Of a stretch of 64,000 nt of DNA, positions 1-64,000 are shown piece after piece. The position numbers and the translations under genes are program-made. The DNA lies in assembly GCA_013368315.1 (NCBI GenBank), contig JAACJM010000025.1, positions 124,001-188,000 of the forward strand. Direction: 5' to 3'. Each line of letters begins with the position of its first letter. Position 1 is the first letter of the stretch. Under the pieces are notes generated by a model. The model had not been told where the DNA came from, searched no databases, and was given only the letters and a program-made list of their open reading frames with translations. Origin of the DNA: Tetrapyrgos nigripes (lineage: Eukaryota; Basidiomycota; Agaricomycetes; Agaricales; Campanellaceae).

Positions 1-1990
1 TGAGAGACGTTGCGAGTAGCGAGTAGCGAGTAGCTAGTTGTTCGACGTCGCTACTTGGTCAATCGAACTTCGAAGAGTCTTGGGTCCGGAGTCTTTGAGG
101 TCGATTTCAAGTTTGACGATTTGAAAGGAACTGATAAATGAACGAGAGAGTAGGCTACCAGCCTTCGATTTGAGTCGAAGCGTTTACTTGGAGGTCTTGA
201 CTATTGAGGTCTCGATGATTCAAAACCCAGACGAGTGCAGGCTCGGAGGTAGAGGACGAAGACCAAGACCAACTTGACTATTGTTGAAAAAAACATTGTT
301 CCAGAGCGGAAAACAGAGAATTTATGTTGAACGTTGAAGTCGCGTTGAGTGTTGCAAAGTGAATGGCATGGACCGGGATTGATGTTGACACAGGGTCGGT
401 AGCGGCGGGTACTTCCCGGTGAGTTAGGTTGAACTTTGAAGGCTGAACGAGACCTTAGTGATGGATGACGATGAGGTTGAGAGCTTTGTGGGCGAGGTCG
501 AAAGTGGGAGGAGGCCTGCGGTGAAATGATAGCGCATCGCTGACGCACTGACGATAGTATGGCATGTTGGGAGGAGAAGCGAAGGAAGTAAGCAAGAAAG
601 TGGTAGTTATAAGGCGGCGATGATACGAGAGATTGATGAACGAGACGTACCTATAACCAGAAATTTCCAAATCAAATGACAACGGCGACAAGAGTCAAGA
701 GCGAGAACAATGGCCAGTTGAAGTCGGGTCATTGGGATAGAGAGACGTAGATGAACGATGCTGCATGGCGAAGAGAGTTAGCCTGGAGAGAAGAGTAGCG
801 GAGAGAATTGTAGAGAGAGATGATGAAGATGGAGAGAAGAAAGAGAGATGGTCTTATTGTTCTCTCGGGTTCGCACTAGCCTTATATAAATCAAACGAGT
901 CAAAGCGTAATTTCCTTTTTTGGACAGCACAAATATGTAACCTCGCTTTTTTTGGAAGTGTCGTGCAGGTAGCAAGAATAGGACAAGACTTGCTGTGCAA
1001 GAAGAAGGTCAGCGATGCTGTCGAAGAGGGTACGCCTGATGGGACGGTTCTGATGAGCCCACAATGTGGGCATTTGGTTGGGCATTCAAGGATGTCCTAC
1101 TGAGAGCTATATCATAGTATATGGTTCGAGAGATTTGAACAGCTAGAATCTATTTGGAGGGTACATAGTGCACATAGATGGGCCTCGAGACGTCCGAGTC
1201 AGTATGGACGAAGCCCAGTAAATTAAATAACATTATGCGTCAGACCTAGTGCCGGCCTTCCCAATGAGCCTAGAGTCTGGTCAAGGTGTCAGTAAGCCTA
1301 GCAGACGTGGAGTCATGTCGAGGAATACTGCACTTAGTTCATCTCGAGGCTTGGAGACTAAGAAAAACGAAGGCATTCACTCCGCCGGGGTAACTTCAGA
1401 GCACAAGTCTTGAGGGCTACTACATCGTTTGAAGAATGGCCAACCCTACAGGACGTTGTCAATATGAACGGTGATATAGAAAGACACAACCGACGCACGC
1501 AGCACTGGGACTCAAGAACTTGCTCTGCAATTCATCCAGTCCATTTCAGAAGCCATCCTAGTACAGAAATTTGAGGAGCCCAGTATTTGCGAGAAAATGA
1601 GCTCGATAGCTATCAGGGCCATCGTCGGTGTTCCGCAGAATCTGATTTAAGACTGAGAAGAGAGTTTTTGCCGAGCAAGATGTAGTACACACCTCTAGAT
1701 GACTGATGAAGTAAAAGACCTGGAAAAGACTCGCGGACATATGATATCACAACGGTCTGCATTTGCCCTCAAATTTGCAGGGTGGAAGGCCTTAGACGAT
1801 GCCGCGAGGGTATTCCATAGGGCCTGCGCGGCTTGATAGGTGCACAACCTGAGCCGATATATCAGTGTAGGATAAGATGGTGGTTGAAGAGAGCAATCTG
1901 TGGTCGCGCCAAAGTCACATGGACCAAAATCCTCGACCACCCGGCAACAACTTGCTCCAATATCTCGCGTTACGGTACCTACGACCATGT
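1..1990. other. No supported gene; intergenic
   Basis: Short open frames on both strands overlap each other and none shows a recognisable domain. A perfect triple 7-mer (GCGAGTA, 12-32) lies at the left edge. A TATA-like TTATATAAA lies near 883-891. The region could include the missing 5' part of the F-box-type gene that follows, but I could not find an F-box motif in it. Confidence 0.5.
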
Positions 1991-2007
1991 AGAACTAGCG
2001 TAACAAA

Positions 2008-3449
2008 ATGTTCACCGTTTTTTCCGTTTCGCCATATTTGCCGTTCTCGTGCAATGACCTCGATCACTTCCGTCTCTCCATCTCTCCACGGTGGAGTTCC
2101 AGATGTCGGTTGAACTACAGGCGCCGGGGAATCTCGCACAACCATTTTCTCAAACTCCTAATTGACAAACTCACCCTTCCATCTCTGACCACCTTGGCTA
2201 TCAGAAATATGCACGTAGGGGTGGACGAACGTTTCGTGTTACGAATGTTTAAAGGCACCTGGTCACACCAGACATTTGTAGATTTTTTCCAGCGCTCAGC
2301 GTGCTCATTATCGACTCTTCGCCTTGACCATATCTCCCTACCCGACACTGACCTCTGCTCGCTGCTGAAGTTCCAGCCTTCCCTGGTAGAGCTTCGTGTC
2401 AGAGAAATTCGCCGCAAAGATTACGACTTTGCACTATTTCCATTTGAAGATGGCACTGTTTTTCAATTCCAGGACCTCATCACTCCATTACTCCTCACGA
2501 CTCTTCATGCCTTTGATCATGGTTTGGTGTCATTCTCTCCTCCAGTTCCCAAGCTAGAGAATTTACACTTTGCCGCGGACGGCGATTTATTTGACGACGT
2601 GCTATTCTGGAAGATGGTCGTGTCGAGATGGGTTCCCGACACCGGCAAAGAGAACGCTAGGGCTGGGAACCGTACCCGTATACGGGTACGACCGTATAAA
2701 ATACGGTCGTATTTTTTACGGACATGCCGAACCCGTACCGTATGCCTTGCAGAAAAAGTCCTCGACGGTACGGGTACGGGTCGTATACCGTACCGTATAC
2801 CGTACTTACGGTCAGTGAATAAAAAATCCATCATCAGTCAATTTCAAGCATGAAAACAATTGCGTACCTTGAGTATATTTCATTGATATTTCAGGTCTGC
2901 ATGTGCGTGGAGAAAAATTCTTATTGAGGTATCACCGGTGTCAGAAGAGGCAACGAATTCCCATGAAATGATCCAGCATCTGTCCTAGAGTAAAGCAGAA
3001 CAATGCAGTCAGTTCCAACGGCAACCCAAAATGTCGTCCCCGCCTGCACTGGGACTCACTATTCCCTTTTTGGACGATGTCACAGTCACGTGAAAGCGTT
3101 ACACTTGCCATATAAGGCTAATGTGTCACCTACCCGTATCACGGTCGTAAAGACCGTATTCGGTACGGTCTGATACGGGTCAGACCGTACCGTATACCGT
3201 ACCGTCTCGACCTCAGCTTGGAGTGGACACGGTACGGATACGGACCCGTATGTACGGTACCCGTACTCCGTCGATGTACGGGTACGGCGCCCAGCCCTAG
3301 AGAACGCGTCGGCTACTGGGGTAAGCTGTTTGCGGTCAGTGAAGCTTTGCGTTTTGGGTAGAGGGCTTCGAGAAGATGTGGATTTGAAATTGCGACATCT
3401 GAAGAAGGCTGGACTTGATTTTGTGTTGCTGTCGAAAGATGAACAATGA
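2008..3449 (+). pseudogene. F-box/LRR-type protein, C-terminal part, disrupted by a MITE
   Basis: The frame from 2008 has the leucine-rich, F-box-associated style common in Agaricomycetes (segments such as LTLPSLTTLAIRN and SACSLSTLRLDHISL). It is interrupted at 2657 by a 642-bp element with target duplications. If the element and one duplication copy are skipped, the frame continues without a break from 3308 to a TGA at 3447-3449, adding a plausible tail that ends in LLSKDEQ. This shows directly that the insertion fell inside coding sequence. No F-box proper is visible upstream, so the gene may lack its N-terminus or have an unrecognised first exon. In this family the role is usually substrate recognition in SCF ubiquitin ligases; here the product is presumably non-functional. 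Confidence 0.6.
2658..3299. mobile_element. Non-autonomous hAT-type MITE (642 bp)
   Basis: The ends are perfect 10-bp inverted repeats, TAGGGCTGGG and CCCAGCCCTA, and similarity continues inward (CCGTACCCGTA). An 8-bp target duplication GAGAACGC flanks it at 2650-2657 and 3300-3307. An 8-bp duplication with a TAGGGCTGGG terminus is diagnostic of the hAT superfamily. The interior has no coding frame but is dense in TACGG/CCGTA motifs on both strands, which look like subterminal transposase-binding repeats. Confidence 0.9.
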
Positions 3450-3616
3450 GATTTGGACTCATCAGTGAGTATTGACCCGTCTTTTCGTCACATCCTTTTC
3501 TGAGCTGTAACCCTCAGGCTTTTACAGTATCATGACGAATTTTACTCGTTGAGCAAATACTAGGTCTGGAATGACTTGATAACACCATAGCTTGAGCAAG
3601 AATCTGTTGCCAATGG

Positions 3617-3645
3617 TTTTTTCTTTCTTTCTTTCTTTCTTTCTT
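3617..3645. repeat. (TTTC)n microsatellite
   Basis: About six TTTC units follow a short T run. The surrounding 3450-4030 contains no gene I can support. Confidence 0.9.
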
Positions 3646-4030
3646 GAGTCATATTTATTGTGCTGCAGGAGACGATCCTACGGTGCATGTCTACAATTGT
3701 ATCTACACAAGTAACTCGTAAGACCCTTGCAGACGAATTTACATCCCTCTGCAGTCCGTACTCCTCCATGGAGCTGTTTAGCTGCCCGTCGCTTAGAGCC
3801 CTAGCTGTGCAAGCCGGTTATTAGTGTGGAGCACCCGCTTTCTGTTCGTGTCTGCGTTATCGCTATAATAAAAATACACCGAAAAAAGTCTGTATACATA
3901 TGCTACATAGAGTGTAATCCTAAATACACGAGTAGATAGTTAAACTTCCAAAGACCATAGTCCAAATCATTACCTGTAGATCTGTTTCAAAACTCCCAGT
4001 CCCAAACGCTCCAGAGGGACACGACTAAGG

Positions 4031-6604
4031 CTAGTATGCGTACGCATACTCTATCCTCTGCTCTACCTCATCCTTTCCATCCTTCTCCGCCTCCTCCTCC
4101 TCTGGTAACGGCAAAGAGAGTATATGCGCATGGGGCGCATGTCCAAACTCTATGTCTACATCAACACCGCCGTCCTGCCAGTGTCCATTCTGCCCAAGTG
4201 ACGGGCCTGGTACAGCAGCATGAGTCTGACCACCAAAATTAAATCCAAAACCCGCACCCAAACCCGACCCCAGCTCATCTTCCCGTTCCCAGCGATACCC
4301 ATACCCCTGCCCCTGGCCATGGTGCCCATGTCCAACTAAATCTTGTCTACTTTCCGAGAACGTGGTCGACTGTGACGGTGAGCCCGAGCCCAAACTCGTG
4401 CCCAAACCCGTGCCTGATCCCTCTAAATTCCGTAAAGCCTTTATCCTCGCTTTGGCTTTTTGACGAGGCATGTTTGTGAGCGGTAGGCTAGAGGGTTCGG
4501 GGGTTCGAATATCGGAAATGACACCAGGACCAAGACCAGGACCAGGATCAGTACTGACACCAACGCCAACGCCGCCAAAGTTGGCCCTGGAACCATAAGG
4601 AGGAAGCGATGAAAGAGGATGCGAGGGAGGATGTGGATATGGATGTGAATGTATATGTAGGTGTGGAGGTGAAGTTGGGTGTGGATAGTCGGCATTCGCA
4701 TTCGTAGAAGCCCTAGCGAACCCAATATGCCTCGTCGCATTCTGCACACTATTCTGTATATCGCTGGCAAGACCGGGGCTGTATATATGGCTTTGGCTTT
4801 TCGATTTCATATTTAAACTATGTTTCGGGTTATAGCCATAGCTATAGCCATGTCCATGGCCATCTGAGCAGGTAGTAGGTGCACTCGCAGCACTCCCGAC
4901 AAAAGTACTAGTGCTGATGCTAGTGCTAGTACGACCGGTGCTGGTGCTCCCAACGCTACCACCACCTGCGCTGGATCTGGTTCCAGAGCCGAAGCCCCCG
5001 AGAGCCTCGGAGAAGGTGTAGACTTGAGGTGTACGTCTGTGGAGTCGGCGTGCGCTGCTACGGGAGAGAAGTCTGAAGGGATTGTTAGGTGCATGGATTT
5101 GACGGTGAAGTCTGGTGAAGAAGCTTACGTGGAGAGACAGGTGACGACTTGGACTACAAACAAGGTTAAGAACAGTCAACGGCAAAGAAGAAGAACGCAG
5201 AGACAAGTCTCCTCACCTTGCGTATAAAGAAGCAGGAATATTTGACTGCCCGAGATGTGACGCGTTGTACTTTAGCAAAGCAGATGACAAACCACACGTA
5301 CACGAAAAACTCACAAAGTCATCTGCCTCGGCTGAGCCAAATGAAGCACCAGCCCCAAAACGCTTAAAGCCAGCCCAACGAGCCCTCGCTGCAAAATCCG
5401 AAGTATAATGCTCTTAAGTACGACGTCCCTTTCCTTCACACCGAAATGGAAAGAACGCAGGAGATAGCATAGTTCGGAAGTGATCACTACGTCGGTGACC
5501 ATGAGTAAGACATAGCACGAGATAGCGATTGCGTGCTGGATTTATCGAGACACAGTGAGAACGGAGGTTTCTGTTAGTTGAACGAGAAACAGGATGTTGT
5601 AAAAAGAAGCGCTTCGAAAACTTACATCCATAGTTTTTGTAGTCCCTTGCGAAGTCGACGCTCTCCGAATGAAGTCTACGATATCTGCGATGTCGAGAAT
5701 GTGAATGAGGAGATGTTCATGTATAGAAGGACCGGACTCACAGATGCTCCAACCTAACAGTGCTACGACAAGGACACCGGGGATGACAGTCATCCACCAG
5801 TTTTTCTTTGATACTAAGGCAAGATGTAAGTCAGTGATCAAGCATGGCAAATTGTCGCTGGCTAGGCACGCACGGAACCAAATGCGAAGAACAAAGAACA
5901 AATGTGCGCAGAATATTAATATGACCTGTTTGGAATTCCAATTCAGCATTACAAGACCCGCACGGAACCTGGAAAGCAGAAGGAAAACGTACAGTTGCAT
6001 ACAACTGAGCAACCGCAATTGATGGTAACCGGTCTATCACATCTAGATTCCCAAATCTAATGATAAGATCTTCGTATAGCCATCCTCCGGTGGTGATTGC
6101 ATGAAGAGTTGCGAGGATCAAAAGGATTGAGACCTGCAGGCAGAGTGTACAGTATGCGGTTATGTTTTGAAAGTTTCGAAATGAACCGGGATACCGCAAG
6201 TTTGTGAGGACATCAAGTTAAACAGATCAATGAGAGAAAACGAGAAGAGTGAGGACCGCCACTCACGCTCAGTCTGATCGAGATCGAGTCGGATTTTGCA
6301 TGACGATGGAAGTAGGATATGCTGAGGGTCTGTGTTGTGCTGTGGTTAGACTTAACAGAACCTATGCAAGAGAATTACTCACCAAAACACCACCGTATAC
6401 TCTGCGAGAATGAATGATGTGACGTATAGAGCAAGAGGACATGTCGAAGGGAATGTGGAGGAACAGCAAGAGGAGAGAGTCACCGAATGAATGGAAACGG
6501 AAAAGATGAGAGAAAGTCCAGATTCAGACAAAGAAAAGTACTCACAAAACTGCAAGATAACTTCCAACCAGAAGACGTCCTATTGTTGTAGTGAGAGCAG
6601 GCAT
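4031..6604 (-). CDS. DUF6534 seven-helix membrane protein with long Gly/Ser/His-rich tail
   Basis: This is a fungal integral membrane protein of unknown function. Exons, read on the minus strand, are 6604-6546, a 19-nt microexon 6401-6383, 6329-6267, 6133-5993, 5925-5874, 5813-5742, 5684-5626, 5535-5315, a short exon near 5268-5217, and 5153-4031. The N-terminus is MPALTTTIGRLLVGSYLAVL. Family landmarks follow in order: YFHRHAKSDS after helix 1, a helix ending ITTGGWLYEDLIIRFGN, RIWFLSKKNWWMTV, and the signature TDVVITSELCYLL with LRILQRGLVG. Phases agree for the first eight exons, but the join to the final exon is uncertain. The last exon encodes about 370 residues rich in Gly, Ser, His and Tyr, with an acidic patch before the terminal EYAYAY; this is far longer than the usual DUF6534 tail. 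No nonsense codon is seen. I infer the start from the family pattern. Confidence 0.75.
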
Positions 6605-8437
6605 GCTAATAGTTTTTTGTATCCCCTGAATGCTCCAAAGACCTCTTTTTCAAGACTAGGAAGGAAGCGAGAAGGAAGGTTCTAGGAAGGTTTGTCCTGG
6701 ATCCTAGAAGCTCGCAGTGGATGGAAGAAAAGAATGGAGCTGAAAGGCTTTGCGAGTTATTTTTTCAAAGGCGCGGAAGAGACATTTGCCATCGACCCAT
6801 CGACCTTGGAGAATGGGATAGGAGTAGGGGCCAAGGAAAGGCGCGGGATCTCGATAATTTAGAGCTTGTAATTGGTGCAGAAAGAATTGCTCCTTTCTGT
6901 CTCGCGCCCCTGCTGCCTGCTCATCATGGCGAGAAGTTTGGACAACGTATGCAGTAGAGTACATGCCGTATCGACGAGTGACGCTAGTGAAGAGTGATAC
7001 GTGCGGTACGGTGGTGGTGGTGAAGCGACGCAAAGCGTGCTGACGTTATTCGTGCAGTTCATCAACTAGGTACCGCGGCGGCCCGCGCCATTTCCGCTAA
7101 CAGATCGAGCCCTCTGCGGTGCTCAGTCACTGAGTCAGATTCGGTGCCCCTCTTCGAGGGCTTCAAGTTGGCGTCCCTTCCTCCCTTAATCGGATAATCG
7201 GTCCTGTTCAGTGAAAGCCAACTACATACGCACTGACAAAATACCGAGTTGCAGACGATCGAAGCTGGCACTCTTCTCAACCGCGTCCTACTACTTCAAC
7301 CCCTCGTTCACAAAGGCCCCAAAAAGACAAGGAACTCATTACAGACGAAGTTTCTCCGGGGGCTGGAATAGCACTGTTAGCAGCGAAGTCACACTCGTGT
7401 ACCGTGTGCCATTTCAACACCTACCGTTAGCAGGTTGTTTGTCACTGTCATGCCCATGTTGGACTTGCCCTCGTCGCTCACCTTCACCGACCATCTTCAA
7501 GTATTCCAAGATATTCCCGGTCTTTGCATATCTCAATGGTGGTTTGAAGGACATTTTTACCTGTCGCCAGGCTTCCAGAATCCAGACCCATTCCGCCATT
7601 GCAGCAATCGTTCCTTGGTGCAAGATCGGTGCAAGACCAACATTTCAAAACTTGTATTCTCAACTTGGAGCTGGTGGTCATTATTAGATTACTCTCAATA
7701 ATATTGGTGCAACTGTTATCTCATCGAAGAATCCTTTTAAGATTTCAGGCATCTTTTCATGAAACACCTCATCAGCATCTGACGGACAATCTTCACGCAT
7801 CTGACTCGTTTCTTCTTGCTTTTTACTCTTTGGCCTTTTACATACACTTACTTCACTCTTAATGGGTAGTTTTGCCAAGGTACTACTACCAGCTGCTGTA
7901 GTAGGTCTCCGGATTTCGCCGTGACATTACTCACGACGCATACATTTCTCGACACTCACTGTAGCTTTTATTCTATCACACACTCACACAAGTCATATGT
8001 GTATGTATACCGGAGCACTAGAACCACTAGATCGTTAATGGCAGTTTCCGCTGACTTTTTTTTTCCCGTTCCACCCAGAACGGAGCCGTTCCGCATTAAT
8101 ACTCCTTGCCAATGGACAACGCCTTCAACACACTCACCCGTGTTAGGTCCTTGGCAGGGTTTCGGGTTCAAGCAGCGGCCACTATTGTACCAGAACAACG
8201 GATGACAATAATAGAGCCAAAATGGAGCCAGCCACTTCCTATTGAACGGTCTACATACTACGGACTTTTAGGACATCCGAGGAATGCTCTAGGCGTCACA
8301 TACTCAACGATGACTGCAGGACCCAGACAGTTTGACCCGACATATATTTGCTTGGCATCGCGCCAGGGGTTCTATGAAACGGAGCCTGTTTGGGAGGTCA
8401 CTGCCTTGTACTTAGAGTATCATTGAGCTCTGGACGT
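6605..8437. other. No supported gene
   Basis: Several frames of 60-158 codons occur on both strands (for example 7211-7687 and 8106-8426, plus), but they overlap in conflicting frames and carry no motif I recognise. I cannot exclude a lineage-specific gene around 7.2-7.7 kb. Confidence 0.4.
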
Positions 8438-8438
8438 G

Positions 8439-8446
8439 TATATAAG
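8439..8446 (+). promoter_or_regulatory. TATA box of the secreted beta-trefoil gene
   Basis: TATATAAG lies 73-80 bp upstream of the ATG at 8519. This is a normal fungal TATA-to-start distance. The 5' leader between them is pyrimidine-rich. Confidence 0.6.
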
Positions 8447-8518
8447 GACAGGTGAGCGTTGTCTTGTTCTTCATCTTCTTTGGATCTTCTAGTCTAGCTT
8501 TCCTACTCGAAATACGCA

Positions 8519-9195
8519 ATGCCTTCCTCGTTCCTCCGCATCCTGTCCAGCCTCTCTATCTTGGTTGCTGCAGCTTCAACCGTCTCTGCTCAATGCACCC
8601 TTCCAGACGGATCCAGTGCATCAATCATCAATTCCGCTAACTCGAATCTGGAATGGGGCGTTACTTCACCTAGTCCTTCCTCAGCCATTGTCAGCTCGAG
8701 TTTCCGTGGTCTTTCTGCACAAGATTGGAAGATCACTTTGAATGGTGATTTTGCACCCTTCTTCGTTATCAGGTATGTAGACTGTTAGCTGGCTTCTAGA
8801 ATTATTTTGGTCCGACATTCTTCTGACTTGAATGGAACCTCAACAGGGACATTTCCAACCAAGACTTGGTTATTTCCTCTCCCAACGGCCAAGATCTCGA
8901 ACTTCAAAGCAGCCAAGGTCTTGAAGGAGGTGGACCTGTGTAAGTACAACCTCGCCATCCTTACTTGTTTTCACAATCAGTTCAACATGGCGGTTTTCTC
9001 TCGTTTAGTGCGCAAGTCTGGAGCATCAGATGTAACACTTGTAATACAGGAGGCGCCATTGGCAATGGGTGTGTCTTTGAAACTATCGGGCCAAATCAGA
9101 ATCGTTGTGCAGAGATTGGTGATTCTCCTGGAGCGCCCATCAGGATTGCAGATTGTGATGGAAGCGAGAAGCAGTCTTTCACCGTTTTGGCTTGA
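8519..9195 (+). CDS. Small secreted ricin-B-like beta-trefoil protein
   Basis: Three exons (8519-8772, 8847-8939, 9009-9195) join in phase to give 177 residues. Residues 1-24 form a classic signal peptide ending STVSA. The C-terminal half has beta-trefoil lectin features: a QVWSI element, paired cysteines, and a final repeat reading RCAEIGDSPGAPIRIADCDG followed by KQSF, where the usual QxW becomes a Q-F variant. Known family members bind glycans and are common among secreted proteins of mushrooms. Only about one trefoil-like subdomain pair is obvious, so this is a short or divergent member. A TATA box lies 75 bp upstream. The product is probably extracellular, and sugar specificity cannot be read from sequence. 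There is no sign of a catalytic toxin chain. Confidence 0.7.
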
Positions 9196-9886
9196 GTGTA
9201 CACCAGGTGGATTTTTCTTTATGTTGGGCTCGGAGAGAATATGTCGTGTATTTTACGCTGTATGGTTATTCACAGGTACAGATATACGTCGATGTTCGGT
9301 ACTGTTCTTCCTGCAATTCTGCGCCGTAACTACCTATCCGAAAAGTGGTATCATTATCATGATAGCGAGATACCGAATCATGAGTATTCCGAGTCGGAAA
9401 TACGGGAAAAAAGGCGCTGACCCAAGCCCTCATGTAGGGAACTTGGAAGCCGTATGGTTGAAGAGCCGGATCCCATTCGGGCAACGATTTCTAAAAGCGA
9501 AAAACAAAAAACAAGTCAGGGGCTTGTCGGTTACAAACTTTCTTCGCCGTCTGCCACTGCCGGCGGCGGCCTGTGGGGTTTGGGACTGAGAAATCTCAGT
9601 CTCGCACTTGGACTAGCTCTTGCACCGGTCGTTCTAAACTTGAAGTGTGAAGATGGAAGGCGAAGATTCCGCTCAAATAGTAGTACATTCAGGTGGTACG
9701 TTTGGACGAGGAAATGAACATCATTACATGATAAATATAATACTACAGTTTTATAGTTCATGAATACATCACAAGTATATCGTACATGAAGAGACGAAGA
9801 AAGGAAGTGGTAATGGTACAAAAAATCTTCGTGAATATGATGGAGTTTTGATTCTTCTGCAGCCAACTTCTTCTCCTCGCCCAAGA
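9196..9886. other. Intergenic, convergent gene ends
   Basis: This is the space between the convergent 3' ends of the lectin-like gene and the P450. Short frames on both strands have no recognisable content. Confidence 0.5.
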
Positions 9887-12546
9887 CTAGGTTTCAACTG
9901 TAGTCTCAACCTCATACCCAGTTTTCATCAGCTCAAATGCACTAGCCGAACGAGGGGTAATGCTGCACTTGAATGGTTTGGGATGACTGTCAGAAAATCC
10001 ATAAAAATCAGTAAATCAGATTTTATTGTAGCCTTGAAATTTTAAGAATTAGGATAACTCACGCAATAAGACCATCGGCAAAATCAGCTATTGGATCAAT
10101 CTCCTTAGACTTGGGCTCAATATTGTCACTGGAGATCCTGGTAATACTGCAAGTAGCCAAAAGACAAGCGAGCACAAGCCATGAGGTGTCAAGAGCTAGG
10201 TGTCTCCCTGGGCAGATTCTAGAAATAATTATAACCACGCAATAACTAAGTATCATTTCTAAAACTCAAAGAACTTTGAGAGGAAAGGAAGCTGAAGGCG
10301 TAGGTTGGGCCAGGGCCACTCACCTCCTGCCAAAACCAAAAGCATACAACTCAGGATCAGGATTAAGTGAGTGTTTTGCAGACGGTGCACCACTCTGAGG
10401 TTCAGTCCTCAGAAAACGGTCAGGGCTGAATGTAAGAGGATCGGGATAGAGGTTTTCGTCATGGAGGATTGTCCTGATTGCGGAAATGAAATGAGAGGGT
10501 ATGAGAGACACATAACTAGTTAAGTGAGAGGCTGAGCAACTCACCAAGCATTGCCCACAACAGTGGTTCCTATTTATGTGAAAAAAGTAGATTATCTTTA
10601 TTTTGAGCCCAATCAAATTTCGGTGCGAGTTTGCACTTACCTTTCGGTATGAAATACCCTTCATAGACATCATCAGCGACGCTATAATGCGGAACACCTG
10701 CGTAATCGAAGAATCAGGACATCTAGCAGAAAAATACTCGTATTATTACAGTGAAAGATGATTACTTACCGAAAGGAACACTAGGATACATTCTCAAAAG
10801 CTCCTTGAAGATTGCCTCAACATATGGCAAGCTTCCTCGGTCAGAGAAATCCGGAAGCTGAGTGGCATTGGTTATAGAACCAAGTACTCGATCCAATTCC
10901 TCTTGAGCTTTGGCTTGAATTTCAGGATAGTGGGAGAGGACAAGGACCGAGATTAAGATTAAGGCGACAGACTGCAGGGAAATGCATATCTATCAGATGG
11001 TTATGAAACTCATGACTGGATAAAGAACTTACTGTATCTGATCCACCTGTGCAAGTGATATGAATCACAATGTTGAACTGATTTTGGGAAAAATGTTGCA
11101 AGTGCCAAAGCCTGGCACTCACCTATATATGCTATCCCAGCACAATTTCTAATTACCTCTTTCATCTTCGTATCAGAGTCTGTCTTTGACCTGCCCAGGT
11201 CAGAGGTATCTCCAGTCGCGTCAGCAGCGTTGAAGGTCAAATCAAATTTCTGTAGGCACTTTGTTCCAAAGCAAGATATCGCAGTTCCTGATGACTATGC
11301 ACATACGGCTCATCCTCAGTTCATAATGTTATATTTACATATGCACGGGGTTGAATCCACGTACGATAGAAGCTCTCAGCTGTTTCCAAGGCTTGTTCAC
11401 CAGTTCTGATGTAAACTGAGACCAGTGCGTTGCTTTTCGCTTGAAATGTGAACCCGGAAACCAGGCTGTAAGTAAGTTGAGGAAGGTCAGTGAACGCAAT
11501 TTCAACGCAACTTGAAACTTACCTGGAACATATCTCAACAAGGGAAAATAATCCACCAGGAAGATGCCATGGCTGAAAGTTACAAGACTTTCTGCGGCAT
11601 TATTGACGAGTTCGACAAAAGCGTCCATATCCTCTTTTTCGGTGATGCCATAGGTTGTGTATAGGATGATTGAAGCGGCGTGTCTTTACGAAAAAAATTC
11701 ATATTAATAGATCAATCGCTGCATGCTAGATATATGTACTGAACACTTACTGACGAACAGCAGCCTGAAGGTCATCGTACTGTGTCCCCATTGTAGTAGA
11801 CTGTATACACGACAGACTTCTGAGGAGGCGGGAAGTTGCTTGACGAATATATGGATGATAAGCTGCAATGGCATCTGAACGGAAGTACTGGTGGAAAGTC
11901 CTGCGGTGAAGTCTGCAGCATCACCAAAATCATCAGGACAATATCTCTTGATAGATTGGTAGACACTTACCTCCACCGTGATGTGTATGGCATTACTAAC
12001 GGTTCAATGATTGGCTAAATCTATGGATAGCATAGCATTGGGTCGTGATGTACCTGAGAGAGCCCACCCCCATCTTCAAGAGAAAAAAGCAAGGCCATTA
12101 GCTTTACAGACATTTATTGAGCTGATATCAAACTCACCCCGATTCATGTGCCATGTGCATTGCTGAAAATCGAAATTTTAGCAATCAAAGCTCATCAAGC
12201 TGGAATAATGAAGACACTTACGAGGCCTACTTGAATAAATTCCAGATCTCCTCTCCAACAACTCTTCTGCAGCCTTAGCAGAGTTCACAACGACAGTACG
12301 ATCTCCGAGAACATTGATGTGCAAAAGATCGGAGTGATATATGTTGCCCATGTCCCGGTATATTGCCCACTGAGCGTCAAGTCCAGTGCGAGGTGTCAAG
12401 ACATCAAAGAATGAACCAATGATAGGAAGACCCCTCGGTCCAGGTGGATAAGGGAGTTTCTGTCGACGCCGACCCAGGAGATACCCGCACAGATTATAGA
12501 TGACGAGAAGAACAGGGATTGCAAGGAGATACGGTGTGTTAAGCAT
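9887..12546 (-). CDS. Cytochrome P450 monooxygenase, CYP64/O-methylsterigmatocystin-oxidoreductase type
   Basis: This is a membrane-anchored heme monooxygenase with about ten or more short introns. The start chosen is MLNTPYLL at 12546, because a hydrophobic anchor (AIPVLLVIYNLCGYLL) and the proline hinge KLPYPPGPRGLPIIG follow directly. An upstream in-frame ATG at 12594 is possible. Family motifs appear in order on the minus strand: MPYTSRWR (C-helix), the oxygen-binding GGSDTSVALI near 11040, KELLRMYP (ExxR) near 10810, FSPDRFL near 10430, and the heme loop FGFGRR plus ICPGRHLA, which is split by an intron between 10322 and 10222. The stop is at 9887-9889. All exons I joined stay open, so the gene appears functional. 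In fungi this group oxidises secondary metabolites or xenobiotics; the substrate here is unknown. No biosynthetic cluster partners are visible. Its 5' end is tandemly duplicated. Confidence 0.85.
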
Positions 12547-12792
12547 GGTTTGAAGAGTTGGGTTTACACGCAGTAGCGCTGGGCCTTTTAACATCAGAGG
12601 AGAATGATATCATTGTATAGAGAACAAGGTTCGGACCTTTTCAGAACGAGTGTCAAGGTCGTCGGTGGTGGGAGATACGGTGTGTTAAGCATGGTTTGAA
12701 GAGTTGGGTTTACACGCAGTGGCGCTGGGCCTTTTAACATCAGAGGAGAATGATATCATTGTATAGAGAACAAGGTTCGGACCTTTTCAGAA
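12525..12792. repeat. Tandem duplication of the P450 5' end and leader
   Basis: The segment 12525-12646 recurs at 12671-12792 (122 bp each) with one visible mismatch (AGTAGCG versus AGTGGCG) and a 24-bp spacer. Each copy contains the P450 ATG, its first seven or so codons and the upstream leader, so the second copy is an orphan start region upstream of the gene. Confidence 0.95.
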
Positions 12793-15700
12793 TGTACCCC
12801 ACTTCTCAACTTCCAGCTTTAAGGTTTAAGGGATCAGCTTACCCAGTCGGCGAGACGCCGCTTAAATTCCTGAGACGTGAATATATAAGGCGACTAGAAT
12901 TCGCCACCTCATAAATATAGAACGGCTACCATATCCTTGCACGCTTTCACAGCATTGGGCTCGCTATCTCATGGAACAGCGGAACAGAAGGAAGACCGTA
13001 TGTGAACGAGAAGATTGCTGGATATCTTGGATTCGATTTGAAATGTCTGATTAAGTTTGAACCAATGCAATGGCACGACACGTTCGTTCAGATTGTCAGT
13101 GATACTACACTCAGCATACGATCCATCTAAACATCAGATACGGACACACAACTGGCCAAGCTCATCCCATTCACATTTTCCCGGAGCGGTGCAATCTACA
13201 ATCTACTTCAGCTCCAATATTACGAGGCCGAAGAATGAGGACGAGTTCTTTACACTGCGTTTCCGCGTGTGGCTATGTTGAGTTTGTCCCGATTTCCTCC
13301 GTCTGTCTCGATCAAATTTCTTTCCGATTTTCTCCGGTAATAGAGAATATGCGCCCCTATTCTTGTAAGTATTCCCTTTTCAAGAGCTCAAGGGCTGTAT
13401 CTTCTTCTCATGTATATTGATTATAGCTCTGAGCCTCTGATTCTACACAATGATATACACTCTAGTACTTTTCTCAGAAATTGAACCAGCAATATCTGTT
13501 TTTCATTGAATATCTTCACTGGAGTGTGGTCTAGCATCTTAAATTTGAATTCACTGGACTCGTTTCCGCCACGCTTAGCGCTGGCTCACACCCCTTCATC
13601 CCACTGCTCAACTATTTATAGCCTTAAAATTCAAAGGATCAGCTGAAAATAGCAAGACGCCATTAGTACTTTTTCGGGCTTTTGTCAGTAAGTATTTGCC
13701 CCCTCGTCATGGTCTGCCGAATTCTCACCATTTCCACGTCATTGCGCTCCCAATCTCATAGAGTCGTGGAACAGAGAGAAGACAACTTGATAAAAAATGA
13801 CCGAACTGATCGCTGTAAGTGGAGTTGCGTTACGAGGCCCTTTAGGGTCTCGTTCTTATAACCTGACGCTCCTGCGTGTGGCTATGCTCGATGCGTCTCC
13901 TGTTCAGTCGGCAAGCTCCGGTCATGCCGGTATGCCGTTTCTTCATTACTGGTGCCATTTCATCACCGGTCACCAGCTGTTGCCGCAAAAATGTGTGGTC
14001 TGCAACGCCCATTTGACGTCCATCATCCTTTACACTTGCTCATCGCTGCTCACCATCCATGAGGGTTACAGTGTTACGAGGTCCTTTAGGGACTTGTTCT
14101 GATAACCTGACACACCGAAAAGACAAAAATATCCGCTCGACGGATAGATCACATCACTACTACTGATATAAGATATAGAAGAAGTGAACCACATACGGAT
14201 ATTATTGAGGAAAATGACCTGTCATATAGCGATCCTTCAGAAAGTTTTTATGAAAGCTATCAAGCTGTTACGGGCCATTTTCATCAGGGAAATCCTCAAA
14301 GGTACTTTCATGCATGAAAACACGTAAAATTGTGTGATTATGCAAATTATGCACCTCATGCAAGTCCCCCGATAAGATACATAAGTTATACACAATTATG
14401 CAACAGAAGGCATAGGTTATACTCCGTTACTCGCAATAGTCCAGTGATATTCATACCCAGACAATCACATACACACCCAGCACTAACCAATATTCATTGG
14501 CCAAAAGTTAGTTCAGAAAGGTCAAAATTTCGAGGGACCAGGAAACTCATTTGGAAACGAAAGGTTTTCGTGCTTCAGAAATCTATCGGAAGTGGATCCG
14601 AGCCAATTGAATCGCTTGCCGAGGCTTCGGAAATTTAAAGTTTTCGAATCCATTTTCGAGCACCAGAGATTTGATGTTTCCTAATTAACTTCTGGACACG
14701 GAATATTGGTTACTGCTGGGTGTGATAGTGGTCACAATTGACACAAGCAAAGCAATATGAACAAGTAAAAAGTCATATATTGGCAAGGGCTACTGCGCAC
14801 AATGATAGTTCCTAGCTATAATATCTATCCTACACCTACATATCCCACAACGGTATTCACACAACTTGACTACCATAGCCCAACAAGGGCCTGAACAAAT
14901 ACAACGTGTCAACTAAGAACACTTACCACTGTACCAAAACATTGACGAGGGTCAGCATGTGTCAACGCAAAAAAAAAAAAGCACATACTTATCGGGGTCC
15001 TGAACAGGTACGATGCACAGTGACAAAATTCTGGTGAGCAATGGAAGTTAATGACAAGCACGAGCCTACGAGACAGCGAACAGAAAACATACCTCGATAG
15101 TTACTACAAACAAACCCTACCCTCACTCAGCAAAGTAAGAACGACTTGAAGGATCTACAGCTTCAAAGTCAGTGAGCCTCAATGCGAAAGATTGTGGACG
15201 TACCTGAGCCTACACGCTGTTCGCCAATAAAAACTATTGTTCAGCGAGAAAGGATAAAGCCGGGTAACACAAACGTACATGCAACGACTGAGTACCCGCC
15301 ATGACACTTTGTGATTCCCTTCGTCAAGCAGCTGCTTCTAGCCCCTGCTTTCTTGCACTTTCCGCTCAAAGGCTGAGTCAATTTTTAGAACGGCTGTCTG
15401 TGATCGAACTATGTCATATACATCGTCGTATTGATTGCAATGCTCCGAACAAGCTACTCAAACGTGTACGAGCTGAATTGATGGGTCTCACGCGGTGTCT
15501 GGGAAGGGTCAGAACCCGATTTGGTTCTGGCTAGAACCTAATGGGGAAATAAGACAAATCATGATGGTTCTGCGTCATTTGGTGGCCGGTGAACCATGCA
15601 AATTAGGTGTTTTTTGCCTCCAAGGAGGCTTCACTGTTCAGAGACTACTTGTATACATTGTAGATGTTTGTAGATGTTATTTTGCAATGGAATTTCCATT

Positions 15701-15893
15701 TATTTGTTCATTTCTTTTGAAATATTTCTTACCTACTGGACAAAGACAGACAAATCACTAAAAATGTGGTGATGCATATCTGAGAGCCACAACATCTGAT
15801 ATTGGAGAAAATCTACATTTCTTGTTTCTTGATAGCTATGCTAGTGTGTCTAATATTTCAGATGTTCAAATGTTATTCAAAATTCAAGGATAC
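12793..15893. other. Gene-poor region with relic repeats
   Basis: No coding gene is supported. There is an imperfect 39-bp direct repeat beginning GTTACGAGG (13829-13867 and 14073-14111), with TTTAGGG and ATAACCTGAC shared. There is also an AT-rich segment near 14283-14420 (TGCATAATT-like motifs) that resembles, in inverted orientation, a segment at 18020-18105. Confidence 0.5.
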
Positions 15894-16256
15894 AAAAAAA
15901 AAAATACTACAGTGATTCATAGCCACTTTGTAAATACAATCGGTCCATGAATAGGAAGCTATAGAATACACAGAGAGGTTCACATTGTATGAAAACATCA
16001 CCTGCAAGATGTGAAGCTCTTTTTATATTGCTTATTTTGTAGGATTTGTGCAGTTGGAAGCATGCTGCAGGTGACAAAAAATTCATATATAGGGGCTTGA
16101 ACAGTTCATTTTCATTTGTGGGACATTGTACTAGAAAATAAATGCTTAGGGCAAGCATCCGCTGTGACAAAAAGAATATTACAGAACTGTACAAAATGTG
16201 GATTGAACTTGTGACCTCTCGGTCTGGAGGTCACAATATAACCACTAGGCTACCAG
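15894..16256 (-). mobile_element. tRNA-derived SINE
   Basis: On the minus strand the head contains an A box TAGCCTAGTGG (16252-16242) and a B box GTTCAATCC (near 16208-16200), with a strongly self-complementary arm GTGACCTC/GAGGTCAC between them. The body runs about 300 bp without a coding frame and ends in a run of 11 T (A on the plus strand, 15894-15904). An RNA polymerase III promoter plus homopolymer tail defines a SINE. I could not find a clear target duplication. Confidence 0.6.
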
Positions 16257-16306
16257 AAGAATGCCAATGGCCCAATTCTCTGGTTCATGTCGCGCATGGC
16301 TAATTT

Positions 16307-17172
16307 TTGAAAAAAATAAATTTTCCCAGGCATGGCAAGAGAGCCGAATTGATAGCCAATTTCATTGTTGACAATCTCGTTATTACTGATACTTTTCTGT
16401 TGCCCATCGCTGAACACGAGTACCATGCACACTATCTCTTTGTAGACCAGAAGCTTGGAGCAGGTTTCAACCATATTTTTGGTGAAAAGGTACTGTATGG
16501 TGTAATCCGACCTGGAATGATTAAGGATTATAATCATTGGCTTCTCAATCCTGACAATGCACATCTTATTACCCGTTCATTCGAGTCTCTGGACTCTATA
16601 GCCGAATTTATTACATCAATCCCAGTCAAAACCAGGACGAAATACGACGTCGTTGAATACCACGTTCATACACAAGATTTTCAGGTCGATCTCCAATATT
16701 CGCGTTGTCACTCCGAACGTTCTCAACGCGGATGGCGTCATCGTCCACCCTTCGGAATACCACAACGTCTTCATGCCTGGCACACAATTTGCCGTCGTTT
16801 TCTGGGTCCGATTGTAAGTTTCTCTCAGCCTAATGCCTCTTTCACCTATCTGATCTTCACTTTAGTGCCGATTTTGGTACACCAACCGGTCACCTCAATA
16901 TATCCATGCTACACGAACTTCCGGCAACAACTGCGCAGCTTCACAAATTCTACGATGTCATATTCCGTGATTACCCTGATGCACCTCCGTCTCCGTGCAA
17001 ACGTCTTCATACCTCGGACAACGATTGCGCTGAAAACCCGAGCTCCGATACTGAAGACGGTCACTCCGACTCTGATGAAGCTCCGTCTCCTTCTAAAAAA
17101 TTGAAAGGAGTCGCCAAAAACACTCGTGCCAGGCGTTCTTCGTCTACCAAAACTTCAAAAGGTTCTAAATGA
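16307..17172 (+). CDS. Unrecognised protein with acidic, lysine-rich C-terminus; probably frameshifted
   Basis: I do not recognise the family. An upstream block (16333-16690) reads well (VITDTFLLPIAEHEYHAHYL). A second block in the +1 frame (from about 16680) reads HPSEYHNVFMPGTQFAVVFW and splices at 16813/16866 in the correct phase to the final exon. That exon encodes KFYDVIFRDYPDAP, then a Ser/Asp/Glu-rich stretch and a basic tail ending SKGSK. The first two blocks cannot be joined in frame by an intron I can see, so a single-base frameshift or truncation by the adjacent SINE is likely. The charge pattern of the tail suggests a nuclear protein, which is inference only. Confidence 0.45.
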
Positions 17173-17222
17173 TGTTTCACTCACTTCCCTCACCTACTTA
17201 CTTCACTTCGTTATTCCTTCCC

Positions 17223-17331
17223 GCTCTTGTAAACTTGTAACAGTACTCGTTGGTCTTCTAGTTCTTGTAAACCTGTAACACTACTCACTTCTCTTCCTCA
17301 TATATCTTCTGGTTCTCGTAAACCTGTAACA
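17223..17331 (+). repeat. Three copies of a 20-nt motif in a presumptive 3' UTR
   Basis: GTTCTYGTAAACCTGTAACA occurs at 17261-17280 and 17312-17331, and a close variant at 17223-17242, just after the stop at 17172. The RNA would contain repeated UGUAAA, resembling Puf-protein core sites. Confidence 0.6.
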
Positions 17332-18404
17332 ATGCTTATTTCTGTTATGTCTATACAAATACTTTGTTATATAACATGTCACTAAGTGAAGCGAGTCTCA
17401 GTATATAAGGCGTGTCTGCCTATACTACCTGGAGTCGGGGGTGGCGCACCTGTGCGCCGTTGAGATCTATTGTGGCAACTGTACAGTTCTGCAGCGGAGT
17501 TTCAATAACTCTATTCGGAAGAGCGTGCGGCTTCTTCCTTCAGGTTAGGGTTAAATTACTTCAAAGTTCGCGAACGCGAATAAAGAACTGTCCGGACTAG
17601 TGCGGCCCTCTTCACGTCTAATGAGCTGTTATGTATGCACTCCCTATTCTTGTTCACTGGTCATTTTTGTTGTCGGCTGGCTATTTTCTCAAGCTGTTTG
17701 AAGAATTTTTGTCGTTGCGCAATGTTGGTAGTATACGCTTGCTTCAAGAAGATTTCTTTTCTACATTCTCAGGCTTGCAGTTGTCTCGTCCACTTGTTCT
17801 CTTTGCTTACGTTTATCTTGAAGGATATCTTAATTCTGATTAGTTGTGTCTCAATGTTATATGCTCAAAACCATGATTGAGGCTGATTTTGACCAACCAC
17901 CTGTGAGCAATATTTCATGACTTTTTGAGACAACGTTGTGCATCTATTGTTCAAGAGAGTGCATGAGGATTCACTAGGTGAATTAGTTATACAAAAGCTA
18001 TGCAGTATGTGGTATGGATTTTACACAATTATACATTTTCATGCCAACATTGCATAATTATGCTCTTTTTGCATGAAGATGCTCTAAGCATTTCCCTGAT
18101 GTTCCGTATATATACGTCGTGCAGCTTCAACGAAGAAGCAATAGAGTCTGTATATCAGAGTCAGAACTGTTTAAGGGCTAGCAGTATGCTCAAGATTGCA
18201 TTTTGAAGATGGGTAGATGTGTTCGTATTCATGACTGGGAAACTGGTACAATGGCAAGGCGATGATGATGGTTGAAGAGAAAGCCGAAAATGGTCACGTT
18301 GAGAAAGAAGACGCTTCCACCGCCAACCACCACCGTCATCGACGCTACATCCCCAATCCATTCACACTAAGCCCTTTCTCTTCCCGTCGTGAAACCTAGC
18401 CGCG
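17332..18404. other. Intergenic, possible LTR relic
   Basis: Near 17401-17610 a TATATAAGG, a following leader and an AATAAAG signal resemble the promoter/polyadenylation part of an LTR, but no boundaries are visible. 18020-18105 is the partner of the inverted AT-rich repeat at 14283-14420. No gene is supported. Confidence 0.35.
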
Positions 18405-18835
18405 ATGGTCTGCCCATGCTGTGGTGGTATCAAACCTTACAGAAGTCACTGCGACTCAGGAAACGTGTCTGCTCGCATCAAATTCAACAGCATACTACGA
18501 ACTTTCTCCCTCTCTCCTTCCTCAGCTCTGCAGGTCCAGCAGGACGTCGAGAATGAGATACGAGGGTTTGTTTTGGAAATGTCTCAACTCCGTTCGAGTT
18601 GTTGGCTCGCATCTTTGTAGCCGTCTGTGATGGACATCCGATAATGTTTGATATCGGGGTGCCAGAGAGGATTGGGCGCCTTCCGTTCACGCTGGCTTTA
18701 GTGTGCAGCGGCTGGCATCAGATTGTCATTGACATCCCACAACTATGGAGTAACCTGATGCTCCTATACGGATCCGCTTTTTGGGCCACTCGTTCTCGTC
18801 TTGAAAAAAACCGCTTAGGCTCTGTCTTGGGATGA
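18405..18835 (+). pseudogene. F-box protein relic
   Basis: An N-terminal CxxC block (MVCPCCGG) is followed, in another frame, by a typical Agaricomycete F-box core: PFELLARIFVAVCDG (about 18589-18633), then LVCSGWHQIVIDIPQLWSNL. The pieces lie in different frames, and the frame closes at 18835 soon after the F-box core, where a leucine-rich region would be expected. I infer a decayed gene; functional relatives feed substrates to SCF ubiquitin ligases. Confidence 0.55.
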
Positions 18836-19296
18836 TTCCAAAATCAGGTGGAGGCGATTTGCTGCCACGAATGCTTCGGGGACTTCGATTGAGACCCATT
18901 TTATACATAGCTAAAGACGAAGCGGGGTCGATAGAGGCTGGACAAACGGTCGAGCATTAGTCCTCGTTGTCGTGAAAGTTAGTATAAGAAAGTCTGGGAT
19001 CAGTACTTAGATAACTTATAATTACAACTTACTTGCGACTTCCCGCCTTGCAAATTTCTTCTGAAACAAGTCTCTTTCTACTCTTTCTTAGGATCCGGGT
19101 CAGTTTTTACTCTTTTGCATCTTTTACGGTCACGAGGCTCTGCCTTATTTTGGGAAATCTACAAAAATGTTGCGAACTGCCTCATGGTTGGCATCTGGAG
19201 TCATGATACTCAAAGGAGCCTTGCTTTCAATACAAGTTCCATAAAGAACCTGCGCAAGAAACCACAAACCTTATCATTCACAATGTTAAAACAAGC

Positions 19297-19375
19297 TCAC
19301 GTGCAAACGACACTTTCTGTTGCGCGCTCTTGACATCTTTCATCTGCAGCCCCCATCACGTGCAAACGACACTTT
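19297..19375. promoter_or_regulatory. 20-bp direct repeat with CACGTG upstream of the NLR gene
   Basis: TCACGTGCAAACGACACTTT occurs perfectly at 19297-19316 and 19356-19375, ending 30 bp before the NLR start codon. CACGTG is the E-box core bound by fungal bHLH factors (Cbf1/Pho4 type). The two copies at such short range suggest an operator-like site, though they could lie in the 5' leader. Confidence 0.55.
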
Positions 19376-19405
19376 GGTTGTACGTTCCTGGATATCAGTT
19401 CAAAC

Positions 19406-22400
19406 ATGCCGTCCAAAAAACGAACAGTATTGCAGAGACTCAAGAAGAAAATTTTGAATGTCGAAAAGAACCGAGGTTGGGCCTGCATATTATAAAGTTG
19501 GAATGCGTACTAAACTTCTCACTAAGGAATTACAAACCTGGAGGCCCTAGAGCCTTCAAGCGCACAGGAAGCCACCTTGCAGTCTATATCTTCCAAAAGT
19601 ACTCCTCAGTATGTGTCTCCTGACTCTTGCTGAAGGCACAGGGTGATAAAATTGACATGATTGAAACAGCACTCAGAATGTGAATACGAGGTTACCCGAG
19701 GATGTCAATGTGTATGAGCTTTTCTTTCAATTTACTGGACATGCAGCCAGCTGATAAGAAATAATTTTCTATATTACACTTGCTTATAGCTCTAATCTAG
19801 GGTAAGCCTCTACCAATGAGTTTAGAGACATTCTGCAAGAGGCTGATATACAAAAATAGTGATATTACAGAGAGACATGCTTCTCAAAATGAGAACAACA
19901 ATAGCATTGTACCAGCAGTAGGGCAACCTACCATTGGGTATGTCAATTTAAATCAATCATAACTTACAAGCCTTAACTGAAAAAAAATTGCAGCATACTT
20001 GAGCATGCTCATCATTTTTCATTTAAGGATAGTACAATGAATGTACTGGCAGGCAACCAGTATAACACCATAGGGTCTCTGAAAGGTAAAATATAACTTT
20101 AGCTTGTATGTATCATAGATATTTAATATGCCTTGTATACTTTATACAGAAATTATCACCAAGTTGAATCCTTCTACAAGTGCATTCCATGAAGTTGGTC
20201 AAAGAGCAAAATGCATTGAAGGAACCAGAACCAAAATTCTGGATAATATCATGAACTGGGCTGAAAATGGTTCATCAACCACCATGGCAGGTTACTGGAT
20301 GTGTGGCATGGCTGGGACTGGAAAAAGCACTATTGCCCAAACTGTGTGCTTGCAGCTTAAAAGAAAGGGGTTGTTAGGTGGAGAATTCTTCTGCTCTCGA
20401 CAAATTGAAGAATGCCATGATTATCACAAGGTTATTCCAACAATTGCATATCAGCTGGCCAGCTGTAATGCTGAATATCAACAGGCACTTTGTGATGTTC
20501 TCAATGAGGATCTACAGTTAGCTTTTAAAGAGCCTCAATACCAAGTCACCAAGCTTTTGATTGATCCTTGGAAAAATGCTGTTAAGGGAAGAAAATCCAC
20601 ATTCTTGGCATCAGTAATAGTTATTGATGCATTGGATGAATGCAGAGACATTTCCCTGGTACTAGAATTTATTGTCCCTGCAATCAAGAAGCAAGAGTTG
20701 CCAGGATTAAAATTTTTTCTGACTAGCCGCCCAGAACAACATATCAAAAAACATTTTGATCTTGATGCAGTCCAACAAGAGAGATTGTATTTGCAGAGAT
20801 TTTATCTGCACAATGTGGAAAAAAGCATTGTCAAGAAGGATATCTCCCTGTTCCTTGAGAATGGTCTCATAGGACTTGGCATTTCCAAGGACAAGCTAGA
20901 TATTTTGGTGGAGAGATCTGGTGCACTATTTATCTATGCTGCTACTCTTGTCAAATATCTGACTAGTGGTGGTCACCGTGCCTCCTCTAGATTGGAAAAA
21001 GTTTTGAATGTCAAAGGCTCTCCAGATAAGATACAGACACAGATGTTGGATGAGCTTTATACACAAATTCTTTCAGATTCACTTGATAAGCTTTCTCCTG
21101 AGGAGAAAGATCAAAGCATCAAGGTCATACACACTGCAATAATGACAGGCACACCTGTATCATGCCAAATCATTGCAGACCTGCTAGGCTATAAATTGCA
21201 GGATGTTAAAGCAACAATATCAGAAATGCAATCGGTGCTGTATACTAGTGGACCTGAGGAAGTCATTTATACCTTTCATGCATCATTTGCAGACTATATA
21301 ACCTCAAAAGACAGGGCTGAAGATTTGCATTGCAATGCATCAGAACATCATAGTGTACTTGCAAGAGGATGTCTTGATCAGATGGAGAGAAAGCTTCATT
21401 TCAATATATGCAGTCTTCCCTCATCCTTTTTAAGTGATAGTAAAGTTGCTGGGCTTAATGAAGCAATTACTCAGAAATTAGGGGGAGCAGTTCGGTATTC
21501 ATGCATTTTTTGGGGGTACCATCTGACAGAAGGGGAGAAACTTAATGTAGGAATGGAGAAGTTTCTCCAAAAGAAGATATTATTCTGGATTGAGGCAATG
21601 AATCTTATGGGAAAGATGTCTGAGTGCATCAGGACACTGGACTTGGTGTTGAAAGTAAGCTTTTGGAATTATTTTGATAGAACACTGACTTATCCTAAAT
21701 CACAGAAAGGCCAATTTCAGGAAATACAACAGAGACAGCACACACTGCAATTCCGAGACATGGCAAATGTGTTTGCATTGAGTGTTGTCAAGGAAATGAC
21801 TCCACATCTATATATAAGTATACTTCCGTTCTACCCAGCTATCAGTAACAGTTTTGGTAGACAAGTCAAAGTCAACACTGACATAAAATATACTCAAAGT
21901 GTGGGATGTTGGGATACAGCTTCAAAAGTCTGGGATATCAGTATATCTTCTGATGGAGGCAGGATTGTGTCTGGGTCAGATGACAGAACGGTGAGGATCT
22001 GGGATGCACAAACTGGGACTGCCATTGGAGAGCCACTCCAGGGACATGAAGATGAGGTCCTATCAGTGGCTTTCTCTCCTGATGGAGCCAGGATTGTGTC
22101 TGGGTCTTATGACAGAACAGTGAGGATCTGGGATGCACAAACTGGGACTGCCATTGGAGAGCCACTCCAGGGACATGAAGACCGGGTCCAATCAGTGGCT
22201 TTCTCTCCTGATGGAGCCAGGATTGTATCTGGGTCTTATGACACAATGGTGAGGATCTGGGATGCACAAACTGGGACTGCCATTGGAGAGCCACTCGAGG
22301 GACATGAAGACTGGGTCCGATCAGTGGCTTTCTCTCCTGATGGAGCCAGGATTGTGTCTGGGTCTTATGACAGAACAGTGAGGGTCTGGGATGCACAAAC

Positions 22401-24096
22401 TGGGGCTGCCATTGGAGAGCCACTCCAGGGACATGAAGATGAGGTCCTATCAGTGGCTTTCTCTCCTGATGGAGCCAGGATTGTGTCTGGGTCTTATAAC
22501 AGAACAGTGAGGATCTGGGATGCACAAAATGGGACTGCCATTGGAGAGCCACTCCAGGGACATGAAGACTGGGTCCAATCAGTGGCTTTCTCTCCTGATG
22601 GAGCCAGGATTGTGTCTGGGTCTTATGACAGAACAGTGAGGATCTGGGATGCACAAACTGGGACTGCCATTGGATTGCCACTCCAGGGACATGAAGACTG
22701 GGTCCAATCAGTGGCTTTCTCTCCTGATGGAGCCAGGATTGTGTCTGGGTCTTATGACAGAACAGTGAGGATCTGGGATGCACAAACTGGGACTGCCATT
22801 GGAGAGCCACTCCAGGGACATGAAGACCGGGTCCAATCAGTGGCTTTCTCTCCTGATGGAGCCAGGATTGTGTCTGGGTCTTCAGACAGAACAGTGGGGA
22901 TCTGGGATGCACAAAGTGGGACTGCCATTGGAGAGCCACTCCAGGGACATGAAGATGAGGTCATATCAGTGGCTTTCTCTCCTGATGGAGCCAGGATTGT
23001 GTCTGGGTCTTATGACAGAACAGTGAGGATCTGGGATGCACAAACTGGGACTGCCATTGGAGAGCCACTCCAGGGACATGAAGACTGGGTCCAATCAGTG
23101 GCTTTCTCTCCTGATGGAGCCAGGGTTGTATCTGGGTCTTCAGACAGAACAGTGAGGATCTGGGATGCACAAGCTGGGGCTGCCATTGGAGAGCCACTCC
23201 AGGGACATGCAGACTGGGTCCTATCAGTGGCTTTCTCTCCTGATGGAGCCAGGATTGTGTCTGGGTCTTATGACAGAACAGTGAGGATCTGGGATGCACA
23301 AACTGGGACTGCCATTGGAGAGCCACTCCAGGGACATGAAGACCGGGTCCAATCAGTGGCTTTCTCTCCTGATGGAGCCAGGATTGTGTCTGGGTCTTAT
23401 GACAGAACAGTGAGGATCTGGGATGCACAAACTGGGACTGCCATTAGAGAGCCACTCCAGGGACATGAAAACTGGGTCCACTCAGTGGCTTTCTCTCCTG
23501 ATGGAGCCAGGGTTGTGTCTGGGTCTTCAGACAGAACAGTGAGGATCTGGGATGCACAAACTGGGACTGCCATTGGGGAACCACTCCAGAGGCATAAACA
23601 CTGGGTCCAATCAGTGGCTTTCTCTCCTGATGGAGCCAGGATTGTGTCTGGGTCTTATGACAGAACAGTGAGGATCTGGGATGCACAAACTGGGACTGCC
23701 ACTGGAGAGCCACTCCAGGGACATGAAAGCTGGGTCCAATCAGTGGCTTTCTCTCCTGATGGAGCCAGGATTGTGTCTGGATCAGATGACAGAGCTGTGA
23801 CAATTTCTCACACTGGTTCTAGCTTATCTCATAAATGTGAGTGAGTATTGCCATTTATCAGGAGATCTAATCAATTTCCATCTTTATTTCTAGACAATCA
23901 ATGGTCCATTGATAAAGATGGATGGATCCAATTCCCTGGGATTGAATATGGTATTGTTTGGATTCCACATCAATACCACTCCACACTTTGTACTCTCCAG
24001 AATCCCATAATCATCTCCCAGAAAGGCTGCACTAAGCTTTCCTTTGATGAGGTAGTATATGGAAAGGACTGGGCTCAATGCTTCACAGATAAGTGA
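19406..24096 (+). CDS. NACHT-WD40 NLR-type protein with about 15 highly similar WD40 repeats
   Basis: This is a signal-transducing P-loop NTPase of the HET-E/HNWD-like NLR group. Exon 1 (19406-19475) encodes a basic start MPSKKRTVLQRLKKKILNVE and exon 2 is 19527-19608. Later small exons (about 19872-19938, 19995-20086) lead in phase to the main exon from about 20151 to 23836, and a last exon (23894-24096) ends CFTDK. Walker A is GMAGTGKST (about 20300-20335) and Walker B is VIVIDALDEC (about 20615-20645). After a helical region come 15 WD40 units of 43 residues, the first and last divergent. Known relatives sense non-self or pathogens and can trigger cell death; repeats form the recognition propeller. 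Exon boundaries between 19609 and 19871 are unresolved, and no death-effector domain is recognisable at the N-terminus. No stop interrupts it. Confidence 0.85.
21931..23805 (+). repeat. 129-bp tandem repeat array encoding WD40 units
   Basis: About 15 units of 129 bp are nearly identical in DNA (shared block GTGGCTTTCTCTCCTGATGG). Differences concentrate at a few codons: the residue after GHED (E, R or W), the residue between V and S in V-x-SVAF (L, Q, R, I, H), and the position in GS-[YSD]. This pattern shows ongoing unit exchange with localised diversification. Confidence 0.95.
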
Positions 24097-24308
24097 TCTT
24101 GATTTTAAATGTTGAACCTGTATATAAGATGTGAAATATATGATTTGTGACAAACTCTGAGACAAAGAAGTTCTGCAGAACATGAACAGCCTTGACTCAT
24201 TAATTACTTATCTAATGACATAGGAAAATGGAACCAGTTTGGGCCCGTGCTGAGAGATGGTGAGTACAAAGCCTGAGTTTGCAGGTGTGTAAAAACTACA
24301 CACCATTT

Positions 24309-24734
24309 TCAGTAGACAACTGTATATGGAGCATATCTCATGCTCCATAGGTTAAGGACTGGAGGTTGTTTTAAGGTACATGTTTCAGGACATCTAACCA
24401 TATCCACCTGAGAAAACAACCAATCCACTTCTGGATTATGCTCCTCTAACCAATCAGTACTGAGAATTATATTGTGATCTCCGATGTCTGTAACATAGAA
24501 TTCAGTTGTCTCTTCGTGACACGATTTTTTGTCCTGAGAGTAGATATGGAGTTTCTGAATAGTATAATGGCATACCCATCCCATGGTGTTTTCAGAACTG
24601 TCAACATTGTGTACAGGGAAAGGATTTTTGATAGGAAGGAGGGTTAAACGATTCTTTTCTGTGAAACAGCTGTTAATAATAATGCCTTCCACCCCACTGT
24701 CTATTAGAGCTTCTGTGTTGATTTTGGACCTCAT
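24309..24734 (-). pseudogene. Ty3/gypsy retropepsin fragment
   Basis: The frame carries the aspartic protease motif ALIDSG followed by the family hallmark NIILSTDWLEEHNPEVDW. It is in the opposite orientation to the reverse transcriptase fragment that abuts it at 24735, so it belongs to a rearranged or different copy. Gag and RT partners are absent on this strand. Confidence 0.75.
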
Positions 24735-27167
24735 TGATTCAGGAAAAGTGGTTATCTATATGGACGACATCTTGATCTTCACAGAGACTTTGGAGGAACA
24801 TTGACAAATGGTCAAACAAGTACTCGCACGACTTCAGGAAAATGACCTTTATGCCAAACCAGCTAGCTCAGTAGAATTCCTAGGTCTCATTGTCTCTCAC
24901 AACACATTGGCGATGGATCCTATCAAAGTCAAAGGCGTCACCAAATGGCCAACACCACAAAACATCAAAGATGTTCAATCATTCTTGGGATTCGGAAACT
25001 TCTATCGTCATTTTATACATGATTTCTCTAAGGTCACTCGACTGCTTCTTGATCTTACAAAGAAGGATGAACCTTGAAAGTGGAGCGTTGATACAGAAAA
25101 AGCCTTTCAGGCACTCAAAGATGCGTTTACTTCTTCACCAGTCCTTTTGATGCCTGATCATTCTAAACCATATTGAGTAGAAGTAGATGCTTCCGATTAT
25201 GCCACCAGAGGTATTCTGTCACAGAAAGGATCAGATGACAAGTGGCATCCAGTCGCTTACCTATCAAAATCCTTATCTGAGACTGAATGAAACTACGACA
25301 TTCATGATAAAGAGTTGTTAGCGATCATACAGGCATTGGAGGCTTGGCAACACTATCTTGAAGGCACACCATATACTATTGAGATCCTCACTGACCACAA
25401 AAATCTAGAGTACTTCACCACTTCTCAGAAACTAAGCTGACGACAAGCAAGAATGGCTCTGTTCCTTACCAGATTCGACTTTATCCTTATCCATAAACCT
25501 GAAAGTCTTAATTGAAGTGAGCCTCTTTCTCGAAGAGTGGATCATAAAGAGGGGGTTGAAGATGACTAGACCCCAAGTTCTTCAGAATTTGAGCTACAAG
25601 ACCAGGGTCAGTGATTGCGATTGGAGATGCTGAACTAAGAAGACAGATTAAAGAGTGTCCAAAGAAAGACAAGGAAGTTGTGAGTGCTCTTGAAGTCATC
25701 TTAAACAATGGTCCACGCTTGCTGCTCAAGAACCTACAGGAATGGAATTACGAAGACGGGATTATTTTGTTCCAAGGCAAAGTCTACATCCCCTACAACC
25801 AACAACTATGTAGAGACATAGTCAAGATGCATCATGATAGTCTCACTGCCAGACACCCAGGCCAGTTCAAAACCTATGAACTAGTTAGCAGGGAATTTTG
25901 GTGGCCTGGTATGTCAGTATTTGTTTGTGATTATGTTGAAGGATGCGCTACTTGCCAATTGACCAAGGCACAAAACCATCCATTACATGTACCATTGGTC
26001 CAAACAATGTTCCAGAACAGCCCTTTGGTACCATCACCACTGATTTTATCATGGATCTTCCAGAATGTGAAGGTTTCAATGCAATTCACGTAACAGTTGA
26101 CCAGTTGACCAAGACAGTAGTCATTTCTCCCTGCCGAAAAGATATTGATAGTGACGGTACTATTGATGTTTTGTTCAATAACACTTGGTGATGGTATGGT
26201 CTATGGGACAAAATAATATCAGATCGAGGCCCACAATTCATGAGTCAGGTTATGAGAGGGATATATGCTAAGTTAGGTATCACCTCAGCTCTCAGTACAG
26301 CTTATCACCCCCAAACAGATGGTGAAACTGAAAGGTTCAATCAAGAACTGGAACAATACTTAAGAACCTTCTGCAACTATTGTCAGGATGATTGGGTCAA
26401 ATATTTACTGTATCCCAAATTCTGTCATAACACCCAAGTACATTTGGCCACTGGGAAATCACCTTTCGAATTACTTCATGGATATCTTCCTCGACTCTTT
26501 CCTTTGATCAATCCTTCTTCACACATACCGAAAGTAGAAGAACGCCTTCAAAACTTAGAGGAAATATGGGAAGAATTGAAAGCAGAGTTGATGAAAAGAC
26601 AGAACATGGACCATGTAAAAGAAGGGTTAAAGTTCAAAGTTGGGGACAAAGTACTGCTAGACAGAAAGAACTTAAAGACAACTAGGCCAAAAGCTAAGTT
26701 GGCTAACCGTCGTCATGGACCATTTGAAATCACTGATGTAATTGGTGAAGTTAACTATCGTCTTAAACTGCCAAACACCTGGCGAATTCACCCAGTCTTC
26801 CATGCTTCACTACTATCACCATACAAGGAGACTGAAGCTTATGGAGTGAACTATCCACTGCCAGAAGATAATGAGTATGATGTAGAAGCAATTCTAGATT
26901 CGAAGCCAACTAGGAATCATTGAGGAGTGCAGTATTTGGTCAAATGGTTGGACTACTCAGACTCTGAGAATTCAAGGGAACCAGCTTTGGGGTTGATGAA
27001 ATTGAAGGAGATGATTGAAACCTTTCATCAAGAACACCCAGACACATATCGACCACCAAACCTAATACGGGAAGGATCCACTGTACAATCAATGGGAATT
27101 AGTTTTGAAGACATTTGGAGAAGTACATGTGTGCTCCAGGCAAAAGCACAACTTAAAGAGGGGGTAA
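24735..27167 (+). pseudogene. Ty3/gypsy chromovirus pol fragment (RT C-half, RNase H, integrase, chromodomain)
   Basis: It starts inside RT with the intact catalytic VIYMDDILIF. RNase H ([16 protein letters not shown]), the integrase zinc region (CATCQLTKAQNH), the integrase core (SDRGPQF, HPQTDGETERFNQ) and a chromodomain (QYLVKWLDY) follow. The frame is broken by TGA at 24802, 25075, 25174 and further sites in RNase H, integrase and chromodomain. Each lies where relatives have Arg (CGA) or Trp (TGG). A purine tract AAAGAGGGGG at the end precedes the 3' LTR. The copy lacks gag, protease and the first half of RT, so it is immobile. Confidence 0.9.
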
Positions 27168-27620
27168 TGTCACAAACTGCTACAGTTCTTTGTCCTCCTT
27201 CCTCTTCTACTACATTATTGAACCCATTTTCTGATCATTCGTCTATTGCATTTCCTCTTATATTACTGACTTCGAACCTTATAAGACCTGTTAAACTCTA
27301 TAATAACTGTCAATCAATCTTCCATTCCATCGATCCTATCTTTACCCTACATTTCTCCACTTTCTCCTATGTTTCTCCTATTTCTCCTATTTTTTTCCTA
27401 TCACTTATTCATTGCTCTTCTATATAAACCACTAGACATTCTAATTAGTCCTTTAGTTCATTCACTTTGTCTCCGCTCCATACTAGTACTACACAGTATA
27501 AGAGCATAGTCAGCCTACTCATTTCTCTTTCTCTATCTCTATCTCTCAATCAATTGCTTTGTATCTGTCCTCAAACTGTGTGACTTGAGTGGTTAATTGA
27601 GTGTACCAGCAACCTTGACA
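27168..27620 (+). repeat. 3' LTR of the preceding chromovirus
   Basis: It begins TGTCACAAACTG directly after the polypurine tract and ends CCTTGACA, giving TGTCA/TGACA termini. TATATAAACC near 27419 is a promoter TATA. The sequence right of it is the interior of a different element, so no target duplication is seen. Confidence 0.75.
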
Positions 27621-27621
27621 G

Positions 27622-28830
27622 ATAGGGGTACAACAACATTCAAATCAAGGAGGATTGTTCAAACCCCTTGTAATGTTTTTCAGCCTCACAAATTCACCAG
27701 TGACATTCCAAACCATGATGAACGAAATCTTCGCAGATCTTATCCAAGCAGGGAAGGTTATTGTTTACATAGACAATATCTTGATATTCTCAAAGGATAT
27801 GGACAAGCATACGAAAACTGTTCAAGAGGTTTTACAAATTCTAAAAACTCATAATCTCTATCTGAAACTGGAGAAGTGTGGTTTCCACAAGAACGAAGTG
27901 AAATATTTGGGACTTATAGTGGGCAATGGGAAGATGAGGATGTACCCTGTCAAGGTTGAGGGAGTCTGCCAGTGGGAAACACCAACCTGTGTCAAAGATG
28001 TTCAGAGCTCCTTAGGATTTACAAACTTTTATTGAAGGTTCATTAAAGACTATGCAAAGATGGCTCATCCATCAAATGATTTGACACAAAAGGATGTACC
28101 CTGGCAATGGACACCAGACCAAGAAAAGGGCTTTCAGAAATTGAAAGACACTGTCACATCAGAACCGGTCCTCCATTTTCCCCTGGATAATTGTCCTTAT
28201 CAAATTTCACCACAGGTGCTGTATTGTCCCAACTCCAAGACAGTGAATGGGTGCCTATTGCCTTTTTAACAAAAGGCCTTAGTGAACCAGAGTGAAACTA
28301 CAAAATTCACGATAAGGAGATGTTGGCTATCATGAGGCATTACTTGATGGGGGGACCAAGATTTGAAATCTGGACAGACCATTGTAATCTCAAAAACCCT
28401 CAACAGGAGACAGACTCATTGGTCATTGGAGTTGGCTGATTATGACTTTCAACTGGTTCACAAACCAGGAAAGAGTCATGAGGAGGGGGTAGATGATAAC
28501 AAAGACATTACCCTTCTTAAAGCTGAATGCTTGCAAGCTATGGAGACAGCCCAAGCTTGAGATACCTGGGAGATATTTTCCTTGTACAAGTATGAAATTT
28601 GAGATGCAAATGGGAACCCTCAGTTGTGAAAAACATCAAGCACGATCATTCATTCCAGAACCACAGAGACTATATTACTAAAGATAATCTCTTATATGTT
28701 CCTAACGACCTCAAGCTCCATAACAAAATCATCCAATTCCATCACAATATGTTGAGATGCCAAGTGTGGGGTCAAAGGCAAATGACTCAACCAACAACTA
28801 CCTTCCACTCAAGACAAGGTGTATAGTTTG
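27622..28830 (+). pseudogene. Second Ty3/gypsy pol fragment (RT, RNase H)
   Basis: It begins mid-RT (LVMFFSLTNSP) and contains KVIVYIDNILIFSK, where the catalytic YxDD is changed to YIDN. RNase H follows in broken frames (QTHWSLELADYDFQLVHKPG), then a stub leading into integrase, with most of integrase missing. TGA codons replace Arg at FTNFY-TGA-RFI and LSEPE-TGA-NY. The end (HSRQGV, then a GGGGGTAGGGAG purine tract) resembles the C-terminus of basidiomycete Ty3 polyproteins, so an internal deletion has removed integrase. Confidence 0.8.
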
Positions 28831-29021
28831 GGGGTAGGGAGACACTAAAGCTCTCACAGTAGTTCTAGATGAACCAAATCTTCAAAGAAGAAACAAAAGA
28901 AGTATAATCAAAGTCAAGATGAGATGTAGTAGTACTTCGACTGGGTGAAGACTAGTTCAGATGGGGGATAAAGGGTAAAAGGATGTAAAGGTGGGTAACA
29001 TGGAGGATTGGTATGTGGTAG

Positions 29022-29625
29022 TGTTGAAGTATAATCAAGCCACCGTGGATAGGGGCTAACGTGTAGACGTGCTACGGTTACTTACAGCTACTTATCTCTT
29101 TGTCTCTTTCTCCTTTTCATGGAACATGTGTACACTAGTATATATACCTGTAGATACCCTTAGGACACCTCTGTCTTCGCTATTACAGACAGAGGTGAGC
29201 CACTTACTTTACCATTAGACTCGGACATTTACTCACATACCTAGATTCATATTTCTCTTTCTTCTACACTGGGTGCAAACACTTGTAATTCCTTGGATAT
29301 ACTGAGGAATTACAAGAGACTTACTCAGGTACACTCAATATGTAACTCCATTGGACTTACTGAAGTATTACAAGAGACCAAAAACATTAAAACAATTATG
29401 TATGACCATTGTAAGGTGCAAAGATCTCTTGTAATACTTCAGTAAGTCCAATGGACTTACATATTGAGTGTACCTGAGTAAGTCTCTTGTAATTCCTCAG
29501 TATATTCAAGGAATTACAAGTGTTTGCACCCAGTGCTATCTAGGTACTTACTCTTTACTCAGTCTTTGCTATTACAGACAGAGATTCATATTTCTCTTTC
29601 TTCTGTCTAGGATTGGATTCTAACA
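29022..29625 (+). repeat. Probable LTR, interrupted by a foldback MITE
   Basis: It runs from TGTTGAAGTATAATC to GATTCTAACA, follows the polypurine tract and C-terminal tail of the fragment above, and contains a TATATATACC promoter near 29139. A duplicated CTATTACAGACAGAG segment lies on each side of the MITE at 29267-29535. Confidence 0.55.
29267..29535. mobile_element. Foldback MITE (269 bp), CACTG termini
   Basis: Two arms of about 110 bp are near-perfect inverted copies around a short loop (about 29380-29415). The ends are CACTGGGTGCAAAC and its complement, flanked by a 3-bp CTA duplication (29264-29266 and 29536-29538). CACTG ends with a 3-bp duplication fit the EnSpm/CACTA superfamily. 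There is no coding capacity. Confidence 0.85.
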
Positions 29626-30911
29626 GGTAGAAGATAGGTAGAATGCAGGTAGGACAATTATAGACAATGGAGAGAGGATATGTGGGTGCCCTGTGGTGGT
29701 ACACCAACAAATACATGGAACGAAACTGGGGATGGGCAGAAGGGGGTAGTAATACACTGCTTGAATAGGTGCAGCTACCTCTGAAGACAAACTAAGTGCA
29801 AAACAAAGATGAAAACAATACTGGCTCAGAATTGAAGAAGACTTAGTACACCTCTGCAAGGACTGCACAATACGACAAGTGGAATGTTTGGTAGGTAAAG
29901 ACTGAGCACTGAGAAGACAGAGTTAAGTGGCTCAAGGGGTATGACGCCTCCCACTGAAGATGAACTGTAGACAACTGCTTTCCACAGGAACAATACTTAT
30001 ATTGCTGTTGCACTGTATCTGTACAAAGGTGGTTACAAGCAGTTGTTGTATGATAAGGTAATCAAAGTGTGCTTTTATAGTCAGCCACATGATTAGCTAA
30101 GTACTGTATAGTAGTTTACTAGGGTCTGTCAAGCCTCTGAGTCCATACACAGTTCATAGGTAACCGTTGAGTGTTAGTAGGAGTCAGGGATTGTAATTAC
30201 ATGTTGAACACATCATCAATCACAGTCCAGACAAGATGTCTCCTGTCAGAGCAGTAAAACAAAGTCAGAAATCTGGTAAACAAACTGGTTTGTCTAGTGA
30301 CTAGACCCAAATGAAGGATAGTATTGTCCAAGTGTGCTTTGATCAGCATGTTACCAACTACGTTTATGGTAAAACTCTTGAGATTAAACTAAAGGATACC
30401 CGTTTGTGAGTCATTCTAGTGGACAAGCTAGACAATTCATAGTGAGTTCACACCACTTCAATTAGAAGTGCGCAAAATGATGGGGTGCATGGCCAGGTGT
30501 TTACCTGCCATATCACTGTCGCACTTGCCTTAAGTGAATAAAACATAGTTTCCTGGCCAAAAAATGACATCAGCAGGTTGAACAGAAAATTTTTTTCAGC
30601 TGTATGGCAACAACCCAGGTTACCACTACCCCAGGGAGAAGGAGGGCAAAGAACTGTAGCAGTTCATGACACTTGCTATGCGAATGCAGTGGCACATTTC
30701 CCCAGTTCAATTATCACAGTCATGCTTTTGAGTTTGGGAAAAACTGTTTTTGAGTTCAGAAACAATAGTTTCAGTGGGATTTTATTTTTTGCCACAATCG
30801 AATGGCATAGACTGAATTCAGAAAATGAGTGGATTCAGGAGAAATTACATAGATTAAATTTGGAATGATTCCTGTTTGAAATAATATTGGTCCATTTGGC
30901 ACAGCATACTA
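29626..30911. other. No supported gene
   Basis: Short frames only (for example 30578-30868, plus), none recognisable. The base composition matches the surrounding transposon nest, so this is probably decayed element sequence. Confidence 0.4.
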
Positions 30912-31086
30912 CAGCAGAATACCTCATAATGAATAAGGTAATAATGAATAATTGGTCATAACAAATACACTTTTGGCTCTCCCAAACTGATGTTTACAGC
31001 CAAAAAAATATATCATAAGGAATAACCACCATAATGAATAGCTTTGGGCTGTCTCCCAACACTATTCATTATGAGGTATTTGACTG
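30912..31086. mobile_element. Tc1/mariner-type MITE (175 bp)
   Basis: Imperfect 24-bp terminal inverted repeats contain a perfect 18-bp core AATACCTCATAATGAATA (30918-30935 and complement 31063-31080). The element starts CAG and ends CTG and is flanked by TA on both sides (30910-30911, 31087-31088), the mariner target duplication. Confidence 0.8.
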
Positions 31087-31229
31087 TATCCAGTTTTTAT
31101 GGTAAGGTTCTCTGCCCATAAAGTGCCTGCTTGCAATTTGAAAAAAGCCTTTTATCTGCATGTAGTACAAGCAGGATCTCTTCTTCACAGCTGAGTCAGT
31201 TGAGTGTGCTTTGATTAGTCAGTGAAGAA

Positions 31230-31754
31230 AACGAAAGACAAAAGTAAGATAACTCTGGTCTATATAGAGTGAGCAACTCAAATTGCAATCTGCTGAAAAT
31301 ACATCAAATTCGCTTGATCTATGTCTTGGGCATTGACAGTTCCCCTGTTTAATGATATCAATCAGTTGCTGTAAGGGTGACTCCTGACACGTGAGGCAAT
31401 CACTCAACAACTGCAGGAGGAGATCCAAAGATATATAAATCAGAACTAGACAATACAAGACTAACATACTATGCACCTGCAGGAGGAGATCCAAAGAGAA
31501 AAACTCAAGGATACTCGCCTGCAGGGAAGGGGTATATATACTTGTACGAAGGCCTGGGAAAAGATCTGCAAAACTATACAGCAGTAATGAAGTAATAGAA
31601 AAGTGAAATGATGGGAGATCAGAATGATGAATAATAATGATGGATGATGAAACAATGAAACAAGGGTAGACAAGTCAATGAAGTCCAGATAAAACAAGAA
31701 CAAACAAGTCCTAAAGGAGAAGAGAAAGGAAAAGGAAACTGTCCCCTTATATCA
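31230..31754 (-). repeat. Probable 3' LTR of the minus-strand chromovirus
   Basis: Directly after the pol frame, on the minus strand, a GTAGGGGG purine tract precedes TGATATAAGGGGAC at 31754. Inside are TATA motifs and a direct repeat CTTTGGATCTCCTCCTGCAG (complements at 31478-31497 and about 31413-31432). The distal end is not defined. Confidence 0.5.
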
Positions 31755-31761
31755 CCCCCTA

Positions 31762-34700
31762 CTAGACCTGTGGCGACCTCGACGCAGCACGCCAGTTACC
31801 GGAATGATCAGCTGGAGATGCTCGCACTGTCTTAACAGCATCAGGATACCTTGTATAGAAGTCTGCCACTGCCTTTGGAGCATGTACCAAATCCTCTGCA
31901 CGTTCCCATGAATCATTCTGTGGTCCATAGCCTTTCCATCGAACAAGGTATTGCAACTTTTTCCAATGTCCATATCGATGACTATCCAGGATTTCTTCAA
32001 CCTCAAACTCTTCTTCACCTTCAATGATTTCAGGATCAGGAGATGGGTCAGGTTTTCAACCAGAAATAGGGTCTTCAACATAGCAGTCAAGTTTGATAAC
32101 AGGGAAGACTGGGTGGAGGTGTTTCATGGATGGGGGAAGTTTCAGTTTGTAGGCACCCTTGCCAACTTCTTGAAGTACAGTGTAAGGCCCAAGCCAACGG
32201 TGACTGAGTTTCTTTGATGGATGAGTCATGTTAATGTCAGAGCCATTCAGCCAAACCTTGTCACCAGGTGCAAAAACAGGGGCAGGAGTGTGTCGGCGGT
32301 TGTAGTATTGGGCATACTCTGACTTGGCCTTTGTGAGTGCTGCTTGTGCCTCTGTCCAGCCTGACTTAAGCCGATTGACGAAGTCATTGACATTCTCCAT
32401 CTTTGACCACTGGATGTGAGGCTCAAAACCCATCTGAGGATTCCAACCAATGTCAATCATGAAGGGAGTTTGCTGAGTCGATGCATGGATCTTATTGTTG
32501 TAGGCAAACTCAGCAGTGGGTAGTAACTCGTCCCAATCATCCTGTCATTGGCTCACCCACTAGCACAGGTAACCTTCTAGCTCTTGATTGACACGTTCAG
32601 TCTGTCCATCTGTCTGTGGGTGATAGGCTGTAGACAGTTCCTGTTTGACGCCAGCCATCCTACAGAGTTCTCACATGAAGTCTGCAACAAACTGTGGGCC
32701 ACGGTCAGAGTGTGCTGATTTGGGCATCCCGTGGTGCTTCCATACTTCCCTGAAGTAGATGCAAGCAGCTCCTTCAGCAGTAACTGTTGTATGAGTCTGG
32801 AGGAAGTGACCTCTCTTGCCAAGCATGTCTACGACAACCATGACTGCATTGTACCCATGAGCTTCTGGTAGTTCCACAATGAAGTCGACTGATACAGATT
32901 GCCATGGTTCAGTGGGAGTCTCAGAAGGGACGAGCTCTCCAATGGGGAGACGATGACGTGTCTTGGTTCACATGCACAGGTCGCAAGTATTGGTGTACTG
33001 TCCAATGTACCGAGACATCTGGGGCCACCAGTAGTTGCATGAGACAAGTTCAAGGGTCTTGAACTGTCCAGGGTGACCAGCAACCTTGGTGTCATGGTGT
33101 TGGGAGACTATGTGACAACAGAGGCCATGGGAAGGGGGAACATAGATCTTGCCTCGGAAATACAACAACCCTTCACGCTCATCCCATTCAGCACTATGAA
33201 TAGACCAAGTATGGGACTTGCGCAATGCTTGCACAGCACACATGACTTGTTCTTCCAGCTCATTTTCACGAACAGCAAAGTGGACGTCTCTGAGGATTTC
33301 AACTTCTTCACCAGTTAGGTCAACTGCAGTAGTGATGGCAGCAATTGAGAATAGCTCTGGCTTGAGCAGCACAATGTCTGAATTGTCATCAGCACCAGTA
33401 CCATGATCAGGTCAGCGAGATAAGGCATCAGGTTTGCCCATAGTGTGGCCAGGGCAGTGATGTAACTGGAAGTCGAAACGGGAGAGGAACAGGGACCATC
33501 GTGCCTGACGTCGATTGAGCTTCTTTGTGGTTTGGAAATACTCCAAGTTCTCATGATCTGTCCAGATTTCCACAGGAAAGCATCCACCTTCCAGGAAGTG
33601 TCTCCACTCTTCAAGGGCTCGGATGATGGCTAGCATTTTCTTATCATGGATCTCATAGTTGCATTCAACAGCATTAAGACTTTTGGAGTAAAATGCGACT
33701 GGATGCCACTTGTCATCATCTGGGGACTGCTAAGATAAGACTGCTCCTGTAGCGTAGTCAGAGCTGTCTGATTCCAAGCAGTATGGACAAGAGTCGTCAG
33801 GCATAATGAGGACAGGGGAGGAGGTGATTAGGGACTTCATGATGTTAAAGGCATCCTGAGCATCCTTAGACCAGTCAAACTTGACGTCTTTCCGGGTCAG
33901 CTCGAACAGTGGTTGTGCATGATGGGAGAAGTCCTGGATGAACTGACAGTAGAAGTTGGTGACTCCAAGGAAAGAGGAAACGTCCTTCTTGCTCTCAGGC
34001 ACAGGCCACTCCGCGACACTGGACACCTTGACAGGGTCCATCTCGACACAGTTATGGGAGATGATGACACCAAGGTATTTGATGCGGGTCTTCTCGAACT
34101 TGCATTTGTCAGCTCTCAGGTACAACTTGTGCTGCCTCAACTGGTCTAGGACTAGGCGAGTCACACGATGATGCTCCTCAACAGTCTTGGTATAGATCAA
34201 GATGTTGTCAAGGTAGACAGATACAACACCCTCCATGATGAGATCATGGAGAATGTCATTCATCATTGTCTGGAAGGTTGCAGGGCTGTTAGTGAGACTG
34301 AAGAACATGACAAGTGGTTCAAAGAGACCACGGTTGGTGTGGAAAGCTGCCTTCCATTCGTCGCCCTCATGAATCCGGATATTGTTGAAACCCCAACGTA
34401 CATCCAATTTAGTGAAGTACCGTGCACCCTTGAGATTGTTGACAAGTTCATTAATCAAGGGTAACAGATAACAGTTTTTAATCGTCATCTTGTTTAGCAC
34501 ACAATAGTCTTGGACAAGTCGGAGGCTTCCATCCTTCTTCTTTACGAAGAAAACTGGAGATGCCATGGAGGATTTAGAGGGACAAATACAACCAGTGGAC
34601 AGATTCTCTGTAAGGAACTTGTTGAGGGCCTTTTGCTCGTTAGGAGCAAGTGGATAGACCTTGCAGTTGGCAGGTTTAGAGTCAGGAACTAACTCTACTG

Positions 34701-35520
34701 CATGGTCCCATGGTTTACGATCTGGCAACACATCGAAGGAGTCCTTGGAAAAGACATCTGTATAGTCATAGAAGTGATCAGGAAGGCCATCATGAGGGTT
34801 CCTTGAGGCCTTAGCATGTGCTTCTGCTAGACGTTGAGAAGTGGTACTCGTCGCATTGATGAATTCCGACTCTGGAGGGACTGAGGCAACAAATATGCAA
34901 TCACCTTCTTCGATAGGGACATCATCAGGGAAGTCATCACAACCTAAAGTTCTGATGCTATTCATCTTATCTTCGCCAGGATCTAGTTCAAGGACATGAG
35001 GAGTTGGGCCTTCTCGACAATGTTCTAGAGCACAGCGTTGGCGACGAGTAGTGGAGAGGAGTAGTTGGCGTTCCTGTTGCACTTTGTCATGACATGTGGA
35101 GCATTGCCTTGGGCACTGGCTAAGTTTGACATCACCATTGTCCCAATCTACCTCTGGGTTATGGGCTCATAACCATCCATAACCAAGAATGATGTTCTTG
35201 GCTGCCAAGCTGAGTAACTGCAAGTTGGATGCACTCAGAGTGGTCTTTGAAGCGTAGGACAGTATCCAAGATTTCGGTAATAGCCCCAGCCTCATTCAGG
35301 GTGCCGTCAACATTGAAGACGGGAATGGGCTGTTGGAGTTTCTGAGTTGGGATGGAGTTCTTGGTGATGAACTCAGCATTGGCATAACCCATGCTGGTAG
35401 CTCCACTATCGATGAGCACACTGCCAGAGATCAGAGAGGCATTAGATGTGGACTCTAGCTCTACTGGAACTGTCAGGCAGCGGCTTCTGTCGGAGGAGAT
35501 TACCAGCTTGCGAGGTAGGC
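31762..35520 (-). pseudogene. Ty3/gypsy chromovirus pol (protease, RT, RNase H, integrase, chromodomain)
   Basis: Minus-strand order: protease (LIDSGATS, about 35420), RT (35082-33730, with KKKDGSLRLVQDY), RNase H ([15 protein letters not shown] region, [10 protein letters not shown]), integrase ([35 protein letters not shown]) and chromodomain (QYLVRWKGYGPQNDSWE). The RT catalytic motif is VYLDNILIY, so the second Asp of YxDD is Asn. Stops include a TAG at 33730 and TGAs at the CM-TGA-TKT, DFM-TGA-ELC, LSR-TGA-PDH and ISG-TGA-KPD positions, plus a frameshift between protease and RT. Gag is absent; the 5' part ends at the LTR of the large element at 35634. It is dead by several criteria. Confidence 0.9.
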
Positions 35521-35633
35521 GACGTTCCTAATGTTTGAGGCGGTGCCAAGGAACTGGATGATGAACAGAAGAAATGGAAGAGGGAGTAGAGGGGGTAGGA
35601 GGAGACACGACTGAGGCAATTACTTCACACGTT

Positions 35634-37066
35634 AATAGGCTGGCTAGTGGATAATGCTAATAGCTTCGAAGATCGAAGCTAACAACACCAAAAACACACA
35701 AACACCAATCCTGCTATATAATGCGAGGTGATCCAAAGTGGCAGAACACTCGTATAACTTGTGTAGCTTAAAGGTAAACGGCTCTAGAACCGATTGGGGA
35801 ACAATAGGGGTTCAACAATAACAATGGTCACAATTGACAGTCTTCTTGACTTCGAGATAAACACAATAAGAGGCCAATTGCCTAGATCTTCAATAACACA
35901 ATGAGGCCAATATGCCTAAGTTCAATAAACACAATATGGGGCCAATATGCCAATGCAATCACAACAATCTTTGTCTTAGGGTGAACTAATGTTCGAGTCT
36001 TTAAAGTTTTGGGTTTTTGTAGAAATTCCTATTGATATAAAGCTGGCCTGGGCAAGCGAGAGACCTAATCTTCTCTCGAGAGTTATCCAGAATCCGCAGC
36101 AATACACGCGAGTACTAATCTGGTTTTCTAGCTACGAGTACTTCGTCCTTTTATACTCTAGAGGTCCTAGAACTGTACGGTAGCTAATATTATTTAAAGT
36201 CCGCAATATTATATAGTGAAACACGAGAGATTGAATGAAAGTAACTAAGGAGAGAGATACGCGAACAGTATTTACATGAATCGTCCAATCAGAATATGTA
36301 CAGAGTCCTCGCGAGAGGGCCAGGGTATATGTAGCACATGCTAGCTTCTTGGTAATGGAGGTCTAGAGCGGTACTCGTACCGGTAACCTCATTGGGTATC
36401 ACATGCGAACCTCTTCCAATGCTCGCGAGCGGTCTTTCATAGGTTCCGATATCTCCATCCCTACTAGAGTCCTCTAGAGGGCCTCAGTAAGTCTCTAGAT
36501 CCATCGGAACTATCTTCTTTGGTGTCTTTAGGAGGGGTGAGGTAGATCTTGATCATTTGGCAACATCACGACGATCTTAGCTTTAGCTTGAGTAGATCTA
36601 ACCAGGTTCGCGAACTATCGGAATGTCTCCGGGATACTTCGCGAAGGCACCTATCCGAGGTTTCTCCTTGTTATCATTCATCTCCTTTAGTCTTGTATCT
36701 TATCTTCTTGAGTCTATGTCACATTGGTAATCCCATGGATCGTGAATAGAGGTAACGCGTACTTATACTGCTCGCGAGGTGGCTACTCGTGAACAAGTGC
36801 CTTGGGTATGTATGTATAAACGTATACAAGCAGTCTAGTACTCGAACATCGAACTTAGTAGCTTGAGGGACTTATGTACCATCCTCTCGAGGCTACTTAT
36901 CCTTATTTCGTATCGCGCTCGCGAACGTTGCCTCTAGAATCACTTTAACTGATAGATTGGGCTCGCTTCAGTCCTTATTCCCTAGTAAACAGACACAATA
37001 TATCCGTATACTTGATATATGTACGCTTTTTAACTCGTTCTAGTCGAGTTTTTGGCAGGCGTATCA
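35634..37066 (-). repeat. 3' LTR of the large element
   Basis: About 1.43 kb, beginning TGATACGCCTGCC on the minus strand right after the polypurine tract and ending GCCTATT. It differs from the 5' LTR at about twenty positions by eye (about 98.6% identity), most of them transitions. Confidence 0.9.
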
Positions 37067-37082
37067 TCTCCCCCCAACTAAA
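37065..37082 (-). promoter_or_regulatory. Polypurine tract of the large element
   Basis: On the minus strand TTTAGTTGGGGGGAGATG runs into the 3' LTR start TGATAC. It defines where plus-strand DNA synthesis would be primed. The same 18-mer recurs at 40852-40869. Confidence 0.8.
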
Positions 37083-37605
37083 AGAGTTGACCGTCCTCGG
37101 TCAAGCATTCGCGTGGTATAAGCAAAGAGTCGTGAGGTAAAGTTCAGACCAGAAATCAGTCTTGACACACATTCAAGACTCTGCTTCGCGAAGCCACAAA
37201 CTCTACTTATTTTGGGTCTCGAGTTGAGTTCACTCGAGGAGTATAGACATATGGGGACTCGTTCTTGATAGATATCGACCTCTAGAATCCGAATTCATAA
37301 AGGGGATAACCCCAGGACTTGTGCTTTGTCGCTCTCTAGACCGGAGACAGTCCTTGGTTAAGTCCGTAACCGATATGACGTTGTTTCATTCAATACCGGT
37401 TTCCAAAATTAGAAATGCGGCGTTCTTGTATGAGTTCCCGCTTCTGAATGAGCATAGAGTTCATTTAAGCTTCGAATCATGCTTTGGTTGAAGTTCGCGT
37501 GTATATAAAACTTCAACCAACGCCAAATATTTACAAGTCCCTTCTTTTCATCCAACCACCACTTCTTTTAGTTCTCGCCACCTCTCCAGAGTGCATATAT
37601 CAACA

Positions 37606-40464
37606 ATGCCTTCCACCTTTGAACCCAGACTCATCAATCCCAAGAACGATGCCAACCTTCAACGCTGCGAATTACTTCGCGTAATGTTGGTACAGGCGGA
37701 CACCCGTGAGGACGAGATGGTCAGTGCTTCGCGAGAGGAGCAGGACAGTTTTCGGAAACTGTTTCCTTTCTTGGTGCGTCTTCTTATATTCTTCTCTCGG
37801 TTCTTGATCATCCTAATCCCTTAGCTAGCGCCACCTCCAGTATTCTGTAGAGGTTTGCGGTGACCAGACTCCCAAACGTCTCAGGGGTCTTTACGCGAAA
37901 GCCTGCGCGTCTGTGGACTCTTTCTGGGAGACCGCAGCTGCTCGTGCCAAGGTAGAGCTCGACTGGGCAATCGAGGCCTCGGAGGCTTCTCGTCGTCTTC
38001 GGGAGGACTTCCCGGTGAGTCTAGATATTTCTTTATGTCTTATGCCTTTTGTGAACTAACGTTTTCTTCTTTTTGTACCAGGATTTCTCTTTGGAGGCTG
38101 CATTTAAGCCTAGAAATCTGAAAGTACGTGTTTTAGTTCTCTTTTGCTATTCCTTACTGATTTTCCTTTCTTTTTAGAATGAGCCGACATTTCTGGATGA
38201 GCCTACTTCGGACTCGAGGCTCACAAGTAGTTCCCGTCCAGCTCGCGAGGGTGCTCCTGCCACGAAACCGGCTCAAACGGTTACCAAGGCTTCTACCTCG
38301 AAGGAAGTTGCAGTGCCTGGTACCTTGGTACCTACACCTCCTCACTTCCTTCCTATCACACCGGCTCCCATCAAGCCAGTGGTAGTGGTTCCGCCTTCGC
38401 GTGCTATGCGTAAGCGCAAGGAACTGTCTGGAGATAGCGAGCCCCCGGCTAAAGCTCATAAGACCGATACCTCCGTAAGTTCTAATACTTCTTTTCTTAT
38501 TTGATCTTTCTTTTTACTGACTATATCTTCATTAATAGAAATCTGTGAAGGCTAGGCCCATTCCCAAGCCTAAATCCATCTTGAAAACTCTTTCCACCAG
38601 TTCTTCTCGCAGGACCCAGTCCCAAACGTTGCCCCCAGTCTCCGATGATGATATGGATGATGGTGACGACGTGTTACCGCTGCTCGCGAAGCCTTCCCGG
38701 TCTGGTCAGAAGATTGTGAAGGATACTCCAGCTTCGAAACGGGCAAAGACTCCGGTGGTAGAGGAAGAAGAGGAAGAAGAGGAAGAAGAGGAGGTGGTGG
38801 TCAAGCCAAAGTCGGCGAAGGCGAAAGGCAAGGCCAAGGCAGTTGTTGTCGAGGAGGAGGCAGAGGAGGACCACGATGGGCATCTCCCTAGTGGTGTCCC
38901 ATTCGATTTCGAGTATGGGACCGATCCTATTTCCGAAGTCTTTGCCTCTGCCAAGGGTCTCACCGACTTCGATGTTAAGAAGTACGGGTACAAGGTATGT
39001 TTTTCCTTTCTTTTCCCTTCGTGAACACCTTGCTGACCTGCCTTTCCCGTCTAGAGCGAGTATACTTTCGGAAATCAGCATAAGGCCATTTATACGCTGA
39101 CTCCCGGTATGTATTTCGTTCTTTTCTTTTCCTTCATCTTACAGTTCTTTCTTGTATTTTCTAGAAGCTGCGAAGGCCAACATTCGGGTCGGTTATGGTA
39201 CGCGAGTACCTATAACGTCAACCTGGATACTTGGCTTCGTGCCAATGCCAACTTCTGCCATGTAAGTTGCTCTTCTTATTGCGTTTCTGTCTTTTCTTAT
39301 TCTAATCTTATTTCTTAGTCGTCCAACACCTGTTTCCGGTGTATGGAACGGATGGACCATACTTGCGACGTGCAGGGTGTCCAGAGCGTTGGATCTGACG
39401 GTACGGTGCACATTGCTAAATGCCAGTGCTGCCAGAAGGTGGGTCAGATGTGTTCCAACACGTTTGACACTGTTAAGGCGCTCCTGCTCAAGGACATGGC
39501 GAGTTACTTCGCACGTAACAGCCCGCATCGTGAGTCTTTCTTTTCTTTGTCTTTTTATCTCTTACTTACTTTTATTCTTTCTTTAGAGGTACAGACTTCG
39601 GTGTCTCGAGTCCTCGAGCTCATGCGTATTCGGTCAGCTACTCAGGCTCAGGCCAACGGTCTTCGTGCGACCGTCTTAGAGCTAGACGAGATGATCGCCT
39701 TTGAGCAGGCGAAGATGCGCGAACAGGCTCGCGACCCTGCTTTTATCATGGAGATCTTGGCTAGAGGAGAAGGAGGTAGGCTGGAGGTGACCAGCGAGCG
39801 TCTTCAGCAGCTCGCAGTGGTCGGCGGCTGGGAAGTCGATACCCTGGCCGAACCCAACACCCTTATCCGAGATGAGGTCACTGGGGCTTTCTCCGTGGTC
39901 CCCTCGTCTTCTCTTGGTTCACCACTTCGGGCTTCGCGCATAGCTTCTACGCCTCTTGCTTTGCCCCCTCTCCCGGATCCTTCCTTCGCTGACCTCATGG
40001 TCACCTCTCCGTCGTCGAGTCATATTGCTGGACCTTCCCGTCCTCGAGTTGGTGACGTTGTTAGTCAAGACGACGAGGTTTCCGAGGGTGATGCGGCTTC
40101 GCGAGCGGGTTCTGGAGTTGATACTCCTCCCCAGACTCCTGCTGCTACCGTTACCACTCCGGATTCTACGCCACCTCGCACGAAGAAGTCCACCCCTTCA
40201 AAATCTTCGTCTGGAGTCTCGACCAAGTCTCCCACATTCTCGAGGAAGAAGAAGGAGGCGATGCAGCAGATCGCATTGGCTGGTGAGAGGGACCAAGGAA
40301 CGGAGGAGGATGAGGAAACCGCTTCCCCAGTGTCCACGCGTAGCCGTTCGCGTCGTCACGAAGGTTCTCCTCCGGCTCGTTCCCGTTCGCGTAATGCGCT
40401 GTCTCCCAAGGTCACTTTCAGTGAACCCATCTCTTCCTTCTCCAACAATGAGGACGAAGTTTGA
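37606..40464 (+). CDS. Antisense gene A of the large element: Zn-cluster, basic/acidic nuclear-type protein
   Basis: This gene lies opposite to gag-pol. It has about nine exons with canonical short introns; the first exons are 37606-37773, about 37830-38011, 38082-38123 and 38178-38480. All joins I tested keep phase, and no internal stop is found. The start MPSTFEPRLINPKND follows a TATATAAAAC at about 37501. The protein has a Pro/Ser/Lys-rich middle with a run of glutamates (about 38760-38795). A double cysteine cluster follows near 39320-39450 (CFRCMERMDHTC and CQCCQKVGQMC: C-x2-C-x7-C-x18-C-x2-C-x6-C), then a coiled coil (RSATQAQANGLRATVLELDE) and a Ser/Arg-rich tail. The spacing resembles an expanded Zn2Cys6 cluster, so DNA or RNA binding is my inference. 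I do not know the family. Confidence 0.75.
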
Positions 40465-41055
40465 AGCATGTAAGTCCTTGATATTCTTCTTTTATTTTCT
40501 TCTAACTATTCTTTTATAGTCATCTTACTTTATCTGCATACTTTTCTTGTCACTCGAACGACTTCGCGTAGTATTACTACTTATACCTGTCGCTTCTGAG
40601 TTGTATCACTACTATCCTGCTTGTTTTCTTGCTGTCTGGTTGCTTTCTGTACATAGATGCACTGAATAAATCGATCTTGTACCTTCTTTCTTTTGTGTGT
40701 TTTTAAGATCTAAGTCAATCTTAAGATTCTTCAGGGTTGTAATACTGGTGCTATAGTAGTTGAAATGAGGCATGGTGTTACCCTGATGTACACATGGAGA
40801 AAATCGAAATTTTTCTGATTATTCCGGATCTTTGTGTTATCTTGACACCACCATCTCCCCCCAACTAAATTGAATCATTGTCCCGATGATAGCGGTATCG
40901 TGAGGCTCCCTGGCCGAGGTTCGCGAACACACTTTATGTGGTCATCTCCCTAGCTCTCAGGTTCGCGAAGGCTATAAAAAAGGGCATTCAAACTCGCACT
41001 TTCTTTCCAACCGTCTTCTTATTACTCAGAGCTTCATATCCGTCGCTCTTTTGCT
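40465..41055 (+). promoter_or_regulatory. 3' UTR of gene A and promoter of gene B
   Basis: The interval contains a second copy of the 18-mer CATCTCCCCCCAACTAAA (40852-40869), two TTCGCGAA-type motifs (near 40921 and 40962) and a TATA-like GCTATAAAAAAGG (about 40970-40983), about 75 bp before the gene B start. Confidence 0.5.
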
Positions 41056-42318
41056 ATGTCCCAAAACTCAAAAACTTCTGAACTGTTCGATGCTTCCAGC
41101 TGGAGGGACCGAGCAGCTTTTCTCGAGAGCAACCTCGCTGGATCCCTCAAGTTTGGTAAGGAGAAGGATCAACGCGCTGCTGTTATTGCGTTCGGAGATC
41201 ATTTGGTGAGTGGTATCAAATACACTCGTTCTTCTTTATTGACTTGTCTTACGTCGCAGGCCCTTCCCAGCGATCCGGTTACCTTCAAAAAGGATGCTGA
41301 GTCGGTGAAGGTCATGGTGGACGGTCTCAAGACCATTGAGAACACTACCAAGGCCAATCCGATGGGGGCCTTACATTGTGTGAACAGTGTTAGGCAATTC
41401 CTTGCGTTAATGGGACATGGTCCTCCTCTTCCTGAGGATAAGGATCGTCCCGCGAAACGGAACACTAGGGTATTCTTCTTTTCTTAGCTTCACGTAGAGC
41501 TGTTGCTAATGCCTTCTTTAGTCTAGGCAGATTATCACCGATGATGATATCGAGGATGTCACTGGCGATGTTGAGGTAAGTCTAGAGAGCATGTTCGCGT
41601 CTGGTCCCTTTTACCGAGTTTGTTCACCCAGATGGTTGAACCTGGTATCAAGGCCTCTGTTCATGCTCCCCCTAAGGCTAAGCTTGCGAAGATTCCTAAG
41701 AACTCAGCTAGTTCCGTGAGTACTGTTCACATTTCATTCTTCTTTTATACTTAGTATCCGGACTCTTTATAGACACCTTCCCGAGCCAGTGCGACCCCTG
41801 CTAGGGCTACTACGGTGTGTATTCCCTATCACATGGTGCCTGGTGTCGATACGACATCTCGCGAATACAGAAAAGCTAATTTCTATATTGCTAAGTCGGA
41901 TACCGCTCGTCGAGGACGAATTGGAGGTACCTCTTCCAACTTTAACCCGCTAACTTCAGGTGTGTGTTAAGCCTGTTGCCTTCGCGAAGGTTGAACTGAC
42001 TTTGCATACGCAGAACAAGAGAAGCTTCTCGCCGTCGACCCTTCCGAGCTTTTGCAGGATGTCAACCTGCTTCCTTTCGTGGTTTTCGACGAACTCCCTC
42101 CTGAGGTTCTTAACGCTATCAAGAACTTTCTTGCGAACGAAATCCTTTCTGTTTGCCACCAAATCCAGTTCCACATGCAGTCCTATCAGAGTTTACACTC
42201 GTCTTACCAGGAGGTCGTTCGCGTACATTTGGCGCGTACTCAACTCGAGGATTCTGTTGTTCGCGAATCTGATTCGCCAGCGGACAAGGTTGCGAGTGGT
42301 AGTGGAGCGAAGGCGTAG
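41056..42318 (+). CDS. Antisense gene B of the large element, unknown function
   Basis: The start is MSQNSKTSELFDASSWRDRA. Exons join in phase through about six short introns: 41056-41205, then a block from 41260, small exons near 41529-41575, 41632-41716 and 41772-41813 with a continuation to about 41961, and a last exon about 42014-42318. No nonsense codon occurs. The N-terminal part is helical (VKVMVDGLKTIENTTKANP), the middle is basic and Pro/Ala-rich, and the C-terminus is a helical region (LPPEVLNAIKNFLANEI, QSYQSLHSSYQEVVR). I recognise no domain. Its location between gene A and the 3' end of pol, and its TCGCGA motifs, tie it to the element rather than to the host. Accessory antisense frames in this position are known in plant Tat-lineage Ty3 elements (Grande, RIRE2); whether these are related is unknown. 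Confidence 0.7.
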
Positions 42319-42555
42319 TTCTTTCGTTATGCAACTTTAACCCGTTAGATGGGTCTTCTTCGGTCTTTACACTGGTCTTGGTACTTCGTCCTAGGTATAC
42401 TTGTCTTCACGAAGTAGTAGTTATTGCAATACATGCCTAGTACTTCATTTCTTTTTGGGTGAACTAAGTAACACAACGTCTACGCGACTCAGGCTTTCGA
42501 TTTTGAGTAATGTCGCCAACGGAGGTACAACCATATGTCACTGCCTTTGTGTTTA

Positions 42556-42750
42556 TAGGTGCTGATGGTGTAGTGGTAACACAGCTGTGACATGAGGCTC
42601 ATACTTCAATCACAGCAATCCCTGGTTCGAATCCGGGTTAGCTCTGGCTTCCCTCGCCCCAGGTATTGTGGAAGTTGGCCTGTTGTGCAGCGTGTAGCTG
42701 GCATCCGGTCTACAACACATTACCTGGGGCAGGGAAGTCTATTTTTTTTT
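42556..42750 (+). mobile_element. tRNA-derived SINE-like sequence
   Basis: The head has an A box TGGTGTAGTGG and a perfect B box GGTTCGAATCC (about 42612-42622), with D-arm GTGT/ACAC and T-arm CCTGG/CCGGG pairings. The acceptor stem has a mismatch, the anticodon loop lacks U33 and is extended by an intron-like insert, so a working tRNA is unlikely. The body forms a long imperfect hairpin (TCGCCCCAGGTATTGTGG with its partner near 42720) and ends in nine T. It lies between the convergent ends of gene B and pol. Confidence 0.5.
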
Positions 42751-42759
42751 AGACTTTCC

Positions 42760-44196
42760 CTACTTGGTGACATTCTGTGCCCTTCTTTGAGCACGCGTGC
42801 GTACTCCGACTTCTTCATCCAGGTTTTCTTCTTCTGGTTCAACCTCGCATGGTTCTTCCTGCGCAGTTGAAGGTTCAAGCTCAACTAATTCGTCGTTGTC
42901 GTCAAACTGTGGAACTCAAAGGTTAGGAATAGCATCAAATATATAATCCCTATCAGGTGTCCAATCCTCATCTCGAAGTTCTTCTTCCTGTACCATTTTA
43001 TTTAGTTGTTCAGGACTCAGATCTATTAGAGAGTGGATATTCTCTGGTAACTCTATCAGTTTATATCTAGCTTTGTGGGGAAGTAGGCGGAAGGCTGCTA
43101 CCTTCTCGCGAAGTACTGATCCATCCATTTCTGCTAGTATATACGCACCACCACGCGTCCTACGAATGACTATCATTGGACCTAAGTATCTAGGATACAT
43201 CTTCCGGTCTAGATTCTTTTCAATTCACGTATTGCGTAGTTGTACTAGAGTTCCAGGTTTGAAATCCCAATCTTTGATTACATGTCTGTATTCCCTCTCG
43301 AATCTTCTTAATTCTCTTCTTTTGTGTTCGTCTACGCGGGCTATCATATCTTCTATATGTACACGATGTTTAGCTAAAGCTTGAGCTCGATAACCAACTA
43401 ACTCTTCTGTAGTAAGCACGCGATTTGGTAGTTTTACCAACCACGTAGACTCAACTATGTCTAGAGGTAGTATCGGTTCAGCTCCTAGTGTTATGAAGTA
43501 AGGTGAACAATCAAGCCCCTTTCTTACTGTCACTCGATCTGACCAAAGTACAGGTTTCAAGAACCAGTACCACTTCGCTAGATCCCCACCAGTTGCTTTC
43601 ACTAGAGCTTGTCTTATGTCAAAGTGTGCCCTTTCGATGATACCATTTGCCTGCGAGTTGTAGGCAGAAATGGTTATACCCCTGATACCATACTTAGTTT
43701 CTAACCACTTAAGTACTGCTATCATTTGAGGTGCATTATCCGTCACTATCTCTTCTGGACAACCCCATCTGCAAATAATGTCTTCGAAGAGCCAATCAGC
43801 GATACCTTTTGCGTTGTCTTGTCGTAAGGCTTGTGCTTCTGACCATCTAGACAAAGCACATCTACCATGTACTACATGTTTACAGCCATTACTAGCTGGA
43901 GATACTTTGAAGACGTCTACATGAACTTTTTGGAATAGAGAAGGTGTATATGTTACAGTAGGAGGTATCCTTACATGTTGTAGCAGTCGATCTTGGCACG
44001 TCTGACAAGAGGATACAAACCAGTTGACATCCTTCTCAAGCTCAGGCCACCAGAATCGCTTCTCGAGCATAGCTGTGGTTGCGTAGACACCTTTATGACC
44101 AAGGTGGTCATGCGCAGCTTGCATCATATACATTCTCTTTCCTTGTGGTGCGACTAGAAGGGGTTGATTCCCCCCAACCGGACTTTTCCTGTAGAG
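42760..44196 (-). pseudogene. Integrase region of the large element
   Basis: The zinc-binding part reads AAHDHLGHKG and CQTCQ (HHCC). The core carries DVFKV, TDNAPQM and NGIIERAH as the D-D-E catalytic set, with DNAPQ instead of the usual DRGSQ. The C-terminal part (PRYLGPMIVIRRTRGGAYIL) resembles the integrase GPY/F region, followed by an acidic tail ending in a TAG at 42760. In-frame TGAs at 44197, 43225 and 42916 interrupt the region; each reads as Arg in context. There is no chromodomain. The frame is the same as that of RNase H. Confidence 0.85.
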
Positions 44197-46724
44197 TCAT
44201 CCTTCAGTATCTACGAAGAACTTTGATAGTAGCTTCTCGAACTGTTGTCTTTTCTTCTTTGTTTTCCATCTTCGTTCCGTAGGATCTATTAGATATTCTT
44301 TAATATCTAAAAGTAAGCCATCCATCTCTTTTGCAGCTGAAGACCTATGTGTTTCACTATAGGGATGCTTCGTGACATGTTCTTCCGTAGTTTCAGGCAG
44401 CAGGGTTGTCTGCGTGGACTGAGCTACAGTAGCTAGAGAGAGATGCTGTACTTCATCTGTTCTTCTCTTGATCATTCTTTCTTCATCTAGAACTTCTTGA
44501 ATGTCATCTTCGATTTCTTCGAAGCTTCTAGCTACTTGATTCAAGTATCCTCCTCTATTATCAATAGACTTTTTGAAATCCTCGAAGTCGAAGGTGTCAT
44601 CGTCATTCTCATCATACTTCATGAAGGGAATGGGTGCACCATCGTCAACATCCATCAGTTCTTCTTCAGAGGGCAGTGTACGACGCTGCGAACTTATTGT
44701 GGGAGGTCTTCGCGAGAGGCCATCAGCCAACGCGTGACTTGTTCCTTTGACATGAATGAGCTCGAAGTGATACTTTCTAACATCCTCAATCCACCTATTA
44801 ATTGTAGCATTCGGACCACAACTAGGGTTGTCAAGCATGCCTTTGATATAGCTCGCATCGGTATATACTTTCAGTTTCCTACATCCATAAGTCGTATAAT
44901 ACGAATCTTCGAGTGCTAGCTTCAAACCATACAACTCTCGTTTAGGTTGAGAGAATCTAGCTTCCCTCTCGTTAAGAGTTATTGAACCAAAGTAAATGTA
45001 GTTCTTCTTCTTAGGATCGTGAGGATCAACCTGGTACAAGTAATAACCGACAGCCATATAGGAAGTATCTACTCCCACACAAATTCCTTCTTTATCATCG
45101 TAATTCACTGCTCGTAGTGGTGGGGCTATCACGAGCGCAACCTTACTTTATCAAAGGCGCTCTGCTGCTCTGGACCCCAAGTCCATGGGACTTTTCCCGT
45201 AAGCTTGTTTAACGCCGCTGTTATCTTTGCGTAGTCTCTAACAAACATTCGCAGCTGACCCGATGTCCCTAGGAAACTTCTTAGTTCGGGTAGATTTAAA
45301 GGTGTAGGCCATGATATCAAGGTCTCCAACTTTTTAGGATCTATCTCGCGTCCTTCATAAGAGCATAAGTGTCCTACCACAGTAGCTTGTGGTACACACA
45401 AGAAACTCTTCTTGCCTGAGAACATTCCTCCAGCATAGGTCAGTCGTTGAACGATCCTATTTAAGCCTTGGAAGTGTTCCCAAACGAATTTTCTTATGCC
45501 TGGGTTCTCTGGTATAGTCTCGTAGCCGCCTCCAGTTAACTCGTACCTAGTAGGTGGTCCTCGAACAGGTACATCGTCAATATAAGGTATAGTTAGATGA
45601 GGTATCTCATCCTTGAAGATGTGGGTAACATCATCATGGAATATTGGGACCGAATTCGTCCAACCCATAGGTAGCTTGACAAGTCTATGCAATCCAAAGG
45701 GTGTTTGGAACGCTGTCATGTCTCGCGACTCAGGAGCGAGATACCTGTGATCATAACCAACAAATATATCGAATAGCCCTAGACAAGAGGCACCCATGAA
45801 GTTCCTAGCAACATCAGCAGTGGCAGGTGGAATACCTGCATGCTGAATAGTTACTTTGTTCAAGGGCTCTAGACTATGTACAATTCGAACCTTGCCATCT
45901 TTCTTAAGTACGCAGAACCATCTACCCCTGTATGAACCATTCGAGGGTTCATAAGTACCAGCTGCAATCTTTTCGCGAATGAGGTCGTAGACCTCTTTAT
46001 GCTTGCCAGGAGTAACTGGAATAGGTCTTTCGTTCCAGGGAACATGTGGAGCTGTAGGAATACGAATTGGAGGGAAGAATTCTCGTTTGAAGTTCCCTGC
46101 TTCGCTAGTCTGCCACGCGAAGCCTGGTTCGTGTTTCAACATGAAATCATGCAACAGTTTTCGTTCCTCTGGTTGTAGAAATCCTTCCAGATGGTTCGCG
46201 TCTATGATTTCTTTACGTTCGAGAGTGTACCTTTCACCAGGCACAAACTTGGGCGGGTTGGGATTAAGTACTGGCATACCTTCGAGAGGGTTGCCAGTGA
46301 TGTCCCTAGTGATTCTGAATTCTTCAGGTAAGGTATCTTTGACCGGTCGAACCTTTATAGCGACTGACTTATACTTACCATATACTTCTACCACTCCGGC
46401 GTCAAAACGCGAGGTTCCTTCTGTCTGTGAGACTCCTCGCGCAGGGAACTCATCTATTCCGACTCGATGTAGAGTATATGAACTCGCATCACCACTTTGT
46501 CTTTCTTGTAAAAGACTTTGTAGCAATTGCGCTGCTTTAGTGTCTGTCTTCTCGATGTGAGCCATGCTCGCGTACGTGTACGACTCACATATTTCTTCTT
46601 TTCTGAACGTTCGATCCTTCTCTGGCACTGAATATCCATCAATTAGGATATCACCATTCTCGTCAAAATGAAAACTTATGGCCACCTCTCCCTCTTGATT
46701 CAAGAGTTCATCGAGGTCCGAAGA
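44197..46724 (-). pseudogene. Reverse transcriptase and RNase H of the large element
   Basis: The RT frame (-1 relative to protease) opens after the slippery heptamer at 46730-46724. It contains RGRWFCVLKKDGKVRIVHSL, FQTPFGLHRLVKLPMGWTNS and the catalytic IPYIDDVPV with both aspartates intact. The RT frame ends in TGA at 45129 next to a one-base shift; RNase H continues in the next frame (GICVGVDTSYMAVGYYLY, LKVYTDASYIKG). I see no slippery site at this second junction, so it is probably a mutation. The RT is divergent from the chromovirus copies elsewhere in the window. Confidence 0.85.
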
Positions 46725-48099
46725 AAATTTGTTTCTCGAGATGCGCTATCTTTCTCTTCAGGTTCAGCAGATTCAGACCTAGTCTTCTTCTCTTCATTCG
46801 AGGCTGTATCAGGCTCGACTACAGAGGTAGTAGGTACATTCTGCTTCCTGAGGGCCGCTACAGGAGATCCTCCTCGAGGATATGTTCCCATACAACATCT
46901 TCTACCGGAGTTGGGGTCAGTTAGCGTAATAACTTGACCTCCATCTACGTCGTTGTTGATTTGCATTCCACAAAGAACATCAAAGGGTCTCCCTATAAGA
47001 ACTTCATAAGGGGTATCATCTATGATGTGAATCTGAAGATAAATCAAAATCTCTCCAAAAACTACAGGTACATTCTTCGTGAGGCCTCGCGTGGGGTTAA
47101 GATCACCATTAGCACTTTGCATATGGATCACAATGTCAGGATCCCAATGTAAGTCCAATTTCACGGCAACATCACTGTTCATGGATATGATTTGAGAACC
47201 ACTATCCATTACACACTCTACTTGTCGTTTACCGTTGATCTTGGGGCAGGTTACTCTCAACATCTCGCTAGGGCGACTTGCTAGAACAAACTTCTTATCC
47301 CTGTCCTCGCGAGGTCTATCCTTTAAGAACTGTTCGACAGGATCTCGATGGACTAACTCTCAACTATTAATGAGGACTTCATAAGTATAGCTGCTCATGT
47401 CTTCAACGTTAAAGTATTGTACTTCCTCAGGTTGAGACGCTGGCATAGACTTCATACTTATGGCAGGACCTTTCTTCACATGTGCAGCCATTTTTGACGG
47501 TTTCATAGCTAGGTTCCTTACCTTGCGAGCAAGAATCCTTCGCACTGATGGGGAAACAGATAATATCTCTCGAGCAGTAAGGTTTAGTTCTCCTCTAAGA
47601 ATCTTTTCCGCTATCCCTTCATCACCAGCGCTCTTATGATGAGCCATTTTGGTATCTAGTTCTTCTTTCACGATCAAATCTGCTACACTGACCCATTCCT
47701 CTTCTTCCTCTATAAATGCTCTCGATGAACGTTTGGGTATTGCAGGACGAATCGTGTTTGTTATCCTGTCCTGGTTTATGGGTATAAGTCTATCAAAAGG
47801 TCTTCCTAGCGGTAGAGCAGGTCGAACAGTTGTAGTAGGTTTGGTCACTTTTGTTTCTTCTTGATTCTTGTTGCTTCGCGAGTCTTCATTTCTTGGTCTC
47901 GAAGCATCTTCTGTCTCTTTATCTTTCCTCTCTCTTACTTGCGGTGGTTGGTATACTTCTCTGTTCTTCTTTGACAGAACAGGGATTACTACAGATGGAA
48001 CGGGTGGGAGTCGAATTCGTTTCTCCTCAGGGGCCTTTTTGTTCACAACGAGAACTGATTGAGTCGTTGTAGGCCCGATCATCAGAGTCTTCAGTTTCC
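46700..48099 (-). pseudogene. Pro frame of the large element (linker plus aspartic protease)
   Basis: This frame is -1 relative to gag and begins at the gag slippery site. A long Lys/Glu/Pro-rich linker (PPQVRERKDKETEDASRPRN) precedes the retropepsin domain, which carries CVMDSGSQIISMN and the conserved YEVLIGRPFDVL near its end. An in-frame TGA at 47362-47360 lies between linker and protease. The frame overlaps the RT frame and closes at TGA 46702-46700, 22 bases after the second slippery heptamer. Confidence 0.8.
46724..46730 (-). promoter_or_regulatory. Candidate -1 ribosomal frameshift site, pro to pol
   Basis: In the protease frame the codons read ACA AAT TTT, giving A AAU UUU. A -1 slip enters the RT frame exactly. 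A small hairpin CTCTTG-AAT-CAAGAG lies 17 nt downstream. Confidence 0.65.
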
Positions 48100-49611
48100 C
48101 GGCCCTTCTGAAGTACTATGCGAGTTGACTGTAGTATTGTAGATGCTCAACTCATCCCTTCGCGTAGCCTCTAGGGCTTCCATTCTTTCTCCTAACTGAC
48201 TATTTGACGTGGTAACCTTCGTCATAAAGCCATTCAGAGTCTCCATAAGATCATTAACAGAGTAATCCATTGGTTTAGCATATGCATCCTCATACTCTTC
48301 TTCCGTCATAAACATGACTGCCTTAGTGATGGCCACATCCCATCCACGAGCTTTGGCAATCCTCTCGACTTTCACAGCGTGAGACTCTCTATCATCTCCT
48401 AGTGGAGCAGGTGTACCATCTTTGAGGACAAACTTTCCAGTGTTAGAATCCTTGCGAATCCATTTCCTCATGTTGATGTACTCGTCCTGTATAGGACAAT
48501 CTTGAACACCATGCTCGGGGGACCCACAAAAATAACACTTAAAGTCTCTAGAACGAGGTTCGAAACGATGCCTGTCTTGATGATTACTGTTATACCCACC
48601 AGAGCCTATAGCTCTAGGGGTACTCCCTTGATTGTTCACGAGAGCCTTTGCTAAGCTAGCTAGAACTCCGCTAGACAAATGGGTATTCAGCTCCTTCAAG
48701 GTAGCTTCATTCTTGTCCATGGTTGCTAGAAGTCGACTACTTAATTCGTCTCCTTCTAGTTTGATACCTGTCCTATTGGCAGGATAAGTAATGGTTCGAG
48801 AGCTTTCTCCTACAGTCACTTTAGCACTTGGCTGCGACCAACTCAAAGGGTTCAGCGAAGCTCTTCCTCCTAATTGCTCAGGATTAGTAGCTCCCATGGT
48901 CAAGGGGTTCATTCCTAGACCAAATGCTGTGGCCAATTGAAAGCTCGCTGTATATATAGCCACTTCGTAAATGGTGTCTATAGGGTAAGGATCTTCAATC
49001 CTTCTCTTCTCGCTAGGTCTCGGCATAACGGTTCGCATGGACATTATGAACTCGTCCGCGAATGCCATCATGTAGAGGGCAACTGCTTCTGCATTCGAGA
49101 GAATGGGTTCATCACCCATAAGCTTGTTTGCCTCAAGCTTGAACTCACGAGTGAACTTTAGGACCTTCTCGCGTTGCCCTAATGGAATCAGTCGATACTT
49201 GTTCACTATGTCGCGAAGTCGTATCAGACTTCCTTTCCCATTATCTACGGACTCCGGATAGCAGTCTTTCAGCTTCTCGGTGAATTTCTCGTAGTCTCCT
49301 TTACATTCCACTGCCAAGTCATAGTGTAACTTCTTGGTTTTGTACTCCATGTACTTAACAGCAATGAGGATCTTTGTGTCAGCCTCCGTAACCTTTCTAT
49401 TCTGGAATAGTTCTTCCAGTTCGTCTAGGAACTTCATTAGGTCTGGCGCACGATCGACAGTAAAGTAAGGACCATCTTTTCACTTGGGCAGCTTATCGTC
49501 TTGTACTTGTCTCAAGACTTCATTAGTCACTTTGAAGTTCGGAATTGTCGTATTATTCAATCCAACTTCCTCCTCTCCTGCTGGTTCAGATTGAGCTCTT
49601 TGACCTGACAT
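48091..49611 (-). pseudogene. Gag of the large element
   Basis: The first ATG of the frame is at 49611 (MSGQRAQSEPAGEEE), although the frame is open upstream to about 49980 without an ATG. A TGA at 49482-49480 (K-TGA-K) interrupts it after 50 codons; relatives would have Arg or similar. The main part is a helical capsid-like region (LMGDEPILSNAEAVALYMMA) followed by a CCHC zinc knuckle CYFCGSPEHGVQDC near 48540-48500. The frame ends exactly at a G-GGA-AAC heptamer followed by UGA (48100-48091). Confidence 0.85.
48094..48100 (-). promoter_or_regulatory. Candidate -1 ribosomal frameshift site, gag to pro
   Basis: In the gag frame the codons read CCG GGA AAC UGA, giving the X-XXY-YYZ heptamer G GGA AAC directly before the stop. 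A -1 slip enters the pro frame exactly. From 17 nt downstream a two-part stem can form: GGGCCT with AGGCCC and ACAACGA with TCGTTGT. Confidence 0.75.
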
Positions 49612-50112
49612 GGTAGAGGGTGAATCTGGTTGAAGGAGTGCGAAATCTAAGTCTATCGAGGGTGATAACGAAGATAAACTTTCTTGTTCTTGTTCTTCTA
49701 CTTCTTGAAGGTTCGCAGACGTACTAGGTTCAGTAGCCTGACTTGGAACTGGTTCAAGAGATAAACTTTCAATAGAGCTGTTCGCTCGTCGTCTTCTGGA
49801 GACAAGCTGCGTTCGTGGAGGGTTCTTTGGATAAGGTTGAAAGATAGGTGAAGACGTAGCCGGTTCTGGTTCAGGAACTCGCTCTAGTCTTTGTACTGTC
49901 TTTCTTTTTGATGGATTCGTCCAATGGCCACTGTTAAGCTTATCTGTTGGGATAATCTTGCCGGATAACTACTTCGCGTAATCCAAAACGTAGCAGTAAT
50001 ACTTCGCGATCCAAAGTATCACCAAGGTGGTTGAAGCGCGTTGCTTCTTTTATAGTTCTTGAGCTTGTAAGCTTAAGTTATATGGATACCCCCTCGCAGT
50101 GGGCTCCAATAT

Positions 50113-51548
50113 AATAGGCTGGCTAGTGGATAATGCTAATAGCTTCGAAGATCGAAGCTAACAACACCAAAAACACACAAACACCAATCCTGCTATATAA
50201 TGCGAGGTGATCCAAAGTGGCAGAACACTCGTATAAATTGTGTAGCTTAAAGGTAAATGGCTCTAGAACCGATTGGGGAACAATAGGGGGTTCAACAATA
50301 ACAATGGTCACAATTGACAGTCTTCTTGACTTCGAGATAAACACAATAAGAGGCCAATTGCCTAGATCTTCAATAACACAATGAGGCCAATATGCCTAAG
50401 TTCAATAAACACAATATGGGGCCAATATGCCAATGCAATCACAACAATCTTTGTCTTAGGGTGAACTAATGTTCGAGTCTTTAAAGTTTTGGGTTTTTGT
50501 AGAAATTCCTATTGATATAAAGCTGGCCTGGGCAAGTGAGAGACCTAATCTTCTCTCGAGAGTTATCCAGAATCCGCAGCAATACACGCGAGTACTAATC
50601 TGCTTTTCTAGCTACGAGTACTTCGTCCTTTTATACTCTAGAGGTCCTAGAACTGTACAGTAGCTAATATTATTTAAAGTCCGCAATATTATATAGTGAA
50701 ACACGAGAGATTGAATGAAAGTAACTAAGGAGAGAGATACGCGAACAGTATTTACATGAATCGTCCAATCAGAATATGTACAGAGTCCTCGCGAGAGGGC
50801 CAGGGTATATGTAGCACATGCTAGCTTCTTGGTAATGGAGGTCTAGAGCGGTACTCGTACCGGTAACCTCATTGGGTATCACATGTGAACCTCTTCCAAT
50901 GCTCGCGAGCAGTCTTTCATAGGTTCCGATATCTCCATCCCTACTAGAGTCCTCTAGAGGGCCTCAGTAAGTCTCTAGATCCGTCGGAACTATCTTCTTT
51001 TGGTGTCTTTTAGGAGGGGTGAGGTAGATCTTGATCATTTGGCAGCATCACGACGATCTTAGCTTTAGCTTGAGTAGATCTAACCAGGTTCGCGAACTAT
51101 CGGAATGTCTCCAGGATACTTCGTGAAGGCACCTATCCGAGGTTTCTCCTTGTTATCATTCATCTCTTTTAGTCTTGTATCTTATCTTCTTGAGTCTATG
51201 TCACATTGGTAATCCCATGGATCGTGAATAGAGGTAACGCGTACTTATACTGCTCGCGAGGTGGCTACTTGTGAACAAGTGCCTTGGGTATGTACATATA
51301 AACGTATACGAGCAGTCTAGTACTCGAACATCGAACTTAGTAGCTTGAGGGACTTATGTACCATCCTCTCGAGGCTACTTATCCTTATTTCGTATCGCGC
51401 TCGCGAACGTTGCCTCTAGAATCACTTTAACTGATAGATTGGGCTCGCTTCAGTCCTTATTCCCTAGTAAACAGACACAATATATCCGTATACTTGATAT
51501 ATGTACGCTTTTTAACTCGTTCTAGTCGAGTTTTTGGCAGGTGTATCA
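50113..51548 (-). repeat. 5' LTR of the large element
   Basis: About 1.43 kb, beginning TGATACACCTGCC on the minus strand. It is followed within four bases by the primer-binding-site-like sequence starting TGGAGCCC. A 64-codon frame occurs in both LTR copies (35989-36183, 50469-50663) and is probably fortuitous. Confidence 0.9.
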
Positions 51549-53980
51549 CCGTTAACCCCTGACTTACGGATATCGCCCCAGTCAGATTCCTTATTTCCTG
51601 ATTTTATCCATGAACCCTCCTCATCACAATCTCTCCAGTTGGGGAGTATCACCTCATACCACTTCTCAAAATCCTCCAAGTACTTATTGATGTCCAAGTT
51701 GTGTGGTCCCCAAACCTCTGATTGGGCTCGCTGAATCCAGTCACCTACAACTACAGGGCGAAGTCTGGCAGCCGAGAGTTTTGTCTCCGCGTAGTTCTCA
51801 TCATACTCAAAGATGAGGTAACGGCGTAGTAATGTCACCCAAGCCAGCTCACCCACGAGGGTCCTGAGCATCCTGTGGGCTGAATGTAACCAAAGAGGTG
51901 CATGACGCTCTGGACATACTGGAGCTGATTGATCCTCAACACGGAGTTTGTCAATGTGGACATTGGGAATGGGGGGATTAGCTTGGGCCGTAGTATGTTC
52001 TTTTTCTACGAATAAAGTAAAAAAATGTTAGTACTTAATTTTTTAAGGACTGATGAAGTACTTACCATTAGCCGAGTTACCATTTCTCCTGTCTCTTCGA
52101 GTTGAATTACGTGGATTGATACAGTCGATGTGGACAGCTGTAGTATCTTCCTTGTCTGCACATGAAATAAATGTTAGTACTCAGAAATTCAAGCAGTGGT
52201 GAAAGCACTCACCGTCAACTGAATTTCCCTTGCCTTTTCCCTTACTGCCTTGAGTAGATTTACGTGGTTTCTTGCCAGGTTTTGTTGATGCTGTGTCGTC
52301 ATTGCTTACACGAGGGCGCTTTTGACCTATATCCCCTTCAGACCTAGACTCCGTGCTATCTTGGGTAATAGTGGGAATGGGAACAGTGATGGAACCTGGA
52401 GACATAGGGGTAGGTGTCCCACCCTGGGATGGAATAGGAGATGGCGGATTAGAAGGAGGTGGAGATATGGTGGCTGGATGATCAGGAGCAGATTTGGACT
52501 GAGGTGTAGATGTCGAGACTGGTTCCAAATACGGATCCGATGAGACGGGTTGAGAAACAGGTTGAGAAGTCGTTGTAGACGAGTTTGTGGAAGAAGGAGT
52601 TGATGTACTAGATTCAGTCGATGATGGTGTCCCTGGTTCAGCAGACTGTTTTGCAATGGTCCCATCATCGACATTGTAAACCTCCAAGTCGTGGTTCATC
52701 TGGACCAAGTTTTTCAGGGTTGCAGCATCCACAGTGTCTAGAGCTCGTGAGCAACATTTATGTTAGCATAGTTACATACAATTTGATAATAAATCTATAT
52801 TTACTGTAACACTGCTTAAGATAGTCACTGAATACAGGCAAGACCTTTGCCTTATACTCCGTGCGCATCATGGATCCAAATGTTCGGCTCTTCAAAGGCC
52901 CGATCGCTGTCTCCGAATGAATGCTAGATACACAAGATTTGTCAATTAGACATACACAGAGCTAATGACAACCTACCTGATAATATTCAGATGGCCTGCA
53001 TCTGCAGGTTCAGGTCCACCTGCAATCACAGTGATTTGAAAGCCTGTTGCTTCACTGCATGCAGCAACAATTGGGAGTAGAAATCCAGCTAGGTGATTGA
53101 TCGCCCTATGCAAGATCCTATTAGTTACAATCTAATCAACGTCAAAATATCAAAACAGGACACATACATTTGTCTGTCGAATGGCGAGTCAGATACGCCG
53201 GCCATAATTTCCTCATTGTACTTCTCAAGGGCTTTGGCATGTTCTTTCTTCACCCTCTCCTCCCACATCTTCTGATCCTCCACTGATAAGCAATCCCAGT
53301 GTTTTTTGAGTACATCGTGCCATGTATTGGCCAGAAACACCTTATCGTCAAGTCTCCCGACCTTCCTGTCACGCTATATTCCGAGTTGACTTTGTCAGGA
53401 TTGTGGCACCACCAGTACTTTGAAGCAGATTGTTTCTGAGGTTTGGCGAGGGAGTCACCTGTAACTGCATGAAGGACGCGATTGAAGACATCGTCAGTGG
53501 AACTGCTCTTGCCTTTTCCTTTGGTCTTGCTCTTGGAACAGTCAGGGTTGTCTTTGTTCTGCCAACGGTATTCTAACCAGCGCCCAATTTGCTGAGTCAG
53601 GTTCATGTTAGTGTGACTATGTGAGACGTCACATAAGGTACGAGAGCACTTACCCCTTTCAGTTTGTTCTCACAATCCTTAATTTTCTTCTCCTGCATTT
53701 TGAATTCCTGGCATTCGTTGTCGGCCATAGCTTCCAGATTGGGAGTGGAATGCGAATCATTGCCTATAGACGAGTTGTCGTTGTCATTTACTCCTGCCAG
53801 TTCTTTGTCTGTTGGCTCCCAAGTGTCCTCATATTTGGGAGGAAAACGGCGTAGAAAAGCGAGAATGATCTTGTCTTGCGTTTCCTTTGAGGAGTTGTTG
53901 AGGGATGCCTGAGTGTAAGCTCCTCTTTGGGACTCGAGGAATGCGAGTCGTTTGCCTTTAAATGAGCCCGGATTAGGCAT
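51549..53980 (-). pseudogene. Repetitive Agaricomycete gene starting MPNPGSFKG, HMG-like core, truncated by the LTR element
   Basis: I recognise this as a widespread multicopy Agaricomycete family of unknown function. Its parts appear in order: MPNPGSFKGKRLAFLESQRG at 53980; a segment QIGRWLEYRWQNKD; an HMG-box-like helix (LSVEDQKMWEERVKKEHAKA, near 53290); a conserved core with IAGGPEPADAGHLNIISIHS in broken exons near 52950-53090; a long Ser/Thr/Pro linker (52732-52230); and a C-terminal part WGPHNLDINKYLEDFEKWYE ending SGVN at the LTR. A frameshift occurs near 53368-53374 (before the DRKVGRLDDK segment). The 5' LTR of the large element cuts the gene at 51549, so the C-terminus is lost. Such genes often accompany transposon-rich regions; a role in transposition is speculation. 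Confidence 0.65.
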
Positions 53981-54010
53981 ATACAGAGATATCAGAAAGC
54001 GAAAGCTCAA

Positions 54011-54592
54011 AGGGTAAAGGAGGAAAATTGGGCAAGAATCAATGAGTGCACAGTAATTGGACGGTTTTTATTGTGATCCTTAGTCTGTTTAATCTGACCT
54101 TAAACCCAGATCGCTTTAGCAATGTAATCTTGTTGGAGTCTTTTTTTTTTGGGAGGTTCACAAGCCACTATCAGAAATTCCTCCATTACCCCCTCCATTT
54201 TGTTACAGGCAACTACACTCATGTATAATTATCTACTTACAGGATAATACATCTCTCAGTCTTTTTGTTGATTATAGAAAAATAGTAAACCTCAAAACAC
54301 GCAACGCACAGATTTATGTATCTCTACCCAGTTGCCACAGTTGTATGACCCTGTCTTTGTCACAACTGCAAGGGCCATAGGCCAGAGTATATAGTCGTTT
54401 GGAAAACGATTCAATTCGCGTTTTCGATCAGCCACAGCCCAAACGGTCAGAAGATTCCAATTGGTCAGAAGATTTAGCCACAGTTGCCACACCCCTAATT
54501 ATCCATAATCCCAATTGGTCAGAAGAATCGAAAAGGTCATGACATTCCAGCCAAGATGTATCCTGTCAGAGATTGACAGCAACGTGTATTAA
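54011..54592. other. Intergenic with short repeats
   Basis: No gene. A poly-T run lies near 54140-54150. CCAATTGGTCAGAAGA occurs twice (about 54458 and 54511) and CAGTTGCCACA twice (about 54330 and 54481). Confidence 0.5.
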
Positions 54593-55552
54593 TTAAACTA
54601 ACTGTGAGGCTACATATTTTGACTGCTCAAATGCCTTGATCTGGTCCATCTCCTCCAGTTCTGAAACGCCAAATTCATCATTAAAATGCTGGGAGTACTC
54701 GTCATCAGTCTCGGAGTCCAAATCATGAATGTGGATAAGGGTGCGAGTGGAACGAGGTGTAACAGGTGCCGAAGGAGGACCTGAACTGCAGGAAGATGTG
54801 GCAGGGGCCAGAGCAGGGAAAGGGATAGGCAAACCTGAATCCGAAAACACATCCCCGCCCTGGCTGGACTCAACTATGAGAGAATCCCCAGCCCACACAG
54901 CAGTCTGACGCATGATGGGGCAAGGGGGAGCAGTGACCAAACGCTCTAGCACCTTTGGATGCAATTTCTCATTGTTGAGACACTTACTCCACCACTTGAT
55001 GGCTATGGCAAGCGATGGACATTTCTTGTACATCGGTCCAAAAACGTAGCTCACAAAGTGTTGTGTTTTTTTCCTGCTCTAGAGAATAAGATATTGTTTC
55101 ATTTTTATTAAGATCAAACATACCATGAGACAAAGATTCCAACATGCCAGCCTCATGTAACGACAAACACGGGAATATTCTCTTCATCGTTTGGCCAACT
55201 TGAGACCAGATCAAAGACGGAGGGAACCTTACACCAGGCCCAATACATAGCGATACTGCTGAGAACGACATCAAATGTGATACAAACCAGAAACCATTTT
55301 GCCAACGTACCTAGTGTTCTGTCCGTCTTTCTTTTTTGGTGGGTCTGAGCCACAGAGAGGTGCCTGACTACGTAGTGCGGGTGGCTTTTTGTCTCTGCAT
55401 TCATGTTTCCCTATCTCTGGTTCTTCGTCTGAGTCCCAGAGAGGGAGTGTTACGGGTTTATGTGGTGATGGGTCGTCATCTGAGTCCCAGAGAGGCAGTG
55501 GTACAGCTTTATGTGATGCTGAGTTCCTTGGTACAGGTTCGGGTTTATCCAT
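54593..55552 (-). pseudogene. Repetitive Agaricomycete protein with duplicated LPLWDSD motif
   Basis: The start at 55552 (MDKPEPVPRNSASHKAVPL) is followed by two copies of a 15-residue unit containing LPLWDSD[DE][DE]P, visible as a 45-bp DNA duplication. After an intron come YSRVCRYMRLACWNLCLM, VSYVFGPMYKKCPSLAIAIK and APPCPIMRQTAVWAGDSLIV, then an acidic Ser-rich tail to a stop at 54593. The segment before YSRVC contains a TGA that reads as Arg in context. The pattern matches an uncharacterised multicopy mushroom family; function unknown. Confidence 0.5.
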
Positions 55553-55997
55553 AGACGATGTAGTAACAACTAGCCCTACAATAATCTGCCAGAATTCATA
55601 GTGAATGTAAAATAAACTTACGAGCTCCTGGTTTCAAATGAACGTATTGGACTGTCCATGGAGAGACCATGGAATTCAATGAGAACAATGATGCTGATGA
55701 AGAGAGAGGAACATACCAGTGTCTTCTTTGTTGATGTTGGTCATGTTGCAAATGATACAACATATGATACGACGTGAAAAGACGTCAAGTCCAACGAATA
55801 TCACACGCCTGTAGAGTGGCGGTCCGAGAAGTACTGAGTACGGCAGGTGAAATGAAGGCGTAATGGCAAGTAAAAGCCGGCAGTTCACCGGCATTTTGAG
55901 TCCTCGTTCAGAGGCAGAATGGATGAGCTCTTGTGTATCGTCTACACAAGTTATAGCTTAGTTAATTAAGGAGTAGCTAGTTATATCCAGTAACAAT
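55553..55997. other. No supported gene
   Basis: A minus-strand frame at 55676-55894 is open but unrecognised. It may be an extra exon of the flanking gene or noise. Confidence 0.35.
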
Positions 55998-56893
55998 GCT
56001 CCCCCGAGGAATTTGTGATGTTAAACAAGCTATTGAAAAAGTCAGAAGAACTGAGGGTGGTAAAGGAGTCATCAATTACTTTAACTACAACCTATCTACA
56101 TCTTTCATGCCTTGACAAAAACTATACCACACCAAAAGCGAAATTCTTCTCGCCAACAGAAGCAAGAGTGCTAGACACTATAAAAAGTATGTATCTCTCT
56201 ATTTCAGGCTGGGACATCCTAAATATATGCTATCTCTCTTCTTTAGACATGCGGATCGCATCAAGAAAGAATGACGGGAGCAGTACCAAAAGCAGCATTG
56301 CGTAGAAGAAGCCAAAAGGTATATTTATTGTAATTCACACTTGGGTACTACTTTATCTAGGTCTTACACAGTCAAAAGGTTCGTCTGGAGCGGGTGGAAA
56401 GGAGAGAGAACCAGGTGAAGGACAGGGGTAATGAGCAACGTCAATCTTGGTGTGTTGCCCTTTGTTTTCCTTCTTTCCCTCCCTCAACTAATTCTTATTC
56501 TTTAGAATTTATATAAAAGGTATTGTCAGAAGGGCTCGCATGCATTACGAACATTTCATTGACACACACATCAAGCCGTCTCCTCATGCATACTTCCAGT
56601 CACTCTATACCCATGTCCTCAATAATATACAACACAGCTCAATGGATATTCCTGCACTCCACAACGCTACATCTGCTCTCAACGAGATCATCTCGCTACT
56701 ACAGACCCAGAGTAACGAGATTTTGGGGGAAGTAGGATACACTTCAGAGTATAAGGAGGTTGATCGGCTTACACAGGACTTATTGAGGTTATTGAGAAGC
56801 GTGGAGGATATTGGTTGTTCTGCGATGCTCGGCAAGCAGGAACTAGTCTCCTTACACACTTGGGGTCGTCTACACTACCAGCTCGATGTATAA
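55998..56893 (+). pseudogene. Coiled-coil protein, unknown, with TGA codons
   Basis: Start MLPRGICDVKQAIEKVRRTE at 55998. Later exons give a coiled coil (VRLERVERRENQVKDRGNEQ, about 56385-56445) and a C-terminal helical part (ALNEIISLLQTQSNEILGEV, SEYKEVDRLTQDLLRLLRSV) ending at 56893. TGA interrupts at FMP-TGA-QKLYH (about 56113), at KKE-TGA-REQYQ, and possibly at a splice junction, each consistent with lost CGA. It converges with the next gene, their ends 85 bp apart. Confidence 0.5.
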
Positions 56894-56977
56894 CACTGTA
56901 CAAATGCATATGATCATATTTTTGTACACAAAATAGTTCATGCATGGCAAGATAGACAGAATCTATAAGTAATTGTT

Positions 56978-57387
56978 CTATGTAGTAGTGTCATCCTTTT
57001 TATCAGCTGTATCTGCACTAGCGAGATACTTAAAGAGAGGTCTGACTCGTTCTTCAAGTGAACTGTAGGGAAAAGTACATAAGTAGCCATGGGCAAGAGC
57101 AAAAAGCCAGCGCAAGCGTACCTATCTTCCTTACCGTCCCTTTCCAAGGCAATCTTTTTGGCAATACTTTCTTCTGCATCATCGGAGTATAACAAATCTT
57201 GTAGTCCCCCAGGCACCTGCATTCCAGCAGATTTGAAATATTCTTTAATAAGTCGAGCATCCTCACTCGCATCAAGTTCCACCGCCAATCTAGCCCGTTC
57301 CTCATCTACTCCCCTCTGCTCTACTCCCCTCTGCTTTTCAGTCTTCTTCACTTGATACTGCTCCTCTGCCAATGTGCCGGAAGACAT
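56978..57387 (-). CDS. Small unknown protein (116 residues), convergent partner
   Basis: Two exons (57387-57122 and 57062-56978) join in phase. The product starts MSSGTLAEEQYQVKKTEKQR, is rich in Glu, Arg and Lys and is likely helical (DEERARLAVELDASEDARLI), and ends KKDDTTT. There is no recognised domain. Unlike its neighbours it has no internal stop. It may be a cargo gene of the KDZ transposon or an ordinary host gene. Confidence 0.5.
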
Positions 57388-57566
57388 GGAATGGTTGATG
57401 GATGGTATTTAGATTTGAGAGGAAGTCAAAGTGTAAATTGATGTGAGGCGTTGAAACGTCGAGATTTTTGTTGAAGTATAATTGAAACGTTGAATGAAAA
57501 TCAACGTAACGTTGAGGTTTTGACGTCTACATGAGGCATTGAAACGTTAAAATTTTTGAAGTCAAC

Positions 57567-60500
57567 ATGAGCCTCAATCATACTAGCTGCTCTGGGGATA
57601 TCGGTAGCCTGGGAATATCCAATTTTGGTAGCTATCCAAGATTCCTAAAACCTGGTTCCCAATACACCTGTAGTGAAGACTATTCGTCTTCATCATGCTC
57701 AGAGGTTTACTCCAGGGTTGAAGCCGAGGTCGAGGTCGAGGTCGAGGCCATCCTCCAAACTTGAAGCGCAGTTATCAAGACTGAGTTGAAGACCGGGAGG
57801 ATTATGATACTGTCAACACTTGAAGCTCCCAGCTAGGTTCATGTGGCCAACTAATTACTGCTCCTCGTTCTCCTCAAAAAGGTATATCTTGGACACCAAC
57901 AAGAAGTACATGGGGCCCTCAAGATGACGATACTCTTGCACTAGAGGAGAATGATCTGTGGGTTGATGCTGAGGTGGATAGGGAGGTATTTGACATTGGA
58001 TGGGACAAGGTCATTAATGTTGAGTTACCAAAAAAGAGGTGAACCAAAGTCTCGGTACGTGCTCAGCCCTTTCTATTGTGTTTTTGTGTTAACAAAGTAC
58101 TTATATTGGCCTACAGCGACGTGTGAACTTGGTATGGAAGGAAAAATATTGACAGCAGTACCTGGATGAGATTGTTCACTGGGATGGATGAGGAGATGCA
58201 AGAGAGCAGAAGGCCTGTATGGATTGCCTTGCTCGTAAGAAGGATCCAGCAATGGAGGGGGAAATATGATGTATAGACTGTATCATACCAGATCTCACCT
58301 GTGCGGCGTGCTGTGTACGTCGGCACTCACGCAATCCATTTCATTGTGTCTTGGTGAGTTTCAGTTCACTTCTGGTCCCGCATTTCAATTTTAATTTTGA
58401 AAAATGTAGAAGTGGAATGGCACACATTTTGAGAAGACCAGCCTGGCAAAACTAGGGCTTACACTCCAACTTGGTCACCTTGGGATGTATTGCCGCCATT
58501 CAAAAAACGCTCACTCAAACTTGCGTATTCTTCACACTAATGGGATTCATGAGGTCAATGTATTATTTTGTAACTGCCCTCACACATCTCCCCCTGCTGT
58601 TCAACTCCTCCGTCAGGGTATCTACCCATCAACACATGACATCCCAAAGACAGCGGCCACTTTTCCTTTACTCGATCTCCTTCATCACCTTGCCATCACA
58701 TCAAAAGGATCTAACTACAATTTCTACCGTACACTCGAACGACTGACTGATAACACCGGTCTCGAAATCCCTAAGTCTCGTTATGGTCCCCTCAAGCGTA
58801 TGACACATCAGTGGCGACACTTAAAACTTTTAAAGCGAGGAGGTCGTGCTCACGACCCTGATCTGATGCATGTTGTGAACACTCATGATGGTGAACTAGC
58901 CGTTCGCTGCCCATCATGTCTGTATCCTGGTATTAATGCTCCAAAGGAGTTAACGGAGATCCCAATGGAATTACGGTAAGTGTTCACTACAGATTCAGGT
59001 GCTTTTCTATACTTACTGTTTTGATGACAGGTTTCTGTATTGTGTCATGTTGGTAATGGATGCCAATTTCAAGCTAAAAAATCAGCTTGTCTCTTCATAC
59101 TCATGAGATCCTGGTTTTGGTATTGGATGGTCTTATTTCGTGCCGAGGATTGAATATGAGCAGCATCTATTAGAAAATGTTCATGAGGATGAGGTGTGTC
59201 ATTTTTATTTTGCAGGTGTATTACATCCTAATTATTCTGGTGAAGATTAGCACCTGTGTCAGTTTTGCGGCATTAGCAAAAGCTGCAACTCGATTTTCAC
59301 GAGGATTGCGTTGTACGGGAGTGGGCAGCGTTTCGTGCATCAGATCTGAGATGTTGATGCCGAATGGGACTGGAAATATACAAAAAGGGGAAAGGTCAGT
59401 CAAAGAGTGCCTGATACATAAATTTTCACTCAATCTAGTGTCATTAGATACGCCGCTATGGACTATATCTTTGGTTATTCACTGAAGACATTTACTATGA
59501 TACTGTGCCTGCTCATAAGCTATGACATTGCATGTCAGTGGTTCATGAACCTTTTCAAGAGGATTAAGGATCGGTGGCCCCCGGAAATTATACCCACACT
59601 TGAAGAGTCTTTGGTGGACCCTGCTGTTGGTAAATTTCCTGAGTCAGCACATATCCAGGTCAAACACGAAATGTTTTCTTTCAATTTGATTAAAGGAGTT
59701 GGTAATAGCGACGGTGAAGGTTCCAAGCGGATCTGGGCTGCCCACAATGTGGTTGGGTACAGTACAAAGCCCATGGGACCCGGAACTCGCCAGGATATCA
59801 TTGACAACCATTTCGCGGCTTGGAATTGGTCGAAGGTCATCTCCATGGGTCAGTGAATTGATTGATTTATTCTGAGTGTAATTAATGCTGATATACTTAC
59901 TACAGGGAATACACTAATGAGGAAGTATAAGGTTGCAATTGCTGAATGAAATGTCCAGAATGAAGCCCATGATGGCTGGACTGCTCGGCTTCCGAAGGAA
60001 TTGACGGATCAGTGGGAGATTTATGCGAGACGTGGGAGAATGCCCCCTTCCCAAAAGAGGACGTCGAAAATCCCTTCACTATTGTTAATGAGTGTGAGTA
60101 GGTGGCACTATGAGTCAATTGAGATGCCACTAACTAATTTGCAATACAGTTATGGGTGAAGAAGAAGCGTTACTAGAACTTGAGGCAGAAGACGAGGTTC
60201 GCAGAAGTAACGGAGGTGCTAGGTGGAACGTCATTTCCGCTGCTGGATTTATTGCAATGGGTTTAGAGCTGGAGCAGCTTTGGTAAGTCAATGAGTCTAT
60301 TAAGTGGCATGTTTGCGACTGACCTTTGAATAGTGGCAATCTTCGAGAACTTGTCAAAAAGTCTCACGCCACGCAACACAGTCGTTCAAGCGGAAGACAT
60401 CAAGATCATCAAATCGCCGCTGTAGAGGAGCAGAGGATCCCGTTATGACAGAAACTGGGATCATATGAACGTCTGAGAGCAATTTATATGCTGGGTCTGC

Positions 60501-61579
60501 TCCAAATGCTAATAGATGAGGAGGAGGAGTTAGAGGGAGTGTCCACTGAGGTAACTAATCTGGAGGATGTTAAACTTTGGCTGCCGTCTTTGGTTCCAGC
60601 CCATCTTCAGCAGTCCGTCTGTATAGAAGGTTTGCCGGAGATCGAGGAGCGATTGCGTACAGCGCAATGTGGCGATGCAATTCAGTCTCTGCGGCACACT
60701 CTTCGGGTCAAGAGTCGCATGGTCCTTTTCAAGAATGCGAACGTTGCGGGGCAACAACAAGGGCTACGATCTCGTGCAATAATTGACAGAGTTCATGAAA
60801 GGGCAAAGAAGAGTGCAAATCGTTATCGTCTTGCAAGAGAGGCCAAGAAGAGGCTCGTGGGACAGGGAGAGTGGGAGAAAGAGTTGCCGGAATTGAAAGA
60901 TGAAGACGTCCGATCATATCGAGACCAAGCTCAGTTCAAGAAAGGGGCAGGTAGGAGGGGAATTAATGAAGATAGCTGGGAGCCAGAAGAACCAGAGGTG
61001 GGGCAAGGTGAAACTGAGGGTGAAAATAGGAATGAGATTTTGCTGTGGACAGAGGTACAGTCTGAACGCCATGTTACACGGCGAGAAGACATTCCTCGAG
61101 ACGGTACAGGGGAAACTCGCAGACAGATGTCCTGGATTTGGACATCTGGACCCGGGTTAAGTCTGAGTGATGGCGCCGATGAGGGGAATGAGGTTTGCCG
61201 TTCCGAGTGGTGTAGAAGTCGGGCACGGGCAAAACGAGCAACAGAGGAGGTTATGCTCCTGAAAGAGGAGATGTGGAGGACAGTCAAGTACCTGGAGTGG
61301 AAGGAAAAACAGTGGAAGGAATCTGAGGACAAGAGAAACCAAGAGGAGGGAATTGAGGCTGGGGTCTTAGAGGGACTGTCTGCCTATGCTTCAAAGCAGG
61401 CCAGTCTCTATTGTTGTCTCACTATTGGATTTCGCTCAATCTGGATGCAACCCCTCTCAATGGTAAATATTGCAGAAGCAGGAGAGGATAGTGATAGTGA
61501 TAGTGATACTGAGGAGGAGAAGGAAGATAACAATGGGGCAGATGAGGTAGAGGTTATACAAGGGGATGGGGGGGAGTAG
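57567..61579 (+). pseudogene. KDZ (Kyakuja-Dileera-Zisupton) transposase with CxC2 cluster
   Basis: About ten exons. An N-terminal part of low conservation (from 57567) leads to the CxC2 cysteine cluster, exon 58117-58353 (CMDCLARKK, TCAACCVRRHSRNPFH). Then come 58410-58975 (FCNCPHTSPPAVQLLRQGIY, WRHLKLLKRGGRAHD) and the KDZ transposase core: exon 59031-59193 with VMDANFKLKN, 59246-59394 with RFSRGLRCTGVGSVSCIRSE, and 59448-59848 with LISYDIACQW and GVGNSDGEGSKRIWAAHN. The C-terminal helical region (60488-61579) ends in an acidic tail and includes RRQMSWIW. TGA codons at 58150, 58189, 58267, 59104, 59947 and 60446 replace Arg in family context. The expected KFHxxAH motif is degenerate (KFPESAH). 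This is a recently intact DNA-transposon gene, now inactive. Confidence 0.85.
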
Positions 61580-61730
61580 GGTTGATAGGGAGGGCCAATT
61601 ATCAAGGTGATTTCTTAGATTTGTTCTGTACTATCTGTATAGTGTATTTTCCCTATATTTTACGGATTTCTTTTGGCGATCTTTCCTCTAATTAGTTAAA
61701 ATTCCGATTATTTTAATTTTCGGAAATACA

Positions 61731-62760
61731 GCGCAATCTGTACCAATCGAGAGGCTGGAACTGAAGCCGCCATGCACTGTCTAAATAATATTTGTTTTCC
61801 TGTATTTATCGGTGATTATTGTGCAGATTTCACCTGACGCTGTTTCCTGCATGATCACTGCCGCCACTCTTCTAAATAAGTACTTTCCGAATAGGAAGGT
61901 GGGATGAGGCGGGATGAGGTGAAGGGCTGTACTATCCTGTTCTGGCTTAGCCTGTATTTCGACGCCACTGTTCTCCTGCCTAATTTGACTGAGCCCCTAT
62001 TTTTATAAGCCACGGGACAATAGCCACGGGACAATTTTTGGGCATGTACGACAATATGTATCAAATCAGGGACTCTAATGAAGGCTGCTATGCACTATCT
62101 GAATGATATATTTTTTTCCTGTATTTTATTGGAATTTTTCATGCGAATTTATGGCCAACGCTGTTCCGTACGTGATTGCTGCGGCTGACAACGAGCAGAG
62201 GTCTGCCAACAGTGACGCAGCAACAATATGTTCCCTAGAACAATTCAGCATTGAATAAGAAAGCGGGTACCGTCCTAATTTGGCTTAGTGTCTATTTTCA
62301 CGCCACCCGAGGTCCTGCCTTAATTTGACTGAGCCCCTATCTCTTTATGCCACCTGACGCTTTTTAGGCATGCACAGGACAGTATATATCAATCGAGGGA
62401 CTCTACCAGAAGCCATTATGGACAATCCGAATGATTCATTTTTTCCCTGTATTTGATTGAATTTTTTTGGGCGGATTTTGGCCAACACTATTGCCATGCG
62501 TGATCACTGCCACTGACAACGAGCAGAGGTTTGCCAAGTGACGACATGTGTACTGGAGTAATTTGACATTTGCCAATGTTCCGAATAAGCCTGGATTTTC
62601 GCTACCGGAGTCCCCTGCCTAGTCCCCCCTACCTAATTTGGCTTAGCATGTATTTCTCTGAGCCACCCGACTGCCCTATCTGATTTGGCTTAGCTTGTTT
62701 TTCTCAGCCACCTGATCTGTGCCTAATTTGGTTTAGTTTATATTTGCTAAGCAAATGCAT
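61731..62760. repeat. Three degenerate ~320-bp direct repeats downstream of the KDZ gene
   Basis: Units begin near 61731, 62041 and 62367. Each contains in order a ...TATCAA-TC-GGGACTCTA... block, AAGCC(A/G)..ATG, ATGATT/ATAT then TTTTTCCCTGTATTT, GCCAACxCT, GATTGCTG/GATCACTG, GACAACGAGCAGAGGT, and TAATTTGNCTNAGC with CCACCCGA. They are probably subterminal repeats of the KDZ transposon or an unrelated satellite. No coding frame. Confidence 0.65.
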
Positions 62761-62860
62761 AAGCGTGCCGCAGGCCCGTTATAAGCCAGGTAGCGGTGTA
62801 GTTAATTTCAGCTTTGTGATAGATCAAGCCAGATATAGGGTAGAGTGAATTTTCGCTCTG

Positions 62861-62904
62861 TGATGCATCAAAAATTATGCAAAAGTGTACTTTTTGATGC
62901 ATCA
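62861..62904. repeat. Perfect 14-bp inverted repeat built on a palindrome
   Basis: TGATGCATCAAAAA (62861-62874) and its complement (62891-62904) surround a 16-nt loop. TGATGCATCA is itself palindromic. The structure lies at the truncated 3' edge of the next retroelement fragment. Confidence 0.8.
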
Positions 62905-62911
62905 GAACAGC

Positions 62912-64000
62912 AGATAAAAGTGAGTGTTATGGCTGAACTCCATGTAGGGTATATAATCCACCCAGTCTTCCTGTTGGTAGTTACAGAAAATCTGTAAGAA
63001 TTGTTCCAGTTCTTGGTTGTATCGTTCGGATTCCCTGTCAGTCTGAGGGTGATAAACCGTGCTGAGTGCTGATGTTACTCCAAGCTTCTCGTGAACCGCG
63101 GTCATGACTTTACTAGCGAACTGCGGTCCTCGATCGGAGATCATTTTATCCCACAGTCCATATCGTCGCCATGTGTGATCAAGCAGGAGGTCGACTGTAC
63201 TGTCGCTGTCAATTGTTTTTGTACATGGCAATATAATGACGGTTTTCGTTGACTTGTCGACCACGACATGTATTGCATTGAATCCTTTACATTCAGGGAG
63301 ATCCATGATGAAGTCGGTAGTGATGGTTCCAAAAGGACGTTCTGGAATTTCAGTGGGTACCAAGGGGATTTGAGTCGGATGATTATTAGGTTTAGTTAGC
63401 TGGCATTTGGCGCAACCGTTTACGTAGTCTCTGATGAAGACTGACATCCCTGGCCACCAGAATTCTCTGCTGACTAGTTCGTAGGTCTTGTATCTACCCG
63501 GGTGTCCCGCCGCTAGGGAGTCGTGGTGTAGCTTCACAATGTCTCGTCGGAGATTGTCGTCGGCTGGGACATAGATTTTACCCCATAACAATATAATTCC
63601 GTCTTCGTAGTTCCATTCCTGTTGATTTTTTACCAGAGACCGTGGTCCGTTTTGTAGAACGACGTCGAGGGCACTCACTACTTCAAGGTCTCTTTTGGGG
63701 GACTCTTTGATCCTTCAACGCAGTTCTACGTCTCCTATAGCTGTTACAGTCCCTTGTCTGGTTGCTCGAATTTGGAAGAATTTAGGATCAAGAAGAACCC
63801 TATTGGCATTGTCGTTTTCTATTCTGACTCGGTGATCTGGTCATCTGGACAATGGGTCAGCTTTGTTAAGGCTTCCCGGTTTATGGAGGAGGGAAAACTC
63901 AAATCGTGTGAGGAATAATGCCCAACGTGCTTGTCGTCGGCTGAGTTTCTGAGCCGTCTGGAAGTATGTTAGGTTTTGGTGATCGGTCAAGATTTTGATG
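62912..64000 (-). pseudogene. Ty3/gypsy chromovirus pol fragment (RNase H end, integrase), runs off the window
   Basis: On the minus strand: RNase H C-terminus ([20 protein letters not shown] at the window edge), LSR-TGA-PDHRV, LR-TGA-RIKESPKRDLEVVSALD, the integrase zinc region (HHDSLAAGHPGRYKT, CAKCQLTKPNNH), and the core (TTDFIMDLPECKGFNAIHVV, SDRGPQFASKV, HPQTDRESERYNQ). It breaks off after EFSHNTH at about 62912, before the chromodomain. The two TGAs again fit CGA to TGA. Protein similarity to the 24.7-kb copy is high, so both belong to one family. Confidence 0.9.

Follow-up and report, generated by a model that had tools for sequence, protein, structure and literature searches.

Spliced antisense genes and a predicted Pol III-like RNA gene between integrase and 3′ LTR of a Ty3-type retrotransposon from Tetrapyrgos nigripes

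A 15.9-kb LTR retrotransposon of the basidiomycete Tetrapyrgos nigripes carries two intron-rich genes on the strand opposite to gag-pol, which raises the questions of whether these genes belong to the element or were trapped from the host, and of how a retroelement could keep introns. The element lies at 35634–51548 of a 64,000-nucleotide stretch of contig JAACJM010000025.1, here called the window. As originally predicted, it is of the Ty3 type: it has two LTRs, the order protease-reverse transcriptase-RNase H-integrase and a reverse transcriptase related to that of Ty3, as expected for Metaviridae. The 3′ LTR (35634–37066) and the 5′ LTR (50113–51548), both on the minus strand, are 98.81% identical (17 differences in 1433 aligned bases), and at least 40 LTR matches were scored among 65 candidates in the genome. 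A probable primer-binding site beginning with TGG (50096–50108, minus strand) is located three bases inside the 5′ LTR end. Reading along the minus strand, gag with a zinc knuckle (48091–49437; Pfam zf-CCHC below cut-off) is followed by an ORF between gag and protease (47360–48082; DUF4100 below cut-off), which shares one reading frame with the protease in copies C4 and C22, and by the aspartic protease (46700–47263; gag-asp_proteas above cut-off), the reverse transcriptase (45129–46703; solved-structure matches including Ty3, Pfam RVT_1 below cut-off), RNase H (44197–45132; RT_RNaseH above cut-off) and integrase (43225–44133; Integrase_H2C2 above cut-off, rve below). The flanks of the window copy, ACGTT on the left and CCGTT on the right, agree in four of five bases and form no exact target duplication; exact 5-bp duplications were found for C172, C431 and a single LTR in C289. 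The hexamer TCGCGA, proposed earlier as a signature of the element, occurs 31 times in the window, 30 of them inside it.

Both predicted multi-exon plus-strand genes were recovered in the comparison of copies. Gene A (37606–40464) has nine exons (37606–37773, 37841–38014, 38082–38123, 38178–38474, 38539–38994, 39055–39106, 39165–39261, 39319–39529 and 39587–40464). All eight introns are GT-AG in the window and in six of the seven other aligned copies, the remaining one, C205, having two damaged splice sites. Since exon 7 of the window copy carries a one-base frameshift relative to all seven other copies, we regard gene A as real and its window copy as broken; among the eight aligned copies, the model is open throughout (795 aa) only in C154. 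A diverged homologue adjoins a 90%-identical LTR in C200. At 46% protein identity it retains the seven cysteines, and all eight of its introns agree with those of A in phase and in residue, apart from a single one displaced by one residue. Such retention of intron positions and phases between diverged homologues rules out chance ORFs. No public homologue of gene A was found, and searches of Pfam and of solved structures assigned no domain to it. A Zn2Cys6 regulator was considered and rejected, as there is no Pfam match and the spacing C-x2-C-x7-C-x18-C-x2-C-x6-C only in part resembles the canonical one. Two other families carry a different gene, A′, in the gene A slot, and a tblastn search of C128, C365 and C29 with gene A yielded no match below E 0.9. 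A blastp match between A and A′ (E 2e-4), obtained without low-complexity filtering, falls in a Ser/Pro-rich stretch, and kinship was not accepted on this basis. The two proteins have an ILK-P motif in common, to which A′ adds a nearby V-x-F motif; both resemble PP1-docking motifs, a likeness too weak to be claimed as such.

Gene B (41056–42318) comprises six exons (41056–41205, 41260–41469, 41522–41575, 41632–41715, 41773–41959 and 42014–42318) and is open in the window copy, encoding 329 aa. Introns 1 to 4 follow from spliced alignment, which gave intron positions and phases common to the families, and intron 5 was set by hand to the phase of most other families. In most families the ends of an 81-nt stretch (41815–41895) look like those of an intron, and the homologous protein of Dendrothele bispora lacks this stretch, so that B may instead have 302 aa. 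Comparison between families indicates that gene B is under purifying selection: dN/dS was 0.03–0.39 in 14 of the 15 pairs with dS below 1, a count without C163, which the motif filter had missed. Between the window and other families, dN/dS reached 0.73, with dS saturated or nearly so. Two unrelated Pfam matches to B, both below cut-off, assign no domain, and no solved-structure relatives appeared up to E 1.

Each gene is preceded by a putative TATA box on the plus strand, as had been proposed from the sequence, at 37502–37509 for A and 40973–40981 for B. A TATA-like box also precedes gene A in C200, and TATAAAA is present in all eight aligned B promoters. Moreover, each antisense promoter has a tract resembling the polypurine tract of the element itself. 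The latter (37067–37083, minus strand; C-rich on the plus strand) adjoins the 3′ LTR and is followed by an 18-nt palindrome (37087–37104); C128 and C365 have a matching tract and palindrome at their LTR end. The second polypurine-like tract (40854–40869, minus strand) stands ahead of B in all eight aligned families and is followed by a palindrome (40875–40889), which is clear in six of them and imperfect in C365 and C43. The whole B promoter layout is kept in all eight. Neither this second tract nor the RNA gene described below had been noticed in the original prediction.

The linkage of both genes to the elements was assessed across the genome. At all ten places with the family's pol and antisense region, A and B both match, often in broken form. 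Outside the family, B was found at 25 loci, using an earlier 291-aa model that was later revised from related families. At 20 of them it lies near the clade's integrase in the opposite orientation, and at none in the same orientation; 19 are within 3.1 kb of integrase and one is at 6 kb. Conversely, 23 of 29 integrase places of at least 60% identity outside the family have a B match nearby and six have none. C200 was left out for B and the RNA gene because the fetched stretch ends short of both. A 22-kb subfamily is present in five copies with A and B damaged, which argues against a need for the genes in cis.

Ownership by the element, the core of the original prediction, is thus well supported by sequence comparison, and the retrotransposon almost certainly bears spliced antisense genes of its own. 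That A and B are instead host genes captured by an ancestral element and carried as passive cargo would fit their host-like introns and TATA promoters, and five of the 25 B loci have no integrase among the matches listed (130 of 1009 candidates scored). Gene transduction is also named as one possible origin of such plant ORFs in PMC7264820. We nevertheless consider passive cargo very unlikely in view of the strictly antisense arrangement at 20 B loci, the purifying selection on B between families and the polypurine-like tract at each antisense promoter; an ancient capture with later retention for use is compatible with all of these points. Another possibility is that what counts is antisense transcription itself, either by forming double-stranded RNA or by interfering with gag-pol, and that protein coding is secondary. 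A and B converge on gag-pol, many copies are broken, and PMC7264820 relates proposals of such roles for antisense transcripts of plants and animals. However, the dN/dS of B well below 1 and the kept introns, phases and cysteines of A show selection on the proteins, which makes this explanation improbable.

Between B and integrase, 240 nt past the B stop in the window, we found a predicted Pol III-like RNA gene (42558–42750, plus strand) by fold, covariation and model search. It consists of a tRNA-like fold (42559–42644), a long hairpin (about 42646–42739) and a T run (42742–42750), and wherever it was found it occupies the interval between B and integrase, past the end of B and in the orientation of B. 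The unit is present in ten of eleven other loci fetched. In all eleven sequences the T stem retains at least four of five pairs and the acceptor stem at least five of seven, and stems are kept through changes on both sides. Covariation exceeded all 500 shuffles and the slid controls, with the qualification that two measures were unexceptional (reached by 36 and 138 of 500 shuffles) and that the others can be inflated by relatedness alone. The RNA model was built from eight families without that of the window, because RNAalifold on alignment A1, where the window family is offset, mispaired the acceptor stem; alignment A2 omits C158 and C109, one of which lacks the T arm while the other has a damaged hairpin. 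This model found the window unit at 68.3 bits; its second-best window match was an AT-rich place on both strands at 19.4 bits (E 0.0009). A real structured RNA at this position is therefore very likely. Rfam at gathering thresholds gave no match in 35000–52000. A working tRNA gene was rejected: there was no intronless call in the window, and calls allowing introns, in eight of 13 sequences, had differing anticodons and odd introns.

Rather than yield a free regulatory RNA, this unit could end or trim the B transcript, either through cutting by RNase P or tRNase Z or as a Pol III-factor boundary against gag-pol read-through. Its constant place downstream of B would suit such a role, and tRNA-like folds directing 3′-end cleavage exist in other systems. 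Yet the conserved long hairpin and the T run would be superfluous there and suit a Pol III transcript, so we regard this role as unlikely. Its tRNA-like head, A and B boxes and T run would also befit a tRNA-derived SINE that was inserted once in an ancestor and has been decaying by descent. Against this stand the stems kept by two-sided changes and the lack of dispersed copies: all five exact pattern matches and all eleven DNA matches are in elements of the clade, in a search that could miss diverged copies. We consider a SINE highly improbable.

We favor, as reasonably probable, the explanation that a Ty3-type clade carries a heritable opposite-strand module of A, B and the Pol III-type RNA gene between integrase and 3′ LTR, with regulatory roles inferred. 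The anatomy and conservation of the module, its linkage to the elements and the selection that acts on gene B and the RNA fold are demonstrated at the level of sequence; regulatory roles are plausible, with slightly more doubt than confidence on our part. The gene A slot appears exchangeable, given A′ in the two other families, and gene B widespread in the clade. As the LTR cycle copies RNA of the gag-pol strand, introns on the opposite strand escape splicing and persist through each round of replication. Transcription of A and B would begin at the TATA box of each gene, and the proteins would be trans-acting and most probably nuclear, with A perhaps a nucleic-acid-binding regulator via its cysteine cluster. 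The RNA, made by Pol III, might act as a decoy for the host small-RNA or tRNA-processing machinery, or be one of its substrates. A fuller version is more tentative: two Pol II genes whose introns survive solely owing to their antisense orientation, a Pol III RNA acting on host RNA silencing or processing as a counterpart of TMER or VA RNAs, and a repeated unit of polypurine tract and palindrome that makes the gene slots exchangeable.

Several known systems resemble parts of this arrangement. The TMER RNAs of murine gammaherpesvirus 68 have the same order of tRNA-like fold, hairpin and T run, whereas they belong to an animal virus and have a triplicated A box, in contrast to the one long hairpin of the fungal retrotransposon. 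The hosts of Boty are Ascomycota, a phylum other than that of the present host, and the HBZ mRNA of HTLV-1 is spliced. HBZ and related retroviral genes are, like A and B, antisense regulatory genes of retroelements (PMC11963269), yet of other elements and hosts, with an antisense promoter in the LTR (PMC7264820) where that of our element is internal. The original prediction named no fungal precedent, but one antisense gene of a fungal element had been described: Boty, an LTR element of Botrytis cinerea and Sclerotinia, has brtn in antisense between pol and 3′ LTR (Zhao 2011, cited in PMC7264820 and PMC8365987). Only the intron-rich pair therefore looks new, one antisense gene being described for Boty against two here. 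Plant Tat/Retand elements (Grande gene23, RIRE2, Retand TRP28) share the Ty3 type, the extended region that separates pol from the 3′ LTR and the antisense ORFs within it; Grande has a promoter upstream of gene23, and Tat/Retand antisense products are suspected to be nuclear or DNA-binding (PMC7264820, PMC11963269). In the main texts of these two papers introns do not appear as a term, whereas A and B are intron-rich, and their available parts mention no Pol III RNA gene such as the one here. Pfam revealed no TRP28 domain in A or B. Members of the antisense aORF-3R class, as in Grande and Retand, would have a promoter and transcript of their own; for A and B, putative TATA boxes are present. 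Helenus (TRIMp3) elements, some of them in Agaricomycetes, are LTR elements whose Pol III promoter sequence is tRNA-like, but there it sits within the LTRs, and the elements are short and non-coding (PMC10886601). The unit described here (42558–42750) is internal to a gag-pol element, runs antisense and continues into a long hairpin, and membership was therefore rejected. In the literature we found no description of two intron-rich antisense genes and a structured RNA gene in one element.

One of the two protein genes and the RNA gene reappear at the same position across many relatives of this element, a pattern suggesting that such elements have an accessory gene set of their own. If so, the accessory genes of some fungal LTR retrotransposons would be of a kind with those of complex retroviruses and would extend to a structured non-coding RNA, and placement on the opposite strand would account for the survival of introns in a retroelement. 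A review of additional ORFs in plant elements calls for a search for antisense and spliced transcripts (PMC7264820). With the B family and the RNA model, similar elements could be sought directly in other fungi and tested for counter-silencing; one public homologue of B, the D. bispora protein K435DRAFT_802207, has already emerged.

On the minus strand of the window, from 51548 to 35634, lies an LTR retrotransposon with LTRs and pol of Ty3 type, whose LTRs (1436 and 1433 bp) are 98.81% identical in pairwise alignment. Between integrase and 3′ LTR it carries, antisense to gag-pol, gene A (37606..40464, plus strand) and gene B (41056..42318, plus strand). Our search of the same genome (98.5 Mb, 587 contigs, C-numbers below) scored at least 40 LTR matches, the best 40 of 65 candidates, and located the pol of this family, at 94% identity or more, at 11 places. 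The original prediction proposed to check whether A, B and the same reverse transcriptase occur together at other loci; 10 of these pol places match both genes: the window itself (C25), C154, C4, C431, C205, C3, C22, C58, C168 and C172. At the eleventh, C213, the matched part holds B and the end of A. C205, C58 and C168 are covered in part only, end-to-end sequence being available for some copies but not for every one. The pol reading frame is broken at least once in all seven copies listed (window 42761-50112, C154, C431, C22, C172, C3 and C4).

Gene B comprises six exons encoding 329 aa and has homologues at 25 loci outside the family. At least 20 of these carry, in opposite orientation to B, an integrase of the clade of related families, within 3.1 kb at 19 loci and at 6 kb at C163. 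Among the matches listed (best 130 of 1009 candidates), no integrase lay beside B in the other orientation, and none lay near B at C19:713806, C55, C31, C46 or C246; the C46 stretch can be aligned with C128 as far as the integrase end of the latter. In the reverse check, a B match was found near 23 of 29 integrase places (at least 60% identity, outside the family) and was absent near C354, C19:767645, C68, C81, C87 and C29:593376. The sole match to B among 7994 scored public proteins comes from Dendrothele bispora (Agaricales; E 4e-70, 32% identity), and the best match of that protein in the window's genome is 65% identical. The window therefore belongs to a species other than D. bispora and, judging from this match, probably to a mushroom-type fungus.

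In families with a whole B region, spliced models agree on the positions and phases of the B introns; the C128 model is without one intron call, C10 deviates in one intron phase, and parts of the C29, C158, C109 and C19 models are broken. Over a 78-codon stretch in 11 sequences, dS was below 1 in 15 of 55 pairs, and 14 of these 15 gave dN/dS values of 0.03-0.39; the window against C129, near saturation, gave 0.73. Upstream of B, all eight aligned families share a C-rich tract resembling the LTR polypurine tract as well as TATAAAA, with an intervening palindrome that is clear in six and imperfect in C365 and C43. Within the sequence covered, C46, C19, C158 and C109 lack this stretch, have another in its place or show it in no recognisable form. 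Internal polypurine-tract copies occur at 40854-40889 in the window and between B and the RNA gene described below in C128, C365, C43 and C19, with as many as three in C128 and C365 and usually a small palindrome following the tract; these copies might serve as promoter parts or prime additional plus-strand synthesis.

Gene A has nine exons and is open for 795 aa in C154. A one-base frameshift disrupts exon 7 in the window copy, and C4, C431 and C205 contain other frame breaks; coding-exon indels common to several copies are multiples of three, except for the window's own. Beside an LTR of 90% identity, C200 carries a homologue of A. Where it could be aligned (the first 640 residues of A, in an alignment guided by A) it shows 46% identity; all eight introns agree in residue (one off by one) and phase, and there is a single stop and no frameshift. 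This homologue conserves the cysteines of C-x2-C-x7-C-x18-C-x2-C-x6-C. A has no Pfam match, and its basic stretches would suggest a nuclear protein. Exons of A copies diverge more than introns (for example 0.029 versus 0.010 for C154), which CpG loss after insertion would explain.

Two other families, C128 and C365, harbour in the slot of A a different multi-exon gene, A′, in the order 3′ LTR end, polypurine tract, A′, second tract, B, third tract, RNA gene, integrase; A′ matches C29 weakly (E 5e-5 and 0.009). Comparison of A with A′ revealed no homology except low complexity. In A′ a SILK motif precedes an RV-x-F-like motif, a weak resemblance to PP1-binding proteins, and the ILK-P part is also present in A.

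The third antisense unit is a Pol III-like RNA gene (42558-42750, plus strand) made up of a tRNA-like fold that includes A and B boxes, followed by a long hairpin and a T run. Of the 11 other loci at which the B-to-integrase stretch was covered, 10 have it (C128, C365, C46, C19, C43, C10, C29, C129, C109 and C158) and was not found in C163, where this stretch is interrupted; the C158 unit has no T arm and the C109 hairpin is damaged. Folding z-scores were -6.4 for the window, -4.9 for C128, -5.85 for C10 and -2.65 for C29, a value matched by 4 of 200 shuffles; the opposite strand of the window unit likewise folds well (z -4.6). In the tRNA register, 11 sequences pair at least 4 of 5 positions of the T stem and at least 5 of 7 of the acceptor stem, and stem letters differ between the window, C128 and C29 groups though pairing is kept. 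In an alignment of eight families from which the window was left out, 94.7% of cells pair compared with 38-46% in slid controls, and covariation was 0.221 versus 0.157 in shuffled (reached by 0 of 500) and 0.045-0.084 in slid alignments. Eleven pairs are altered on both sides, a number reached by 36 of 500 shuffles, and further pair types are no more numerous than usual, 138 of 500 shuffles reaching their count. The model from these families recovers the window unit at 68.3 bits, the next best match scoring 19.4. The exact A-box/B-box pattern has five matches in the genome, each adjoining a B homologue, and all 11 DNA matches of the window unit fall within the element's family. ARAGORN, with introns allowed, called a tRNA gene in 8 of 13 unit sequences with differing anticodons, so that the unit is hardly a working tRNA gene. 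An AT-rich place at 29284-29518 is a weak match to the model in either orientation (19.4 and 18.7 bits) and is therefore perhaps an inverted repeat.

Antisense accessory genes, invoked in the original prediction for plant elements, are indeed established there according to the portions available of PMC7264820 and PMC11963269. For fungi, it knew of no described system with two intron-rich antisense genes; a single antisense gene, brtn, is cited for the fungal Boty elements in excerpts of PMC7264820 and PMC8365987, which leaves the pair as the apparent novelty. In titles and abstracts, with most subscription journals outside the scope, we recognised no description, for any gag-pol LTR element, of two intron-bearing antisense genes or of an internal tRNA-hairpin RNA gene. 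The text of a Laccaria element survey makes no mention of an antisense or additional ORF. Strand orientation aside, a survey covering fungi and plants reports, in the part available, additional ORFs of unknown function for Tcn1-like Gypsy elements (PMC2864245), and tRNA-like sequences are described, in sections of PMC10886601, in LTRs of short elements, some in Agaricomycetes. Antisense introns would persist because the gag-pol strand alone is reverse transcribed. As A and B have TATA boxes of their own, any copy might express them, and they might then act on other copies. Their likeliest role, we infer, would be to regulate the element or host silencing, and the RNA would likeliest be a decoy or small-RNA precursor, by analogy with the tRNA-like and hairpin TMERs of murine gammaherpesvirus 68 as far as PMC8223928 was available.

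In five copies (C3, C22, C58, C168 and C172) the last exon of A is split by an insertion of about 7.7 kb that has the same five bases on either side, and B lacks a shared stretch of about 354 bp. An early stop in A is common to the three of them aligned for A and to C431. In C172, the sole case examined, the insertion (positions 1122-8822 of stretch L023) proved to be a second LTR element, flanked by 480-bp LTRs and containing pol-like frames, and the nested element was apparently copied together with its host into 22-kb elements. Because their 5′-side flanks all differ, the five look like separate insertions; elements with damaged A and B were thus still able to spread, which suggests that the two genes are dispensable or supplied in trans. 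C3, C22 and C172 agree at every one of the 119-150 bases compared in their 3′ flanks, as do C154 and C431 over 1219 bases of their 5′-side flanks, and the assembler may therefore have reused sequence at these places. The window's 5′-side flank is 98.6% identical to those of C154 and C431 and may thus be a repeat. Just outside the element, minus-strand ORFs at 32968-35082 resemble, by eye, a reverse transcriptase and an integrase from a different retroelement, and a similar ORF adjoins the LTR of C200.
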